Shown here: piece after piece, positions 1 to 64,000 of the stretch
Layout: each line of letters opens with the position of its first letter
Position numbering within the stretch: position 1 is the stretch's first letter
Assembly: GCA_006386115.1 (NCBI GenBank)
Contig: VFIW01000047.1
Coordinates: forward strand, 286,290 to 350,289
Reading direction: 5' to 3'
From: Globisporangium splendens
Lineage: Eukaryota > Oomycota > Peronosporomycetes > Pythiales > Pythiaceae
DNA: 64,000 nucleotides
Notes under the pieces: model-generated
Seen by the model: only the letters and a program-made list of their open reading frames with translations
What the model was told of the DNA's origin: nothing
Database searches by the model: none
Position numbers and translations under genes: made by a program

Positions 1-338
1 ATGGCGCAGATGTTTGACCTTTGTAGCTCTTGTTCATATTCTCGTTCTTGTTTCGTACATTACCACAAAAATCAGGAGTATGAACAGCTTTTCGAGACCA
101 TCGTCGACAAATTTCTTCGTCAGAAACAGGTTTGTTTCAATTGTTCGCCAGCACAACGCTTTTCGAAATTCCGACCATCTCTCTGCTGCGCTGATGTCCG
201 TAGATCTCAGCTGATGACATCACAAACCTCCACATTCTGCTCTCCGTCCTCGATTTTAATGCGTTTTGCGATCTTATGGCCAACGAAGCGATCGAGACCC
301 AACGCGCCTTAAAAGCCGCCGAAGACATGGGGCTCTAG
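1..338 (+). pseudogene. 3' end of a BART-domain (ARL2BP-like) gene, frame broken
   Basis: Three coding-looking stretches lie in successive frames: about 55-129 (contains HKNQEYEQLFETIVDKF), about 150-210 (contains HNAFRNSDHLSAALMSV) and 213-338 (DDITNLHILLSVLDFNAFCD, then a stop at 336-338). The last stretch resembles the end of the BART domain of ARL2BP and CFAP36, which bind Arl2/Arl3 GTPases in cilia and mitochondria. The frame moves by one base twice within 85 bases, too short a distance for two introns. Either one intron spans most of 130-212, or the gene has small indels (real or assembly errors). The 5' part lies outside the window. Family assignment is by pattern and tentative. Confidence 0.4.
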
Positions 339-597
339 GCACCAGCTAATACACAGGAACATTGGTTGACACTCGCCATTTTGTTTTCTCTTGTGATATA
401 TTCTTCGTCTTGTTATTATACCCATGCACTTTGTCCTCCAAGTGCGATCCTATACAGCAACAAACGCCACATTTTTTTCTTTTTGTCCTTTCTTGTCAGC
501 AGCAACCTCGTACCTTTTCTTCATCCAAATAATGTATATGTTGATCCCCCTTGACTTTGAGCTTGCCCTCCCACGTGCGCCAAATCTTCTTTACATC

Positions 598-3018
598 TTA
601 AAAAGAATACACTTTGCCGAGTTCGCGGTCGAGCAGCTCGACGTCGACATCCGTGGAGAGTTCGCCGAGTTCCAATGCGTCGACGTTCATGTCCGAGGGT
701 CGGATCTTTGGGTTTTCGTGAGTCAAGCTGTGCTTGCGCATTTGAAGCAACGCCGGCAGCAAATCCGTCGAGCCCACACGCACCAGACCAGCTTTCTCTT
801 CGCCATTGTCCGGTGCGACTCCCGTCGGTGGGTTCATCCACGGGTGCTCCAAGATCTCGGCCGCGCTGAGTCGGTTGACTGGATCCACAGTCAGCAGCTT
901 CGACACGAGATCCTTCGCGTCTTCGGACACGTGGTCCCAAAATGGAGACTCGAACTCGAAATCGGCATTCACTACCTTGTCCAAGATCGCAGCATGGTTT
1001 GAACCTGGGAACGGTGGGTATCCACATAGCAGAATAAACAGAATCACACCGAGACTCCAGCAATCAACTTCCGCACCGTATGGACGGCCCTGGACAACTT
1101 CAGGCGCGACGTACCCCGGCGTACCGCATGCCGTGCCACGACGCGAACCCGTCATCGAACGCGCAAATCCAAAATCCGCGATCATGACTTCCGCACCTGG
1201 TGCAGTCGTTTTCAGCAAAATATTCTCCGGCTTCAGGTCGCGATGCACGATGCCGCGCGAGTGAATGTACTGGATCGCACTCGCGAGTTTGCCTAACAAC
1301 ACGCGCGCGTCTTCCTCCGTGTAACTTTTCCGCTTCACGAGGTCGTCAAACAGTTCACCACCGGTGCACAACGGGGTCACAATGAAATAATACCGATCCT
1401 CTTCGTAGTAATCCAAGAGCGGTACCAGATTCGGGTGATCCAGCTTCGACATGATCTCGACCTCTTGTTTCAGTGCCTTGGCGTCCAGATCTGCGAGACT
1501 CGTCTTCGCGATGCACTTCACGGCGACCTGCTTCCGCGTCTCACGGTGTGTCGCGATGTGCACGACCGAGAACGCGCCTGAGCCGAGCTTACGACCGAGC
1601 TTGTAGAATTTGTGGAACGACGTGTTCTCCTCCGCCGACGCGCAGTCTCCAGCGCCACTCTCAATGCCGAACGAGTGCTGACGCGTCGTTGCACCCAGAA
1701 GCCGCGGTCTGGACGACGATGAACTCAGCGGCGAACGTCGTCCACCCGTTGGCTTGTGCATGGAACCTGATCTCATGCTCGACTTCGACCGCAGCGCCTT
1801 CATGATCTTGGCGTATGCAAACTTGACGTGCACGGTCCAGACCTCTGGACTCGACTCAAGCTTCACTTCACCAGCAGACGCGATCAGCTTCTTGATGTAC
1901 GCGCTCGAGGCGCCATCCTGGACTTCGCCCAAGATCTGGTCGAGAATGTAGATCATCTCGTCCTCGGACTGGCACTCGTTCATATCGCGAATCAGGTTCG
2001 CGAGCACGGGGAAATCCTGTTCGACCGTGCGGCCGGCTTGAGCCGCTGGCGAGATATTGCCTCCCGTAGCTCCTCCTGTCCACGAATCTCCACCGCTCGA
2101 GCCATAGCGGTCGCCGACTTTCTGGCCGTACCGGTAGCTGCTGTACTCGTTGTTGACAATGTACTGGAGGATATTGCGGCCGATCTTGGCTGGACACTCG
2201 CCGTCGATCCAGCGCTCGAGCGTCTGGATCCATTTCTGGCGCTCGGGCTCGCGGCTCGCTTGGATGTAGTACAGCACGACGGCGCCGTCGTCGCTGCCTT
2301 TCTTGCTGCTGCTGCTCAGACTGCTCTCCTTGTGGTGGACGGATGGGATGCACGTGAACCCGCTGACATTGCTGGAGCGCCGCGTGCGCTTGCGCACGAC
2401 GACCACAAAGCAGTACGGGCGGTTTTTGAACAACTCGGTCGCCTCGACGCGCAGCACGTCGCTGCGGAAGATCTCACCCTTGAGCCATTTCTTCTCGAGC
2501 TGCGCGCGCTCGTGGTCCTTCAGCACTCCGGTCGCGAACGGGTTCTTCCGGTAATAGTTCAGCGACGTCTTGGAGAGAACAAAGTGGCGCGGCAGCCACG
2601 TCTTGAAGAAATGGCCGCGCTTGTGCAGCGAGCCGCTCAGCAGCACGTTCTCCGACGACATGGGCGTCGTACTGCTGCTGCTCGCCATCGTCATCGTCGG
2701 CGCCTGCTGCTGCTGCTGCTGCTGCGAATAGCTGTTATGCGAGCTCACGAGCGCGCCGCTGCTGCTGCCTCCTCCCGCACCGTTGCCATTCGCGCTGCCA
2801 AAGTTGAGCGAGTGCGGATTCAGGATCGAGATGCTGCCGCCATTGCCATTGCGTCCACTGGCGCTCCCCGTCGGGTGCATCACGACGCGACGCGGCGCTT
2901 GCTGAGGCTGGGACTGCTGCTGGTGGGGCTTGCCGTCGTCGCTGAACGTCGAGTACGCGGACGAGTGCGACTGCGTGAGCACGGCCACATTGAGCGGCGG
3001 CGCCACCGAGCCGTTCAT
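598..3018 (-). CDS. PH-domain CaMK-type serine/threonine protein kinase
   Basis: A single uninterrupted ORF of 806 residues. A Gln/Ser/Gly-rich N-terminus (about 1-115) precedes a PH domain (about 120-270, beginning SGSLHKRGHFFKTWLPRHFV) that should bind phosphoinositides. A helical linker follows, then a kinase domain (about 470-735) with glycine loop LGSGAFSVV, lysine VAVKCIAK, catalytic loop HRDLKPEN, DFGFA and GTPGYVAPEV, so it should be active. The pattern is CaMK/PKD-like. The C-terminal tail of about 70 residues is not recognised. The PH plus CaMK order is common in oomycete kinomes and implies membrane recruitment. ATG at 3018 is the first in-frame start. The poly-Gln tract at about 105 is a CAG-type repeat. 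Confidence 0.88.
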   Translation of the reverse strand: MNGSVAPPLNVAVLTQSHSSAYSTFSDDGKPHQQQSQPQQAPRRVVMHPTGSASGRNGNGGSISILNPHSLNFGSANGNGAGGGSSSGALVSSHNSYSQQQQQQQAPTMTMASSSSTTPMSSENVLLSGSLHKRGHFFKTWLPRHFVLSKTSLNYYRKNPFATGVLKDHERAQLEKKWLKGEIFRSDVLRVEATELFKNRPYCFVVVVRKRTRRSSNVSGFTCIPSVHHKESSLSSSSKKGSDDGAVVLYYIQASREPERQKWIQTLERWIDGECPAKIGRNILQYIVNNEYSSYRYGQKVGDRYGSSGGDSWTGGATGGNISPAAQAGRTVEQDFPVLANLIRDMNECQSEDEMIYILDQILGEVQDGASSAYIKKLIASAGEVKLESSPEVWTVHVKFAYAKIMKALRSKSSMRSGSMHKPTGGRRSPLSSSSSRPRLLGATTRQHSFGIESGAGDCASAEENTSFHKFYKLGRKLGSGAFSVVHIATHRETRKQVAVKCIAKTSLADLDAKALKQEVEIMSKLDHPNLVPLLDYYEEDRYYFIVTPLCTGGELFDDLVKRKSYTEEDARVLLGKLASAIQYIHSRGIVHRDLKPENILLKTTAPGAEVMIADFGFARSMTGSRRGTACGTPGYVAPEVVQGRPYGAEVDCWSLGVILFILLCGYPPFPGSNHAAILDKVVNADFEFESPFWDHVSEDAKDLVSKLLTVDPVNRLSAAEILEHPWMNPPTGVAPDNGEEKAGLVRVGSTDLLPALLQMRKHSLTHENPKIRPSDMNVDALELGELSTDVDVELLDRELGKVYSF

Positions 3019-4977
3019 TCCGCCTCCTTGTTCTTCGAAAATGAGCTCCTCGGGGTCTGGGAAGAGAAGAGAGACGGCGTAATAGCGATTACGACGTGTG
3101 GTAGGGGAAAGTTGGTATCAGCTGGTACTTGGTATCAGCCGCTGAATCTCTCGCGCGGGGACGTAATATAACGAAAGTCCTGACACTTGTCGAAGGTGGC
3201 GAGGATGCTTGTCGGGTGTGCGGATGGGGATGGCGAATGTTAATACCTGTATGAGCCTGCGCGTCGCGAATGTGTGTGCAAGGCGATGAGGTTGTGGAGA
3301 TTCCCACGAGCACCGAGCGCAAGGGGGCGGAATACAAATTGCTGCTTTCTTTTCCCTCACAAACTCACACACATCATCCGCACGACAAGAGGAAGAAATG
3401 GAAAAGAGCCTGCAAGCAAAGCACGCAGAAAGGCCATTCGATGCGAGGAAAGGAACAAATGTAGTTTACGTATTGCAGAAAGTAATTAATGGAAGAGTCG
3501 CAAGATGATATTCCAACAGGAGTGTTGTGTCCGGATGCAATTTGTGTGATGCGAGAGCCATTGGCGAAAATTACGCGAAGAATTACGGAAAGAAGGGGGT
3601 CTTAGTCGATGTAATTTATTGCTCAGTTTGCTGATTCTTTCGCGGTTCGACGAATGCACGGCGTTTGGTTCCAGCTGCAAAGAACTCGCCAGCTGAGCAT
3701 TTGGCTCCTTCCTTTTACCTCCTCCTACTTTTTCCAAAGGATCCCCTTTTCAAGAGCAATTATCCCTTTTCGCATCCACGTGTGTGTCCATAATATTCTT
3801 TATTTTTCGCATATGCAGGTATACGCCACAAGGATTTTGTCGTTTGGCTTTCAGGTGTGTGGTTGACGAAAAGAGCATTGAATATGATGGGACTGCAACA
3901 AGAGGCAACTTGCCAAAAGAATGCCATGGCTAAGTTGGTGTTTGTGGCTTTCTGTGTTTGGTAAATCTGATTCCAATCACATCGGGTGGCTAGCTCGACA
4001 GAGCGAGGTCGTTAAGTTCGACTTGTGCGGTTTTGAGTTGCAAAAAGTCTGAAAAATCTGGCTCTGGCGATTTTGCATCTGATGCTGGCGTGAGCAGATC
4101 AGATGCGCGATAGTTTTCCCCTATTCTCTCTTCCCATCTCTGTTTTCTGCAGGCTGCAGAGTCAAGGTACCAGCACGCACTGTCCCACTTTTGTAAACAC
4201 TGTGCCAAGGGTTACGCTCAGCGAGTGGTTTACACTGTCTAAATCGAGCACAATGCAGTACAATCTATTCAACCCAAGCAAAAGAGCAAGACAATCCGTG
4301 CACTTTTTGGTTGAAACATGTTATTTACAACTGCTTGCAAGATCCGGTCGTCTGTCGCAACTTCAACCCGCTGCTTGGACCATGCTTCCACAAAAGAAAC
4401 TACCGAAAAGAAAGCAAACAGGCAACAAATGTTGCGCTAATGGAGCAACAAATGTTGCGATAACAGAGCAACACCACACGCGCGCTTTTATGCACTCCAT
4501 ATGCGCATGATTGCGCGACAGCATGGCGACAAGCTCTCGTGTGCATGGCTTGCCGCAAATGGATACACACAGTGCACTCTTGAAAGCGTGGCCTGAGATG
4601 ACAAAGACACAAAGACATGAAGCGCAAGCCTTTATCTTTATAAGGTGAGGTATATTTAGGTTCATCTTCGTGACCTACAATATCCATTCTCCTACCTAAT
4701 CTTCATTGCGAATTCATCTAGGAGTGTAAATGTGTCTACAGCGCGGATTGCAATAGATCACTTCTGAATGCTAAATAATCTTTGACCAGGATGGCAATGA
4801 AGCGCAAGCCATATTTTGAGGTGTTGTGCCAGTGCCACGGCGCAGATGCCTCTTTCCTGTGCGACTCGCGCTTCAGCTGCGAGAAACATGGAGACGATTC
4901 TAAGGATGCAAGACGGGGCTGCGGTTTGTCTACCTGCCTGCAATTGTTCATGCCTTTGGGATATTCTTGACGCGATG
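3019..4977. other. Intergenic, no gene supported
   Basis: Almost 2 kb between the start of the PH-kinase gene and the stop of the USP-like gene. It must hold the PH-kinase promoter just above 3018. The small ORFs on both strands have no domain, no biased composition and no convincing splice partners. The only structured feature is the pair of palindromes at 4422-4459. Confidence 0.6.
4422..4459. repeat. Two copies of a 15-base near-palindrome
   Basis: GCAACAAATGTTGCG occurs at 4422-4436 and again at 4445-4459. Each copy is an inverted repeat (GCAACA / TGTTGC around AA). Paired palindromes 23 bases apart could bind a dimeric regulator or be a relic of a duplication. No flanking gene start is close, so a regulatory role is only a guess. 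Confidence 0.5.
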
Positions 4978-6290
4978 CTATCCGCAGACGTAGATTGCGC
5001 ATCTCGGTGAGAAAAGCAGTGCTGATGCTACGTGGTCAATGCGCTTTGCCTCCTGCGCAGCCTTCGAGGGTGTTTCAGCTGCTGTATCGCCCGTTTTTCT
5101 GATGATCAAGTACGACGCGTTGTGTGTGGCCACGTACTCCTGCACGCTCTCTGCGACTGTAGAACCTTTCGCCAGTGGCAGGATGTTGGCGCTGTAGCTA
5201 TTGCTATTCGAGTTGCTTCCACTGGTGCTGGTGAGATTCTTGCTGGTTTGGGCTATGGTAGTGAGCAAGTCGTGGTACTTTGCAAACGGTTGGTCATCGT
5301 AACTCCCGATGATCGGTGTCTTGTACAAATGCACAATTCGCGGCGCGTCCGTTGTCCGCATCAACTCGAATGCGGCGTCGAGACACCGGATCCCCTGGTC
5401 GGAACACCGGTCGACGGCGACCACGAACACGTACTGCTTGCACACCATGGAGTTGATCGGCGCCGGTGGAACAATCAGGAGGTGCGAGTCGCTGGGTGTC
5501 ATGCGAAGCAGCACGTCACGCGGCACATGCCCGACTTGATCCACAGCGGGACCGCCCTTGCCGATAGCCCCGAGCACGAGAAAATCGGCGTCGCATTTTT
5601 GCAGTGCGTCGTTGTTGCTGCTTCGACTCGTGTTGGAGCCTTGACACGAATCCATCGTGCGTGTGTACAGCAAGCGGTCGGCCACCGAGTCATTGCCATC
5701 AGCCGAGGTCGGCGCGCGCTCAATGGTGATGCAGTTCGCGGGTAACCTGAGTTCGCTGCAATGCACCTTGTACTCTAAGTGCAAGTGCATCGGAGAAGCA
5801 AAGTGTGTGCGGCAAAATGAAATCCACAAACGGTGGTACTGTGAGTTAGAACCTCCTTCTAGTTGCTTTCGCAGCTCCAGGAGCATCGCATGGAGATCGA
5901 GAAACAAGCCCGACTCGCTCTCACGCGCTGCTGTGGTAGGATCGTACGCGGCGTCCTCCATCGCATGGCAGATCGCCTCGTGGGCTTCCTCTGAGATCCA
6001 CGGCGGTGTAATTGAGCGCATCATTGACAGGAGCTGATCAGGTTGATCCAGCAGTAACGACCGAAAGGTGCCGTCGTCTTTTGCATCCCCCTATTCGCAA
6101 AAATGCATGCACAGCAAAAGAAAAACGAAGTCACAGTCAATGTGGAATTCTGTTCGTAATGGCGAGATACGATCACCAGACTGGAACGATGTTGTGATCA
6201 TACCTCGGCAACGCTGAGCACTGTGCGAGCGATCGCAATACACAGTTGCAGAGCGTGGGACGGCTTCCGCAGTGCAAACACGTCCTCCAT
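4978..6290 (-). CDS. Universal stress protein (USP)-like, two exons
   Basis: Exon 1 is 6290-6204 (29 codons, starting MEDVFALRKPSHALQ). The intron is 6203-6091 (GTATGA...TAG). Exon 2 is 6090-4978, joined in phase 0, giving 399 residues. The C-terminal 200 residues have USP-like features: a DADFLVLGAIGKGG core, a second half-domain, a nucleotide-loop-like stretch near LAKGSTVAESVQEYV, and RIDHVASALLFSPRCAIYV at the end. USPs are small ATP-binding stress proteins; the N-terminal 180 residues here are extra and not recognised. An upstream ORF (6423 to about 6318, starting MGVLVDASVASQS) seems to belong to the same gene but is one base out of frame, so the true start may be at 6423. Confidence 0.7.
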
Positions 6291-6588
6291 CAGCTTTGCT
6301 GAATCGAAGAGATAATTTATCTCGCACAATCAACAGCAGCAGATCCAGGTGTTGGAGACGTCGCGTCGCTTCGCTATTTGGTGTGGATTGACTTGCGACA
6401 GATGCGTCGACCAAAACACCCATATTTGAGGGACGGGTTTCAGATGCAGGATCAATTGCTTAAGCATGGCGTGGACGACCTATGTGTGGCAGCAAATAAC
6501 GCCAGCGACAGAATGCATCTTTTAGTGGGCTAACAAGAAGGCTACTCTCCATACACATCTAGATACTCGGGCTTTTTGCAAAAAGCGT

Positions 6589-9500
6589 TTACAGCGGAAG
6601 CGATGTCCTGGGGGCTATCCCCAGGCTGGAGGTGGCACTAGCTGTTCTCGTCTCGTCCAGGACGATCTCGTTTAGTTTGTCAATGACGAACGCTATCTTC
6701 ACACGCTGCGATGGATTAGTCTTTGTCATCAACTCGACCAGATTCCACTGCTTGTTACTCATTATTTCTGGGCGATTGGGAATGAACCCTTGCTTCACTC
6801 TGAAGCGAACGACAGCGTCGATCATATTCCTTCCCCAAGGAATATCATCAGTCATAACCTCTAGGATGCACATTCCCAGCGAGTAGATGTCGGTGGCGAT
6901 CGCAGGATGCTCTCCCTTGAGATATTCCGGTGATTTCCACTGCAGCGCACCCATTTTCTTTGGGTCAACTTGGATTTCGGCAACGTCTGGGATACAGCTC
7001 AACCCAAAATCAATGATCTTCGCATCTCCTCGATCGCTAACCAGGATGTTGTCACACTTGAGATCGTTATGAACGATGTTGAGCGAATGCATGTGCTGCA
7101 CACCGAGAGCTACTTCGTAAAGCGACCGCCACCTTGCCTCGCGATTGTCTTCTCTTTTTCGCAAGTGCGCTAGCAAGTTTCCGTTCGAGGCATACTCGCA
7201 GACGAAGTAGCGTTTGCCAATGTGATTGGCCCCAAAAAGCTTAACGACATGCGGATGATTGAGTTGACACCATACCCGTATTTCGTGCAGTAGCAGCCTA
7301 GTGCTCACTGTGCCTGGGTCTTCTTCGTAGCCCATGAACTTGACAACGACAGGAGTGTCGAGCCAAACGCCCCTGCATACTTTTCCAAATCCGCCTTCTC
7401 CAATTACATCGCTTACTTGGAAGACGATTTCACGAAGAGCCAAATGCCATATCGGAGGTGAATCGCCAACAGGACGGCCTGATCGATCCCAAATGTTGTC
7501 ACTGGAGCGCGTGAGCGATGAGACGTTGTGCGTATCGTAATGTCTTAGCGCAACTGTGTCGCTGCTTGTTATTGTTTCTCTAGTAACTGAGCATTCGGTG
7601 CTGGTAGCATCGTCAGATTCACGCATTTGCATGCCAGCTTCGTCTCTGTCTTGTTTCCAGGAACGAATCGCATCTTCGCTTGGTACTTCGAGCAAGTCCA
7701 AAATTCGATCGAGCTCAGCATACAGAATACGGTTCACATCGGCTGCTTTTTGACTTCGAGCACGGCGAGCAACAGATGTGGCTGAAACCGCTGTGCGCAG
7801 GTAGTCTTGAGCACGCGCCAGCAAGAAACAAAATCGTGTGACTGCCACGTCAGTGGGCTGACTGCCTGATTCGATAATGTGGTCGTATATGAACTCAAGC
7901 GCTGGGTACACTTTTTGTATCATCCATACCACTCCTGGAGAAAGTTGGCACTTGGACCAGATCATTGCAAGAGCGCTTTTGATAGTCCCACTCAATTGCA
8001 GAAAGACGAAATCCTGGACGGTTTGGCTTGGAGTCGAGACATCCTTCCATCGCACAACACGGAAGAAACAAAACGCTAGAAGAGTTATTAAGACCATCGC
8101 GCAAATTCCCAAGCAAGGCAAATCAAAGTTTGAAAACTTGCTCGTGTACCTGTGCTGCTGTGTTGGATTGCTCAGCTTCCGCCGTTTCGCAAGCACCGTC
8201 GTCTTTCTCGAAAGCAAAGTATTGTAGGTGATCCACAACGTACGAGATCGACACGCGCTCGCTTGGATTATTTGCACACATTTTCAGCACTAAATCCCAT
8301 TGTGCGTCATTCAAAACTGAATGGGTTCCACGAGTCCCATTTCTTATACCATTGGCAATCTCATCAACCCGATGGGCTTGTTCAGCCAAAGCTTCCAATA
8401 TGCATATACCAAAAGCTTTAATGTCGGATGCGTGTGAGATGTGTTGCTCCGCACATTCTTTTTGCTTTGGCTCGATTGATGCTTGATATTCACGCGCTAG
8501 TTCCTTGTTCTCTCCGAACCCAGCAATTTTTGGTTGATAATCTGGGCCAATCACAATGTTGGAGCACTGAATTGCACCGTGGACACATCTTCGTTGATGA
8601 AGATATTGAAGTCCAAGTGCCACCTTGTACAAACACTTCCAGGCCAAGTGGCGATTCTCTTCGGCAGCCAGAAATTCCCGAAGTGTTGTTCTGTTCGAAC
8701 AATACTCGTAAACGAAGAACGGATGCTGCCCAAGATGGCATGCACCTAGTAGTTTCAGCACATGCGGGTGACTAAGATGGTACCATCGGGATGCACGTTG
8801 CACAAAGTCCTCGCGGCTCCACCAAGTAATGGATCCAATCGTGACTGTTGTCTTCAGCCAGGTTCCACAATACACTCGAACAAAGGGCTCGCACTTGACT
8901 TTATTCCACTCATGGAACTCCACGTCATCAGGAGATATGAACCAATTGTGAACGCTTGGAATCACAGTCACCCCATTCACTTGTACATACCGATCGAGTA
9001 CATTTCTAAGAAGAGTCGAGTCATCCAGAGAGTTTTCGCCAGCCCCACTTTGTAGCTCGTACTGTAAAAGTACAGCATCGTCATACTGCGTTTTGGCATC
9101 GTGAAATCCGCGAATTAGGGCATCATTTGATTTCACCGTCTTCTCAAAGTGCTTTCGTTGCATTGCGCGGCGTGCCTCCCATTCGATTTTCCAGTCGTGT
9201 TGACCACTCGCATCTAGATGGAACAACTCGAAGAAGTGATCGAGCTCGTCGTGAAAATCTCGCACCTTGGTTGTGATTGCTCGTCGTCCCAGGAATCGGT
9301 CAAGAGGTGTTTGCTTGCTCTTGGTTTGGAATACGAATCTGCAGAAGCGATACAAAACAGCGGTCATTGTGGCTGTGGGGCTCGCCATCCCATCCTGTAC
9401 TTGTAGCTGCGAGTGTATATACTGCAAACGCTCGGCAAGGTGTGTCATTAGTGGTTCAAACTCATATGTTGAAGAGCATACCCCAAGAATTGTCTCCAGC

Positions 9501-10477
9501 GAACCCGACAATGAAGTGTCGTTGTCAGCCAAATCTCCACATGAGCTTGTAAGCAATTCAACGACAGGAAAGTAATCCCAGCGCGCTGCTGAGATTAATG
9601 GGGTTTCGCCATCGCGCCACGACCGGACTTGCAACGAGGCGCCAGCCTCAATCAAGATTCGGAAGACTTGCATATGACCTTCACGTCCAGCTTGAATGAG
9701 TGGTGTGTCTCCTTCTTGACTTGAATGGTTCACAAGAGCCATGCATTTGATGAGGATGCAAGTGACTTCGACATGCCCTCCCTTAGCTGCGCGAAACAGC
9801 GCCGTTTCATTCAAATCGCTCGTCGCGTTGACAAGCGCACCATAATTCAGTAGAGCTCTCACAATCTCCTCTCGACCGAATTCAGCAGCTTTAAACAGAG
9901 GCGTTTCCCCTGAATTGTTTGTAGCACGAACGGAGGCACCGTAAGCGAGCAGGATATCCACAATTCGGAGTTTGCCGCTTTCAGCAGCGTAAAATAGAGG
10001 GGTTTCCCCCAAATTGTTCTGTTCACGAACCCGTGCGTCAAGTTCGAGAAGCTTTCTCACGATGTCTCTGCGGTCACGCCATGCCCCCATAAACAAGGGA
10101 GTTTCGCCCAAATCGTTCTTTTCGTGGACAGAGGCGCCGTGTGCAACGAGGATATCCAAGACGTCGTCGAAGCCTCTGTAAACAGCCAGATGAAGAGGCG
10201 TGTTGCCGTCTTCATCGCGGTCGTGAACTGAGTATCCATTCTGAAGACACCACAGGACACTTTCCACAGCTCCGACAGCCGCAGCACAAAACAACTTGTC
10301 TGGTTCTTTGGTCTTGGGTGCTGCAGCAAGGGTATGCGCTGAAGGTTCGGCGCCGCGAGCCATCCGAGTGCTCCTTCCGCTGCTGCCCTCGGGATTGATC
10401 CAACCCGTCACACGCGCAGCGATTCGCGACGTCAATCGTGCCATGACCAAGAACAACACCAACCAGCACTTGAGCAA
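6589..10477 (-). CDS. Ankyrin-repeat pseudokinase-kinase (TKL) protein
   Basis: Two exons: 10477-8150 (776 codons) and 8013-6589 (474 codons plus stop). They are joined in phase 0 by an intron (GTACAC...CCAG), for 1250 residues. A short hydrophobic N-terminus (MLKCWLVLFLVMARL) could be a signal or anchor. Ankyrin repeats follow (about 55-330), then a kinase fold (about 545-755) that is clearly dead: HGAIQCSN replaces HRDLKxxN, AGFGE replaces DFG, and the VAVK lysine is absent. A second kinase domain (about 965-1225) looks active: GEGGFGKV, VVVKF, HNDLKCDNIL, DFGLS, WKSPEYL. The pairing of dead and live kinase domains recalls JAKs; oomycetes have many TKL kinases. The paralogue at 16388-18131 preserves the same junction, which supports one gene rather than two overlapping ones. 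Confidence 0.75.
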
Positions 10478-10723
10478 TGCTGTGGAGATGGGACACCGGT
10501 GCTGAACTGCAGCACACCGGTATCTTACCGAGACGCTCAGTGGGACGAAGCGAAAGCAAAGTCACTGACAACGTCCAACACAATTCACGCATGTCCTCGT
10601 ATATTGTGGTCCTTTCTGTGCGCGATACTTTGTTTCAACTGCCCACCTACTTCCTCGAACCACAGTCGCTTACCTTGCAGCTGAGCTACACCAATGTCCA
10701 TGTTCTCTATTTGCCATAATTCC

Positions 10724-13054
10724 TTATCGACGGCCATAGCCACCACCGTTCGGATTGCTCGCAGGAGGTGGACGCCGTCGCGGATCTCTGCTTTCACCCA
10801 TGACTGCAGGCCGCTTCAAATCGGGTTGCTGCATTTGCTGCTGGTTATACTGCTGTTGTTGCAAGGGCGTCCCGAGGAGTGCACCGCCACTTCCATTCGG
10901 ACCAGGTGGAGGTGGCCAGCTTCCAGGCATGTCGTCCCGTGCCCGCTTCATGCCCGCCATCATGGCAGCGGGAGGCGGCGGCATCATAGCACGAGGAGGA
11001 GGAGGGCCGCCCATCATCATGCCAGGTTGCATCTGTCGTGGCGGCGGTGGTGGCGGCATAAGCGATGAATACGAGACTTGGGAGGGTGGAGGAGGCACTA
11101 AGCTCGCTGCGATCGATTGCGCAGCCGCGATCGCTGCAGCTGTCGCTGTTGCAGCACTGATCGTCGAGTCCATGGGGCAGTCCTGCTTCCAGTGACCTTT
11201 TTGACGACATTTGTGGCACGTGTACGACGCAGGAGGCACCTTCGGCTGTGTGCAGTCGGAGATGTAGTGGCCGGGTGTGTTACAACGCTTACACAAGTAC
11301 CCCTCGGGCGGCACCTTGCGCACCATCTGGCCATTGCTACCAACTTGAGACTGGTCTTTCGTCGGACAGTCTTCGATCCAATGGCCCTTGGTACCACATC
11401 GGTTGCACGTGTACGACTCCGGAGGCGGCCGACGACCGGAGCCAGCACCACTGCCCATCATCTTAGACTGCCCGTGGCCATCGTGGAACGATTTCTGAGT
11501 CGCAAACGCGTTGAAGCTCGCGGCATTGATCGCACTAGCGCGGATACTGTTGTGCGCACCATCGCCCATCCCAGGAAGAAACTCCTCGCTGGGGTCAACC
11601 CGAGACGGTTCACTTGACATGGCATCTGGTTCGTTCAGCACCGTTTGCCCTCCATTGTACTTGTCGTCCATCGGATCACCTGGACGGTTGCGACACCAGA
11701 ACTTGGTGCTGTGGTCGTTGCTGCAGATAGAAAATTACGCAAAAGAGAGTGTTAATATGCAGCCTTTGGCGGATCAATGCTTGATGTGCTATCCAACAAA
11801 CATACCTGCCCGTAGCAACGACATGGCCCACTGGATGCCACTGGATATCCCACACAGCCGTATCGTGGGCCTGTGGGATCGACGCCAGCGCATTCTCTTT
11901 CCTATAAACATGCATAAACGCATGTTTAATAACCTCAGCACATACACAAGAGCGCATGATGAAAGCAAAAAACAGGATACTTACCCCACTTCCCAGTACA
12001 TGAGCGAACCATCGTAGGACCCACTCACGAACAAGCGCTCGTACCACGGGTGCCACGCGATGGACGTTACTTCGCGCGCATGGCCTTTCATCGTCGCAAA
12101 CTCCTTGAGCGTGCGGATGTCGTAGATCTTGATGAGCTGGTCGCGACTTGCCGTGAGCAGCCAGTTGCCGTTGTCGTTCCACGCGACCTTGAACACCGTG
12201 TTCTTGTGGCCGTGCAGCGTGTTGAGGCTGTTGCCGGACTTGGGGTCCCAGATCTTGACGAGGTTGTCTTTACTGCCGGACGCGAGCAGACACTTCTGCG
12301 GATGGTACGCAACGCACTTGACATCCCAGCCGTGGCCTGTGAGCACGCGCTCTTCGCGACCGCTCTCAAAGTCCCAGATCTTGACGGTCGCGTCGTCCGA
12401 GCACGACACAAACTTGAAGTCTGTCGGCGAAAAGCTGAGCGACCGCACGGCCTCGCGGTGGCCCTGCAGCAGTTGCACGTTCGTCATGCTCGACTGCCAG
12501 TACTTGATCACGCCACCATGGTCAGCAGTCACGAGCCAGTTGTCATTATGCGACCACACCATCGCGCGCACAGCGTCATCGTGGGCCTGCAGGATCGTCT
12601 CGAAATTGAACGCGAGGCCGTTCCAGAGCGTGAACTCGCCGACCGAGTTGCCCGTGATCAGCCGCCGACCCTCAGGCGTCCACGTGAGGCAGTTCACGGG
12701 GCAGCGCTGCTTGTTCGTCGAGCAGCGGCAGAACTTGGTGCACACGCAGGACGCGAGGTCGTCGCTTCCCGAATACACGGCGGGCGGCAGCATCTGCCGC
12801 TTGAAGAACGAGTGCGGCGGCAGCGTGTGCGCGCGATACGAGCGCGCGGTCACGAACTTGCGCTGCACCACGTAGTTGATGAAGGTGGCGTTCGGGTCCA
12901 CGCTCTTGCGCACGATAGGCTTGCGCATGCGCTTGTGCGGCGGCACGCCCCCCGCGAACGCGCTCGAGCCCACGTCGTGGCCGCTGCGCAGCACCTGCGC
13001 CGGGTGCAGCTCGCCGTCCTGCTGCTGCATGTTGGAGTTCTTTCCGTTTGCCAT
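10724..13054 (-). CDS. WDR33: WDR33/Pfs2-like polyadenylation factor with three CCHC zinc knuckles
   Basis: Three exons, 13054-11985, 11901-11806 and 11720-10724, with donors GTAAGT and GTATGT; the frame closes to 720 residues. The N-terminal RKPIVRKSVDPNATFINYV and seven WD repeats are typical of WDR33 (animals), FY (plants) and Pfs2 (yeast), the CPSF subunit that with CPSF30 reads AAUAAA. The last WD blade crosses both introns (IQWHPVGHVVATGSNDHSTK), which proves the joins. After the propeller come three CCHC knuckles (CNRCGTKGHWIEDC, CKRCNTPGHYISDC, CHKCRQKGHWKQDC) and a Pro/Gly/Met-rich tail. Human WDR33 has no such knuckles; they resemble those of RBBP6/Mpe1. An in-frame ATG at 13120 would add 22 residues. 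Confidence 0.88.
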
Positions 13055-13120
13055 ACAATCCTGTCTGTTTGGGGGGACGGTGCCAGACGCGTGTGTGACA
13101 CGACTGGTAGAACGATCCAC

Positions 13121-13985
13121 ATGATGGCTAAATGTTACAGCGAATAACCGGTTTAGAGAGCATGAAAAGGTTCTTGGACTGAATGTGTTGGTTCGTACAT
13201 TCGAGCAACTTCACTTGCCAAACCCATTTTACACACATTCGAGCAACGTGCACAATGGCTTTTGCTCGAATCGGGGCTCTGTCTCGCACAATCGAGGCAT
13301 GAGAAACTGCAGGCGGTGAGGCATTGCTTTGCGTGCCTTCTCGGTCTTGTCTCCACCATACTGCAGCCTTTTGATAAGCGAATTAGGTTCCTGTAAGTAG
13401 TGACAAACACCACCTTATCGGAGTTAAACGCTTGATACGAAACACTCGGACCCCGAGCACACTCATGTACTCCGAGTCTTCGGATGACAAGCCCTCGAAT
13501 ACGAATAAGCAGCCGTGCAGATATGACTTCGCGTGCTTTTTCATTGGTCAACGTGTAGAAGCTTGCACTTGTTTACACTCTTATCAGTCAAGCATAAACA
13601 ACGGTAAAACCACACTAAAAAGGGGTTTCGGCATTTAGCAGCCTTTGGAAAGCGCAACAGCGGATTTGTAGACGTGCTCTCGGTGTACGAAAGGCAGCAA
13701 ATCTTCCAAATCACGTCACTCTGTTGGTTTAAGCGCAATAGAAATTGTTAATGACTTGCTGCTATTGACTAGAAAGAGTAACATGCACTTGTTGACGCAG
13801 TGGCCAACCAGCATAAACAAGTGCACACGTAGGGGCGTTTCGCACTGTTTCTGAATGGAAAGCCCTTATTTAGCTCCATTCGTCTCAATCAGCCATGTGA
13901 ATAGAGCCAACGACGATGGGACCAGCTTCTCAGTTCCAAACCTGCCTGGCCTGCAAACAAAGCGAGAGCAACGACTGAGACGAAC
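13121..13985. other. Intergenic between divergent genes
   Basis: This holds the start regions of WDR33 (-) and NDUFS7 copy A (+). I see no coding potential, RNA gene or repeat of note. The small ORFs have neither homology nor splice partners. Confidence 0.6.
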
Positions 13986-14689
13986 ATGCTGACTATCGTG
14001 CGGTGGACGAGAGCCACGGCCATGAAGCCACCGCAGGTTTTCGGTGGTTCAGCCTCCTTGTCCTTCCACTCAAGCGCTCTGGTCTCCAATCCGGTCTCAG
14101 AACGCGGGAACATCTCCGACTTGCTCGTTGGCAACGCCGCCGCCAGGAACGGCGCCGGTAGGTACTTCATATGCTTTTCAAACTTCGACTTGGCGGGAGA
14201 CTGAGAACTCTTGTTAAATGTGAAATAGAGTACGTTGTGGCGAAGGTGGACGATCTAATAAACTGGAGTCGTCGCAGCTCGTTTTGGCCAATGACATTTG
14301 GCCTTGCATGCTGTGCTGTCGAGATGATGCAAACCGCTGGCTCGCGATACGATGTCGAGCGAATTGGAATGTTGTTCCGCGCGTCACCACGGCAGTCTGA
14401 TGTGATGATCGTCGCTGGAACTCTGACCAACAAGATGGCACCGGCGCTTCGCCGTGTGTATGAGCAAATGCCAGAACCGCGTTGGGTCGTGTCCATGGGG
14501 AGCTGCGCAAACGGCGGTGGGTACTACCACTACTCATACTCGGTCGTGCGTGGTGTGGACCGTATCGTGCCCGTGGACATTTACGTGCCAGGTTGCCCGC
14601 CAACCGCGGAAGCGCTTCTTTTTGGGTTCATGCAGTTGCAGAAGAAGGTCAAGGCCAACAAGTCGCTCTTGCTACGAGTCAGAAAATGA
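13986..14689 (+). CDS. NDUFS7: NADH dehydrogenase Fe-S subunit 7 (complex I PSST), copy A
   Basis: Exon 1 is 13986-14157 and exon 2 is 14229-14689, with a 71-base intron (GTAGGT...ATAG); the product has 210 residues. The N-terminus is basic and Ser-rich, as expected for a mitochondrial presequence. The core carries the four cysteines that bind cluster N2: the CC pair in LACCAVEMM, one in GSCANGGG and one in PGCPPT. NDUFS7 passes electrons from N2 to ubiquinone in the complex I peripheral arm. The protein is intact but more diverged than copy B (19039-19768) and its DNA is less GC-rich, so it may be specialised or recently relaxed. The intron sits at the same codon in both copies, so they arose by DNA duplication. 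Confidence 0.9.
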
Positions 14690-15933
14690 CAATGTCTGGA
14701 GTCGCTTCGTCCAGACTAATGCCTTTGGCTTTTTCTGCATGCTCGAGTGCAGGTAGCAGAGCTGCTCTTGTCATCGTAAAGTTGAAGGTTTTCATGAAAT
14801 GCAACAACAACGTCGTTGTACAATGTTACAATTGATATTGCCACCAAAATCGTAGATTATCGGTTCTCAGCAAATAATCTGGCTGAATTATTTACTGACA
14901 AACAATTCTAACGCTCTTACAGCAGGCGTTCTACGTGTAGCAATTGCACCAGAGCCACTGTCGTTGATACAGTTGTAGGTACAACAGATGGTCAATTGCT
15001 AATTGCTGTGTGCTGGGTCTAGGGAGGAGCGTCGACGATTTAGCAGCAAACCTTAACCATTTCTGCTTGCGCCAAGTCTGGGTCTTGCTGTTTGGCACTG
15101 CTGAGCTCTTGCGCATCTAGGACATGGCAACACATTGCTGGCCATACGACGTGCCGTTTCAATACATTTTACAAGTACAGCCAGACCAATCTATACTAAT
15201 GAATCGATCATTGCGTTTTGAATGACTGGCTGTGTGAAAACCTTCAGCGTGTCAATACAATCCGATCTCAGTGGAGAACATTGAGATATTTCGCAGTCGT
15301 GTAGACGGATGCTTCATGTACGAGAGAGGATGCAAACGACTTCAACACCGGACACATATCTTTGGTGACAGAGCAACGAGTTGCACTGCACGCTGAGCAA
15401 CCAGGAGTTTGCCTACGTCCCCGATTACTGGTTTCCAATATCTTCCAACAACTCGGATGTTCTATCCTCCGTGTTTGTCTGCACGTAGAAATTGTAAACG
15501 TTGCAGTGGCATCAACACGCAAAAGACTTGATTAGTTGGAACGACTGTTACTGACTCTGTACCACGAATGTCTGGTGCACTTGTTCGAGGATCGTCATGA
15601 ACTTGTTTTGGTTGTTCAACTAGAACAACCGCAACAGCGCAATCTTTGAATCAGGCGACCGACCAAAACTAACATTTGGTTTTGAGTGGTCCACTATTGT
15701 TGTTTGTCTGTTTGATTTGAGTTGGTCCGTTCAGCTTGAATCGAGCAAATGCAACCCGAAGGTTGATCCTGTGGAGCTGTCTGATAGTTAGTCTAAAATA
15801 CGTTGGATCTCACTTGGTGCAAGGGTGCCAGAAAATCCGCACGTGACGTGCGTATCTTGCTTTGGTGCGCACGGACTCACAACAGCATTCCCTCGAGTTG
15901 TTTCTCGTTCAGCATTACTAGCGTCGTCCGTGG
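14690..15933. other. Intergenic, nothing recognised
   Basis: It lies downstream of NDUFS7 copy A and is AT-richer than its surroundings. No ORF with composition or motifs of a gene was found on either strand. It may be a remnant of the duplication that produced the kinase pseudogene further on, but no similarity was visible by eye. Confidence 0.55.
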
Positions 15934-16368
15934 TTGGAATTCAATACTAGCACGGATGAGTTGCAGCTACCCTCGCTCATCGTTGGCGACAGCGAAGTTA
16001 TGGTGGATGAGCGATCTCGCGAGACCAACGCAGCTGTCTCGCTTTTGCTCTCGTCGTTTTCCAGCGACGGCGAAGGAAACTCGGATTTGAACAATCAATC
16101 ATACTCTGGGGAAGATGGCACGACTGAGCTGTTCTCGCTCATCGTTGACGATAGCGAACAAGAAGAGGATGAACAGTCGAGTGAGTCCAACTCAGTCGTC
16201 TCATCTTCGTCGTCGTCAATATCCAGCGACAGCGAAGGAGGCTTGGTTTCGAATGACCAACTTCACTTTGAGGCAGAAGACGCAACTGAGTTGATTCGCG
16301 AGCTCAAATATACGACCAGCACCATCGCTATGACGCTCAAGGCAAAGTATGCATATTGCGCGCTCTGA
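15934..16368 (+). CDS. Unrecognised acidic Ser-rich ORF with an internal repeat
   Basis: An open frame of 144 residues. It is rich in Ser, Glu and Asp and has two similar halves: LPSLIVGDSE...SSFSSDGEG...EDGTTEL and FSLIVDDSEQ...SSISSDSEG...EDATELI, each about 50 residues. No known domain is seen. It lies just upstream of a kinase pseudogene on the same strand and may be part of that degraded locus. The absence of stops and the repeat suggest a real or recently real coding segment, but no start context or splice site fixes its limits. Confidence 0.3.
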   Translation: MEFNTSTDELQLPSLIVGDSEVMVDERSRETNAAVSLLLSSFSSDGEGNSDLNNQSYSGEDGTTELFSLIVDDSEQEEDEQSSESNSVVSSSSSSISSDSEGGLVSNDQLHFEAEDATELIRELKYTTSTIAMTLKAKYAYCAL

Positions 16369-16387
16369 CTTCGAGTTTAATTTCGGA

Positions 16388-18131
16388 AGATGACGTGTTT
16401 GCACTTGTTCGAAGTGGAGCTCGCCGAGCCCATTCATCAATTATGAACGACGCACAATGAGATCTGGTGATGAAAATGTGTGCGCATAATCCACGCGAAC
16501 GGATATCAATCGCGTACGTTGTGGACAGTCTACGATTGTTCTCGCTCGAGAACGACGGCAGCTCTTGTGCAACGACGAAAGTGGCACCAGCCAATACAGC
16601 TACAGAGGTACGTAAACAAATGGCAGATACCCACACGTCTGTGCGAGACTGCCCACTATTTACTTGTGTCAATGTGTAGAATGACAAAGCGCACGTTAAA
16701 ACCGAGAGCCAAAGCATCACAACTTTCGTCTTTCCGCAAGTGTGTGGGACCGTCGAAAGCGCGCTTGCAACGATTCCATCCAAGTGCAAACTTTACCCGA
16801 ATGTAGAGTAGATCGCCCAGAACGTGTATTCTGCTCCTGAATGCTTTTACGACCGCATTATCCGATTGGGCTGCCACCCGACTGACACGAAAGTCACACG
16901 ACTCTGTTACTTGCTGGCACGTGTTGAAGATAACCTGCGTACAGCAGTATCCGCGACATCTGTTGCTCGCCTGGCTCGAAGTCAAAAAGTGGCCGAGGTG
17001 AACCATGTCTTGTATGCTGAACTGGATCGAATCATGGACTTGCTTGCCGTGCCAAGTTTTGATGCACTCGCTCCTGGAAGCAAGATGCTGGTGATATCGA
17101 CAAGCGAGTTCTTGGATTTGGAGATGCTACTAGCGTCAGAAGCCCATGTATTGGAGGCACTATAACGAATAATGCTGCAGTCACGCTGAGTCACTACGAC
17201 TCACAGAACGCCCTATCTTCCGCACGATCTAATGACAACATGTGGGATCAATCGGGTCGGCTCGTCGTCGCAGATTCACCTCCAAAATGGCGTTTGGCTC
17301 TACGAGATATAACTTTCAGAGTAAGCGATGCGATCGGCGAAGGAGCCTTTGGGAAAGGGTACAAGGGCACTTGGCTCGGTATTCCTGTTGTTGCCAAGTT
17401 CATGGGCTTCGACGAAGACCCAGGCACAGTGAGCACAAAGCTGCTGCTGTCATGGAATCTGGGTGTGGTGTCAGCTGAGCTATCCACATATCATCAAGCT
17501 TTTCGGAGCGAACCACATCAGCAAACGCTACTTGGTCTGTGAGTATGCCTCGAACGGAAGCCTGCTCGCGTACTTGCGGAAAAGAGAAGGCAATCGCGAT
17601 GGAAAATGGAGAAAGCTTTTCGAAGTGGCCCTCGATGTGCAGCACATGCATTCGCTCAACATCGTTCACAACGATCTCAAGTGCACCAACATTCTGGTGG
17701 GCGAGCGAGGTGACACCAACATCACTGATTTCAGCTTGAGCTGCATTCTAGACGTTGCAGAAATCCAAGTTGACCCAAAGAGAATTAGTGGGGTCCATTG
17801 GAAATCGCCTGAATATCTCAAGGGAGAGCGTCCTGCAATTGCCACCGACATCTACTCGCTGGCGATGTGTATCCTAGAGGTTATGACTGATGATATTCCT
17901 TGGGGACGGAATATGATCGACGCTGTCGTTCGCGTCAGAGTGAAGCAAGGGTTCATTCCCAATCGTCCTGCAACGCTGAGCGACACGCAGTGGAATCTGA
18001 TCGAGTTGATGACGGAGACTGATCCATCGCAGCGCGTCAAAATCGAGTTTGTCGTCAACAAGCTTGACGAGATTATCCGCGATGAAGCGAGAGAAGCTGG
18101 CATGGAGCAAGGGCCATCGATTCCACCGTAA
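16388..18131 (+). pseudogene. Decayed copy of the ankyrin pseudokinase-kinase gene
   Basis: It matches the second half of the gene at 6589-10477: the end of the pseudokinase (KMCAHNPRERISIAYVVD at about 16475), the linker (DNLRTAVSATSVARLARSQK at about 16930) and the kinase domain (17240-18131). Lesions seen: a Trp codon turned to TGA near 16457; a lost intron acceptor before the FVFP segment near 16720 (the donor GAG|GTACGT near 16612 is intact); TAG near 16806; a stop at about 17163; one inserted base near 17450 in the LLLHEIRVWCQL region; and DFG changed to DFS near 17733. The ankyrin part is absent. Long open stretches (222 residues at 17463-18131) show that the decay is recent. Confidence 0.85.
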
Positions 18132-19038
18132 ACAATTTTCGCGTCACCTCGTTGTGTCGTGTCTGATGCGCAACTGTCATCTTTTGATGAGCAAGCGGCG
18201 TAGCCTTTTGTCGAAATTGATGCATCTGCCTTGACATGAGTCCACATCAGGCTAGCCAGAAAAGGGGAAAAAGCAGTTGCGTTGTGTCTTTGCATAATGA
18301 GTGTAATTTGACGCTTTTTACTTTTCCACTTGGAAAAGATGCATGAAAGTCCCAATGCTTATTTGCTTGTGCGACAGAGTTTTCCATCTCTTCATGGTGA
18401 TACTTGGGTTCGTTGCCGATTTTGGAGTCTCTCCAGAACAACGACCGCATTGGACGTAGGCTACAATTTATCATATACAGCCTACTACTGCAGTCACCCT
18501 ATGCATGTGTGCAGGCTTATTCGATCTCTTCAAATTACCCAGCATTTTGGCAGCACAAGTGATGGAATTATGCTCGAACCAAAGCGAACCATTCCGTGCG
18601 CGATACCTGAACGGCATCAACTCCAGGACGAACCCAAAAGAAGCAGGAAATTGCAGTTTCTGTGTGTAGTCAGCACTCGGCAAAGGGCAAAGGGCACGGA
18701 CCATGACGCTGCTGCAATGAGGTCTCGTTGTTCTTCCCACAGCCCAAGTTGTTTGCCATTTCGGAGATCCTGTTAAAAACCACCGTATTCCACCATACCT
18801 TCACAATACCATAACAATACACTACTTAATCTTCACCATCTACCATCAACCAACTGTCTACCCATCCTACTTAACCTCTTATCACTTGTATCCCTCAAAA
18901 TAACATCCTAATGCATTTTGGAAGGCATTCGGGTGGTTCATCCTGTCGTCATGTGTGGAGAGGGGGGAGCGTTGGAGACCCAATAGTCCCCAAGCCGCTC
19001 AGTTGGTGAGAACAGCGAGGAAGAAGCACGAGAGCGCC
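18132..19038. other. Intergenic, with a G-poor tract
   Basis: No gene is supported. About 18777-18905 reads almost only A, C and T on the plus strand (few G in 129 bases), a marked strand asymmetry just before the NDUFS7 copy B promoter. The rest is unremarkable. The region must contain the copy B promoter. Confidence 0.5.
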
Positions 19039-19768
19039 ATGCTGAGCACCGTCCTGCGCCGCACGTCCGTCGCGGCCGCCAAGCAGTCGCAGACCCTCGG
19101 CGCCGCCGCCACCACGGCGTCCATCCACTCGAGCGCTGCGGCGTCCAACCAGGTCGCGCAGCGCGGCGACGTGTCGGAGCTGCTCGCGGGCAACGCCGCT
19201 GCGCGCAACAGCGTCGGTGCGTGAAAATGAGCAGTTCTTTTGTCCTAATGGTTGCGTTGTAAATGGCGGCGTTCGATTAACGGCGTTGTTTGTGTGTGTG
19301 CGTATAGAGTACGTGGTGTCGAAGGTGGATGATCTGGTGAACTGGGGTCGCCGCAGTTCGCTGTGGCCGATGACGTTCGGCTTAGCGTGCTGCGCCGTCG
19401 AGATGATGCAAGTCGCCGGTTCGCGTTACGATTTCGAGCGCATGGGTATGGTGTTCCGTGCGTCGCCGCGTCAGACCGATGTGATGGTCGTCGCCGGTAC
19501 GCTGACCAACAAGATGGCGCCGGCGCTTCGTCGTGTGTACGACCAGATGCCCGAGCCGCGCTACGTCGTGTCCATGGGGAGTTGCGCGAACGGCGGTGGG
19601 TACTACCACTACTCGTACGCCGTCGTGCGTGGCGTGGACCGCATCGTGCCTGTCGACATCTACGTGCCGGGCTGCCCACCGACCGCGGAGGCGCTTCTTT
19701 TTGGGCTCATGCAGTTGCAGAAGAAGGTCAAAGCCAACAAGTCGCTCTTGCTCCGATTGAGAAAGTAA
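19039..19768 (+). CDS. NDUFS7: NADH dehydrogenase Fe-S subunit 7 (complex I PSST), copy B
   Basis: Exon 1 is 19039-19216 and exon 2 is 19308-19768, with an intron from GTGCGT to ATAG; the product has 212 residues. The N-terminus ([16 protein letters not shown]) is a typical mitochondrial presequence. The core has all N2 ligands ([23 protein letters not shown]) and ends KSLLLRLRK. It is GC-rich at third codon positions like the other housekeeping genes here, so it is probably the principal copy. It is a paralogue of the gene at 13986-14689, with the kinase pseudogene between them. Confidence 0.93.
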
Positions 19769-20374
19769 GTTGGCGGTGGCGGCAGCAGGCTCTTAAAATG
19801 GAAGAGCGCAAGCATGCCCAACAGATAATATACACACAAGACATGAAACGATGAGCAGGAGGTTATTTTTCTTGTCTCTTGCTGGTTGGCAAGTCGAGAA
19901 AATGGTGCGCAAGTTACTTTTTGGGCACCATTTTCCGTTTAAATTGAAAAAAACAGCATAAAAAGAATGATTTTCAACTACACAAAGCAGCAGAAGGGGT
20001 TCATTCGATGGCACACACAAAATGCAGAGCTCAAAACCAATTCATATCGTGTCGATAAAGTTTGTTTCATATTACCATAATCATAATAATACTGTACTCG
20101 GTGGGGCGTGTATGGGGAGGAGGAATCGGCTCACAAAAGAAATAGAAGCAGGAAAAATGCCGGCGAACGAGATGAGTCGAGAAGCTTCTGCAAGTTTGGG
20201 GGACACACACCCTCGAGGCCGACTGTGAGGCACTTCTCTTCGCGTTCCTTTGTCTCTAGATGAATAAAAAGGGTCGAAAGGCGCAGCCTTGGAGCGCTCG
20301 GCTTGACTTTTGTTTCGCGTTTTCTTCCGATCCTTTGCGTCATGCTGCGTATGTTTTGTGTGGTCGATGCTCGT
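19769..20374. other. 3' intergenic between convergent genes
   Basis: It lies between the stop of NDUFS7 copy B and the stop of the mitochondrial carrier, so it holds the two 3' UTRs. No coding signal, RNA gene or repeat was recognised. Confidence 0.6.
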
Positions 20375-21706
20375 TTATGTGATCGACTTGAGCTTCTCGT
20401 ACGCCGAATTGATGATGCCCCAGGAGAGCAGCGAGCGGAAAAAGTTCATGTGCACGCCACGATATAATTTACTCACGCTGTGGCCGCGCTCCTCGTACGT
20501 CAGGCGCAGCGCCTCGAGGGTCCCGATAAACGGCTCCCCATACACACTCTGCATCCGTGTTCGCGCCACTAAAAGACACAAAGTCACAAGAAGTTAGCCA
20601 CAGAACTCTCTATGCCTCTCATAGATATTCACATATGAAGCAGCATTTACCATTGATCGGGAAGGACACGGTACTGATGACAGCGCCGAGCACGGCACCG
20701 CACACAAAATCGTTCATCATTCGTCCCGTGGCCGAGTTGCTGCGCGGGAACGAATCGCGCAGCGGCTCACGCAGGCCAAAGAAGAGCATGTTCCCAGGTC
20801 CATTGCGGAACAGGATCGCCGACAACCCGCGGTAGTGCTCGCGCAGTCCAAACTTGTTCAAGTGCACGATGGCGTCGTACGCGCCTGTGATCTCGCGATT
20901 GAACTTTGGCGTCTGCAGCAGCGTTTGCGCGCGCTATTAGTGCACAACACGGAGACAAAAGCATTAAGACAAGCATTCATATCATACAATGACTGTCACG
21001 TGCATCAGCATCAAAGACGCACCTCAAATGGCGCGAGCACGGCTTCAGTTGTGCCCGATAACCCCGCTGCCAGCAAGTGGACGCTCTTGTGACTGCCGAG
21101 GCGCTCGACGAGGAACTCGTCGTACCAGTTGTACAACCCAAACATAATCGACTTCGACACCGCGGCTTGCAGCAACGGTGGCTTGACGCCGCGATAGAGC
21201 ATCACCAATCCCTCGTTCTTTACGTTCTGGTATGCGTCCCACGTATTCAACCCAAACAGCTAAAAGCACACAGACATTCAACATACAGCGAGAGTTAAGC
21301 CTCTATCGCATCCTGCTCTTCATGCCGTTTGCTCATCAATGCATCCGCGAACCTGCTGTCGAAACATGATTTTATTCGGTGGGAATGTGATCACGATATT
21401 GATCGCCGCAGCGGTGCCGCCGCACGCAAACTCGCGCAGATGCGGGAACTCGCGGAAAAACTCGTGCACATAGGGCAAGCGATAGTGTTCCACATACCCC
21501 ACACCTGCTTGCAACGCCGTATCACGAGAGTCTTGCGCCGTGCTCGTGCGCAGATGCAGCATGGATTCGTTCGTCGTGGGCTCGCTGCTTCCTCCCAACT
21601 GCGCGTCCTGCGGCAGCCGCCCGTCGTTCAAAATTACGCCCATCGCGGACCACGCCACGCACGCCGCAAGGGGAAGGAGGAAGAGAGAGGAAGGGAAGCG
21701 CGCCAA
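20375..21706 (-). CDS. Mitochondrial carrier, SLC25A51 (NAD+ transporter)-like
   Basis: Four exons: 21706-21353, 21259-21023, 20933-20651 and 20568-20375; the frame closes to 355 residues. The donors include GTGCGT and all acceptors end TAG. It has the three-repeat mitochondrial carrier fold. The usual P-x-D/E-x-x-K/R motifs appear in variant form: FPPNKIMFRQQ, LAPFERAQTLLQ and FPINVARTRMQS. The phrases ERxQTLLQ, RNGPGNMLFFGLR and FRSLLSWGIINSAYE match the SLC25A51/52/53 group; SLC25A51 imports NAD+ into mitochondria. The N-terminal 90 residues start with a hydrophobic stretch (SSLFLLPLAACVAWSAMGV) not typical of the family. Family is sure; substrate is inferred. Confidence 0.85.
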
Positions 21707-22343
21707 CGGACGAACGGAGCTTCTCGGCTTCTCTCGGATGCGCTTTCGCTTGTTGCTGCTGCTGCGCTGACGACCACGACACTAAATGAGTGTTTCAAGC
21801 GTAACCGCAAGTAGCGTAACCACGATACACGCAATGTGCTTATGCTGGTCTAATCCCCCGCAATTGTGACATATGACCAACACGCTCTTTGTTCTTTTAG
21901 CTGCGAATGGGACAGGGCATAACCCTTTGCTGCGTAACCCGCTGTCCGATTACGATTATAGGAAGTCGTGTCGTGTCTCTTTCTTTCTTGCCACACTGAC
22001 TTTGCCCCTCTCTATAAAGACACGAAAAATAGAGAACCCGAACCCTGGGGACAATGAGAACCCAAAACCAAGATCTTGCATCCTACCTTTAGGTGGGCCA
22101 CCTGAAACTCGATAGTACTCTACTATTTTCACTTGCAAATCATTGTGTTTGTAGCCCCCATTTTTTCGCAACTCAGATCCTGCTGCTAAAAATGACCTTT
22201 TCACACAGAACTGAGTACACACTTTTGGGTGGAAATACAAGTCCGCTCCCATTATTCCACTGAGTTGGGTTCGCTTGCAAAACGACAAAAGAACAGAAGC
22301 GCAGAACGAATTGCCGCCGCGTTTCTCTTCTATCGCCGTAGAC
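21707..22343. other. Divergent promoter region
   Basis: This stretch separates the starts of the carrier (-) and the PDZ/coiled-coil protein (+), so it should contain both promoters. A minus-strand ORF covering 21956-22966 runs into the coding region of the plus-strand gene and is its shadow. Nothing else was recognised. Confidence 0.55.
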
Positions 22344-25300
22344 ATGGCGAACGAGCACGCGCCGCACGCGTCGTCTTCCTCTCCTTCTTCGCCCTCGCCG
22401 GCGTTGCCCATGGCAGCGGTGCTCGTGCCGTCCGTGCGCGCGCAGTCGTCGTTGAAGCCGCCGCTGTCACCTGTCTCGAAGAACGAAAAGTCCCCCGCTT
22501 CGCCCTTCGATGGCACCGCAGACTCAATGACAGAGAGCCGCACGGCGAGCTTCATGGTCAACCGGTCCGTGGATCCACGCCGCGCGCAGTCGGCGACCGA
22601 GCTGCATCGCGAGCGCAGCGCCAGTGCCAATGACAGCAAGCCGCCGACGATGCTCGCAGCCATGGGACGATCCAGCAGCAATTTCCTCGCGATGAGCAGC
22701 CAGTTCTTCATGGGCGCGTTGGGAAAAGATGATGAGGATGACAGATCGCCCGTTGTGCCCGTAAATGTTGTGTATGAGACCCCAGGCTCGCTGTATATGG
22801 ATTTGTTCTCTCGCCCTGATGGCAAGGGAGCATACGTGAAATCGTTCCGACGACAACCTGATGGATCCATGGGCATTGCTGAAGCGAACGGCCGCATCCG
22901 CGTTAACGACGAGTTGTACGCGATTAACGGATTGGTGGTCACGGAGTTCTTGTTCTCGTCGATCATCCAGGCGGCGAAGACCGCGACATTCCCGTTGACA
23001 TTGACGTTCCACTGCCGCGCACTCCCGGAACAGCAGCAGCCTCAGCAAAAGCGGAAGAATTCGCTCCCGCCTGCGTCACCAGCAAAAGGAAGCACGTTCA
23101 CGAACGGGACCTCGTGGACCAACAAGATTGGGCAGATGATGGTCGAGTCGAGCATGAAGCGATCGACGTCGACGGAAAAAAAACTGGATCAGTCATCTGG
23201 CAGCACGACCAGTCCAGTGCATGCTTCCAGTACGGGAGACAGCACGCCGAGTGGACTGACGACTCCGGGAAAGCTGAAACAAGTCTGGGGCGAGTCGTCG
23301 ATCGCGCTGGACAAGATGAAGAACTCGGGCACCGACGGCATGAAGAACTTGCTGCGCATGATAGGCGGCAAAGCGCGTCCCGAGGAGGATCTCGACACCG
23401 TCAACATGTGGCTGGAGCAACTCTTGCTGCGCCCCGATATCAGTCACGCAGACGACAGCAACGGCACCGTCAACAGCCTCTACCACTCGACACCGATCGT
23501 CGCTGTGACAGCCGGAGGTCGCCTTATTGGCGTGAAGGACGAGGACGCGACCGAGTTTGCCGTGTCCTGGTACCGCAAGATGGCGGATGACGACCTAATC
23601 CATATCAAAGGCGCGAAATCCGGTCGCTATTTCCCATCCGTGGACGATGTGGGGACCAAGCTGTCTGCCCACGTGCAATCGCTTCGCTTCACGCAGCTCA
23701 GTAAAGTGGTCGAGTTCCCGCGGCAACTCACGATTGATCCTGCGGTCGGTGAGCTCGTAGATATCTTGCTCGAAGCTGGGGCAGGTTCGTTTTCCGCGAC
23801 TTTGGCGAGTAACGAGTTTGACAGTTTCCAAGTGAAGATCTCGTCCGAGCGTGTGGCGCTGGTGAAAATCTCGGAAGACGAGAACGAAGCCGGTGTGGTC
23901 GTGGATGCTGCGTACGATGCGCATCTACAAGTGCTGTTGGATCCGACTAACCAGCTGCGTTTCACGCTGAAAGCGAGGGAACTCGGGGGCTTTCTGGGGA
24001 ATCGTCATGGCGATACGTGCAGTATGAAGAAGAAAAGTCAATTCAATGAGCTCTCGTGTTTCTTTCTCGTGGCTCAAAATCCACAACATCGAGATATCCT
24101 GGCACTGCTGATTCGCAAGTTCCGAGCACGCGTGCTGCCGCACGAACAAGAAGAGCAGGCCCATCGTGACGAGATCAACTTGTTCATGGATCCCGCGTTT
24201 GCCTGCTCTTCGTTGAGCCGTCCAGAGACTAAAGCGGCATCGAATGCGCCGCATGCAACAGGAAGCCCTATTGGTGGAAGTGGTGGCAACCCTGGATTTG
24301 TGACCACTCCATCTGGCAATTCTACGGCTCGAAGTGCATTCACACCTCCACCCAACCAGAGCACGATCCCCACAGTACGAGGAAGACGTTCATCGAGTGA
24401 CGTGACGCAGAGCGTTAGTTCTCGGGTTGTCGATTTGTTTGGTCTTGATCAGGACGAAGACGAGTTGAAGAGTGGCTCACCGCAACTCCGCCAGCAAGTT
24501 GGTGAGAAGAATGGGACGTCAAGCGCCTTCCTCCAAAGCCGCATAACGTCGCAGGAGAAGACTATCGCGATGCTGCAAGAGAAACTGAGCTCTCTTTCTG
24601 TGCTGTTGAAGTCGATAGATCACGAAAAGAAGCAGATTCAGTCGTCACTAGAGGTGAAAGACAAGCGGATAGAGCTCCAGCAAATGAAGATCAAACAGCT
24701 CGAGAAGCTGACAGCTCAGTACAACTCACAGTCCCATGAGTTGCAAAGTTTGCGCGCGAAGCTGGACGACGAAGAGCAACTTCGTATTACTACGCAGAGA
24801 CAACTTGAAGCTGCAATCGCAGCAGCGGAGTCACCACAGCAGCAAAACCAGGAGACCCAAACAGACGATCCAAAAGAAAAAGACGCTATGAAGAAGGAAG
24901 GCTGGTTTGGGGAGGATATTGCCAGCCAACTCTCGCCTCGGTCGATCAATTTTGAGATGGATTATATGGCGCAAACTGTGGAGCGACTACAGCGACAGGT
25001 AGAAGATCAACAACGGGAGCTGACAGCGTTACAGGACCAGCATTTGGCGGTTGTGGCTGAGCGCAATGCATTCAAGTCAAAAACAAATGAACTGGGGAAG
25101 GAACTACGAAAGCTGGTGAACGCCACCCGATCGCTTGCCGATATTGAAAGCCAACTGGCTGAGCGAAGTCAGTTGGCGATGCAACTCGCAGTCTCGAAGG
25201 CTGAAGCCAAACGTGCGTCTGACGAGAGCAAGGAGTACAAGGACGCGCTCGAGTGCGTCATGAAGCAGCAAGGCATGGGCAACAAGGATAAGGACACGCA

Positions 25301-25577
25301 GCGTGTGCTGAGCCAGAACTTGGATTTGCAGCGAGTGGTGCGCCAGTTGACAGACTCGCTGAATGAGTCCAAGGAGCAAATGGCCGCAATGAAGAGCATC
25401 AACAGCGCGCTCATGGAGAAGCTTCAGCACTTGCAGCCAGACGCGCGAGGAAGCATTTTGTTCGAGTCGCCTATGAACTCGCCCAGCTCCGTGGCATCGG
25501 CTCGTATTAACCCTACGTTTTCTTCCGACGAAGAGGACGACGACGAGGACGAAGATGAAGAAGAGAAAGACCATTAA
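22344..25577 (+). CDS. PDZ-domain, AIR9-like and coiled-coil protein
   Basis: Single exon, 1077 residues from the ATG at 22344; an in-frame ATG at 22275 would add 23 residues. A Ser/Pro-rich N-terminus is followed by a PDZ-like domain (about 137-228; RIRVNDELYAINGLVV and the carboxylate-binding loop area). Next is a region (about 380-600) with AVSWYRK...GRYFPSVDDVGTKLSAHV and, at its end, FFLVAQNPQHRDILALLIRKFRARV. This resembles the A9/Ig-like repeats and C-terminus of the plant microtubule protein AIR9. About 715-1030 is heptad-rich coiled coil, and the tail is strongly acidic (DEEDDDEDEDEEEKDH). A cytoskeletal or scaffold role is likely; no exact orthologue is recognised. Confidence 0.75.
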   Translation: MANEHAPHASSSSPSSPSPALPMAAVLVPSVRAQSSLKPPLSPVSKNEKSPASPFDGTADSMTESRTASFMVNRSVDPRRAQSATELHRERSASANDSKPPTMLAAMGRSSSNFLAMSSQFFMGALGKDDEDDRSPVVPVNVVYETPGSLYMDLFSRPDGKGAYVKSFRRQPDGSMGIAEANGRIRVNDELYAINGLVVTEFLFSSIIQAAKTATFPLTLTFHCRALPEQQQPQQKRKNSLPPASPAKGSTFTNGTSWTNKIGQMMVESSMKRSTSTEKKLDQSSGSTTSPVHASSTGDSTPSGLTTPGKLKQVWGESSIALDKMKNSGTDGMKNLLRMIGGKARPEEDLDTVNMWLEQLLLRPDISHADDSNGTVNSLYHSTPIVAVTAGGRLIGVKDEDATEFAVSWYRKMADDDLIHIKGAKSGRYFPSVDDVGTKLSAHVQSLRFTQLSKVVEFPRQLTIDPAVGELVDILLEAGAGSFSATLASNEFDSFQVKISSERVALVKISEDENEAGVVVDAAYDAHLQVLLDPTNQLRFTLKARELGGFLGNRHGDTCSMKKKSQFNELSCFFLVAQNPQHRDILALLIRKFRARVLPHEQEEQAHRDEINLFMDPAFACSSLSRPETKAASNAPHATGSPIGGSGGNPGFVTTPSGNSTARSAFTPPPNQSTIPTVRGRRSSSDVTQSVSSRVVDLFGLDQDEDELKSGSPQLRQQVGEKNGTSSAFLQSRITSQEKTIAMLQEKLSSLSVLLKSIDHEKKQIQSSLEVKDKRIELQQMKIKQLEKLTAQYNSQSHELQSLRAKLDDEEQLRITTQRQLEAAIAAAESPQQQNQETQTDDPKEKDAMKKEGWFGEDIASQLSPRSINFEMDYMAQTVERLQRQVEDQQRELTALQDQHLAVVAERNAFKSKTNELGKELRKLVNATRSLADIESQLAERSQLAMQLAVSKAEAKRASDESKEYKDALECVMKQQGMGNKDKDTQRVLSQNLDLQRVVRQLTDSLNESKEQMAAMKSINSALMEKLQHLQPDARGSILFESPMNSPSSVASARINPTFSSDEEDDDEDEDEEEKDH

Positions 25578-26052
25578 TCTTTCTCTTTTTTTTTTTCTAG
25601 CTTTCCCTTTGGTGTCCTCATGCCACAGGGTACATCCCAGTCGTTCTCGTCCATTGCAAGTCTATTTAACAGCATTTTCTCCCTTGCGAACACTTTAACT
25701 TCAACAAGCGCAAATTATGTCTAAATCACGACTTCTGAGCTGCCTTGAGTTGAGACTAAGCACACCAGAGAGCAAGGCTATGGCCAAGCAAAAGCCTCTG
25801 GTAATCTCAAATAGCAGGATCCTGTTTGTCGATCCACATGTTCTTGAATTTGTCGACCCAAGTCTCGGCTTGGCATATTCATCGTTTACAAATAATGCTG
25901 CTCACCATATTGCCACACAACTACCGAAAATACACTGTCACAAAATATCCACACATCAACGTTAAAATTGTCGTCCAAACTCGACATTGTTTGCAGTCGC
26001 AACGCACAACGGCATTCCAGCTTCATGGCGTGACCAATCTCAGTGCGTGCAC
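25578..26052. other. Intergenic, nothing recognised
   Basis: The 3' flank of the coiled-coil gene, starting with a T-rich run at 25579-25600 that may serve in 3' end formation. Small ORFs show no motif. Confidence 0.5.
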
Positions 26053-26352
26053 TTACTTGGCGCAATTCATTGCACAACGCCTAGATCCCGGGCGTGATGT
26101 AAAAGCCGAAGGAGGTCGCCGAGTTGGCGGCGACGAAAGGTCCATGCATCGATGATCCCGAGCGTCGCGCTGGATCGGCGAGAAGCAAATCGAGCCAACA
26201 CGCATCAGTTGAGTCGCATTGCAGTGGCTCAAGCTCTTGCTAGTTCTTTTGATCGCGTCCATTAGGTCGTCTATCTGCTGATCCAAATCGATGTCGACAG
26301 TGAACGGGTTTGCCCCCACCACGCCCACCAGCATGCAGAGCAGCGCCACCAT
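26053..26352 (-). CDS. Candidate small secreted protein
   Basis: An ORF of 99 residues beginning MVALLCMLVGVVGANPFTVD, a good signal peptide with a likely cut after VVGA. The mature part has an acidic amphipathic stretch (DIDLDQQIDDLMDAIKRTSK) and several cysteines. No RXLR or elicitin pattern is present. The C-terminal third is basic and Pro/Arg-rich and less convincing; another frame in the same place reads HGPFVAANSATSFGFYITPG before a stop, so the true 3' end may lie in another frame after an intron or an indel. No homologue is recognised. Confidence 0.4.
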   Translation of the reverse strand: MVALLCMLVGVVGANPFTVDIDLDQQIDDLMDAIKRTSKSLSHCNATQLMRVGSICFSPIQRDARDHRCMDLSSPPTRRPPSAFTSRPGSRRCAMNCAK

Positions 26353-26718
26353 GTTCTCGAAAGGACCGAGACTTGGAGACTGAGGACTGAGGACTCTCTG
26401 TCTCGACTTCTACGTGCAAACTCTTTTCCACAAATTGAATTGTTGTCGCTTCCTTGCAAAGTCACAACCTGACAGGTTCGGATTCAATCACCTTGCAAGT
26501 CATGGATCTCATCATAATTGTATTGCAGTTCTTCTCAATCAATTGCTTCTCACTAAAATTGAAAGACTGAAACGAGTAGGGTAAATATTCGTAGGCTACA
26601 GTTCAGCCAACTGTTGAAGCAATCTTTTTCTGAGCAACATCAAGAAAATCTCGTCGGGCAAATACCATTTTCGAAGTGAACGCAGAACCAGCTTCTGTGT
26701 CCCTCCATACGCTCCATA

Positions 26719-27290
26719 ATGGCGAAGCTCAACAAGCTGCACGGCCTGGTCGCCAAGGTGAACGCGTCGCCACTGCCGCTGCCGGCGAAGCGCGCGGCGC
26801 TGTCGCTGCTCTTCAACTCGCAGGTGAAGCTCGCGTTCACGGCGGGCATCGAGATCCAGGAGCTCACGAACGCGCGCGCGCAGCTGCGGCTCAAGAACCG
26901 CTTGCGCGTGCAGAACCACATCGGCGGCGTGCACGCGTGCGGCATGGCGCTGCTCGCCGAGTCGGCAACGGGCGTCGTGTTCGGCATGAACGTGCCCGAC
27001 TCGTCCGTGCCGCTCATCAAGAGCATGCGCATCGAGTACAAGAAGCGCGCGCAGGGCGATCTGCAGGCCGTCGCGTCGCTCACGCCGCAGCAGGTATGCG
27101 TATATGTGTGTTTATATATCGCGCGCTGTGTATAGAATGACGAATATGGAGTATGTTGTGCTAGATTGAAGAGATCCTGAGCAAGGACAAGGGCGAAGTG
27201 CTCGTGGACGTCAAAGTGACGGACTCGACTGGCGCGTCCCCCATTGAGTGCGAGATGCTCTGGGCCTGGGTCAGCAAGCAGCGCAAGTGA
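26719..27290 (+). CDS. DUF4442/YiiD-type hotdog-fold (thioesterase-like) protein
   Basis: Exon 1 is 26719-27093 and exon 2 is 27165-27290, with donor GTATGC and acceptor CTAG; the product has 166 residues. It carries the DUF4442 hotdog pattern: a helix with HIGGVHACGMALLAESATGVV, then strands IKSMRIEYKKRAQG and VLVDVKVTDSTGASPIE, ending EMLWAWVSKQRK. Hotdog proteins of this type are presumed acyl-CoA or other thioesterases; the substrate is unknown. No targeting signal is obvious. Confidence 0.8.
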
Positions 27291-27461
27291 TGCCTGTGTA
27301 TGTGTATACCTATCAAGAGGCAGATAACTCGTGGCTTGAATAGCCCAAGCTTGCGTTAATTTTAGCCCCAGATGCAGTCACATGTCGTTGGTTTCTCTTC
27401 CGCAAGTCGCTCCAATTGCATGTAAAGTGCCACTCATCCATATTGCATTTCCGTACACGTC

Positions 27462-27986
27462 ATGCCTGTGAATCGTGAGCTGCCTGCAGGGATCGCCTCG
27501 CGCCGCGCCGAGTCCATGTCGATGGTCGTGAAGAAGCCGTCGGGACTGAACGTCGCGCAGTTCATCGCGCGTGAGGAGGAGCTCCACCAGGCGCGCAAGT
27601 ACGTGAGCGTGAACGAGGCGAACTCGAGCCGCTCGCGCTGGGAGGAGAAACAGAATCTGCGCACGGGCAGCGGCGCGCGCATGCAGCAGCAGAAGCAGTA
27701 AGTGGAATGCGAGAAATTGGTTTCGTTATGGTAGTAGTTTTGCTTATAATGAATGTGATTGTGTGTGTAGGCTGGAAGACGAAATGGAGCTCATGAACAA
27801 GGAAGTGCAGATCGTGCGGCACGAGCGGCTAAAGAAGTACTGCGGGACGTGCTACGAAGAGTACGTTTGATGCTACAAAATGATAGAGACGTTGCATTGT
27901 GTTGGTGGTTGACGCTGTTGTGTTGATGTAGATGGGATCAGGAGCTTCGTGCACGCGGTCTCGCTATCGTTCGCGACAGGGACTAA
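27462..27986 (+). CDS. CFAP141-like axonemal protein
   Basis: Three exons, 27462-27697, 27771-27860 and 27932-27986, with donors GTAAGT and GTACGT; the frame closes to 126 residues. The C-terminal half is helical and charged (LEDEMELMNKEVQIVRHERL, then YCGTCYEEWDQELRARGLAI). Its spacing of L, VR, L, E and EL...G.A matches CFAP141 (C1orf189), a small microtubule inner protein of motile cilia doublets. Oomycete zoospores have flagella, so an axonemal protein fits. The assignment rests on pattern memory of one short protein; an alternative is another small coiled-coil protein. The exon structure itself is well supported. Confidence 0.6.
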
Positions 27987-28143
27987 GCGCCATTAGCTCT
28001 CGCATCTACTGATAACACTGCGTCATCACAAAACGAACTCGGAAATTTGTCTTGCTTTCTTTGTTGTATTCACTTTTCCTGTGCTTTGAATTTGACGCCA
28101 AACACCGAATGATTCATAACCAAGCAGGTTAGCACACAACAAA

Positions 28144-30036
28144 CTATACTTCATTCGCTAACAAAGAACGCCGGTCGCTTGGCAGTAGCGCATCGTCGTC
28201 ACTGGTGGCCGTAGTCGAAGATACTGAGGATGCACCGCGTTTCTTCATTGTCGTTGGCGTGTCATCCCACGCATCATCGTCTGCTGCTGCTGTTTCTTCC
28301 ATGTCCATGTCCATTTCATCCGAAGGATAGAACAGCACGAGGTACAAAAGCAGTGCGACGTAAAAGAGCGCGATGGCAAACAGCACGATGAGCGTTGACG
28401 TCGACATGTCGTCGGGCAGGTTCTTCTGCAGGATGCGGTACACGAGCGCGTAGTTGACGCCGCAGAGCAGACACGTACCGAGCAGCAGCGCCGTCGCGAC
28501 GCACTTGGAGTTGACGAAGCTCCAGCCCATGATGCCTGCGTTTGACGTGAACGCGAGCAGCGGAATCAGCGCGAACGGGAGCTGTACACTCTGTAAAACA
28601 TTGAGGAGCTCGTTGAAGCGATCGCTCTTGAACTGCTGGTTCTGACTGATCACTGCGACGAGAACGGCTGGAATCAGTGCCACGCCACGCGTCAGTGCCA
28701 CCCGCTTCCACGCATCAATGCGGATGTCGAGAAAGCCCTCCATGACAAACTGGCCCGCGTACGTGCCCGTCATCGTCGACGCCTGGCCGGAGGCCAGCAG
28801 CCCGATAGCCCAGACCACCTTGGCGTACCCACCCAGCGCCTCGCGCACGGCTTCTCCAGCTTCGGCGAGCCCGATCTCTTGGCAGTACCCTGCCGTCGGG
28901 ATGCCATCGGCACCGCTTGGGTGCATCATTGACATTGCGTCGCTGTGGCCGTCCACATAGCAGGGCGTACAGCGGCCAGGGATCACAGCATCTCCTTCGA
29001 ATTTACAGACATCGCCCGAGAACGCGTCGTAGATCGGACTGCCCGAGATGAGCGCCGCGTACACGGGAACGCACGACGTCTGGATGTCTTTACCCGCGAT
29101 GCTCGAGACCGAACTCGTGCTCAGCAGCGCGCACTCAGAGCTGTAAAAGCTGCTCGCGAACACGCAGATGACGGCCAAATTGATAAGGAAGCTCACGAAA
29201 AGCGCAGCCGCAGCCTCGAGACTGAAGTAGTAGTTGGCTTCACGCACGGCTTTGATGTTCGCAGTGTCGATCTGGCGCGCCTGTACGAGCGCCGAGTGCA
29301 GGAAGATGTTGTGCGGCATGATGATCGAGCCAAGCGTCGCCACAGCCTGCATCACGTTCTGCTCCTTCATGCGCGGCTCGAACACACCCTTGAAGATCTC
29401 CAGCCCGCTCGGCGCGCTCACCGTGAAGTCCACAAAGAAGCACACGCACATCGTACTGATAACCACCATGAAAAACATCTCCAGGTACCGAGCGCTGTTG
29501 CCGCCTTTAGTATCTGCACGATGCAGCGCCAGGAACGTGAACGTGTCCAACCCCGTAAGCAGACACCCAACCCACAGCGGGAAATTGAACAGGATCTTAA
29601 ACGCGATGGCCGAGCCGAGCACTTCCTGGATATCGCTGCCGATAATCGCGAGCTCCGTCATGATCCACAGCGCTAACGACACGGACCGCGGGTACTCGGA
29701 GCGGCACAGCTGCGCCAGATGCTTCCCCGTGCACGCGCCTAATCGCGCCGCGAGTACCTGGTAGAACCCGCCGGCGAGCGTGCTCAGCAGCACCACGTAC
29801 AGCAGATCATAGCGCGTGTATGCGCCACTCTGCAGATCGGCTTCGAGGTTGCCCGGATCCAAGTACGCCATGCTCATGAGCCATCCGGGTCCAGTGTACG
29901 CCCAGAACTTGCCCCAGGAGAACGACACACTGCCGTTGTGACTGCTGGAGCTGCTGTCGCCGAGAAGCGGTGCAGCCAGCTGCTCGTACGGTGCCGTCGC
30001 GTCTTCGTCTTCTTCACGGTCTTCGTGCGGATGCAT
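28144..30036 (-). CDS. NRAMP (SLC11) divalent metal transporter
   Basis: An intronless ORF, 630 residues from ATG 30036 (MHPHEDREEDED); in-frame ATGs up to 30198 would add 54 residues that look less coding. The signature DPGN in TM1 (AYLDPGNLEAD) and MPHN in TM6 (GSIIMPHNIFLHS) bind Mn2+/Fe2+ in this family of proton-coupled importers. About eleven to twelve membrane segments are visible. A loop of some 90 residues (about 315-400) with several Cys and an abundance of Gly and Asp separates TM7 and TM8, longer than in the basic family model. The tail is acidic and carries no clear sorting motif. Plasma membrane or endolysosome location cannot be told. Confidence 0.92.
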   Translation of the reverse strand: MHPHEDREEDEDATAPYEQLAAPLLGDSSSSSHNGSVSFSWGKFWAYTGPGWLMSMAYLDPGNLEADLQSGAYTRYDLLYVVLLSTLAGGFYQVLAARLGACTGKHLAQLCRSEYPRSVSLALWIMTELAIIGSDIQEVLGSAIAFKILFNFPLWVGCLLTGLDTFTFLALHRADTKGGNSARYLEMFFMVVISTMCVCFFVDFTVSAPSGLEIFKGVFEPRMKEQNVMQAVATLGSIIMPHNIFLHSALVQARQIDTANIKAVREANYYFSLEAAAALFVSFLINLAVICVFASSFYSSECALLSTSSVSSIAGKDIQTSCVPVYAALISGSPIYDAFSGDVCKFEGDAVIPGRCTPCYVDGHSDAMSMMHPSGADGIPTAGYCQEIGLAEAGEAVREALGGYAKVVWAIGLLASGQASTMTGTYAGQFVMEGFLDIRIDAWKRVALTRGVALIPAVLVAVISQNQQFKSDRFNELLNVLQSVQLPFALIPLLAFTSNAGIMGWSFVNSKCVATALLLGTCLLCGVNYALVYRILQKNLPDDMSTSTLIVLFAIALFYVALLLYLVLFYPSDEMDMDMEETAAADDDAWDDTPTTMKKRGASSVSSTTATSDDDALLPSDRRSLLANEV

Positions 30037-30198
30037 CCGTTCGTCGTGTGGCAAATGCGCCAATGCGCCAAATTGAAGCAAAAGGCACGCGCCAAGCAAG
30101 GCACACGCCTCGGAGAGAATGTGGCATCCACCTACTTCAAGTGCATTGGGAAGTATACGCAAATGTGTATCTATCATCTTGATATTTGTATGATACAC

Positions 30199-30572
30199 TC
30201 GAAAGTTGATATTGCTAAAAGAAGTAAATGCTGTTTGGAATGAACAGAATGCACTTCAATCAAGTGACTGCTGGACCCTGTCAAACTCGATCGGTGCCCG
30301 AATTTAGTCTTGACATTAGGATCTTTTCGTCCTAGGTGATCCTTAAACTAGGATCGGAAGAATATTTCGGCACTCTCTCTCTCTCTCGCTCACATAGTGA
30401 AGAAGCTCCAATTTGAAGAAGCCGAAGAAGCCAAAGCGCCTCCGCTTTCTCTGTGTGTGTGTCCGTCCCAAGAGCCAAGAGAGAAGGAGAGAGTGTGTTC
30501 TGTGTTTAAAGCGCGCTTTTTGCTGTATAAGGTGGTGCGCATATCCAATCTTCCTAGTGCCAGTACAAAGCT
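30199..30572. other. Divergent promoter between NRAMP and sorting nexin
   Basis: It lies between two gene starts and should carry both promoters. It has a (CT)n run at about 30373-30389 and a partly inverted GATCCT/AGGATC motif around 30318-30355. No coding signal. Confidence 0.5.
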
Positions 30573-32463
30573 ATGGAGAATCGTAACGGGAAGTGGGTGA
30601 ACGTGGACTACACGAACCGCGTGCTCGATGAGAATTACGCCAACGCCCAGCAGCAGAACCACCAGCATGTGGACAGGATCGCGAATGGCGACGCAGGATA
30701 CGGCGCCGGCGGGTATCCCGATGACGACGACGCGCTCTTTTACGATGGGAACGAGCACGGATACGGATACGGCGCTTCCCATGATGACGACGGTGATAGA
30801 GATCATGGGAATGGCGTCGTAGTTGGTGTCGCTCATGAATCCTATGGGTCGAATTTGCTCGGCGCGCGCCAGCAGCTTCAACAGCAGAACCAGCAGCAGA
30901 GCGAACCGGAGTCGTCGATCCAGATCACGGTGAGCGAACCCGTGAAGCAGGGCGACGGCATGAACGCGTACATCTCGTACAAGATCAGTACAGACACGAA
31001 CCGCCCGCAGTTCACGAAGAGCTCGTTCTCGGTCATTCGCCGCTACAGCGATTTCATCTGGCTGCATGGCAACCTGTACGCGATGTATCCGGGCGTTGTC
31101 GTGCCGCCGCTGCCGGAGAAATTGCTCGTGGGTCGATTCTCGCCCGAATTTATCGAATCGCGGCGCCGCGCGTTGCAGTTGTTCCTCCACCGTTGCTGCA
31201 GCCACCCAGAGTTACAGCACAGTGCGCACCTGACGACCTTTTTGGAAGCGAGCGACGACGCACTGCAGCAGTTCAAAGCCGATCCGAAGAACAGCGTCGC
31301 GAAGGGCACACGCGGCTCGATCTTCCAGTGGATCGACGACACGGTCAATACGATCTCGACGAGTCTCGGCGCGATGAACACGTACTCGAACCTGGAAAAG
31401 ACGCCCGCGGACCACGAAGTCGACGAGATGATCGCGTACATTGACGGTCTCGAGCCGATCATGACGGGACTGCACAAGCACGCACACGGACTCACGAAGC
31501 GTGCCCGCGAGATCGCCGACGGTCTGTTCGAGTTTGGTGTGTCGTTCACATTGCTGGGCAAATCGGAGGAAAACCGGTCGCTTCAAGAAGGACTGAACCA
31601 TATTGGTCAATGCTCGGATCGCCTGTCGATCCTCGCTGCTGAGCATGCCGAGCGAGAGGCGCTGAACTTTGAAGAACCCATTTTCGACTACATCCGACTC
31701 GTTGGTGCCGTGAAGGCCGCTCTGCACAAACGCAACGAAGTGCGCGCGTCGTACAGCAACACTGTCGCGGACCTGGACGCCAAGTCGCTCGTGCTGAACA
31801 AGCTCTTGAAGCACGGCAGCTCAGCGGGCGAGAAGATCCAGGCTGCCGAAAGCGATGTCATGAAGGCGCAACAACGTGTCGAGGATGCGAAATTGGAGTA
31901 CGATATCGTCACGGAGCGCGTCATGAGAGAGGTACGAACTTTATTGTGCAGGGTGTTATTGGATGAAGCTAATATGTTTCTGTTTGTAATATGTGAAAAA
32001 TCTCATCAGGTGGAACGATTCCGACATGAAAAGCTCGCAGATTTCAAGCGCATCATCTTGGACTACATCCAAATGCAGATCGAGTACAGCAAGAAGGTAA
32101 CTGCATCGGACCACGCGTCATGCACGGACATAAAGGGGAGCTTTTTGCTTATCCATTGTGTTGCGAATGCTTTTCGGTTGGTTACAGGTCGAAGATGAGT
32201 GGAACAGCGTGATCCCACAGCTCGCGCAGATTCAAGTCGAAACGACCTCGCCATCCACGTCCACGAGCACAACGACGAACTCTCTGATCCAGGAGAATTA
32301 TATCAGTTCTGACGGCGGAGTCGCGAACAACATGGACTTGCTCTCGCTGAGCAACGAAGACCATGGGACTCCCCAGCTCAGTCTCTACCAACAGCGACTG
32401 CAACCACCTCGACCTGTGCGCCATCTCCAGCCGGGGCAAGCGAATCCAGACGTGTCCATTTAA
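30573..32463 (+). CDS. PX-BAR sorting nexin (SNX1/2-like)
   Basis: Three exons, 30573-31931, 32010-32096 and 32188-32463, all joined in phase 0 (donors GTACGA, GTAACT; acceptors CAG); 573 residues. After an Asp/Gln-rich N-terminus, the PX domain (about 110-240) shows the phosphoinositide-binding pattern RRYSDFIWLHGNL and PPLPEK with a following RRRALQLFL. The BAR-type helical region (about 270-490) follows, with YSNTVADLDAKS and DFKRIILDYIQMQIEY typical of SNX1/SNX2 in retromer-linked tubules on endosomes. The tail is Ser/Thr-rich. The protein acts in cargo recycling from endosomes and may use PI3P; partners in this genome are not visible here. Confidence 0.9.
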
Positions 32464-32789
32464 GTTTTCTCAGCAACAGAGAAGTGAGGATGAAGGAGAG
32501 AGTGAGGTGCCTGAAGTCCCATGTGGAAACCACACAAACACGACATACCGAACGCGCAATGCAGCGAGGTATTTTACTTTGAAAGTGATTTGATTATATT
32601 AGTGAGGAGACGTATTGTAGACCAACCAAACTCCAGCAAGAAGCACACACAACTAACGCCAAATAAAAAAGAAAATAAACACAAAAGACAGCTTTCACCA
32701 GACCTGAATGCAAAGATATATGTTGTTTTTTTACCTGCTCTCATTATGTTACGGCCATTGTTGTATGTCTCTATGAAGTGGAGATCTAA
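32464..32789. other. 3' intergenic between convergent genes
   Basis: It lies between the stops of the sorting nexin and the protease. It is AT-rich and has no coding signal. Confidence 0.5.
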
Positions 32790-34637
32790 CTACACCTCGG
32801 CAGTTGGTCGGCGGCGCGTGACGCGGTTCGCAATCTGCTCGCGCGTGGGCAGCAGCCAGCGGCGGTAGTTGTCTTCGTATCTCAAGTTGCCCGCTGCTTC
32901 CTTGATGTTGAACTGGCGCTCCGTGATCCAGTAGAACATCATGCCGCCGCCGAGCACAACGATACTCATCCCGAACAGCAGAAGACCCTGCAGCAGATCA
33001 AAACCAATCTTCTCGGACATGGGCAGCGCCACAGAGAAGGATCCTGAGACCACAGCACACGTCGCGCCATTGGATGATGACGCTGAAGCTGAGCCCTTCG
33101 ACAGATTCACGGGGTACGACGAGTACAAGTAGAGATTGCACGGTCCATTCGCAGAGGAACCGCGTGCGATGCGCATGTTGCCGTTCTCGCCCCACATCGT
33201 GCCCCAGGTGTTGCGGATGACCCAGTACTTCTCGCCAGCCTCGGTCTCGCCAAAGCCCGCGACCACGACGGCATGGTTCACTTCTTTGCCGTCGCTCGAG
33301 CAGTCCTTGGCGTCATAGATGCCGCTCTCGTAGTACTTGAAGCCGTCGCCCGTGGCGTCCAAGTTGGCCGATACGGGACCGGACATCACAGCACGAAGCA
33401 ACGCATTCTCATCCTATTTCATAAAGAGCCCACGCATAAGCTGAGTATATGCCACACACACGAGAAATTATACAGAGGAATGAACCACTTACGCTTGACG
33501 CAACAGCGACGTAGGACGAGCTGCCGTTCTTCCATTGCACCGCGACGTCGTTGATGCCGACTGATTGACACACGGTATCGCCAGCGGTCGTGGCCATCAC
33601 GTACGGGTAGCTATCAGCACAGGAGACTCCGTGGGGATTCATGCGGCTCATGTACTCGTAGGTGAGGAACGGCATCCCGCCGTCGCAGCCTTCCGACGAC
33701 GAGACCATGTCCTTAGCGAACTTGCTGCGAATGTGGTCCAGCGGTGCCGAACAACTCAGCACTTGCTCCACGCTTAGCGGAGACTACTTGAACAAGAAGG
33801 AGAGGGCAACAATGGGGATCAATACAGAAAAGTAGCACGAAGACGGGGACAATGGAACGTACCGCTTGGACGTTGTTTTCGATGGCATATCGGCTCTCAA
33901 CGACGGCAACACCTAAGCAATATCCACAACATAAAAGCCATTAGGTTGGCATGTACAAAGAGCTCCACATGCACATGGCAAGCTCTTTTATAATGCACCA
34001 ACAGATGCAACATACCAGAGAATGCCCAGCAGCTGCCGCACGTGCCCTGGTTCTTGATCGGCGTCACGTATTTGCCGTTTTCGATCGTGAGCCAGTTGAT
34101 CTCCTTCGGGATAGTCGCATTCGCATTCACATCGACGTCGAGCGTCGTCGTTGTCGTGGACGTCACGACGGTCGCTGCTGCTGCTTTCGTGTCTTGCTTG
34201 CTATGCTGCTGCATCGACCCATGCGGTTTCTTGATGTGCACGCCATGCGCCGAGCCCCGCACTTGTGGCTTGGCTTTGAGGAACGACCGATACTCTTCCG
34301 GACTCAGATCGCTCAGTTCGTTCATCGCCATCGTGTACGTCGACTTGCCCTCGCGCTGCTGCTTGTTGTGCGCATCGACGATGCGGCGGCTCGTCTCGAT
34401 CGCGTACGCGCGCGAGAACGGGGACGCGCGCTTCGGTCCGATCGACGCGCGGCGGCGCGACCGTGTCTGCTTGGTGTGCAGCGTCGACTCGAACGCATCG
34501 ATCTGCGCCTTCGCTGCGTCCAGCTGCTCTTGTGGATGTTCCAGGAGCAGTGTGTCACTGTTGTCGACTTGTTGAGGCACCGCTTGTGCGCTACAGAGCG
34601 CGGCAGTGAGTCCGAAAAGCACTGTCAGCGACCGCAT
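32790..34637 (-). CDS. Papain-family (C1A) cysteine protease with C-terminal membrane anchor
   Basis: Four exons: 34637-34016, 33912-33863, 33783-33493 and 33413-32790. The donors are GTATGT, GTACGT and GTAAGT; the frame closes to 528 residues. A signal peptide (LTVLFGLTAALCSAQA) precedes a propeptide with an inhibitor I29-like stretch (YTMAMNELSDLSPEEYRSFL). The mature enzyme has the catalytic Cys in QGTCGSCWAFS, His in NHAVVVAGFG and Asn in RNTWGTMWGENG. After the protease comes one membrane span (LLQGLLLFGMSIVVLGGGMM) and a short basic tail, so the enzyme is probably tethered to a plasma or vacuolar membrane with its active site outside the cytosol. An N-terminal Thr-rich linker is present. 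Such anchored forms are known in oomycetes. Confidence 0.9.
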
Positions 34638-35158
34638 TATTGTCTCTATTAGATGCTGCTGGTGGCACTCGTCAAGTGCAGAGGTGAATGTGGGGCGGAG
34701 GCAAATGCGCGTTGTCTGTGCTTGAGCTGCTCAAATGCGCAATTTCCCAATGGTAACCCACCTCGAAAAATCAGGTGTTTCTTCCTGTCTATTCCGATAA
34801 AAGGCAACTGTAACTGTTGAAAAAGCCGAGTGCTTTGTAGGCTATAAATTGCTTCACTAGGCTACAATATATCCTATCGAGTTCTCTCTGCTTTTACCCT
34901 GTTCAATTTCTGCTGAAACTCTGAGTTGTACCGATCGTAACGGTACAGTGTACCCTCTGGGTTACGCTCACCGACTGTGTTTTTTTTCTCCCTCTCAGCG
35001 TCTGCCAGGTCATCATTTGCTCTCCGAACTGGAAGAGCCACGTGCCTGAACGAAGGCTTCTCTCTGCATCTCTGCGTCTATTGCTCTCCATACGCCCATA
35101 CGCTTCATACTCTCCAAATCCATACCCCCCCCCGTGGTGTCCTTAATTTGTCGGCAAC
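34638..35158. other. Divergent promoter of protease and HID1 genes
   Basis: It lies between two gene starts. It has a run of C at about 35126-35133 just upstream of the HID1 start codon. No coding signal. Confidence 0.5.
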
Positions 35159-37652
35159 ATGGGCAACAGCGACAGCAAGAGCAAGTTCCGCGAGTCGGTG
35201 TACAAGCTCAACAATGAGGTGATCTCGTCCAAGAACCTCGAGTTCTGGGACAAGCTCTGGCGCATCCCGACGGTGGCCGAGGAGATCTTCACGCTCATCC
35301 AGCCCGACGACGTGCGCATGCTGCGCCGCCAGCAGCCCGAGAACCTCGCGACCATGCTGCGCCAGGCCGTCTCGCAGATCGTGCAGATCGTCGACACGCC
35401 TGTGCCGAAATACTACCAGCAAGCGACCAATTGCGTACGTTTGAAGTGGTATTTACTCGACCGATATGATGTGACTGAACTAATCGTATCCTATGTATGT
35501 GCAGGTCCGCGTGCTGACGCGTCTGGTGCCGTTTATCCTCGAAGACTGCAGTACGTGCCATGTTTGCTATGTGTCTTTTCTTCTACATTAGTGACACAGT
35601 GGGCTATCGCATTGTTTATTGTAGGCGACGATTTCGTGGAAGAACTCTTTTGGAAAGTGGAAGCGACGGATGTGGACGACGACAATGGCGACGAAGACGA
35701 AGAGAGCAAGGGCGATGCGGGCAGCAAAGCCAAAGCCACGAGCGAGCCGCTCGCCAAGCAGATGATCCACGCGATCATGGGGCTACTGTTCCTCCCGGAG
35801 TTTACGATCTCCATCCACGCGTACAAAGGGTACGGCGAGGAGCGCCGCAGCGCCACGCGCAGTGGCCAATCCGCGACGTCGGGCGACCTGGTGTTCCCGT
35901 CGCTGCTCTGGAATTCTGGTGTGAGCTACCCGGACGCGAACGTGGCGAATTCGTTGGCGTATGACAAGAACCGCAAAGAAGTGCTCAAGCTGCTGCTGAC
36001 GTGCTTCTCAGGCATTCTGTACCAAACCGCCGAGACGTGCAATCTGTGGAAGGACCGGTTCTTGGAGATCGCGACGGCGCCAGATTGCCCATTTGCGCCG
36101 ACTTTGTTCTTCTCGCTGCTCAACATCGTGATCACATACGATCCTGTCGGCTGGGGAGTGCCATACGCTGGCTCCATCGTGACCGACGACCGCGAGACGC
36201 TCGTGGACGCGTCGCTGCAGGTTTTGCTGGTGCTTTTGGACTTTGGACAAACGTCGGAGACAAACCTTTTGGCGAGTACGAAGCCACAGCCGTCGGCGAC
36301 GGCATCGTTTCGAAACCGCGGCTCGACGCTGACCATGGAAAATAACGATGACGGCACGATGAATGGCAACGTTTATCGCCAATTGCTGTCTCGGATCGAA
36401 CGTCCAGAGGACTTTTTCGTCATCTTTGCGGGTCTGTCGCGGTTGTTGAACAATTACCACCAGTCGATGAGCACGATCTTGCCGAACTCGATCAAGCAGA
36501 TCAAGTGCCACCAGGAATTGCTGGTTCTGCTCTGGAAATTGCTGGATGAGAACAAGGGCTTTCTCCAGTACGTGCTCAAGAAAGCTGACGTGAACCAACT
36601 GGTCGTGCCGCTGCTGTTTTTGATGTACGAAGGTCGCCAGGAGCCGTCGAAAGTGGGCATGATCCACATCTGTACGTTCATCTTGCTGCTTCTCAGTGGC
36701 GAGCGGGACTTTGGAGTGAACCTGAACAAATCCTTTGACAACCGACTGCCGTTGGATCTGCCACCTTTCTCGGGCAACCACGCGGATTTGCTAATCGTGT
36801 GTCTCCACAAGATCATCGTGAGCGGGTACGAGAAGCTCAACTCGGTGTACAACTGTTTCCTGACAATCATTTGCAACATCTCGCCGTACTGCAAGAAGCT
36901 GCACATGGTGTCGAGCGTGCGACTGCTGCGGTTGTTTAAGCTCTTTGCTCAGCCAAGGTACCTGTTTGACAACGAAGCGAACCACCACCTGGTGTTTTTC
37001 CTGCTCGAGACGTTTGACAACATCATCCAGTACCAGTACGAGGGCAACCAGCAAGTGGTCTACTCGATGATCCAGAACAAGAACGTGTTTTACCAACTGA
37101 ATGAGCTCCAGCTGCCGCCCATGCGCGCCCCAGCTACAGGAACAACATCCGCGAGTCGAGCAAAGGAATCGGAGACGGAGGGCACTACGACTAGCGCTGA
37201 GACAAACAATGCCAAGACGCCACGCAACAGCGACGGCGACTTCGTGCCAACAGCCGAGTGGCTTGCCTCCTGGAAGAAGAAATTGCCGCTCACGACCACG
37301 CTGCGATTGCTGCAGTACCTGATCCCACAGGTGAGGAATTGAGTTTGTCCTTGTACGTGTCTAAAGCTTGTTGCTAGAGTCTGACATAATTCTTTCCTTG
37401 TAGCTTGAGGAGGCGTGTGAGAAAGCGGGCGGGAGTCTGGACGAAGACGCGATGCTCTACTTTTTGCGCACGACGACCATGGTCGGGCTGTTGCCCGTGC
37501 CGCATCCGATCGTGATCCGCAAGTATCAGATCAACCAGTTCACGCATTTGTGGTTCACGACGTTCACGTGGGGAGTCATCTTCTTGCGGAACCAGGTGCT
37601 GCCGCTCTTCGATGGCAGCGCCATCATCCTCTTCACTATCAGCGTCGTGTAG
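35159..37652 (+). CDS. HID1: HID1-domain protein
   Basis: Four exons, 35159-35434, 35505-35550, 35625-37330 and 37404-37652, with donors GTACGT, GTACGT and GTGAGG; 758 residues. It begins MGNSDSKSKFRESV, a good N-myristoylation signal followed by the usual HID1 start. The C-terminus (FLRTTTMVGLLPVPHPIVIRK, WFTTFTWGVIFLRN) is a close match to HID1 family ends. HID1 is a peripheral trans-Golgi protein needed for dense-core granule or regulated secretion in animals, and its fungal relatives (Ftp105) act at the Golgi. The second exon is only 46 bases. The acidic insert around residue 130 is a lineage feature. Confidence 0.93.
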
Positions 37653-37928
37653 GTGGAAAGCCTGGTTCGTTCGTGACAAGATGAAAGATAGATTTTGGTT
37701 CCACTAGTATGATCAGAAAGCTTGCCGTCTGGGAATGCTACCAGAGATGCAAGCAGCAGTAATGAATGGCCGACGACGACAATGAGTATGCTTCTTCTTT
37801 TTGTTTGTTTTGTTTTTGAGTATGGACGCATAGAAACCACCATCCTTTCTGTGTGTGTCTGTTTTGAATATATACTATCCTCTATTGTACCTTGTGTACT
37901 CGCACTTGCTTTGGCTTTCTCGTGGGTA

Positions 37929-40654
37929 TTAGAGGGTGCTGGTGGTGATCAGATGCAGCAGCATGTGCTCCATCTTCTCTCCTCGCTGAGCGGCATTCCA
38001 CTGTGCGATCTCGATCTCGCGCGCATTCCGTCGTAGCTTGTCTTCTGGCAACAACATGGAGGTCTGATTGGAGCTACAGGAGGTCGTGGACGCATTGGAC
38101 GACGCAGAGTATGGAGGCGACGATGATGACTGGGAGCAATCCCCTGACGAAGTGCCTTGCACGAGGTTGAGGTTCTGTGAGATGCGGCACTGTGAGACCA
38201 GACAGCGACTGAACACGAGCGCGAGCTTCTCGGGCGTCAGCTTGTTCGTGTTGCGGTGCTTCAACAATTCTCTCAGGAACGAGACCAGATACACGACCAC
38301 GTTGAACCGCACAGGAGGCAGGCAATCGAGCAGCACTCGACACGACTGTGCGACGTTCCCATTCCCGGATGCGACGGCATTCGTCAGAGTCTCGTCTGGG
38401 ACGACACTTTGACGCAGGCTTTGCAGCCAGCCGATCAAGAGCTCAGCGGTCGAGTAGCCACTGTGAGCTGGGAACGCGTGACCGGTGTCCAACGCTTCTC
38501 TCAGAATGGCGACTTCCTGCTTGTTCCCGGCCTCGACAAATAAGTTCTTCTCGTTCATGTAGTTTTGATAAATATCGTTCACCATTCGCCAGAGCTCTTT
38601 AGGGATCTTCTGCGCATTGCTTGAGTCCTCTGCACGATGCTTACTCTGTGGCGAAATCGGATTGCTTCCACTGTTACCGCCCACACTAAACATGGACGAT
38701 CCCGCAGCGTTCGCTAACGGGTACTTCGCTTGACGCACAGGTTCCGAGTTCATGACCAATTGCTCGAGCGAGTTGCCAAAGCACGAGTTGTCGTACTGAC
38801 CCGAGATGACGAGGAAGTAGTCGCGACCGTTCTCCACACGCAAAATCATCGTATCGTCCAGCGTCTCGGTGCCACTTGTGAGACCGTGCGCTACGGCTTC
38901 ATTCACATGCGCTGTGATGCGGATCTCCATCCGTTCCTTCGGCGGAATCATGCCGAACGTCGGCGAGACGCTCAACCACGGTTTACAGAGCAAGGTCTCT
39001 TCGAGTTTCGGGACAAACCGGAAATGCGCGACGACGACACCGGTGTTCTCGACAAACAGCGTCTTGGTCTGGTCGAGGCCGTACTTCAGGTGCGTGAACC
39101 CAAGCATGCCGCTGCTCAGTTGCACGCCGTCGCTCTGGATCAGCCGCACTTTGGGTATGTTTTCGTTTTCCCATTTGTCCAGCTGCATCATGATCTCGCG
39201 CAGCAATTGATTCTTTTTTGCCTCGACCTGGTGGCGGATCTCGACGTCGAAGAACGCGTGCACGGGCTTGTGATCTGACAGATCAAGCGCCGAGACGGCA
39301 TTATAGTGCTTGAGCACGACCTGCTCGGGGAGCTTCGCTTTCCACAGAATGCGGTCGCACCACGCAGGCGCACGCAGCTTCTTCTCTGGTCGCTTCTCGT
39401 ACATGGACGTCCCCGCTTGGTACTTGTACGTCGGTGGAAACTTGATGGGTCCTTCTTCGAAGCCATGGAGAACGTTGCACCGCTTCCGCTCGATAGTGAG
39501 CTGGTCGCGCTGCAGAAGCTCTGTGTACATGCCGCTCTTGGCGTGCTGAAATACGGCTTCCGTGGGGATGTCCTCGTTGATGCGGTAGTTCAGATCCCCG
39601 AGCCAAAATACGAAATCGTGGTTCAGGATCGCTGGCTCGCCGTTAGATGGCCTGTCGTCAACATCATCATCATACACAAAGCAGCACGTCGGAGACAGCG
39701 CAGCAGTACTGCCGATCAGTAACCACATATACACAGAAAGAGGTTTTAACAGATGCGCAGCCTGGGCAGTGGGGCTACCGAGGTGAAGTTTTCGCACCTT
39801 GTGTCATTGCCGTAGCCATCGTCATTATCGGCAAACTCGATCTTCGAGAGAATGTTGGCATAGTCTGAGTTTCTCCCCGACACATTTTCACGATGCGCAG
39901 CAAGATGCGCGCACACAAAGCAGAGCGTGCTGTCGTAGAAGCTCATGCGGATCGCGGCGCCGCCCTTGTTGCCCATCATGCCCATGATACCGACGCCCGC
40001 GGTCGCGCCTCTCTCTTCTTTCACGTGCTCGAAATGCTCGGATTTCACAAACACGAGCAACAAGATCCCCACGAGGTGCTTCTCCATCACGACCTTATAC
40101 TTCTGCTGTTGCTGTGGTCCTGCCAAGTGGTTGTTTAACGCATAGAGAATGGATTCCTCCCATGCGGAGCTACGCTGCGCCGAGACCGTGCTATTGACGA
40201 CGACGTTGACGGCATTTAGGTCCACGATCTCCTGAAAACCCAGTGCGATGATGTCGGGCAATGCTTGTGGAGATCCCGACGCTTGCTGCTGGATCCACAG
40301 AAGGATCTTGGCCGCTTCCGCCTGCGCGAGCGGCTTCTTCGCGTTCACGTTCCACGTGCCGACGACGATGCTCGTCTTCTGGAACGCCGTGTACGCGTGC
40401 TGGCGCAGCCGCAGTTGCTGCTGGATCCAGTCGTCGCGGATGAACGACATCACGACGGGGTTGTAGTACTTGCCGTTCGCGGCCAACGATGACGACGCCA
40501 TAGAGCCGATCGAGCTCCGGCGGTTCGTCGACGTCGTCGAGGACGGACCCCCGAGCATACTGAAGCTCACGGTTCTGGTCGCGCTGCCGACTGGGCTGGT
40601 CTGCATCTGCAACAGCGTCGCATCGGGCGAGGAATAGGAGGAAGGCGATGCCAT
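37929..40654 (-). CDS. Inositol polyphosphate 5-phosphatase, OCRL/INPP5B-like
   Basis: Two exons, 40654-39798 and 39651-37929, with donor GTGCGA, acceptor ACAG and an intron of 146 bases; 859 residues. The 5-phosphatase domain has all catalytic motifs in order: GTWNVNAKKP, GFQEIVDL, MGNKGGAAIRMSFY, HLAAHRENVSGRNSDY, FVFWLGDLNYRI, APAWCDRILWK and LSDHKPVHAFF. An ASH-like beta domain follows (LGFTHLKYGLDQTKTLFVEN), then a RhoGAP-like domain (about 640-790), which is the order in OCRL. These enzymes remove the 5-phosphate of PI(4,5)P2 on Golgi and endosomes. In the RhoGAP part the arginine finger is not obvious, as in OCRL, so it may only bind GTPases. Confidence 0.92.
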
Positions 40655-41467
40655 CGCACTGAGGATGGCAGCACGTGCTGCCGGCTCGCTAATTGGTTGC
40701 TGCTACTGCTGCTGGAAACGAGCCACACGCGCGTGCAGCGATCAGCAGTGTGGTAGGTGCAGACACACGCGCTTGAATGCCCTGCGCTGCACGGAGGGCG
40801 GAGGTTCACGGAACAGAGAGAGAGAGAGAGAGAGCGTTGCCACCTCTTCGCCTTTCTTCTTGTTTTGCGGTGCACAGGCGTTATGACATGGAGAGGTGTG
40901 CTGGATACCCCTGTAGTATATACCGTTTAAATTTAGCATAATGTAGATGACGATTTTGCATATATTTTAATGGCACAAGAAATGATTGTGCTGAACCTGT
41001 TCGCTTCTATAGTTTCGGTAAGATCCAATGATAAGCGTCACGACGCTGCAGGAGCGTGCACCTCTGAACCGATATTGAAGCGGGCAGATAGACTGTGTGG
41101 TTCTTGACAGGTAAAAAGCACATTGGTAGGGTAAATAAAGAGCTGAAGCAAGAATGTGCTGGATATGCCCTAAAGGGTATAACACATTGTACCGCTACAA
41201 GTGGCACATCTCAGAGAAACTAAGGCTTCACTGTCGATGATGTGTCTACGTCGCATGTGTCGCTTCCTTACGGTATCATGCTGCGCCATGAAACGACGAA
41301 AATGCGAGGAAGACGACTTGTCAAATGGACCGAAAGAGACAAAAAGGAAGAGCAGGGTTCATGCATTTTATCGTTTCGCGTGTCTCGGGCTTTTTCTGAT
41401 ACACCATTGCGTCGTGCATGTGTCTAAGCTCACAGGGCGTACCCAGGTGCCAGTGGAATCGATTGCT
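40655..41467. other. Intergenic, with a (GA)n microsatellite
   Basis: It contains the 5' leader of the OCRL-like gene. A GA repeat lies at about 40815-40833. The ORFs here have no recognisable content. It ends at the stop codon of the PITP gene. Confidence 0.55.
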
Positions 41468-42710
41468 CTACTGGTTGCTGGTGCCTTGTAGCCGCTTGGC
41501 TTCGAGCTTTGCGGCCACGTTTTCTTCTAAGCGACGGATGTCGTCCATCGTGAGGCCGAACCAGTCATCCGTCAAGCATTGCGCCTAATCAGGAGCAATC
41601 GCAAATCGACATTCATGCAAGTGAGTGCCATGGTCATCCGATGAAAAAAAAACCTACAGAAGATTATCACGTACCTGGCGCAAGGTGTGGTGGAAAAGCT
41701 GGCGTTGCTGGTCCCGAATGATCTTCTCCGCCTGAAATGAAAACGCGAGAATATAAAGATCAACTCACTGATCCACATGCGCAAGCGAGCAACTCCAAAT
41801 CCCTGTGTTTGTACCTTGCCCTGCACGCCCCAGTACTCAAAGTTGACGCGCACAGCCTTGTAGCAAGTCATCACTGGGGACACCTTCTTCTGCCATCCTT
41901 TTTGGAGAGGACCGCGCGAAGTTTTGACCGATTTATACTGCACAAAAAATACCAAATGCAGAAAACATGTTTAATCTAACATCTGCATTGCAGCTTGCCC
42001 AAGTTTTGCAAGAACGTACTGTCGCAGGATCGCAATCGTCTTTCAGGGTCTGCTTTGGCAACTTCTGAGCAATGTCGAGGCTGTTTTGCACACAAATCAG
42101 TTCCATCGCTTTACACAAGACAGAGAGCAACTTAGCATCCATTTGCATACGACGTACAATTCGACCGTGCGGTTGCTGAGCTCGTTGTTGGACATGCTGA
42201 CCGCGTTCTCCGTGTCGCCGCTGTCAGGAAGATGGTTGGATTCAATGCAAATGTAGAACTTGTTCTTCGCAAGGTACCCGTTCACAATCACGGTCACACA
42301 GTGCGGGTACGCGTTCCACGCTTCCTCGATCAGCACCATACTGTCTTCAGGGCAGCTATTCACGCAGAAAAAGACACATTCAAATATGTCAGCTCCCATC
42401 AACTGAAAATGCATCACAGACATGACGCGAACGATTCGTACAATGCAGACACGAAGCCTGGGATCTTGGACTTGACGTAGTAGTGCTTGCGCGTGTACTG
42501 GCCCTTGGTGCGCGGGATGGTCCAGCCCGAGATCTCCGAGACCCCCATCTTGCCGTCCGTGTTGTCGTACGGCTCGTTCTTCAGGATCTCGACCCCCTCG
42601 CCGTCGCCCGTCATCTTCTCGCTCGCGTCCACGACCATGTACAGCTGCGCGACTTGGAACTCGTCGACGGTCATGTGCAGCGGCACGCGGAACTCGTGGA
42701 TCATCACCAT
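41468..42710 (-). CDS. Phosphatidylinositol transfer protein
   Basis: Six exons: 42710-42427, 42355-42158, 42080-42020, 41937-41815, 41731-41675 and 41584-41468. The product has about 279 residues, the usual length of a single-domain PITP. It starts [20 protein letters not shown] and keeps the family landmarks [27 protein letters not shown] and, near the end, [15 protein letters not shown]. PITPs exchange phosphatidylinositol and phosphatidylcholine between membranes and feed PI kinases. The first donor is ambiguous (42427 with GTCATG or 42418 with GTGATG, both in phase); the other donors are GTACGT-like. The ortholog class is single-domain, with no RdgB-type C-terminus. Confidence 0.92.
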
Positions 42711-43284
42711 CCTGGCTACTGTCTATTTGGTTCTATGGAGAGGACGGAAGAGCTAATGCACACACTCCGACTCACGCGCGCACGCTCGACGGGGAGGACG
42801 GGGAGGGAGAGGAGAAGGGGGCGAGCAGGCACGCGGCACGTTGCGGAATGGCTTGGCAACGTGGCCGCTTCTTCCGCGCTTGACTGAAAAATCCACGCCA
42901 GATGGCTTTCCTAAAAGTCTGTCGCAATAAATAAACTACGAAAAATAGGTGGCTCCACTTTGATGGTGATAAATGACACATATGCAGTGTGAACCTTTGA
43001 CACTAGATGCATTGGTTGATTTTATAATTGTCGAAAGCACCGCGAAAGTGATCGTAGTGATTGTGGCAGAGGGGAAGGAAGGAAGGGAACGAATGAAAAA
43101 AATAAGTGAGAGAGAGCTGATACGGGCTACTATTGAAGTGGCTAAAAATCGTGGAAAAAAGTGACTCATTGGGAGGAAAGCGTCACTATAACGAGGGGAT
43201 GCGGGATTGACCATCTTCGAAACGGCTGGGATGCGAATGGCAATGTGTTGAATGAACATGCAGCCAATTAGGTGCAAACTCTAT
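42711..43284. other. Intergenic, nothing recognised
   Basis: It carries the PITP promoter near 42710. A 63-residue ORF at 42973-43164 (+) has no domain or codon bias to support it. Confidence 0.5.
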
Positions 43285-44514
43285 TGATAGGCGATGGCGG
43301 CGATTTCTCGGACACGGGACCTTCCTAGTGCATACACGGAGGCACGACAAGCAGCAGCAGCGCTGACGCCACCAACTGGAGCCTTCGCGTCGGTGTTGGC
43401 GTCAGCAGAGGTGGCTCCAGCGAGAGCGGTCGTCTGGACGCGGCGCTCGTGGACGATCTGCAGAAATGCCGCCGCTTGGTCGCCAGTATGCGCGGACTCG
43501 TGGCGGGGTCGTCGATCAGATAGCAGGTGCTGAGTGAACTGGTGTCCGCGGTGAAGTTGAAGTGTGAGAAAAAGGCATCGAGCGTGATAATGCCATCGTC
43601 ACCGAGAGCGCGTTACCTCCGGTACTGATTGCATGCTGCCTCTGTAAATTTGCGTGCAAATGATGACTTGGTACAACTAATGGGACGTTACATTGCTGAT
43701 TTGGATTGCAGCGATTTCCAGCGCCAACGCATTTGAGTCATCCAGAAATTGTGGAAGAAGTAGGACCCTGCCGATGCAATGTTGGTGCATCGAATGAGCC
43801 TAACGGAGTGGGCTCTATGCTGTAGATTTCGGATGCAAAAGCTCATCTTGACGAAGCCCAAGATGGAGCGGAGATGGAGAGAAAACAAAGGCGCGACATC
43901 GTGGCTTTGCTGCACATTTTAGGTCCTCACCACTCCACGGAGACTTTGTGACTGTGATGTAGGAGTGAAGCGATTCGAAGCGAGCGCAGTGGTCGTTCAG
44001 CGCATCTTTCGAGGTTTTTGCGCTAGAAAGCACACGTATGCAATTGTTTGGTTACGAAAGATCTACGACTGCAATTGTGAGCTACGCGGCACTTCCGAAG
44101 ATACCGATTCGAGATCAGTTTGGGAAGGACAAGACAAGCCTGAGATCCCACAAGGGCGCTCGTGAACTCTTTTGCGAGCAAGAAAAATGCGATTTTATTG
44201 TGATCAACGCGTTTTTCCATGCACTGGCACCGTTCGAGCACGAAAACCGCGATCAGTACTCACCTGAGGTGCTCTGGAAGCAAGCGATGGCGCACGCACA
44301 CGCGCCGGTGATGACGATTTACGAGCAATTCCAGATTTCATCCCTGAATAGCCTAGTTTTGGCGCTCACTTCCAATACCTCAAGCATCACTCCGCTCGCG
44401 TGGAGTACCGTTTTGCCCCCGCCAGTGCTTGACAAGCTGTTGATGTTTGCAAAGTTGTTGTATGAAGAGCTGCTCGACATCGAAAAAGAAGTGCGTATGA
44501 CAGTGAGTCGATGA
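43285..44514 (+). pseudogene. Decayed gene with an IQ motif, product unrecognised
   Basis: Coding-like segments in several frames are broken by stops. A Ser/Gly-rich part with DALVDDLQKCRRLVASMRGL lies near 43450-43500. A segment with LMGRYIADLDCSDFQRQRI followed by TGA is near 43680-43730. An IQ motif (VVVQRIFRGFCARKH) is at about 43988-44035. A 3' open stretch reaching 44514 contains CDFIVINAFFHALAPFEHEN. The IQ motif would bind calmodulin. The three early TAG/TGA codons and frame changes without plausible introns argue for a pseudogene. The last 130 residues are open, so a shorter expressed product is possible. No family was recognised. Confidence 0.5.
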
Positions 44515-44737
44515 TTCTCCGAGGAAATACTAGTAAACACTGGATAGCAGACAGGCAAATTGTGAGTCGAGAATAAGCTACGCTAATCAATCTTTGCAAA
44601 TGGCTACCCACTTTGAAGCGAACGCATACAAGTATAGCCACGGAATTTCAGCGCACCCACCGACTCCGTTCACGGGTCATTCATTGTGTACTGTAATCGA
44701 AATATAAAAACTTCCTGTCCATTCTCATGCTCACGCG

Positions 44738-45850
44738 CTACAGAGACTGCGAAGCGGGGACCGAATCTGGGAAGCTCAAGCGCCAGAAGTCGTCGGGAGT
44801 GTTGTACGGTTCAAACCGCGCGCGATGCCGCGAGCATGCTGCTTTTTGCCGCACCACGTCGTCTGCGGAGATCACGCCATCGAGCGCTTCGTAGTACTTG
44901 CGGCACTCAACGCAGTCGTGGCCGGGCAACGCTGCGCGCGCGTCGCGGTTGCGCACGACCTCGACGTACTGGAAGTGTTCCTTCTCGTCACTGCTTTGCG
45001 ATGATGACAGTGCGGTTGCGCTTTTCGCGCAAGCAGCAGCACGTGATGGTGACAACGTTGCTGCCTTGTCGTCGCGGAAGCGCGGACCCTGGATTCGGAT
45101 GCCAGCCTCGCGCATCCGCTGCTTCTCTTGAGCCCAAGTCGGTGCGCGCTCACCGAGTTTCCGTTTCCGCGAGAGCGGCGATGCCGTGGCGACACTAGCA
45201 GCATAGTTACGTGTAGCTGCACTAGTAGTGCTAGCGTCACTGGCCACGTCGGTCTGAACGACCTGCTTGGGATCAAGAACGGCATCGCGATGGAAGTCTG
45301 CTTTCCGAGAGATCCACGACGCGTCCTTGGTGACTCTGCTTCCAGTCATCGGCGCGTGTCGAGACGGCGGCGTGGCGGCTTTCAATGAGGCGCACGTCTC
45401 CGTCTTCTCAGGCTTACTAGCAACATCGCGCTGCTTTTCTGGACTGGACAATGATACACGCTCACGCTTGACAGCCACATTCGGTACCTGCTTAATCGGC
45501 GCTTCTTCCGCACAAATCTCTTCCTTCCCGCATACGCCGCTCAGAGAATCATTGTGCGCGCCGGAAGCTATCCGGATCTCTGCATCCCTGGCGGTGTTGA
45601 GCGCTGTGATCTGCTTCTGATGCGACTCCACCGTCACTGAAGATGCTGATGCTGTCACAGACGATGGCGGTGCCGGTAGCGCGCATCCGCTCTTCTCGAG
45701 CGCCTTCTGGTACCGATCGAGCAGCTCCTGCTGCGCCACGAGTGTTTGCTGCAGCAGCTTGAAGCGTTTGGCGAGCTTCGCGGCATCCTGCTGCTGCCGC
45801 CGGACCGTCTCGAGCAGCGCCGCGCGTTCGCGCTGCCAGTCTTCGGCCAT
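44738..45850 (-). CDS. CtIP/Sae2 DNA-end resection factor
   Basis: Single exon, 370 residues. An N-terminal coiled coil (about 1-60, MAEDWQRERAALLETVRRQQ onward) precedes a long disordered middle. The conserved C-terminal Sae2/CtIP domain (about 295-365) reads YVEVVRNRDARAALPGHDC, VECRKYYEAL, a Cys followed by SRHRARFEPYNTPDDFW. CtIP activates Mre11-Rad50-Nbs1 to start resection at double-strand breaks. The CxxC and RHR elements are intact. The protein is short compared with the human protein (about 900 residues) but close to fungal Sae2 in size. CDK-type S/T-P sites occur in the middle; which matters is not known. Confidence 0.92.
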   Translation of the reverse strand: MAEDWQRERAALLETVRRQQQDAAKLAKRFKLLQQTLVAQQELLDRYQKALEKSGCALPAPPSSVTASASSVTVESHQKQITALNTARDAEIRIASGAHNDSLSGVCGKEEICAEEAPIKQVPNVAVKRERVSLSSPEKQRDVASKPEKTETCASLKAATPPSRHAPMTGSRVTKDASWISRKADFHRDAVLDPKQVVQTDVASDASTTSAATRNYAASVATASPLSRKRKLGERAPTWAQEKQRMREAGIRIQGPRFRDDKAATLSPSRAAACAKSATALSSSQSSDEKEHFQYVEVVRNRDARAALPGHDCVECRKYYEALDGVISADDVVRQKAACSRHRARFEPYNTPDDFWRLSFPDSVPASQSL

Positions 45851-46029
45851 TTCCTTTTTCTTCTTGTGAGTCTGATAAATGGCGCCAAAACAGGGTTCAC
45901 ATTTGGATAACGTTTACTTAAGTGAGAGAGTGAGGAAGCAAAAGACAGATCGAATAGAGCGCCCTAATCAGATATCACCGAATAACTGCACTTGAATTTG
46001 CACACTGTTTAGTGATATTGAACAATTAT

Positions 46030-46258
46030 TGTAATGGGGCCTCCCATTACATTGGTTCCCGGGTCAGGAGAGTGTGGGTTATCTCCCACATTGGTTTTAC
46101 CACCTCTTCCGAACCCACCCACGTCGTACAGTTGGAGACACATTAATATGTGTCACTCATGAACACTGTACGTAGCCATTTGCATATTAGCCAATAAGAC
46201 TAAGCCGTTAAGATTTAATCCCATTGGATGATAGTCGGACTGGACATCCGATTATCTA
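46030..46258. mobile_element. Possible older LTR fragment into which element 1 inserted
   Basis: It begins TGTAATGGG and has a 9-base inverted repeat (TGTAATGGG...CCCATTACA at 46030-46051), a style shared with the LTR termini of element 3. It is directly followed by the LTR of element 1. I first read it as part of that LTR, but the second copy of the LTR (53226-53760) begins exactly at the base matching 46259, so this piece is separate. It may be the end of an unrelated LTR or just flank. Confidence 0.4.
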
Positions 46259-46793
46259 TGTAACCGGACACGTCCGAGTTACGCAGCACGGTACGTGTGT
46301 GAGGAAGCGTATTCAACGCTTCTCTCAAGGACTCCGTTCCGAGAGCGGTTGCCTGCTTCCTGCAGTGCAACGATTGGTTACCTATAGGTCTCTATAGAGT
46401 AACCGTCGATAACCAAAGGCTTTAGTTAACGGTAAAAATGGAACTGTTTATTCGTTGGAGGTTGCCCTCTGTAGAACAACCTGGATTATCTTTATGTAAC
46501 TATGAACAATAGCAATCTCAAGTGTAATTACTCCCCATGGGGCAATGAGTGGCTATGAAAGACTAACGTTAGTTGTCTTATGTGATTGGATGAAATGCAT
46601 GTTCAATTATGTCCAATCGGAGGCGCCGTCATTCAGACTGGCTGCCGGCTCCACCGTGAAGGTTCGAGCAAGTACGACGAACCTCATGGTTCGGTCTCAA
46701 ACTTGTTGCGCGTACTCTACGTACCGCAAGGTTCGGTTTGGTTGTGTGGCACAACACAAGTGCTTAACCATGTTACAGTGTAACCCCGCTACA
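46259..46793 (-). repeat. 3' LTR of Ty3/Gypsy element 1
   Basis: It is 535 bases and starts and ends TGTAAC...GCTACA on the plus strand (TG...CA). The copy at 53226-53760 has exactly the same length and differs at about 16 positions with no indels. On the element's own strand it is preceded by the polypurine tract 46803-46794. The five bases outside (46254-46258, ATCTA) would be the target-site duplicate; the other copy is not in the window. Confidence 0.85.
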
Positions 46794-46803
46794 CCACCCC
46801 CCA
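46794..46803 (-). other. Polypurine tract of element 1
   Basis: On the minus strand it reads TGGGGGGTGG directly before the LTR start TGTAGC. This is the expected primer for plus-strand DNA synthesis. The identical tract flanks the LTR of element 2 at 53761-53770. Confidence 0.7.
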
Positions 46804-46977
46804 CTTAAAGTGCGAAACACTCGAAGGGTCGGTGTGAGAAACGTGTGGATCTCGCGCGTGTGCGCCGAGAAAGGGGAACATTCGTGTATTCCTCGGGAAA
46901 GAGCACAGCGGCGGCGCGTGCGTTAATTTCACCGAGTGTTGGCACATATAGTCACTGTGCTCGCGCACGTGAGTATC

Positions 46978-48522
46978 ATGGCCACCAACAAAGCTGTCCG
47001 CGAGAAGCTCGCGCGACAAAAAGGGGAAGGCGTCGGCACTCTCGTCGAAACTCTGTGCAAGCGCGAGGAAGACAGAGAGGTCGCGTCGAGCGCAAGACGA
47101 ACGACGGTCGCCGCGGATGCGGTCGACGTGCCTGCGGAGAGCGACGGCAGGTCTGCTCTCACATCTGATAGCGCTCCTGCTATAAGCAGTGAGTTGCGAT
47201 TCGGAGATCTCCCTTCCGTGAAGCCGTTGTTCGCGCGTGCTTTGGAAGAGGAGGAAGTGACTGAGGAATTCCTCGTCGTTGACAATGACGGGAGCTCGCT
47301 TGAAGACGAGGGAGCGCTCACCATGAAGCTCGGCTCCGTCGACGAGTGGGTCGAGTACGAGGAGTTGCAAAGCGAGCGACACGCCGCTTATCTCCACGAG
47401 CTCGAGCGAGATCCATCCGCTGACGTCTCGATGTATCGGACGAAGGAGGAAAATGACGCCGTTGAGGCTGTCAATAATCGTAAGAGGAAGCACGAAGTCC
47501 TCATTACAAACGAAGAGGCAGGAGTGCGAGCCATCGTTCACGATGAGCTCAAATACTCACTGCCCGAAATGCCGCCGCCAGAACTATGGCCGGCTGGCAA
47601 GACCGCATCGAATCTGCTCGCGAGAGCCAGACTTTGTGCGCGGGACTATGACGCCCAATTTAAAAATTGGCGTGAAAAGCGATTGCGGGATGAAAATGGG
47701 GAATTGCGTATTCACCCGATCCCAGTCGTCCTCTTTGTTGGAGAGACGGAAGAAGAGTACGATGCCGACTTCATGTCGTGCATCAATAAAATTAAGGGAG
47801 GTAGCACTCGCACAGTGTCTACCGATCCGACAACGCAACGCAGTCAACGCATGCAATTTGCAGTTGACCGTGTTCGTCTGTTTCGCTCCAAGCAGGGCGG
47901 TGGCACGCCTCTGCGAGCGGGTGGTCGCGCTGGTAACAGGCGACAAATTACTCGCGCGAATGACAGTCCCTCAGTTGCGCCTCAAAGGCGTCAACAAGAT
48001 CCGGGACGTCTTCGCGAAGACGCTCAGCAGGCTCCCACGAGCTCTGCGACACATCGTACCCACGCCACTTCACAAGGTAGTGGGTGTTCCCCTTCCGCCG
48101 CTGCACACGCAGCAGGCGCTCAACATGGTAGTGGCGCTGTCCCTGCTTGTCAATCAGCGGGACAGGTGGCGCTCTACCGCGCTTCAGCATCGGTGGTTGC
48201 ACCAGATGCGATGGTTCAGATGGTTCGCGCGAACGCATCGTCTTTGGGGGCGCTACAGCAAGCCGTCCGTACCCTTCGCCAGCAATATCTGGACGAAACC
48301 TCGCTGTTGAAGCAGAGGGTGACAGCGCTTGAGACGGAGCTGAAGGAAGTTCGTCAGATGCTGGAGGAGTACCATGTCCGCGGGAAGCACTTCCACGCGA
48401 GGTACGCTCCGCGAGTGAAGACGCTTTGGGAGAGGCACAACGCGCTCGTGTCTCTATGGGCGGCGTCTGAGCCCCCTGATGAGACCGACGTTCTCCCGGA
48501 CTGGGATAAGAATCCACAGTAG
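46978..48522 (+). CDS. Antisense ORF of element 1 with C-terminal coiled coil
   Basis: It is open for 514 residues from ATG 46978 (MATNKAVREKLARQKGEG); an in-frame ATG at 46936 is possible. It runs opposite to gag-pol. The first 965 bases lie between pol and the 3' LTR and the last 575 are antisense to the end of pol. An acidic, Lys/Arg-rich N-terminal half contains a compact-looking part (about 100-290; LGSVDEWVEYEELQSERH, RLRDENGELRIHPIPVVLF). A Gln/Ser/Ala-rich linker follows, then a coiled coil (about 425-490; LRQQYLDETSLLKQRVTALE). No known domain is seen. Element 2 carries the same ORF. A regulatory or nucleic-acid role is only speculation. Confidence 0.6.
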   Translation: MATNKAVREKLARQKGEGVGTLVETLCKREEDREVASSARRTTVAADAVDVPAESDGRSALTSDSAPAISSELRFGDLPSVKPLFARALEEEEVTEEFLVVDNDGSSLEDEGALTMKLGSVDEWVEYEELQSERHAAYLHELERDPSADVSMYRTKEENDAVEAVNNRKRKHEVLITNEEAGVRAIVHDELKYSLPEMPPPELWPAGKTASNLLARARLCARDYDAQFKNWREKRLRDENGELRIHPIPVVLFVGETEEEYDADFMSCINKIKGGSTRTVSTDPTTQRSQRMQFAVDRVRLFRSKQGGGTPLRAGGRAGNRRQITRANDSPSVAPQRRQQDPGRLREDAQQAPTSSATHRTHATSQGSGCSPSAAAHAAGAQHGSGAVPACQSAGQVALYRASASVVAPDAMVQMVRANASSLGALQQAVRTLRQQYLDETSLLKQRVTALETELKEVRQMLEEYHVRGKHFHARYAPRVKTLWERHNALVSLWAASEPPDETDVLPDWDKNPQ

Positions 48523-51500
48523 CGTCATGGTAGCGCTTAAGCAAACCCACGTAGAACACGGAGTGCGTTGCCATTCTCGTTGGGAGATCGAGCTTGTAAT
48601 TCAAGTCTCCAATCTTCTCCACAACAGTGTGTGGCCCGACGAATCGTGGCAACAACTTACTCCCGCTGGGGAGCGTTGTGACTGCATCGTTTGGTAGGTT
48701 TTTAATGCTTAAAAGCACTTTATCACCAACACAAAACGTTTGTTTGTTCTTTCTACCCGATTTATCGGCGTAGAGCTTTTGCTTGTCTTGCGCAGCAGCT
48801 AGTTGGTCGCGTACGCGACGCAACAATGCTGCGCGCTCATCGACAAATTGCCGCGCTGCCACGACGGCTTTGTCTTGCTTTTTCGTTGCTCTCGCAGCGC
48901 GTGCTGCAGAGAGATCTATTTCTGCGCCGGTGTGTGACACTGCGCATCCTTCCATTCGTGGCTGACGCTCACACGAGCAGTCGCCTGATTCCGTCTGAGA
49001 CTGGCTATTTTTAGCACGAGTAACGTAACTCGGTACCGTGGGAGAGCCATCTATAGACACACGAGTACCGTAACTTGGTACCGTGGGTGATCCATCTTTA
49101 GGGACACGTGTACCGTAACTCAGTACCGTGCCCGACATGTCAATACTCTGCGTGCCGTCCGGTAAGACCGTGACAGATTCGGAACGCGATCGCACAGGCG
49201 GCGCATCACGCGCGTCCACGTGAGCGGTCGACGCCACGTCCGGTGACGGAGATCGCGTGCTCGTATCGAGCGCAGTGAGTTGCCCTCCCACCGCAGAACG
49301 TTCGACGCCCTCAAACAGAGTGGCAGGTACGCGCGGGTGCCGCAGCGAGTTAAAATAGAACGGAGTCACGGCCGTAGAGGCGTGCTCGCTGCTATTTATA
49401 GCAAACTCGGCGTACGGCAGCCAGCGGCTCCAGTCGCGGGGATGGTCGACAGCGATGCTGCGAAGAATATCCTCGACGACACGGTTCACGCGCTCAGTTT
49501 GCCCGTCTGTCTCGGGGTGATCGGCAGTGGACAACGCCAGATCTGTGCCGAGCAGGCGAAAGAGTTCGCGCCAATTGGCGGCGGTAAAACGCGAGTCCCG
49601 GTCTGATACAATAGACTCGGGCAAGCCGTGATAGCGGAACACGTGCTCTAAAAATAGGCACGCCGTCTCTTGCGCAGTGACATGCTTGCGCACGGGTGCA
49701 ACATGCACCATTTTGCTCAGTCGGTCGACGAACACGACGACGCCTGTGTTGCGCGTCTTGTCTTCCGGGAAATCGAAGACGAAATCCATGCTGACCGACT
49801 TCCAGCAATCTTGCGGAATCGGCAGCGGATGCAGCGGCGCTTTGTTCTTGCCCGCAGGCTTCACGCGCTGGCACTGTTCGCATGAACGTACATAATTGGC
49901 CACCCATTTGTATTGGTGTGGCCACCAAAACACATTGGACACTTGCAAGAAGGTCTTTTCACGCCCGAGATGCCCACTCGCTGGTGCATCGTGAAACTCA
50001 TGCAGGATCGAAAGTTTCAGATCCTGGTCATGCGGTACATACACACGCGGGTAATCAAAGTTGGACAGTCGATGCCACAACAACCCATCGTGGTAACTAA
50101 ACCGAGCAAGCTTTGACTCGAGTTTGGCAGGCAATGACTCTTTGGACGAGCCGTCAAAGTGAGCAAGCAACAAGCGACACTCATCGTCCTTTGCATAAAG
50201 CGACTGAATATTGTCCTTGAGCTTTGTTTGCACTCGACTGATGCTCAGATGCATGAGATCAGGAGTGCGCTCCAAACACAGGGCGTCAGAGCTGTCGTCA
50301 ACGCTCGACTCGTAATCTGGACGGCGCGAGAGCGCGTCCGCCAGAACATTTTCCTTTCCCGGTTTGTATTCTACCCGAAAGTTGAACTCGGAGAAGAATG
50401 CAAGCCATCGCGCCATTCGCTGCGATAAATGGGGGGAATTAATCGCGGTCCGCAAGGACGCGTGATCAGTGTACACAACGAACGGTGTCGCACCCAAAAG
50501 GTGGACCCTGAACTTCAAGAGGGCGTACTTGATCGCAAGCAGCTCCTTGTCGTGCACAGGATAATTCTTTTCAGCTGCCTTAAGCAGTCTGCTTTGGTAC
50601 GATACGACGCGCTCATGGCCGTCATCATCCTTCTGCATCAGCGCACAGCCGATTGCAAAATCGCTGGCATCGCACACGACACTGAAAGCTTTCGTGTGGT
50701 CCGGCAACGCCAGGACAGGAGCGCGAACAAGCGACTCCTTCACGTCAATGAATGCATTCATGACATCATTCGTCCAGTCCCACTCGACATCCTTTTTCAA
50801 GAGATGCGTGAGTGGACGGACTCTTGCCGCATAGTTGTGGCTGTACTTGTGCAAGTAATTTGCCAAGCCAAGCCACTTGCGCAAGTCCTTGACATTCTTT
50901 GGGATCGGCCAGTCGGCGATCGCCTTGATCTTCTCTGGGTCCGCGCGGACTCCAGCTTTGCCAACATAGCAGCCCAGGATCGGAATCTCTGAGGCGCCAA
51001 AGATGCACTTCTTCAGGTTGCAATACAGACTGTTGTCTCGTAAGCACTGCAACACTGAGCGCAAATGTCTCTTGTGCACGTCAACGGCACTGAGATCTCC
51101 TTCGGCACGACTGTGCACGAAGATGTCATCGAAATAGCTCGGTGCATACGCACGATGAGGACGCAGAAGATGCATTACCAGACGATTGAACGTCGCTGGT
51201 GCATTCCTCAAACCTTGCGGCATAACGAGCCACTCCCACAGCATCCCGCTGGGTGTGCTTACTGCCGTCAAGGGAACGTCACTCTCTCGCATGAGGATCT
51301 GATAGAACCCATCCATCAGATCCAGTGCGGAGAAAACTGTCGAGCCGCCCATGGAGTCGATCAAGACATCCTTTCTTGGGATCGGCGTTTGTGCCGGAAT
51401 GGTGGCGGCGTTCAGCTTGTTGAAAGCGTGAACAATGCGCCAGCCACCAGTCGCTTTCCGCACACAAAACGTGGGTGAGCTATGTGGAGACTTGCTTTCT

Positions 51501-53143
51501 CTCACATGACCGGCGAGGGCTCGTTTCGCGAAGAACTCGTCGATTGCCTCAACCTGCTCGCGGGGCAGCGGCCATTGTCTGGTCACGCAACATTTGCTCC
51601 CAGGCTCGAGATCGATCTCGTGCCGTACGCCACGATCAACGGGCAGGGCACTTGGCACTTTGTCGGGAAACACATCTTTGAACTCCCACAATAAGTCAAA
51701 GTATGGACTGCCTTTCACGGCGTCCCAATCCTGAGCAGCAAACCGTTTCTGTTTGTCTGGCTCCAAAACACTCTCATCCGCAGTGGACGAGGTGCACAGT
51801 TCGCCACGCGGAAACGCGGTGGGAACGACGATCTCGCGGATCTGGTCACGCTCTAGATCCGTAAGAAAGAGTTCATAGCTCATTTCTTCGAGGGATACGA
51901 TCGCCTCAGCGGTACTCGGCAGCTCATGGAGCGCCGCAAATTCAGCGAAGAACACTTCGTCTAATGCGTTTGCTTCCGGACTGCGTGTCGCGCGTCTGAG
52001 CGCCACGTCAACGTGAGCGCGATCTATCGACGGATTCGAGATCCTGTCGAAGGCGCGCAGCGAAGTTGCAGCTGCATTGAGAGATGGGGCAATCATATGC
52101 GAGGCGGCCGTTTCCTCAGCAACAGATGCCAATGTACTGTCTCTCTCGCGAGCTGACAACTTGCGTCGCCCTCGTCGGTTGATGCGAACGCGCGACCTCG
52201 CGGTTCTGAGCTCCAGTACTGCACCGTCAGGGTGGTACGAGCTGGCTGACGCGTGTACACCTGTACTGTCGCTGTCACTTGCGGGGGCTGGCTCAGATGC
52301 TCTGGAGCCGCACACTTGCGCACCAGTGTCCACGTCTGGACTTTCTGGCGCTTCCGCACTAACTGGGCTACCTGCCGCAGTTGATCTCTTTGCTGGGCTC
52401 CCTGCCTCAGCGCATCTTCTAGCTGGGCTCGCTGCCGCCGCGTGTTCAAAGCTCGCATCCATTGCGTGGAAATTTTCCCGCAACCTTCGCTCTTCATCAG
52501 AGGAAGGGGTGGAGCTTCCGATTGTGCGTACTCGCCAATCGATCCAAGGCTGATGTTTCGCCAGCCAAGGCATCCCTAGGATGAGGTCGTACTTCGACCC
52601 CATCGCTAGTACCACGAACGTTTCTTTGCAAACAAAGTCGCAAAAACTGAAAGAGAGTTCGACTCGAATTCCTTCAGCGTGTACTGTCGACCCATCGGCC
52701 AGACGTACGATCATCTTCTCGCGCTTGCCACTGTGGACAAGTCGGTCATACGCTTGCAGACTCTGTTCCAGAGCTGCCTTAGAGACGAAGTTCTGTGACG
52801 CACCGCAGTCAACAAGAACCGTCATTTTCTTCTCATAGCCCTTCACATCGGCGCTATATACCAACATCTCACTCGGAGCCTTGTTGCCAAGAGCTCCTGG
52901 GACTAAGCTTCCCATCTGCACGACTCTAGTAGTCGGCGACGCCGAAGCTATAGAGTCTGTCTCAGTAGAGCGTCCCGCTTCTACTGAGACATTCCGATTC
53001 CCTTTCTTGCTACAGCGGATCTGCCACCTCGATGAGCGTGGTTGCTGCGCGGCGTTTGGTAGTCCCTCGCCTGATTTCCAGTGCGAGGAGCAGACTGCCT
53101 TGGAGCGGGACACTTCGACTGATAGTGTCCCCGCTTGCCACAA
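47948..53143 (-). CDS. pol: Pol polyprotein of element 1 (PR-RT-RNaseH-IN-chromodomain)
   Basis: Open for 1731 residues; translation probably enters at about 53005 by -1 frameshifting from gag. Order: aspartic protease (LVDCGASQNF, about residue 112; Cys in place of the usual Thr/Ser), reverse transcriptase (YFDDIFVHS, about 670), RNase H (VVCDASDFAIGCALMQ), integrase with the HHCC zinc site (H...HLGREKT...CEQCQRVKP, about 1060) and DDE core (SMDFVFDFP, SDRDSRFT, TDGQTERVNRVVED), a disordered Ser/Pro linker with 42-base repeats, and a C-terminal chromodomain (about 1670-1725; RHYHVERLLRVQ, YLVKWRGYDVSQSSWEPAE). It is intact. The chromodomain should steer integration to methylated histone H3. 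Confidence 0.95.
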   Translation of the reverse strand: MWQAGTLSVEVSRSKAVCSSHWKSGEGLPNAAQQPRSSRWQIRCSKKGNRNVSVEAGRSTETDSIASASPTTRVVQMGSLVPGALGNKAPSEMLVYSADVKGYEKKMTVLVDCGASQNFVSKAALEQSLQAYDRLVHSGKREKMIVRLADGSTVHAEGIRVELSFSFCDFVCKETFVVLAMGSKYDLILGMPWLAKHQPWIDWRVRTIGSSTPSSDEERRLRENFHAMDASFEHAAAASPARRCAEAGSPAKRSTAAGSPVSAEAPESPDVDTGAQVCGSRASEPAPASDSDSTGVHASASSYHPDGAVLELRTARSRVRINRRGRRKLSARERDSTLASVAEETAASHMIAPSLNAAATSLRAFDRISNPSIDRAHVDVALRRATRSPEANALDEVFFAEFAALHELPSTAEAIVSLEEMSYELFLTDLERDQIREIVVPTAFPRGELCTSSTADESVLEPDKQKRFAAQDWDAVKGSPYFDLLWEFKDVFPDKVPSALPVDRGVRHEIDLEPGSKCCVTRQWPLPREQVEAIDEFFAKRALAGHVRESKSPHSSPTFCVRKATGGWRIVHAFNKLNAATIPAQTPIPRKDVLIDSMGGSTVFSALDLMDGFYQILMRESDVPLTAVSTPSGMLWEWLVMPQGLRNAPATFNRLVMHLLRPHRAYAPSYFDDIFVHSRAEGDLSAVDVHKRHLRSVLQCLRDNSLYCNLKKCIFGASEIPILGCYVGKAGVRADPEKIKAIADWPIPKNVKDLRKWLGLANYLHKYSHNYAARVRPLTHLLKKDVEWDWTNDVMNAFIDVKESLVRAPVLALPDHTKAFSVVCDASDFAIGCALMQKDDDGHERVVSYQSRLLKAAEKNYPVHDKELLAIKYALLKFRVHLLGATPFVVYTDHASLRTAINSPHLSQRMARWLAFFSEFNFRVEYKPGKENVLADALSRRPDYESSVDDSSDALCLERTPDLMHLSISRVQTKLKDNIQSLYAKDDECRLLLAHFDGSSKESLPAKLESKLARFSYHDGLLWHRLSNFDYPRVYVPHDQDLKLSILHEFHDAPASGHLGREKTFLQVSNVFWWPHQYKWVANYVRSCEQCQRVKPAGKNKAPLHPLPIPQDCWKSVSMDFVFDFPEDKTRNTGVVVFVDRLSKMVHVAPVRKHVTAQETACLFLEHVFRYHGLPESIVSDRDSRFTAANWRELFRLLGTDLALSTADHPETDGQTERVNRVVEDILRSIAVDHPRDWSRWLPYAEFAINSSEHASTAVTPFYFNSLRHPRVPATLFEGVERSAVGGQLTALDTSTRSPSPDVASTAHVDARDAPPVRSRSESVTVLPDGTQSIDMSGTVLSYGTRVPKDGSPTVPSYGTRVSIDGSPTVPSYVTRAKNSQSQTESGDCSCERQPRMEGCAVSHTGAEIDLSAARAARATKKQDKAVVAARQFVDERAALLRRVRDQLAAAQDKQKLYADKSGRKNKQTFCVGDKVLLSIKNLPNDAVTTLPSGSKLLPRFVGPHTVVEKIGDLNYKLDLPTRMATHSVFYVGLLKRYHDATVDSYPSPGERRSHQGAQTPPIETRARCASPKASSLAERTSRGSASRGHGTPPASDELPSAPSQALSPSASTARFRPDIAGEGYGRLAVAPPKTMRSREPSEPSHLVQPPMLKRGRAPPVPLIDKQGQRHYHVERLLRVQRRKGNTHYLVKWRGYDVSQSSWEPAERLREDVPDLVDAFEAQLRDCHSRE
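49017..49137 (-). repeat. Three tandem ~42-base repeats in the pol linker
   Basis: On the minus strand three units of about 14 codons encode variants of GTVLSYGTRVPKDGSP, GSPTVPSYGTRVSID and GSPTVPSYVTRA. They lie between integrase and chromodomain. The same array is present in element 2 (55967-56087). The frame is preserved in both copies, so it is part of pol. Confidence 0.75.
52959..53005 (-). promoter_or_regulatory. -1 ribosomal frameshift signal at gag/pol, element 1
   Basis: In the gag frame the heptamer A AAG GGA (53005-52999) has the X XXY YYZ form. After a spacer of 8 bases comes a hairpin, 52990-52959, with a perfect 10-11 bp stem (GTCTCAGTAG / CTACTGAGAC) that contains the gag stop TAG. 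Shifting back by one base at the heptamer leads exactly into the open pol frame. The layout is that of known -1 signals; it is not tested here. Confidence 0.75.
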
Positions 53144-53225
53144 TTAAAGCAGGTCACTTCGGCGCTGCTGAGATCCATTGGTGTCGGACCATGGAAGTGC
53201 CGCTCATTCATGACTGCTCGGTGGC
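52981..53225 (-). CDS. gag: C-terminal end of gag, element 1 (nucleocapsid)
   Basis: It contains one CCHC knuckle, CFNCGKRGHYQSKC, then a basic tail ending at TAG 52981-52983. The frame enters from 53225, where the LTR of element 2 interrupts it, so most of gag is missing. It overlaps the open pol frame by about 160 bases. Confidence 0.85.
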
Positions 53226-53760
53226 TGTAACCGGACACTTCCGAGTTACGCAGCACGGTACGTGTGTGAGGAAGCGTATTCAACGCTTCTCTCAAGGACT
53301 CCGTTCCGAGAGCTGTTGCCTGCTTCCTGCAGTGCAACAATCGGTTACCTATAGGTCTCTATAGAGTAACCGTCGATAACCAAAGACTTTAGTTAACGGT
53401 AAAAATGGAACTGTTTATTTGTTGGAGGTTGCCCTCTGTAGGACAACCTGGATTATCTTTATGTAACTATGAACAATAGCAATCTCAAGTGTAATTACTC
53501 CCCATGGGGAAATGAGTGGCTATGAAAGACTAACGCTAGTTGTCTTATGTGATTGGATGAAATGCATGTTCAATTATATCCAATCGGAGGCGCCGTCACT
53601 CAGACTGGCTGCCGGCTCCACCGTGAAGGTTCGAGCAAGTACGACGAACCTCATGGTTCGGTCTTAAACTTGTTGCGCGTACTCTACATACCGCAAGGTT
53701 CGGTTTGGTTGTGTGGCACAACACAAGTGCGTAACCATGTTACAGCGTAACCCCGTTACA
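53226..53760 (-). repeat. 3' LTR of Ty3/Gypsy element 2
   Basis: It is 535 bases, TGTAAC...GTTACA, a complete match to the LTR of element 1 (about 3 percent different). It sits inside the gag of element 1. The five bases before it (53221-53225, GTGGC) are the expected target-site duplicate. Confidence 0.85.
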
Positions 53761-53944
53761 CCACCCCCCACTTAAAGTGCGAAACACTCGAAGGGTCGGT
53801 GTGAGAAACGTGTGGATCTCGCGCGTGTGCGCCGAGAAAGGGGAACATTCGTGTATTCCTCGGGAGAGAGCACAGCGGCGACGCGTGCGTTAATTTCACC
53901 GAGTGTTGGCACATATAGTCACTGTGCTCGCGCACGTGAGTATC

Positions 53945-55472
53945 ATGGCCACCAACAAAGCTGTCCGCGAGAAGCTCGCGCGACAAAAAGGGGAAGGCGT
54001 CGGCACTCTCGTCGAAACTCTGCGCAAGCGCGAGGAAGACAGAGAGGTCGCGTCGAGCGCAAGACGAACGACGGTCACCGCGGATGCGGTCGACGTGCCT
54101 GCGGAGAGCGACGGCAGGTCTGCTCTCACATCTGATAGCGCTCCTGCTATAAGCAGTGAGTTGCGATTCGGAGACCTCCCTTCCGTGAAGCCGTTGCGTG
54201 GAAAGGAGGAAGCGACTGGGAATTCCTCGTACAATGACACTCGCCCGAAGACGAGGAAGAGGAAGCTCACCATGAAGCTCGGCTCCGTCGACGAGTGGGT
54301 CGAGTACGAGGAGTTGCAAAGCGAGCGACACGCCGCTTATCTCCACGAGCTCGAGCGAGATCCATCCGCTGACGTCTCGATGTATCGGACGAAGGAGGAA
54401 AATGACGCCGTTGAGGCTGTCAACAATCGTAAGAGGAAGCACGAAGTCCTCATTACAAACGAAGAGGCAGGAGTGCGAGCCATCGTTCACGATGAGCTCA
54501 AGTACTCACTGCCCGAAATGCCGCCGCCAGAACTATGGCCGGCTGGCAAGACCGCATCGAATCTGCTCGCGAGAGCCAGACTTTGTGCGCGGGACTATGA
54601 CGCTCAATTTAAAAATTGGCGTGAAAAGCGATTGCGGGATGAAAATGGGGAATTGCGTATTCACCCGATCCCAGTCGTCCTCTTTGTTGGAGAGACGGAA
54701 GAAGAGTACGATGCCGACTTCATGTCGTGCATCAATAAAATTAAGGGAGGTAGCACTCGCACAGTGTCTACCGATCCGACAGCGCAACGCAGTCAACGCA
54801 TGCAATTTGCAGTTGACCGTGTTCGTCTGTTTCGCTCCAAGCAGGGCGGTGGCACGCCTCTGCGAGCGGGTGGTCGCGCTGGTAACAGGCGACAAATTAC
54901 TCGCGCGAATGACAGTCCCTCAGTTGCGCCTCAAAGGCGTCAACAAGATCCGGGACGTCTTCGCGAAGACGCTCAGCAGGCTCCCACGAGCTCTGCGACA
55001 CATCGTACCCACGCCACTTCACAAGGTAGTGGGTGTTCCCCTTACGCCGCTGCACACGCAGCAGGCGCTCAACATGATAGTGGCGCTGTCCCTGCTTGTC
55101 AATCAGCGGGACAGGTGGCGCCCTACTTCGCTTCAGCATCGGTGGTTGCACCAGATGCGATGGTTCAGATGGTTCACGCGAACGCATCGTCTTTGGGGGG
55201 CGCTACAGCAAGACGTCCGTGCCCTTCGCCAGCAATATCTGGACGAGACCTCGCTGTTAAAGCAGAGGGTGACGGCGCTTGAGACGGAGCTGAAGGAAGC
55301 TCGTCAGATGCTGGAGGAGTACCATGTCCGCGGGAAGCACTTCCACGCGAGGTACGCTCCGCGAGTGAAGGCGCTTTGGGAGAGGCACAACGCGCTCGTG
55401 TCTCGATGGGTGGCGTCTGAGCCCCCTGATGAGACCGACGTTCTCCCGGACTGGGATAAAAATCCACAGTAG
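53945..55472 (+). pseudogene. Antisense ORF of element 2, frame broken by one base
   Basis: It corresponds to the antisense ORF of element 1. It starts MATNKAVREKLARQK and is open to about 55195, where a run of six G (five in element 1 at 48246-48250) shifts the frame. The coiled-coil end (LRQQYLDETSLLKQRV) continues in the next frame to 55472. A segment near 54197-54268 is rewritten by small indels (29 codons in element 1, 23 here) yet the frame is restored after it. Confidence 0.6.
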
Positions 55473-56364
55473 CGTCATGGTAGCGCTTAAGCAAACCCAC
55501 GTAGAACACGGAGTGCGTTGCCATTCTCGTTGGGAGATCGAGCTTGTAATTCAAGTCTCCAATCTTCTCCACAACAGTGTACGGCCCGATGAATCGTGGC
55601 AACAACTTACTCCCGCTGGGGAGCGTTGTGACTGCATCGTTTGCTAGGTTTTTAATGCTTAAAAGCACTTTATCACCCACACAAAACGTTTGTTTGTTCT
55701 TTCTACCCGATTTATCGGCGTAGAGCTTTTGCTTGTCTTGCGCAGCAGCTAGTTGGTCGCGTACGCGACGCAACAATGCTGCGCGCTCATCAACAAATTG
55801 CCGCGCTGCCGCGACGGCTTTGTCTTGCTTTTTCGTTGCTCTCGCAGCGCGTGCTGCAGAGAGATCTATTTCTGCGCCGGTGTGTGACACTGCGCGTCCT
55901 TCCTTTCGTGGCTGACGCTCGCACGAGCAGTCGCCTGATTCCGTCTGAGACTGGCTATTTTTAGCACGAGTAACGTAACTCGGTACCGTGGGAGAGCCAT
56001 CTATAGACACACGAGTACCGTAACTTGGTACCGTGGGTGATCCATCTTTAGGGACACGTGTACCGTAACTCAGTACCGTGCCCGACATGTCAATACTCTG
56101 CGTGCTGTCCGGTAAGATCGTGACAGATTCGGAACGCGATCGCACAGGCGGCGCATCGCGCGCGTCCACGTGAGCGGTCGACGCCACGTCCGGTGACGGA
56201 GGTCGCGCACTCGCATCGAGCGCAGCGAGTTGCCCTCCCACCGCAGAACGTTCGACGCCCTCGAACAGAGTGGCGGGTACGCGCGGGTGCCGCAGAGAGT
56301 TAATATAGAACGGAGTCACGGCCGTAGAGGCGTGCTCGCTGCTATTTATAGCAAACTCGGCGTA
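54897..56364 (-). pseudogene. pol: 3' end of pol, element 2 (integrase end and chromodomain)
   Basis: It encodes the integrase end, the Ser/Pro linker with the 42-base repeats, a GPY-like part (LLPRFIGPYTVVEKIGDLNY) and the chromodomain, matching element 1. The extra G at 55195-55200 splits it into 56319-55174 and 55187-54897. The 5' side is cut off by element 3 at 56365. Confidence 0.85.
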
Positions 56365-57013
56365 TGTAATGGGCTATAACCAGGCCATTACCCTGAAGGT
56401 GGATCTGTCCCAATCTAGTGTGTAACACACCAACCTTCAGCGTGCATGGTGGCGAGACACAAATAAAAAGAAGATTACCGGTAATACAGTCCCCACATGC
56501 CAGTGTGACTCAGGCGATGACGTCACGAGTGTTCTCTGTGGATCGTGCGAATGTTGTTCTCATGTATAATTCAGTACAGAGTGATAAATCATCATGTACT
56601 TAAGAAAGGAATGAGTGATGGTTCATGCTTGGGAAACTGGAGCGCGAGACCGACGTGTCTCGCCACCGGGAGTGAGTGGCGCGAGCCAATCACTTTCAGA
56701 TTTAAATAAGACTGACAGTTCAAGCTTCTAGGAAGCATCCCGTAGGTTAAACCTCGTGTACCCAAAGGTTTTATATATCAGATCATAAGGTTTTATGTTG
56801 TATATTAGGTTTTTAAGTTATAATAACACGTTGTAGGATCCCTTGGGGTTCATTAGTAAGTAGCGACAGGAACCATAACCATTTTTAATTCAGTTGCAAA
56901 TTTTCCTCCAAGTACTCAAGTCTTCTTCCTCCCTCCAAGTCGGGAGATCGCTTCCTCTGGCAGAAGCGTGTGTGCCGTGTTTGAGGGACTGTTTGGAACA
57001 GCGCCCTCTTACA
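56365..57013 (+). repeat. 5' LTR of Ty3/Gypsy element 3
   Basis: It runs from TGTAATGGG to CTTACA, about 649 bases, and matches 63367-64000 with many small differences. It begins with an imperfect terminal inverted repeat (TGTAATGG...CCATTAC). The five bases before it (GCGTA, 56360-56364) are the expected target-site duplicate. No similarity to the 535-base LTR of elements 1 and 2 was seen. Confidence 0.88.
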
Positions 57014-57015
57014 CC

Positions 57016-57033
57016 TGGTAGCACTTCGAGTGG
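57016..57033 (+). other. Probable primer binding site of element 3
   Basis: TGGTAGCACTTCGAGTGG starts two bases after the LTR. TGG is the complement of the tRNA CCA end. The matching tRNA was not identified. Confidence 0.45.
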
Positions 57034-57132
57034 TCCTTCCAACGACCCAGTGAAGTGAAGAGGTTTGACGACGCGGCTTTAAGCACGTCGCGCATTCCTG
57101 TCTAAGACCCTGCGAGCATCCTTGTTTGGAAC

Positions 57133-58182
57133 ATGGATGCTACAGGAACCCCACTCGGTCCAGCAGTACCGGAAACTGTCGAGTTAACTATTGAGGGTTT
57201 CCCTCATTTGTCTTCTCATGAGTGGATGGCGCTTGAGCGCATGCGAGATGTCATCGGAGAGGCTGCTGTGGTCAGTCTGCTTCGATCGGCATCTCCGGAG
57301 GACCAGAAGAGCGCGGTGGTCAGCTTCATGCACCACGAGATCATGTCCTCCCGGAAGCAGGTCGCAACCCCTGTTTCCTCACTCAGGACGGTGCCACTGA
57401 AGCTCGACGTCTCTCCGTATCGCGGCGGAGAGAACGAACCCCTCTCACGATGGTTCGTCGAGTTGGATGCAGCCATCGCTGCAAGACAACTGCGAGACCC
57501 TTCGCAGCAAGTGTTGTTCGCGATGTCCAACCTTGTGGGTCGTGCGAAGAGCTGGGCGTATGGCAAGCGTTTAGCGGATCTAAACTGCTTCCCCAGCTAC
57601 GAAGACTTCAAGGCAGAGCTCAAGGCAGCGTTTGAACCTCCGCAGAGTGAGTTCCGTGCGCGCGCCGAGTTCCTCAAGCTTCGTCAAGGCCGTTTCGACC
57701 TTCACTCGTATGCACAACGTGCTCGCTACTTGGTGTCGAGCATCGTTGACGAGCCGATTGACGTTCCGACGCAAGTCGTGACGCTCATGACGGGTCTGAA
57801 CGATGGTCCGATTCGGAACCAACTGTTCCGCGAGCACCCCAAGACGCTGGACGAAGCCATTGAGCGTGCGATGCAAGAAGAGTTCAGCATCAAGCAAGCG
57901 AAGTTCCACGGGTTTGCGTCAAGACCAATGCGGCAATCAAATATTGCGCATGATGGTCCCGAACCCATGGACATCTCGTACATTTCCACGCCTGGAAATG
58001 AGCGTCCTCGCAACGATGGGAAGTGTTTCCGTTGCGGAAAGCCGGGTCACATTGCTCGGAACTGCAAGGTGTCTTTGCCGGGTCGGCAAACGACACAGGG
58101 TGCTCGTTCGAACAACCACGATCGTTCTTACGGTCGTCGGTTCGAGCGGTCACCTGGGCCAAAAAACGGGAAAGGACAGTAG
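57133..58182 (+). CDS. gag: Gag of element 3
   Basis: Intact ORF of 349 residues. The capsid-like Retrotrans_gag region (about 85-230; WFVELDAAIAARQLRD, AFEPPQSEFRARAEFLKLRQ) is followed by one CCHC knuckle, CFRCGKPGHIARNC (about 300), and a basic tail. Gag forms the particle and packages the RNA. The stop TAG (58180-58182) lies inside a frameshift hairpin. Start chosen as the first ATG (MDATGTPLGPAVP), about 120 bases after the LTR. Confidence 0.93.
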   Translation: MDATGTPLGPAVPETVELTIEGFPHLSSHEWMALERMRDVIGEAAVVSLLRSASPEDQKSAVVSFMHHEIMSSRKQVATPVSSLRTVPLKLDVSPYRGGENEPLSRWFVELDAAIAARQLRDPSQQVLFAMSNLVGRAKSWAYGKRLADLNCFPSYEDFKAELKAAFEPPQSEFRARAEFLKLRQGRFDLHSYAQRARYLVSSIVDEPIDVPTQVVTLMTGLNDGPIRNQLFREHPKTLDEAIERAMQEEFSIKQAKFHGFASRPMRQSNIAHDGPEPMDISYISTPGNERPRNDGKCFRCGKPGHIARNCKVSLPGRQTTQGARSNNHDRSYGRRFERSPGPKNGKGQ

Positions 58183-58200
58183 GGGCGGGGACTCCTACTG
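58161..58200 (+). promoter_or_regulatory. -1 ribosomal frameshift signal at gag/pol, element 3
   Basis: The heptamer A AAA AAC (58161-58167) is in the gag frame in X XXY YYZ phase. A 9-base spacer follows, then a hairpin 58177-58200 (arms CAGTAGGGG and CTCCTACTG, 9 pairs including one G-U). The gag stop is in the first arm. The -1 frame opens into ERTVGAGTPTGPEKR and is the same frame as the bulk of pol downstream. Confidence 0.72.
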
Positions 58201-61200
58201 GCCCGGAAAAGAGGACTGTGGACGTTGTGGAGACACAGGACTCTGGCCCTATGTGCATCAAGCACATGCAGTTTCCACTACGAGTGAGAAGAGTGTCAGT
58301 CAAACGTCAAGTTTGATCGTTCACAAAGCTCATGTAGACGGTATTGCAACGCCTCTACGAGCTTTGGTTGACACTGGTGCGTCGAACAACTTTGTTCGAG
58401 ATGAAGTGATCGTCAGGCATGGTGTCTTCGTGCCTGATGCGAATGAAGAGAAGACAATGATTGTCCGATTGGCAAATGGGTCAACTGTGAAGATGCCGAA
58501 GGTGTGGTGCGCTTGGCAATCAAGTGTGAAGATTTCCGAGGTGAAGGCGAGTTCATTTTACTCGACCTCGATGACAAGTTTGACATCATCCTGGGAATGC
58601 CATGGTTGAAGCGTTATCAACCTAGCATTGACTGGATGAATATGAAGATCTCCGTTGGCAAGTCACGAGATGTTGACTTGTGCTGCACAACAACGGATGA
58701 AGTGGTATGGGTGTACACATCTGTGGAAGAGATCCCAGATGGCCCTTGTGATATTGCGGTGTGCGATGGCCCCCAATGTTCACAAGCGGTACCCATTTTG
58801 AAGACGACGAACGGAGGTGGAGCAGTCAGGCGCCAGAAAAAGACTGTCTCCTTTGCCATCGACGACGACAAGGTTCGCGATGGCGTTGACAAGAGTGAAT
58901 GGAAGAGGAACAAACACCCTTCCCAAGACAAGAAGAAGAAGACCAGCAAGAGAAGTTTTTCGTCAAGAGTTTTGAGTTCCCCTGATCAAGGTGCAAGTGG
59001 TGATGACGAAGGGAGTGTCCAAGCACAAGACATTCCAAGCGAGTTTGTGGATATCGCGGTCTACAATGAAGAAGGTGACGTGGATGTAATCCGTCACGTG
59101 AAGATTGAAAATCCTCCAAGTTCAGTCGAAGAGTTGATTTCCTTGCCATCGATGAGCAAGAAGACACTGGAGCGTAGCCTAGTGAGAGGCGATATTGCGC
59201 AGGTGTGTGTGATCGTCGAAATGGTCGACGAAGGCTTCGTCAACACGCATCGAGTGCGGATGCAGATGTGTTGGACGAAAAGACACGGAAGGAAAGGTCC
59301 GAGGAGCAGTCGTGGGACTCCCTCAAGAAGAACCCCGTGTATGCGCTTGCCAGGGAATATGAAGACATTTTCCCTGACAAGGTGCCGGACGAACTGCCAT
59401 TCGATAGAGGCATTCGTCATGAGATTGATGTACTTCCTGGCACGAAGTACTGCATCACAAGACAGTGGCCGTTGCCAAAGGAACAAGTCGAGGCAATCGA
59501 CGAGCTCTTTGCACAACGTGCTAAGGCTGGTCATGTGCGGGAGAGCAAGTCTCCGCATTGCAGCCCCACTTTCTGTGTGAAGAAGGCAACTGGAGGTTGG
59601 CGCATTGCTCACGCTTTCAACAAGCTGAACGACGCGACAATTCCAGCCCAGACTCCGGTTCCACGCAAGGACATGATCCTTGATGGAATGGTCGGCAGCA
59701 CCGTCTTCAGTGCTATCGATCTGAAAGATGGGTTCTATCAGATTCGAATGCGCGAAGACGATGTACCACTAACCGCAGTGAGTACCCCGAGTGGTATGCT
59801 GTGGGAATGGTTAGTGATGCCACAGGGGCTGAAGAATGCTCCTGCGACCTTCAATCGAATGGTCACGAACGTTCTTCGTCCTCTGCGAACATTTGCACCA
59901 AGTTACTTTGACGATATCTTCGTTCATAGTAAGGCCACGAATGGGAAGTCTGATGTCGATGTTCATCTCGATCATCTTCGTCGAGTTTTCCAGGTCATGC
60001 GTGAGAACAAACTCTACGCAAACTTGAAGAAGTGCATGTTCTTCGCCCCCGAGATCCCTGTTCTCGGTTGTTTTGTGGGCAAGAACGGTGTTCGAGTCGA
60101 TCCGGAGAAGGTCAAAGCTATTGACGATTGGCCAGTGCCTCAGAACGTCAAACAGCTACGACAATGGTTGGGTTTAGCCAACTACTTGCACAAGTACACG
60201 CGCAATTATGCAGCGTTGGTGCAACCCCTCACACAACTCTTGAAGAAAGACGTTGAGTGGAAGTGGTCGAAAGACCATCAGACGGCGTTCGAAGAAGTCA
60301 AGAGGAGTCTTCGAGAAGCTCCTGTGTTGGCTCTGCCAAACCGCGACAAGCCGTTCCACGTCGTCTGTGATGCGAGCGATTATGCCATCGGTTGCGCATT
60401 GATGCAACACGATGACGAGGGCCATGAGCGAGTTGTGTCGTATCAGTCACGACAACTCCGACCCGCAGAACGGAACTACCCAGTTCATGACAAGGAACTT
60501 CTGGCGATGAAGTATTCTTTGGTCAAGTTCCGTGTGTATCTGCTTGGAGAGGAGCGCTTTGCGATCTACACTGACCACGCATCTCTGCGTACGGCAGTGA
60601 AGACTCCTCATTTGTCGCAAAGAATGGCGAGATGGTTCTCCTTCTTTGCAGAGTACAACTTTGTTGTACACTACAAGCCAGGCAAGACGAACATCTTAGC
60701 TGATGCGCTGTCAAGACGTCCGGATTACGATCCGAAGACCAAGAGTGAAGACACGGACGGAGCGTGTCGACTCTGTGAAGATGTTCAAGCGATCGCGGTG
60801 CGAGCTGCGACTACAGTGCGAGAAGAGATTGTCGAAGGGTACAAGTCTGACGAAACATGTCGGGACTTGTTGAAGTACTTCAAGGACCCTTCCGACAAAG
60901 CACTGCAAGGTCTTCCGTCGCGCACAAGATCGCGAGTTCACCGCTTTCGAGTACACAATAGGTTGTTGTACTATGCGGTCGAACAAGGGGATACAGCAAG
61001 GGTTGTTGTTCCCAACGACGAAGGTCTGCGTCATCGACTCTTGTATGAGTACCATGGCAGTCCTTCGGGTGGCCATCTCGGACGTGAGAAAACGTTTCTC
61101 AGTCTTTCCCGGGATTACTACTGGCCACGCATGTACAAGTGGGTTCGCAAGTATGTGAGGACTTGCGAGATCTGCCAACGAGTGAAACCCTCTGGTTCCA

Positions 61201-62947
61201 CGCAGGCACCACTTCGTTCATTGGCTGTCCCATCGGACAGTTGGAAGTCTGTGAGTATGGATTTCATATTCGGACTTCCAAGAGACACACATGGACGCAA
61301 TGGCATCCTTGTGTTTGTGGACCGATTCAGCAAGATGGTCCATCTTGCGCCTGTTTCGGACAAGATCTCTGCTGAGAAGACTGCCAAGATCTTTGTAGAC
61401 GTCGTATTCCGTCTACACGGACTACCAGTCGAGATCGTGTCTGACCGTGACACCCGTTTCACGTCCAAGTTCTGGCGTGCGCTCTTCGGACTTCTGGACA
61501 CCAAGTTGTCCATGTCAACAGCGGCACACCCTGAAACGGACGGTCAAACAGAGCGAGTGAATCGTGTCCTCGAAGACGTGTTGCGCAGTTACGCAACGTC
61601 TTTCAAAGAGTGGAGTGAGTTTCTCCCTCTTGCCGAGTTTGCATTGAACAACTCCACGCATGTCTCGACAGGTCACTCTCCATTTTATGTGAACTATGGC
61701 ATTCACCCTCGAGTGCCTGCTTCCATAATGGGTGAGGTCTCTACCTTGAGTGGGGGAGGGACTCCGGCTCATGGAAACAAGCCGAAGTCGTCTTACGACC
61801 TGAATGCTGCTTCCGAGTTGAAAGCCAATTTTGACTCGATGAAACCCCTCGACGACCTAACAAGTCGTGAAGAGCAGCAAGTCGATGACTTTGTTGTGAG
61901 GAGGCAAGCCGTTGTGAGGTTTGTTCGAGACGCAATCGCGAAGGCTCAGGATCTGCAAAAGGAACAAGCAGACAAGAGCGGAAGGAAGAACAAGCAAGTT
62001 TATAAGATCAACGATCTTGTATTACTTAGCACGGCGAACCTGCCTGAACATGCAGTGTCCAACTTGGGAAGCTCCAAGCTTCTGCCAAGGTTCATCGGAC
62101 CGTTCAAGGTAGTGAAATGCAATGGCGATGCCTACACGCTAGGCATACCTACACGCATGCGTCTACACCCGACATTTTATGTGGGTAGACTGAAGCCTTA
62201 CCTTCCAAGTGGATCTGCGGATCCTGCGAGATCTTCCGCAAACGATCGAGCTGATCGTGAAGCTTCTCCACTTGATTGCGAAGAGCAAACAGCTCATCGC
62301 TCTGGAGATTCTTCTCGACGTACAGGAGTTGCAGGACGTCGAAGGATTGGTCCTTCACTGCCTCCAACGCTTGAAGACGAGAATGGTACTCGCCACGAAG
62401 TACCTCGAGTGCCGGACCTGCCTCTTCCACAGAGCGTAACAGGCGATCGTGAGCCAACTCACGGGACTTCTCGTTCTTCTGGAGTCGAACAAGTTCGTCC
62501 TGAACCTGTTGGAACCGTTCCTCATAACGGGACTCCAAAGCCGAACACTGGGCAGAACCTTCTGTCAGGACGTCGATCTTCGACTCATGATCGGCGACAA
62601 GGTTCTCGAGACTCTCGCAGCGTTCCTCAAGCGTCGAACAACGCTGCTGCAGCGCCTCGATTTGCCCACGATGAGCACTCTTCCACTTCCAGAGTCGCTC
62701 AATCGTTTTCTCGTTCAGCCCCACCCCGTTGTTAGACTCTCAGGGAGAGCATCGCTGGGTGGTTGAGTCGATTGTTGATCATGAAGATCGACCGACTCAT
62801 CGTCGAGGAAAGAAGCAGTTGAACCATCAACACTCCTACAGAGTTCGGTGGCGTGGATATCCACCGAGCTCGGACACGTGGGAGCCTCGTCAGACATTGG
62901 AGTCTGATGTTCCCGACGTGATCCGCAGCTATGAGAACTGCTTGTAG
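58168..62947 (+). pseudogene. pol: Pol of element 3 (PR-RT-RNaseH-IN-chromodomain), frame broken
   Basis: Protease LVDTGASNNF (about 58370), reverse transcriptase YFDDIFVHS (about 59905), RNase H VVCDASDYAIGCALMQ, integrase HLGREKT...CEICQRVKP, SMDFIFGLP, SDRDTRFT and TDGQTERVNRVLED, then a disordered linker and a chromodomain (62737-62944; WVVESIVDHED, YRVRWRGYPPSSDTWEPR). The frame drops back one base at about 58240-58316, 58495, 59255 and 62715-62735; each fits the loss of a single base. The stretch 59205-62735 is open for 1176 residues. All catalytic residues seen are kept, so the breaks are recent or are assembly errors. Confidence 0.9.
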
Positions 62948-63290
62948 CGTCGCCAGGGGCGACACTACGACGACCAGAGCTAGGATTCGCTCTGTCGTCA
63001 GCAGGAGTTCTTCTTTGGGCACGAGCATTGCCACGACGAAGAAGACGCTCCATCTTGTTCTCATTCTCAAGACGAACAAATGTTCGCCATGAGTCTCTCT
63101 GGGCTGCGATGTGTTGGTTCGGATCATCGCGATCGTTGATCCGACGCCAACTGAAGAACCGCTCCTTGTAGAACTCGAGCTCCCACTTCTTCTTCAGAAT
63201 GGGAGAAATGTCGAAGAGTTCTGGAGCTGTCTGCTGTCGCTTGGACGACGGACGTTCTTCACGGTTCACTTGGCCACTTGGTCGCTTCAT
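62149..63290 (-). pseudogene. Antisense ORF of element 3 with coiled coil, one frame break
   Basis: Two overlapping open frames: 63290-62715 (MKRPSGQVNREERPSSKRQQ; basic start, then DISPILKKKWELEFYKERFF) and 62724-62149 (coiled coil of about 150 residues; IEALQQRCSTLEERCESLEN and on). One missing base at 62715-62735 explains both this break and the pol/chromodomain break on the other strand; together they would give about 380 residues. An in-frame ATG at 63389 lies in the 3' LTR. The coiled coil is antisense to the pol linker, as in element 1. No sequence similarity to the element 1 antisense N-terminus was seen. Confidence 0.55.
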
Positions 63291-63353
63291 TGCCAATTGG
63301 AAAGTGAACTGCTCCGAAAGGTCTGCAAAAGTACGCAAGGTACTTGTGACTTT

Positions 63354-63366
63354 AAGGAGGGGATGA
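63354..63366 (+). other. Polypurine tract of element 3
   Basis: AAGGAGGGGATGA lies directly before the LTR start TGTAATGG. The position fits the plus-strand primer. Confidence 0.6.
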
Positions 63367-64000
63367 TGTAATGGGCCATAACCAGCCATTACGTGAAGGT
63401 GGATCTGTTCCCAAATCTAGTGTGTCACACACCACCTTCAGCGTGCATTGTGGAGACACAAATAACAAAGGGATTACAGTAATACAGTCCCCACATGCAC
63501 GTGTGACGTCATTCGATGACGTCATGAGTGTTCTCTGTGCTGATCAGTGCAGAATGTTGTTCTCATGTACTAATCAGTACAGAGTGATAACATCCATGTA
63601 CTAATCAAGTACTGAGTGATGGTTCCTGCTTGGGAAACTGGGCTGGCGACGAGACCGACGTGTCTCTGCCGCCTGGAGTGAGTGGCGCGAGCCAATCACT
63701 TTGCATGGATTTTATACAAGACTTGAAGTTCAAGCTTCTAGAAGATCCCGTAGGTTCAACCTCAGTGTACCCAAGGTTTTATATATCAGATTCATAGGTT
63801 TTATTGTGTATGTTTAGGTTTTAGTTATAAAACGTGTAGGATCCCTTGGGGTTCATTTGTAAGTAGCGACAGGAACCATAACCTTTTCAATTCAGTTGCA
63901 AATTTTTCTCCAAGCCCTCAAGTCTTCTTCCTCCCTCCGAGTCGGGAGATCGCTTCCTCTGGCACAAGCGTGTGTGCCGTGTTTGAGGGACTGTTTGGAA
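63367..64000 (+). repeat. 3' LTR of element 3, cut by the window edge
   Basis: It begins TGTAATGGGCC and matches the 5' LTR along its length; the last 15 bases or so are outside. In the first 165 bases I count roughly 18 substitutions and single-base indels against the 5' LTR, so the two LTRs are not young twins. Confidence 0.88.

Follow-up and report, generated by a model that had tools for sequence, protein, structure and literature searches.

Sequence evidence for antisense accessory genes in chromodomain-bearing Gypsy elements of the oomycete Globisporangium splendens

A chromodomain-bearing Ty3/Gypsy element of Globisporangium splendens almost certainly carries, on the strand opposite gag-pol, a genuine protein-coding accessory gene, as judged from the sequence. 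The gene occupies 46978-48522 on the plus strand of the window (the whole stretch of 64,000 nucleotides analysed here, positions 286290-350289 of its contig). It is an open frame conserved within its family, with an omega of 0.38-0.40 where it does not overlap pol, and the copy in the window belongs to what we call class A. Antisense frames of similar layout were found in two further families (D and E), and the substitution patterns presented below indicate a real antisense protein-coding gene under natural selection in three separate Gypsy families of G. splendens. What the protein does is a matter of graded likelihood: there is about an even chance that the best explanation as a whole is right, namely a genuine antisense accessory gene whose product is a nuclear coiled-coil regulator of the element.

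The antisense gene and its host element

The frame encodes 514 amino acids followed by a stop codon when read from the ATG at 46978 (MATNK); a version started at GTG extends over 46936-48522. Most full-length relatives also begin with MATNK, which favours this ATG as the start. It lies 184 bp from the inner edge of the 3′ LTR (46259-46793, minus strand), just inside which the sequence contains a presumed polypurine tract (AAGTGGGGGGTGG on the minus strand, 46794-46806). The first 970 bp of the gene (46978-47947) are free of pol, and the remainder (47948-48522) lies opposite the last 575 bp of pol, where the frame ends. A Pfam scan of the window pol (47948-53143, minus strand) matched protease, RT, RNase H, integrase and a chromodomain, the last at 47978-48130, opposite antisense residues of about 334-384. 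The element thus has the RT-RNase H-integrase order and C-terminal chromodomain of chromodomain-bearing Ty3/Gypsy elements, and the LTRs of about 534-551 bp, together with PPT-like and PBS-like sequences, are those of an LTR retrotransposon.

The LTR at 53226-53760 (minus strand) is common to this element, as its 5′ LTR, and to element 2, as its 3′ LTR. Element 2 is a truncated copy (53226-56364) interrupted by another Gypsy element at 56364-64000. The pol genes of both copies contain a short repeat with 45-base spacing (86% identical, 49015-49130 and 55965-56080). Elsewhere in the window there are inverted repeats at 6665-8320 and 16437-18073 (76-78%) and direct repeats at 14225-14685 and 19304-19764 (85%).

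The initial annotation had described a frame running against gag-pol and recurring in element 2. For the family the first description holds; in the window copy gag is missing, so the frame runs against pol alone. A deletion of about 1 kb at the inner edge of the 5′ LTR (53226) took gag and the primer-binding-site side and left the pol frame open, and the LTR-to-LTR spacing is 6967 bp, as against 7.9-8.0 kb in most of the relatives examined. In relatives with the longer spacing a 396-codon gag frame precedes pol, and since gag is there in its usual place, a gag encoded on the antisense strand was ruled out. Element 2 does contain a copy of the antisense gene (plus strand, 53903-55282 as a frame and 53945-55282 as a gene copy), but this copy is frameshifted before the coiled coil, so that its coiled-coil end lies in another frame.

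The antisense gene is part of the mobile unit. Target duplications of 5 bp flank six copies, of class A (L009, L012, L015 and L020) and of class B (L021 and L022), and the LTR pairs of these copies are 98.3-99.6% identical, indicating recent insertions. Among the 15 copies listed, L013 has both ends and no matching 5-bp duplication, and eight others had no exact end or sat in arrays with shared LTRs. Of 21 copies chosen by antisense match (L009-L028 and the window copy), 19 have an open gag and 20 an open antisense frame. Only four have a pol frame that is open from end to end, a figure to which assembly indels may contribute.

The predicted protein was modelled poorly overall (mean pLDDT 57, pTM 0.29). 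Its best ordered portion in the model is an alpha/beta part formed by residues 190-306 (47545-47895, plus strand), which gave no fold match. Residues 409-497 (48202-48468, plus strand), encoded opposite the pol linker, are modelled as a single long helix (block pLDDT 67-92) with 69% hydrophobic a and d positions in the best of seven heptad registers, and presumably form a coiled coil. The protein would begin with a short conserved stretch, followed by the ordered domain, a linker of low model confidence and the long coiled coil at its C-terminus. In the sequence, the residues preceding the coil are rich in A, S and Q. A long antisense frame of the element's own, ending in a coiled coil, had been proposed from a first reading of the DNA; it is present where proposed, with the coil predicted at residues 409-497.

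Selection in and outside the pol overlap

In 2000 sequences generated from the region by a first-order Markov model, the longest frame had 369 codons and none reached 514. When the first part of the gene was compared between a class A and a class B copy (L009 and L025) by the NG86 method, dN was 0.50 and dS 1.34 (ratio 0.375), and the differences in the non-overlapping part fell on codon positions 1, 2 and 3 as 130, 119 and 186 (chi-square p = 1.4e-4). The even spread over codon positions that had been named beforehand as the outcome speaking against a gene was thus absent. A codon model of the non-overlapping part gave an omega of 0.40 when ten sequences from the three classes A, B and C were included, with class C entered up to its stop only (2dlnL 87.2 against an omega of 1), 0.38 for A and B together (2dlnL 66.9) and 0.56 for B alone (2dlnL 11.2). 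The dN/dS comparison of family members outside the overlap, which the initial annotation had called for, therefore points to purifying selection (omega 0.38-0.40, likelihood ratio test p below 1e-15). In class B all gaps but one have lengths divisible by three. Among 13 recent A copies there were 13 synonymous and 17 non-synonymous changes and no stops (p = 0.10, a weak test). Ten B copies showed 63 synonymous and 91 non-synonymous changes and one stop (p = 0.0013, uncorrected for relatedness); this set excludes L031, which has no exact start, and includes L030 and L034 despite their early stops.

A captured host gene or a chance open frame is barely credible as the origin of this gene. In the excerpts of the literature available, transduction of host genes explains some accessory ORFs of LTR elements, but the 38 matches at E ≤0.1 among the candidates listed are G. 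splendens records or short contigs and on the whole appear to be copies of the element. The length is beyond that of chance frames, and the layout recurs in three families.

Within the overlap, antisense codon positions 1, 2 and 3 face pol positions 1, 3 and 2. When pol was recoded synonymously, the antisense frame remained open in 173 of 20000 recodings for the window family (class A, 190 codons), in 4 of 20000 for family D (240 codons) and in 2776 of 20000 for family E (157 codons); the open overlap of family E is therefore unremarkable by itself. Comparison with class C separated two blocks. Opposite the chromodomain (36 codons), L009 and L021 differed from class C at 9, 14 and 5 antisense positions 1, 2 and 3, the most variable being antisense position 2, which is pol position 3. 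Opposite the pol linker (65 codons), the counts were 27/24/45 for L009, 27/24/46 for L021 and 29/23/47 for L025 (p = 0.018, 0.012 and 0.009, respectively), and antisense position 3, which is pol position 2, was the most variable. The same DNA opposite the linker aligned in the antisense frame with a score of 176 and few gaps and in the pol frame with a score of 85 and many gaps, at similar identities (37% and 38%, respectively). Among recent copies of A and B the linker part gave 11/14/12, with no antisense constraint visible. On these alignments, conservation is stronger on the pol strand where the chromodomain is encoded, and stronger in the antisense coiled coil where this faces the pol linker. 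Selection can apparently fix a coiled coil on the opposite strand because the pol linker is free to vary, and pol keeps its chromodomain.

Allele classes and two further families

A search of the genome of origin (53.3 Mb, 195 contigs) gave 191 candidates, the best 82 of which were scored. Among these 82, 65 matches cover at least 502 residues, 51 without and 14 with a stop; such counts rest on the best candidates and are biased towards intact copies. At the protein level, 27 of 35 matches to the window frame are from G. splendens, one is the window's own record, and the remaining seven are relatives on short contigs, 38-64% identical. Most full-length relatives of 38-52% identity begin with MATNK, or in one case MPTNK, and retain the middle block and the C-terminal motifs YAPRVKxLW and DWDxxPQ; the start of P0031 is missing from its database record. 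In three gene models (P0002, P0006 and P0017) Gag or a D-type antisense protein is fused to an A/B-type antisense protein. The Gag fusions in P0002 and P0006 are probably gene-prediction artefacts of adjacent copies.

The class B protein is about 60% identical to class A (window) overall and 44-45% identical in the first part (340 aligned codons). Class C is a distant type, a remnant with one stop, and the pol chromodomain opposite it is 64% identical. In class B a diverged cassette replaces the stretch corresponding to 46978-47947. Between L009 (A) and L021 (B), DNA identity per 250-base window is 95-100% from the LTR through gag-pol, element ends excepted, and 48-67% over about 910-2016, which comprises the non-overlapping antisense part and the leader; windows straddling the edges are 86% identical. 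That near-identical elements carry such a diverged gene part suggests that diverged antisense alleles have been shuffled among closely related elements. Other copies show further combinations. L025 and L026 are of class B with a second LTR type, and the gag-pol of L025 is 88-99% like that of L009 by window. The LTR of L024 partially matches the second type; L027 has the second type and is class B to about 1350 and class A beyond. LTR1 accompanies A in 13 of 14 A copies (L018 is mixed) and accompanies B in L021-L023. A strict association of LTR type with antisense class was ruled out, as LTR1 occurs with both A and B, and a regulator specific for the LTR of its own element finds no support in this.

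Rapid divergence and cassette exchange would both be explained if the protein suppressed host silencing, by RNAi or chromatin, in an arms race. Outside the overlap, 55% of residues differ between the two classes, while L009 and L021 are otherwise 95-100% alike, and in two of six windows along the antisense gene the A-B ratio rises to 0.76 and 0.90. The overall omega is nevertheless well below 1, and Pfam searches of the window protein found no RNA-binding or suppressor domains, so that we consider a silencing suppressor unlikely.

The Gypsy element that interrupts element 2 represents family D (56364-64000, plus strand; gag 57133-58182). Its pol (59205-62735, plus strand) is 48-51% identical to class B pol in the integrase region, and in the window copy the frame is broken before the chromodomain. 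The antisense gene of this copy (62149-63290, minus strand) is in two frame pieces, 63290-62715 and 62724-62149. Open copies exist elsewhere: the gene encodes 349-355 amino acids and is open in L035 and L037, where the pol facing it has a chromodomain at its end. For the N-terminal part, the best 150 of 439 candidates were scored and 133 of these 150 list no stop, and the N-terminal domain has a ratio of 0.19-0.24 when the window copy is compared with L035-L037 (72-95 codons). Opposite the pol linker, the window copy and L035 (140 codons) differ at 28, 21 and 65 antisense positions 1, 2 and 3 (p = 4e-7), position 3 being pol position 2, and the same DNA is 69% identical in the antisense frame and 45% in the pol frame. 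The corresponding counts against L037 are 28/18/50. Among 53 protein matches, with identity down to 43%, 42 are from G. splendens. The family D model (mean pLDDT 71, pTM 0.26) predicts a three-helix N-terminal domain at residues 39-92 and a coil at 191-354.

In family E the antisense gene (L048, 973-2580, minus strand; also L049 and L050) encodes 533-536 amino acids; the best 81 of 133 genome candidates were scored. Outside the overlap the ratio is 0.34 for L048 or L049 against L050, with 25/20/49 and 23/20/48 differences at positions 1, 2 and 3, respectively; L048 against L049 gave 0.83 on just 15 differences. Within the overlap the counts are 2/15/12, with no clear antisense pattern. To the eye, the C-terminus looks coiled-coil-like.

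The pol proteins of both families matched integrase and chromodomain models, and in both the antisense gene sits 3′ of pol. The overlap phase, for D as derived from the coordinates, is identical in the window family, D and E, and all three genes reach into the integrase-chromodomain linker. The D and E antisense proteins are apparently homologous: hhalign, with a family E profile built from two sequences, gave a probability of 80% (E 1.4e-5) across the N-terminal domain and the linker. For the window protein, homology to D or E is not claimed: hhalign gave 9.8% (E 0.0033) and 0.9%, respectively, over coil and linker only. Of the Gypsy families of the genome three were examined, and all three have an antisense gene.

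An antisense transcript would overlap pol on the opposite strand, and it could itself be the active product, controlling copy number as dsRNA or siRNA with the protein as a by-product; control of this sort is discussed for plant elements in the available portion of one source (PMC7264820). We regard this as very improbable, given that the protein is under purifying selection, that its start codon and C-terminus are conserved, and that third-position differences are in excess in A, D and E (in E outside the overlap).

Candidate functions and known antisense genes

A nuclear accessory regulator is favoured by the coiled coil, the basic patches, the proximity of the gene to the LTR and the parallel with Grande gene23 and Retand. 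The 5′ end of an antisense mRNA would lie between the 3′ LTR and the start codon at 46978, and the transcript would extend back into pol. Its product would be a self-associating nuclear protein that acts on RNA, DNA or chromatin of its own element and thereby tunes the transcription or integration of that element, as has been proposed for Grande gene23 and the Retand ORFs. We give this mechanism, the likeliest in our view, a probability slightly short of even. Basic patches are found in class A (NRKRKH) and in family D (KR...SKRQ), and we read them as candidate nuclear signals; NRKRKH is absent from classes B and C. Near the antisense start there was no match to the oomycete promoter consensus, whose total matches, at 6, were below the 9.9 expected by chance.

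Domain and fold searches added little. For the window protein, class B, 15 family D members and family E, Pfam returned weak matches only, nearly all to coiled-coil regions. PF12325 (TMF TATA-binding) matched 2 of the 15 D members (best E 2.1e-5); it is a coiled-coil family and was not taken as homology. A PDB sequence search, Foldseek against PDB and BFVD, and VIA-align gave nothing usable, and no trustworthy structure match, for A or D, and no relative of A or D was found among viral contigs by the sequence patterns used.

Alternatively, rather than regulate transcription, the protein might be a partner of the particle or the pre-integration complex that binds Gag, integrase or the chromodomain and helps with assembly, entry into the nucleus or the choice of target. 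The long coiled coil at the C-terminus, predicted by the models of two families and suspected by eye in the third, would suit such a role, as would the position of the gene opposite a chromodomain-bearing pol in all three families examined and the open gag and antisense frames (19 and 20 of the 21 copies chosen by antisense match). A protein needed in quantity would, however, be expected on the sense mRNA, and the antisense proteins have no capsid or zinc-knuckle match in Pfam. We consider a particle partner possible though rather doubtful. A partner of this kind, or a silencing suppressor, fits the observations nearly as well as the nuclear regulator does.

The HBZ protein of HTLV-1, an antisense product encoded near the 3′ LTR, has a zipper or coiled coil. 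HBZ-type proteins are described as antisense proteins with a nuclear role in the text available from one source (PMC11963269). Like HBZ, which comes from a primate retrovirus, the window gene is antisense to gag-pol near the 3′ LTR and its product has a predicted coiled coil, so that the comparison drawn in the initial annotation stands for layout; it does not extend to an HBZ-type bZIP (basic region and leucine zipper), as the Pfam matches of the window and D proteins included no bZIP family.

The likeness to plant elements is similarly one of position. According to the portions available of two sources, antisense genes lie between pol and the 3′ LTR in several plant Tat/Retand families and are suspected of a nuclear or regulatory role; Grande gene23 is nuclear with its own promoter, TRP28/Retand has predicted DNA binding, and antisense accessory genes of LTR retrotransposons are known mainly from flowering plants, their function not demonstrated (PMC11963269, PMC7264820). 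The window family, D and E share with Grande gene23, RIRE2 and Retand, as these are described there, an antisense ORF between pol and the 3′ LTR. The G. splendens elements differ in that they have a chromodomain, the gene overlaps pol and the host is an oomycete. The initial comparison with Grande thus proved apt for the position of the gene but not for its product, since the TRP28 domain (PF04195) had no match in the window protein at E up to 1, nor at 0.1 in the other proteins; for family D, 25 of 35 families were among the matches listed. Outside plants, Boty of Botrytis cinerea has an antisense aORF-3R 3′ of pol, in the available text of PMC7264820; the likeness is one of layout, and we claim no relation.

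Among oomycete elements, Chronos is a Ty3/Gypsy element with a C-terminal chromodomain and a second archaeal-type RNase H, in the part of PMC5348765 available. The chromodomain is a point of likeness; the second RNase H belongs to Chronos and was not found in the window pol, where only the RT-linked models PF17917 and PF17919 matched at E up to 1. The word 'antisense' occurs 0 times in the main text of that paper on oomycete Gypsy elements (PMC5348765). In agreement with the earlier claim that the arrangement had no prior description in oomycetes, the best-ranked matches of a search of open-licence literature contained no description of an antisense gene in an oomycete LTR element. Antisense ORFs 3′ of pol are thus already known in plant Tat/Retand elements and Boty, from the text available. 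As far as our searches go, the oomycete host, the chromodomain elements, the overlap with pol, the strand-alternating constraint, the lack of TRP28 and the allele exchange are new.

The overlap of the window gene, together with D and E, may define an ambisense class of chromodomain Gypsy elements. In such a class an ancient antisense gene would be held in one fixed linker phase in several families, coil and chromodomain would divide the overlap, and N-terminal alleles would be swapped between otherwise near-identical elements, in the manner of a gene for specificity or conflict; we see the odds for and against this reading as evenly balanced. The overlap itself would be an example of two coding strands with shared constraint in alternating blocks. 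For annotation, the antisense proteins are at present labelled hypothetical in databases, and a few entries appear to be wrongly fused to Gag. The G. splendens set would be a further case of antisense accessory genes, overlapping pol and without the plant marker domain, and since a single 53 Mb genome contains three families, two allele classes and many open copies, the role of the antisense gene should be testable in G. splendens.
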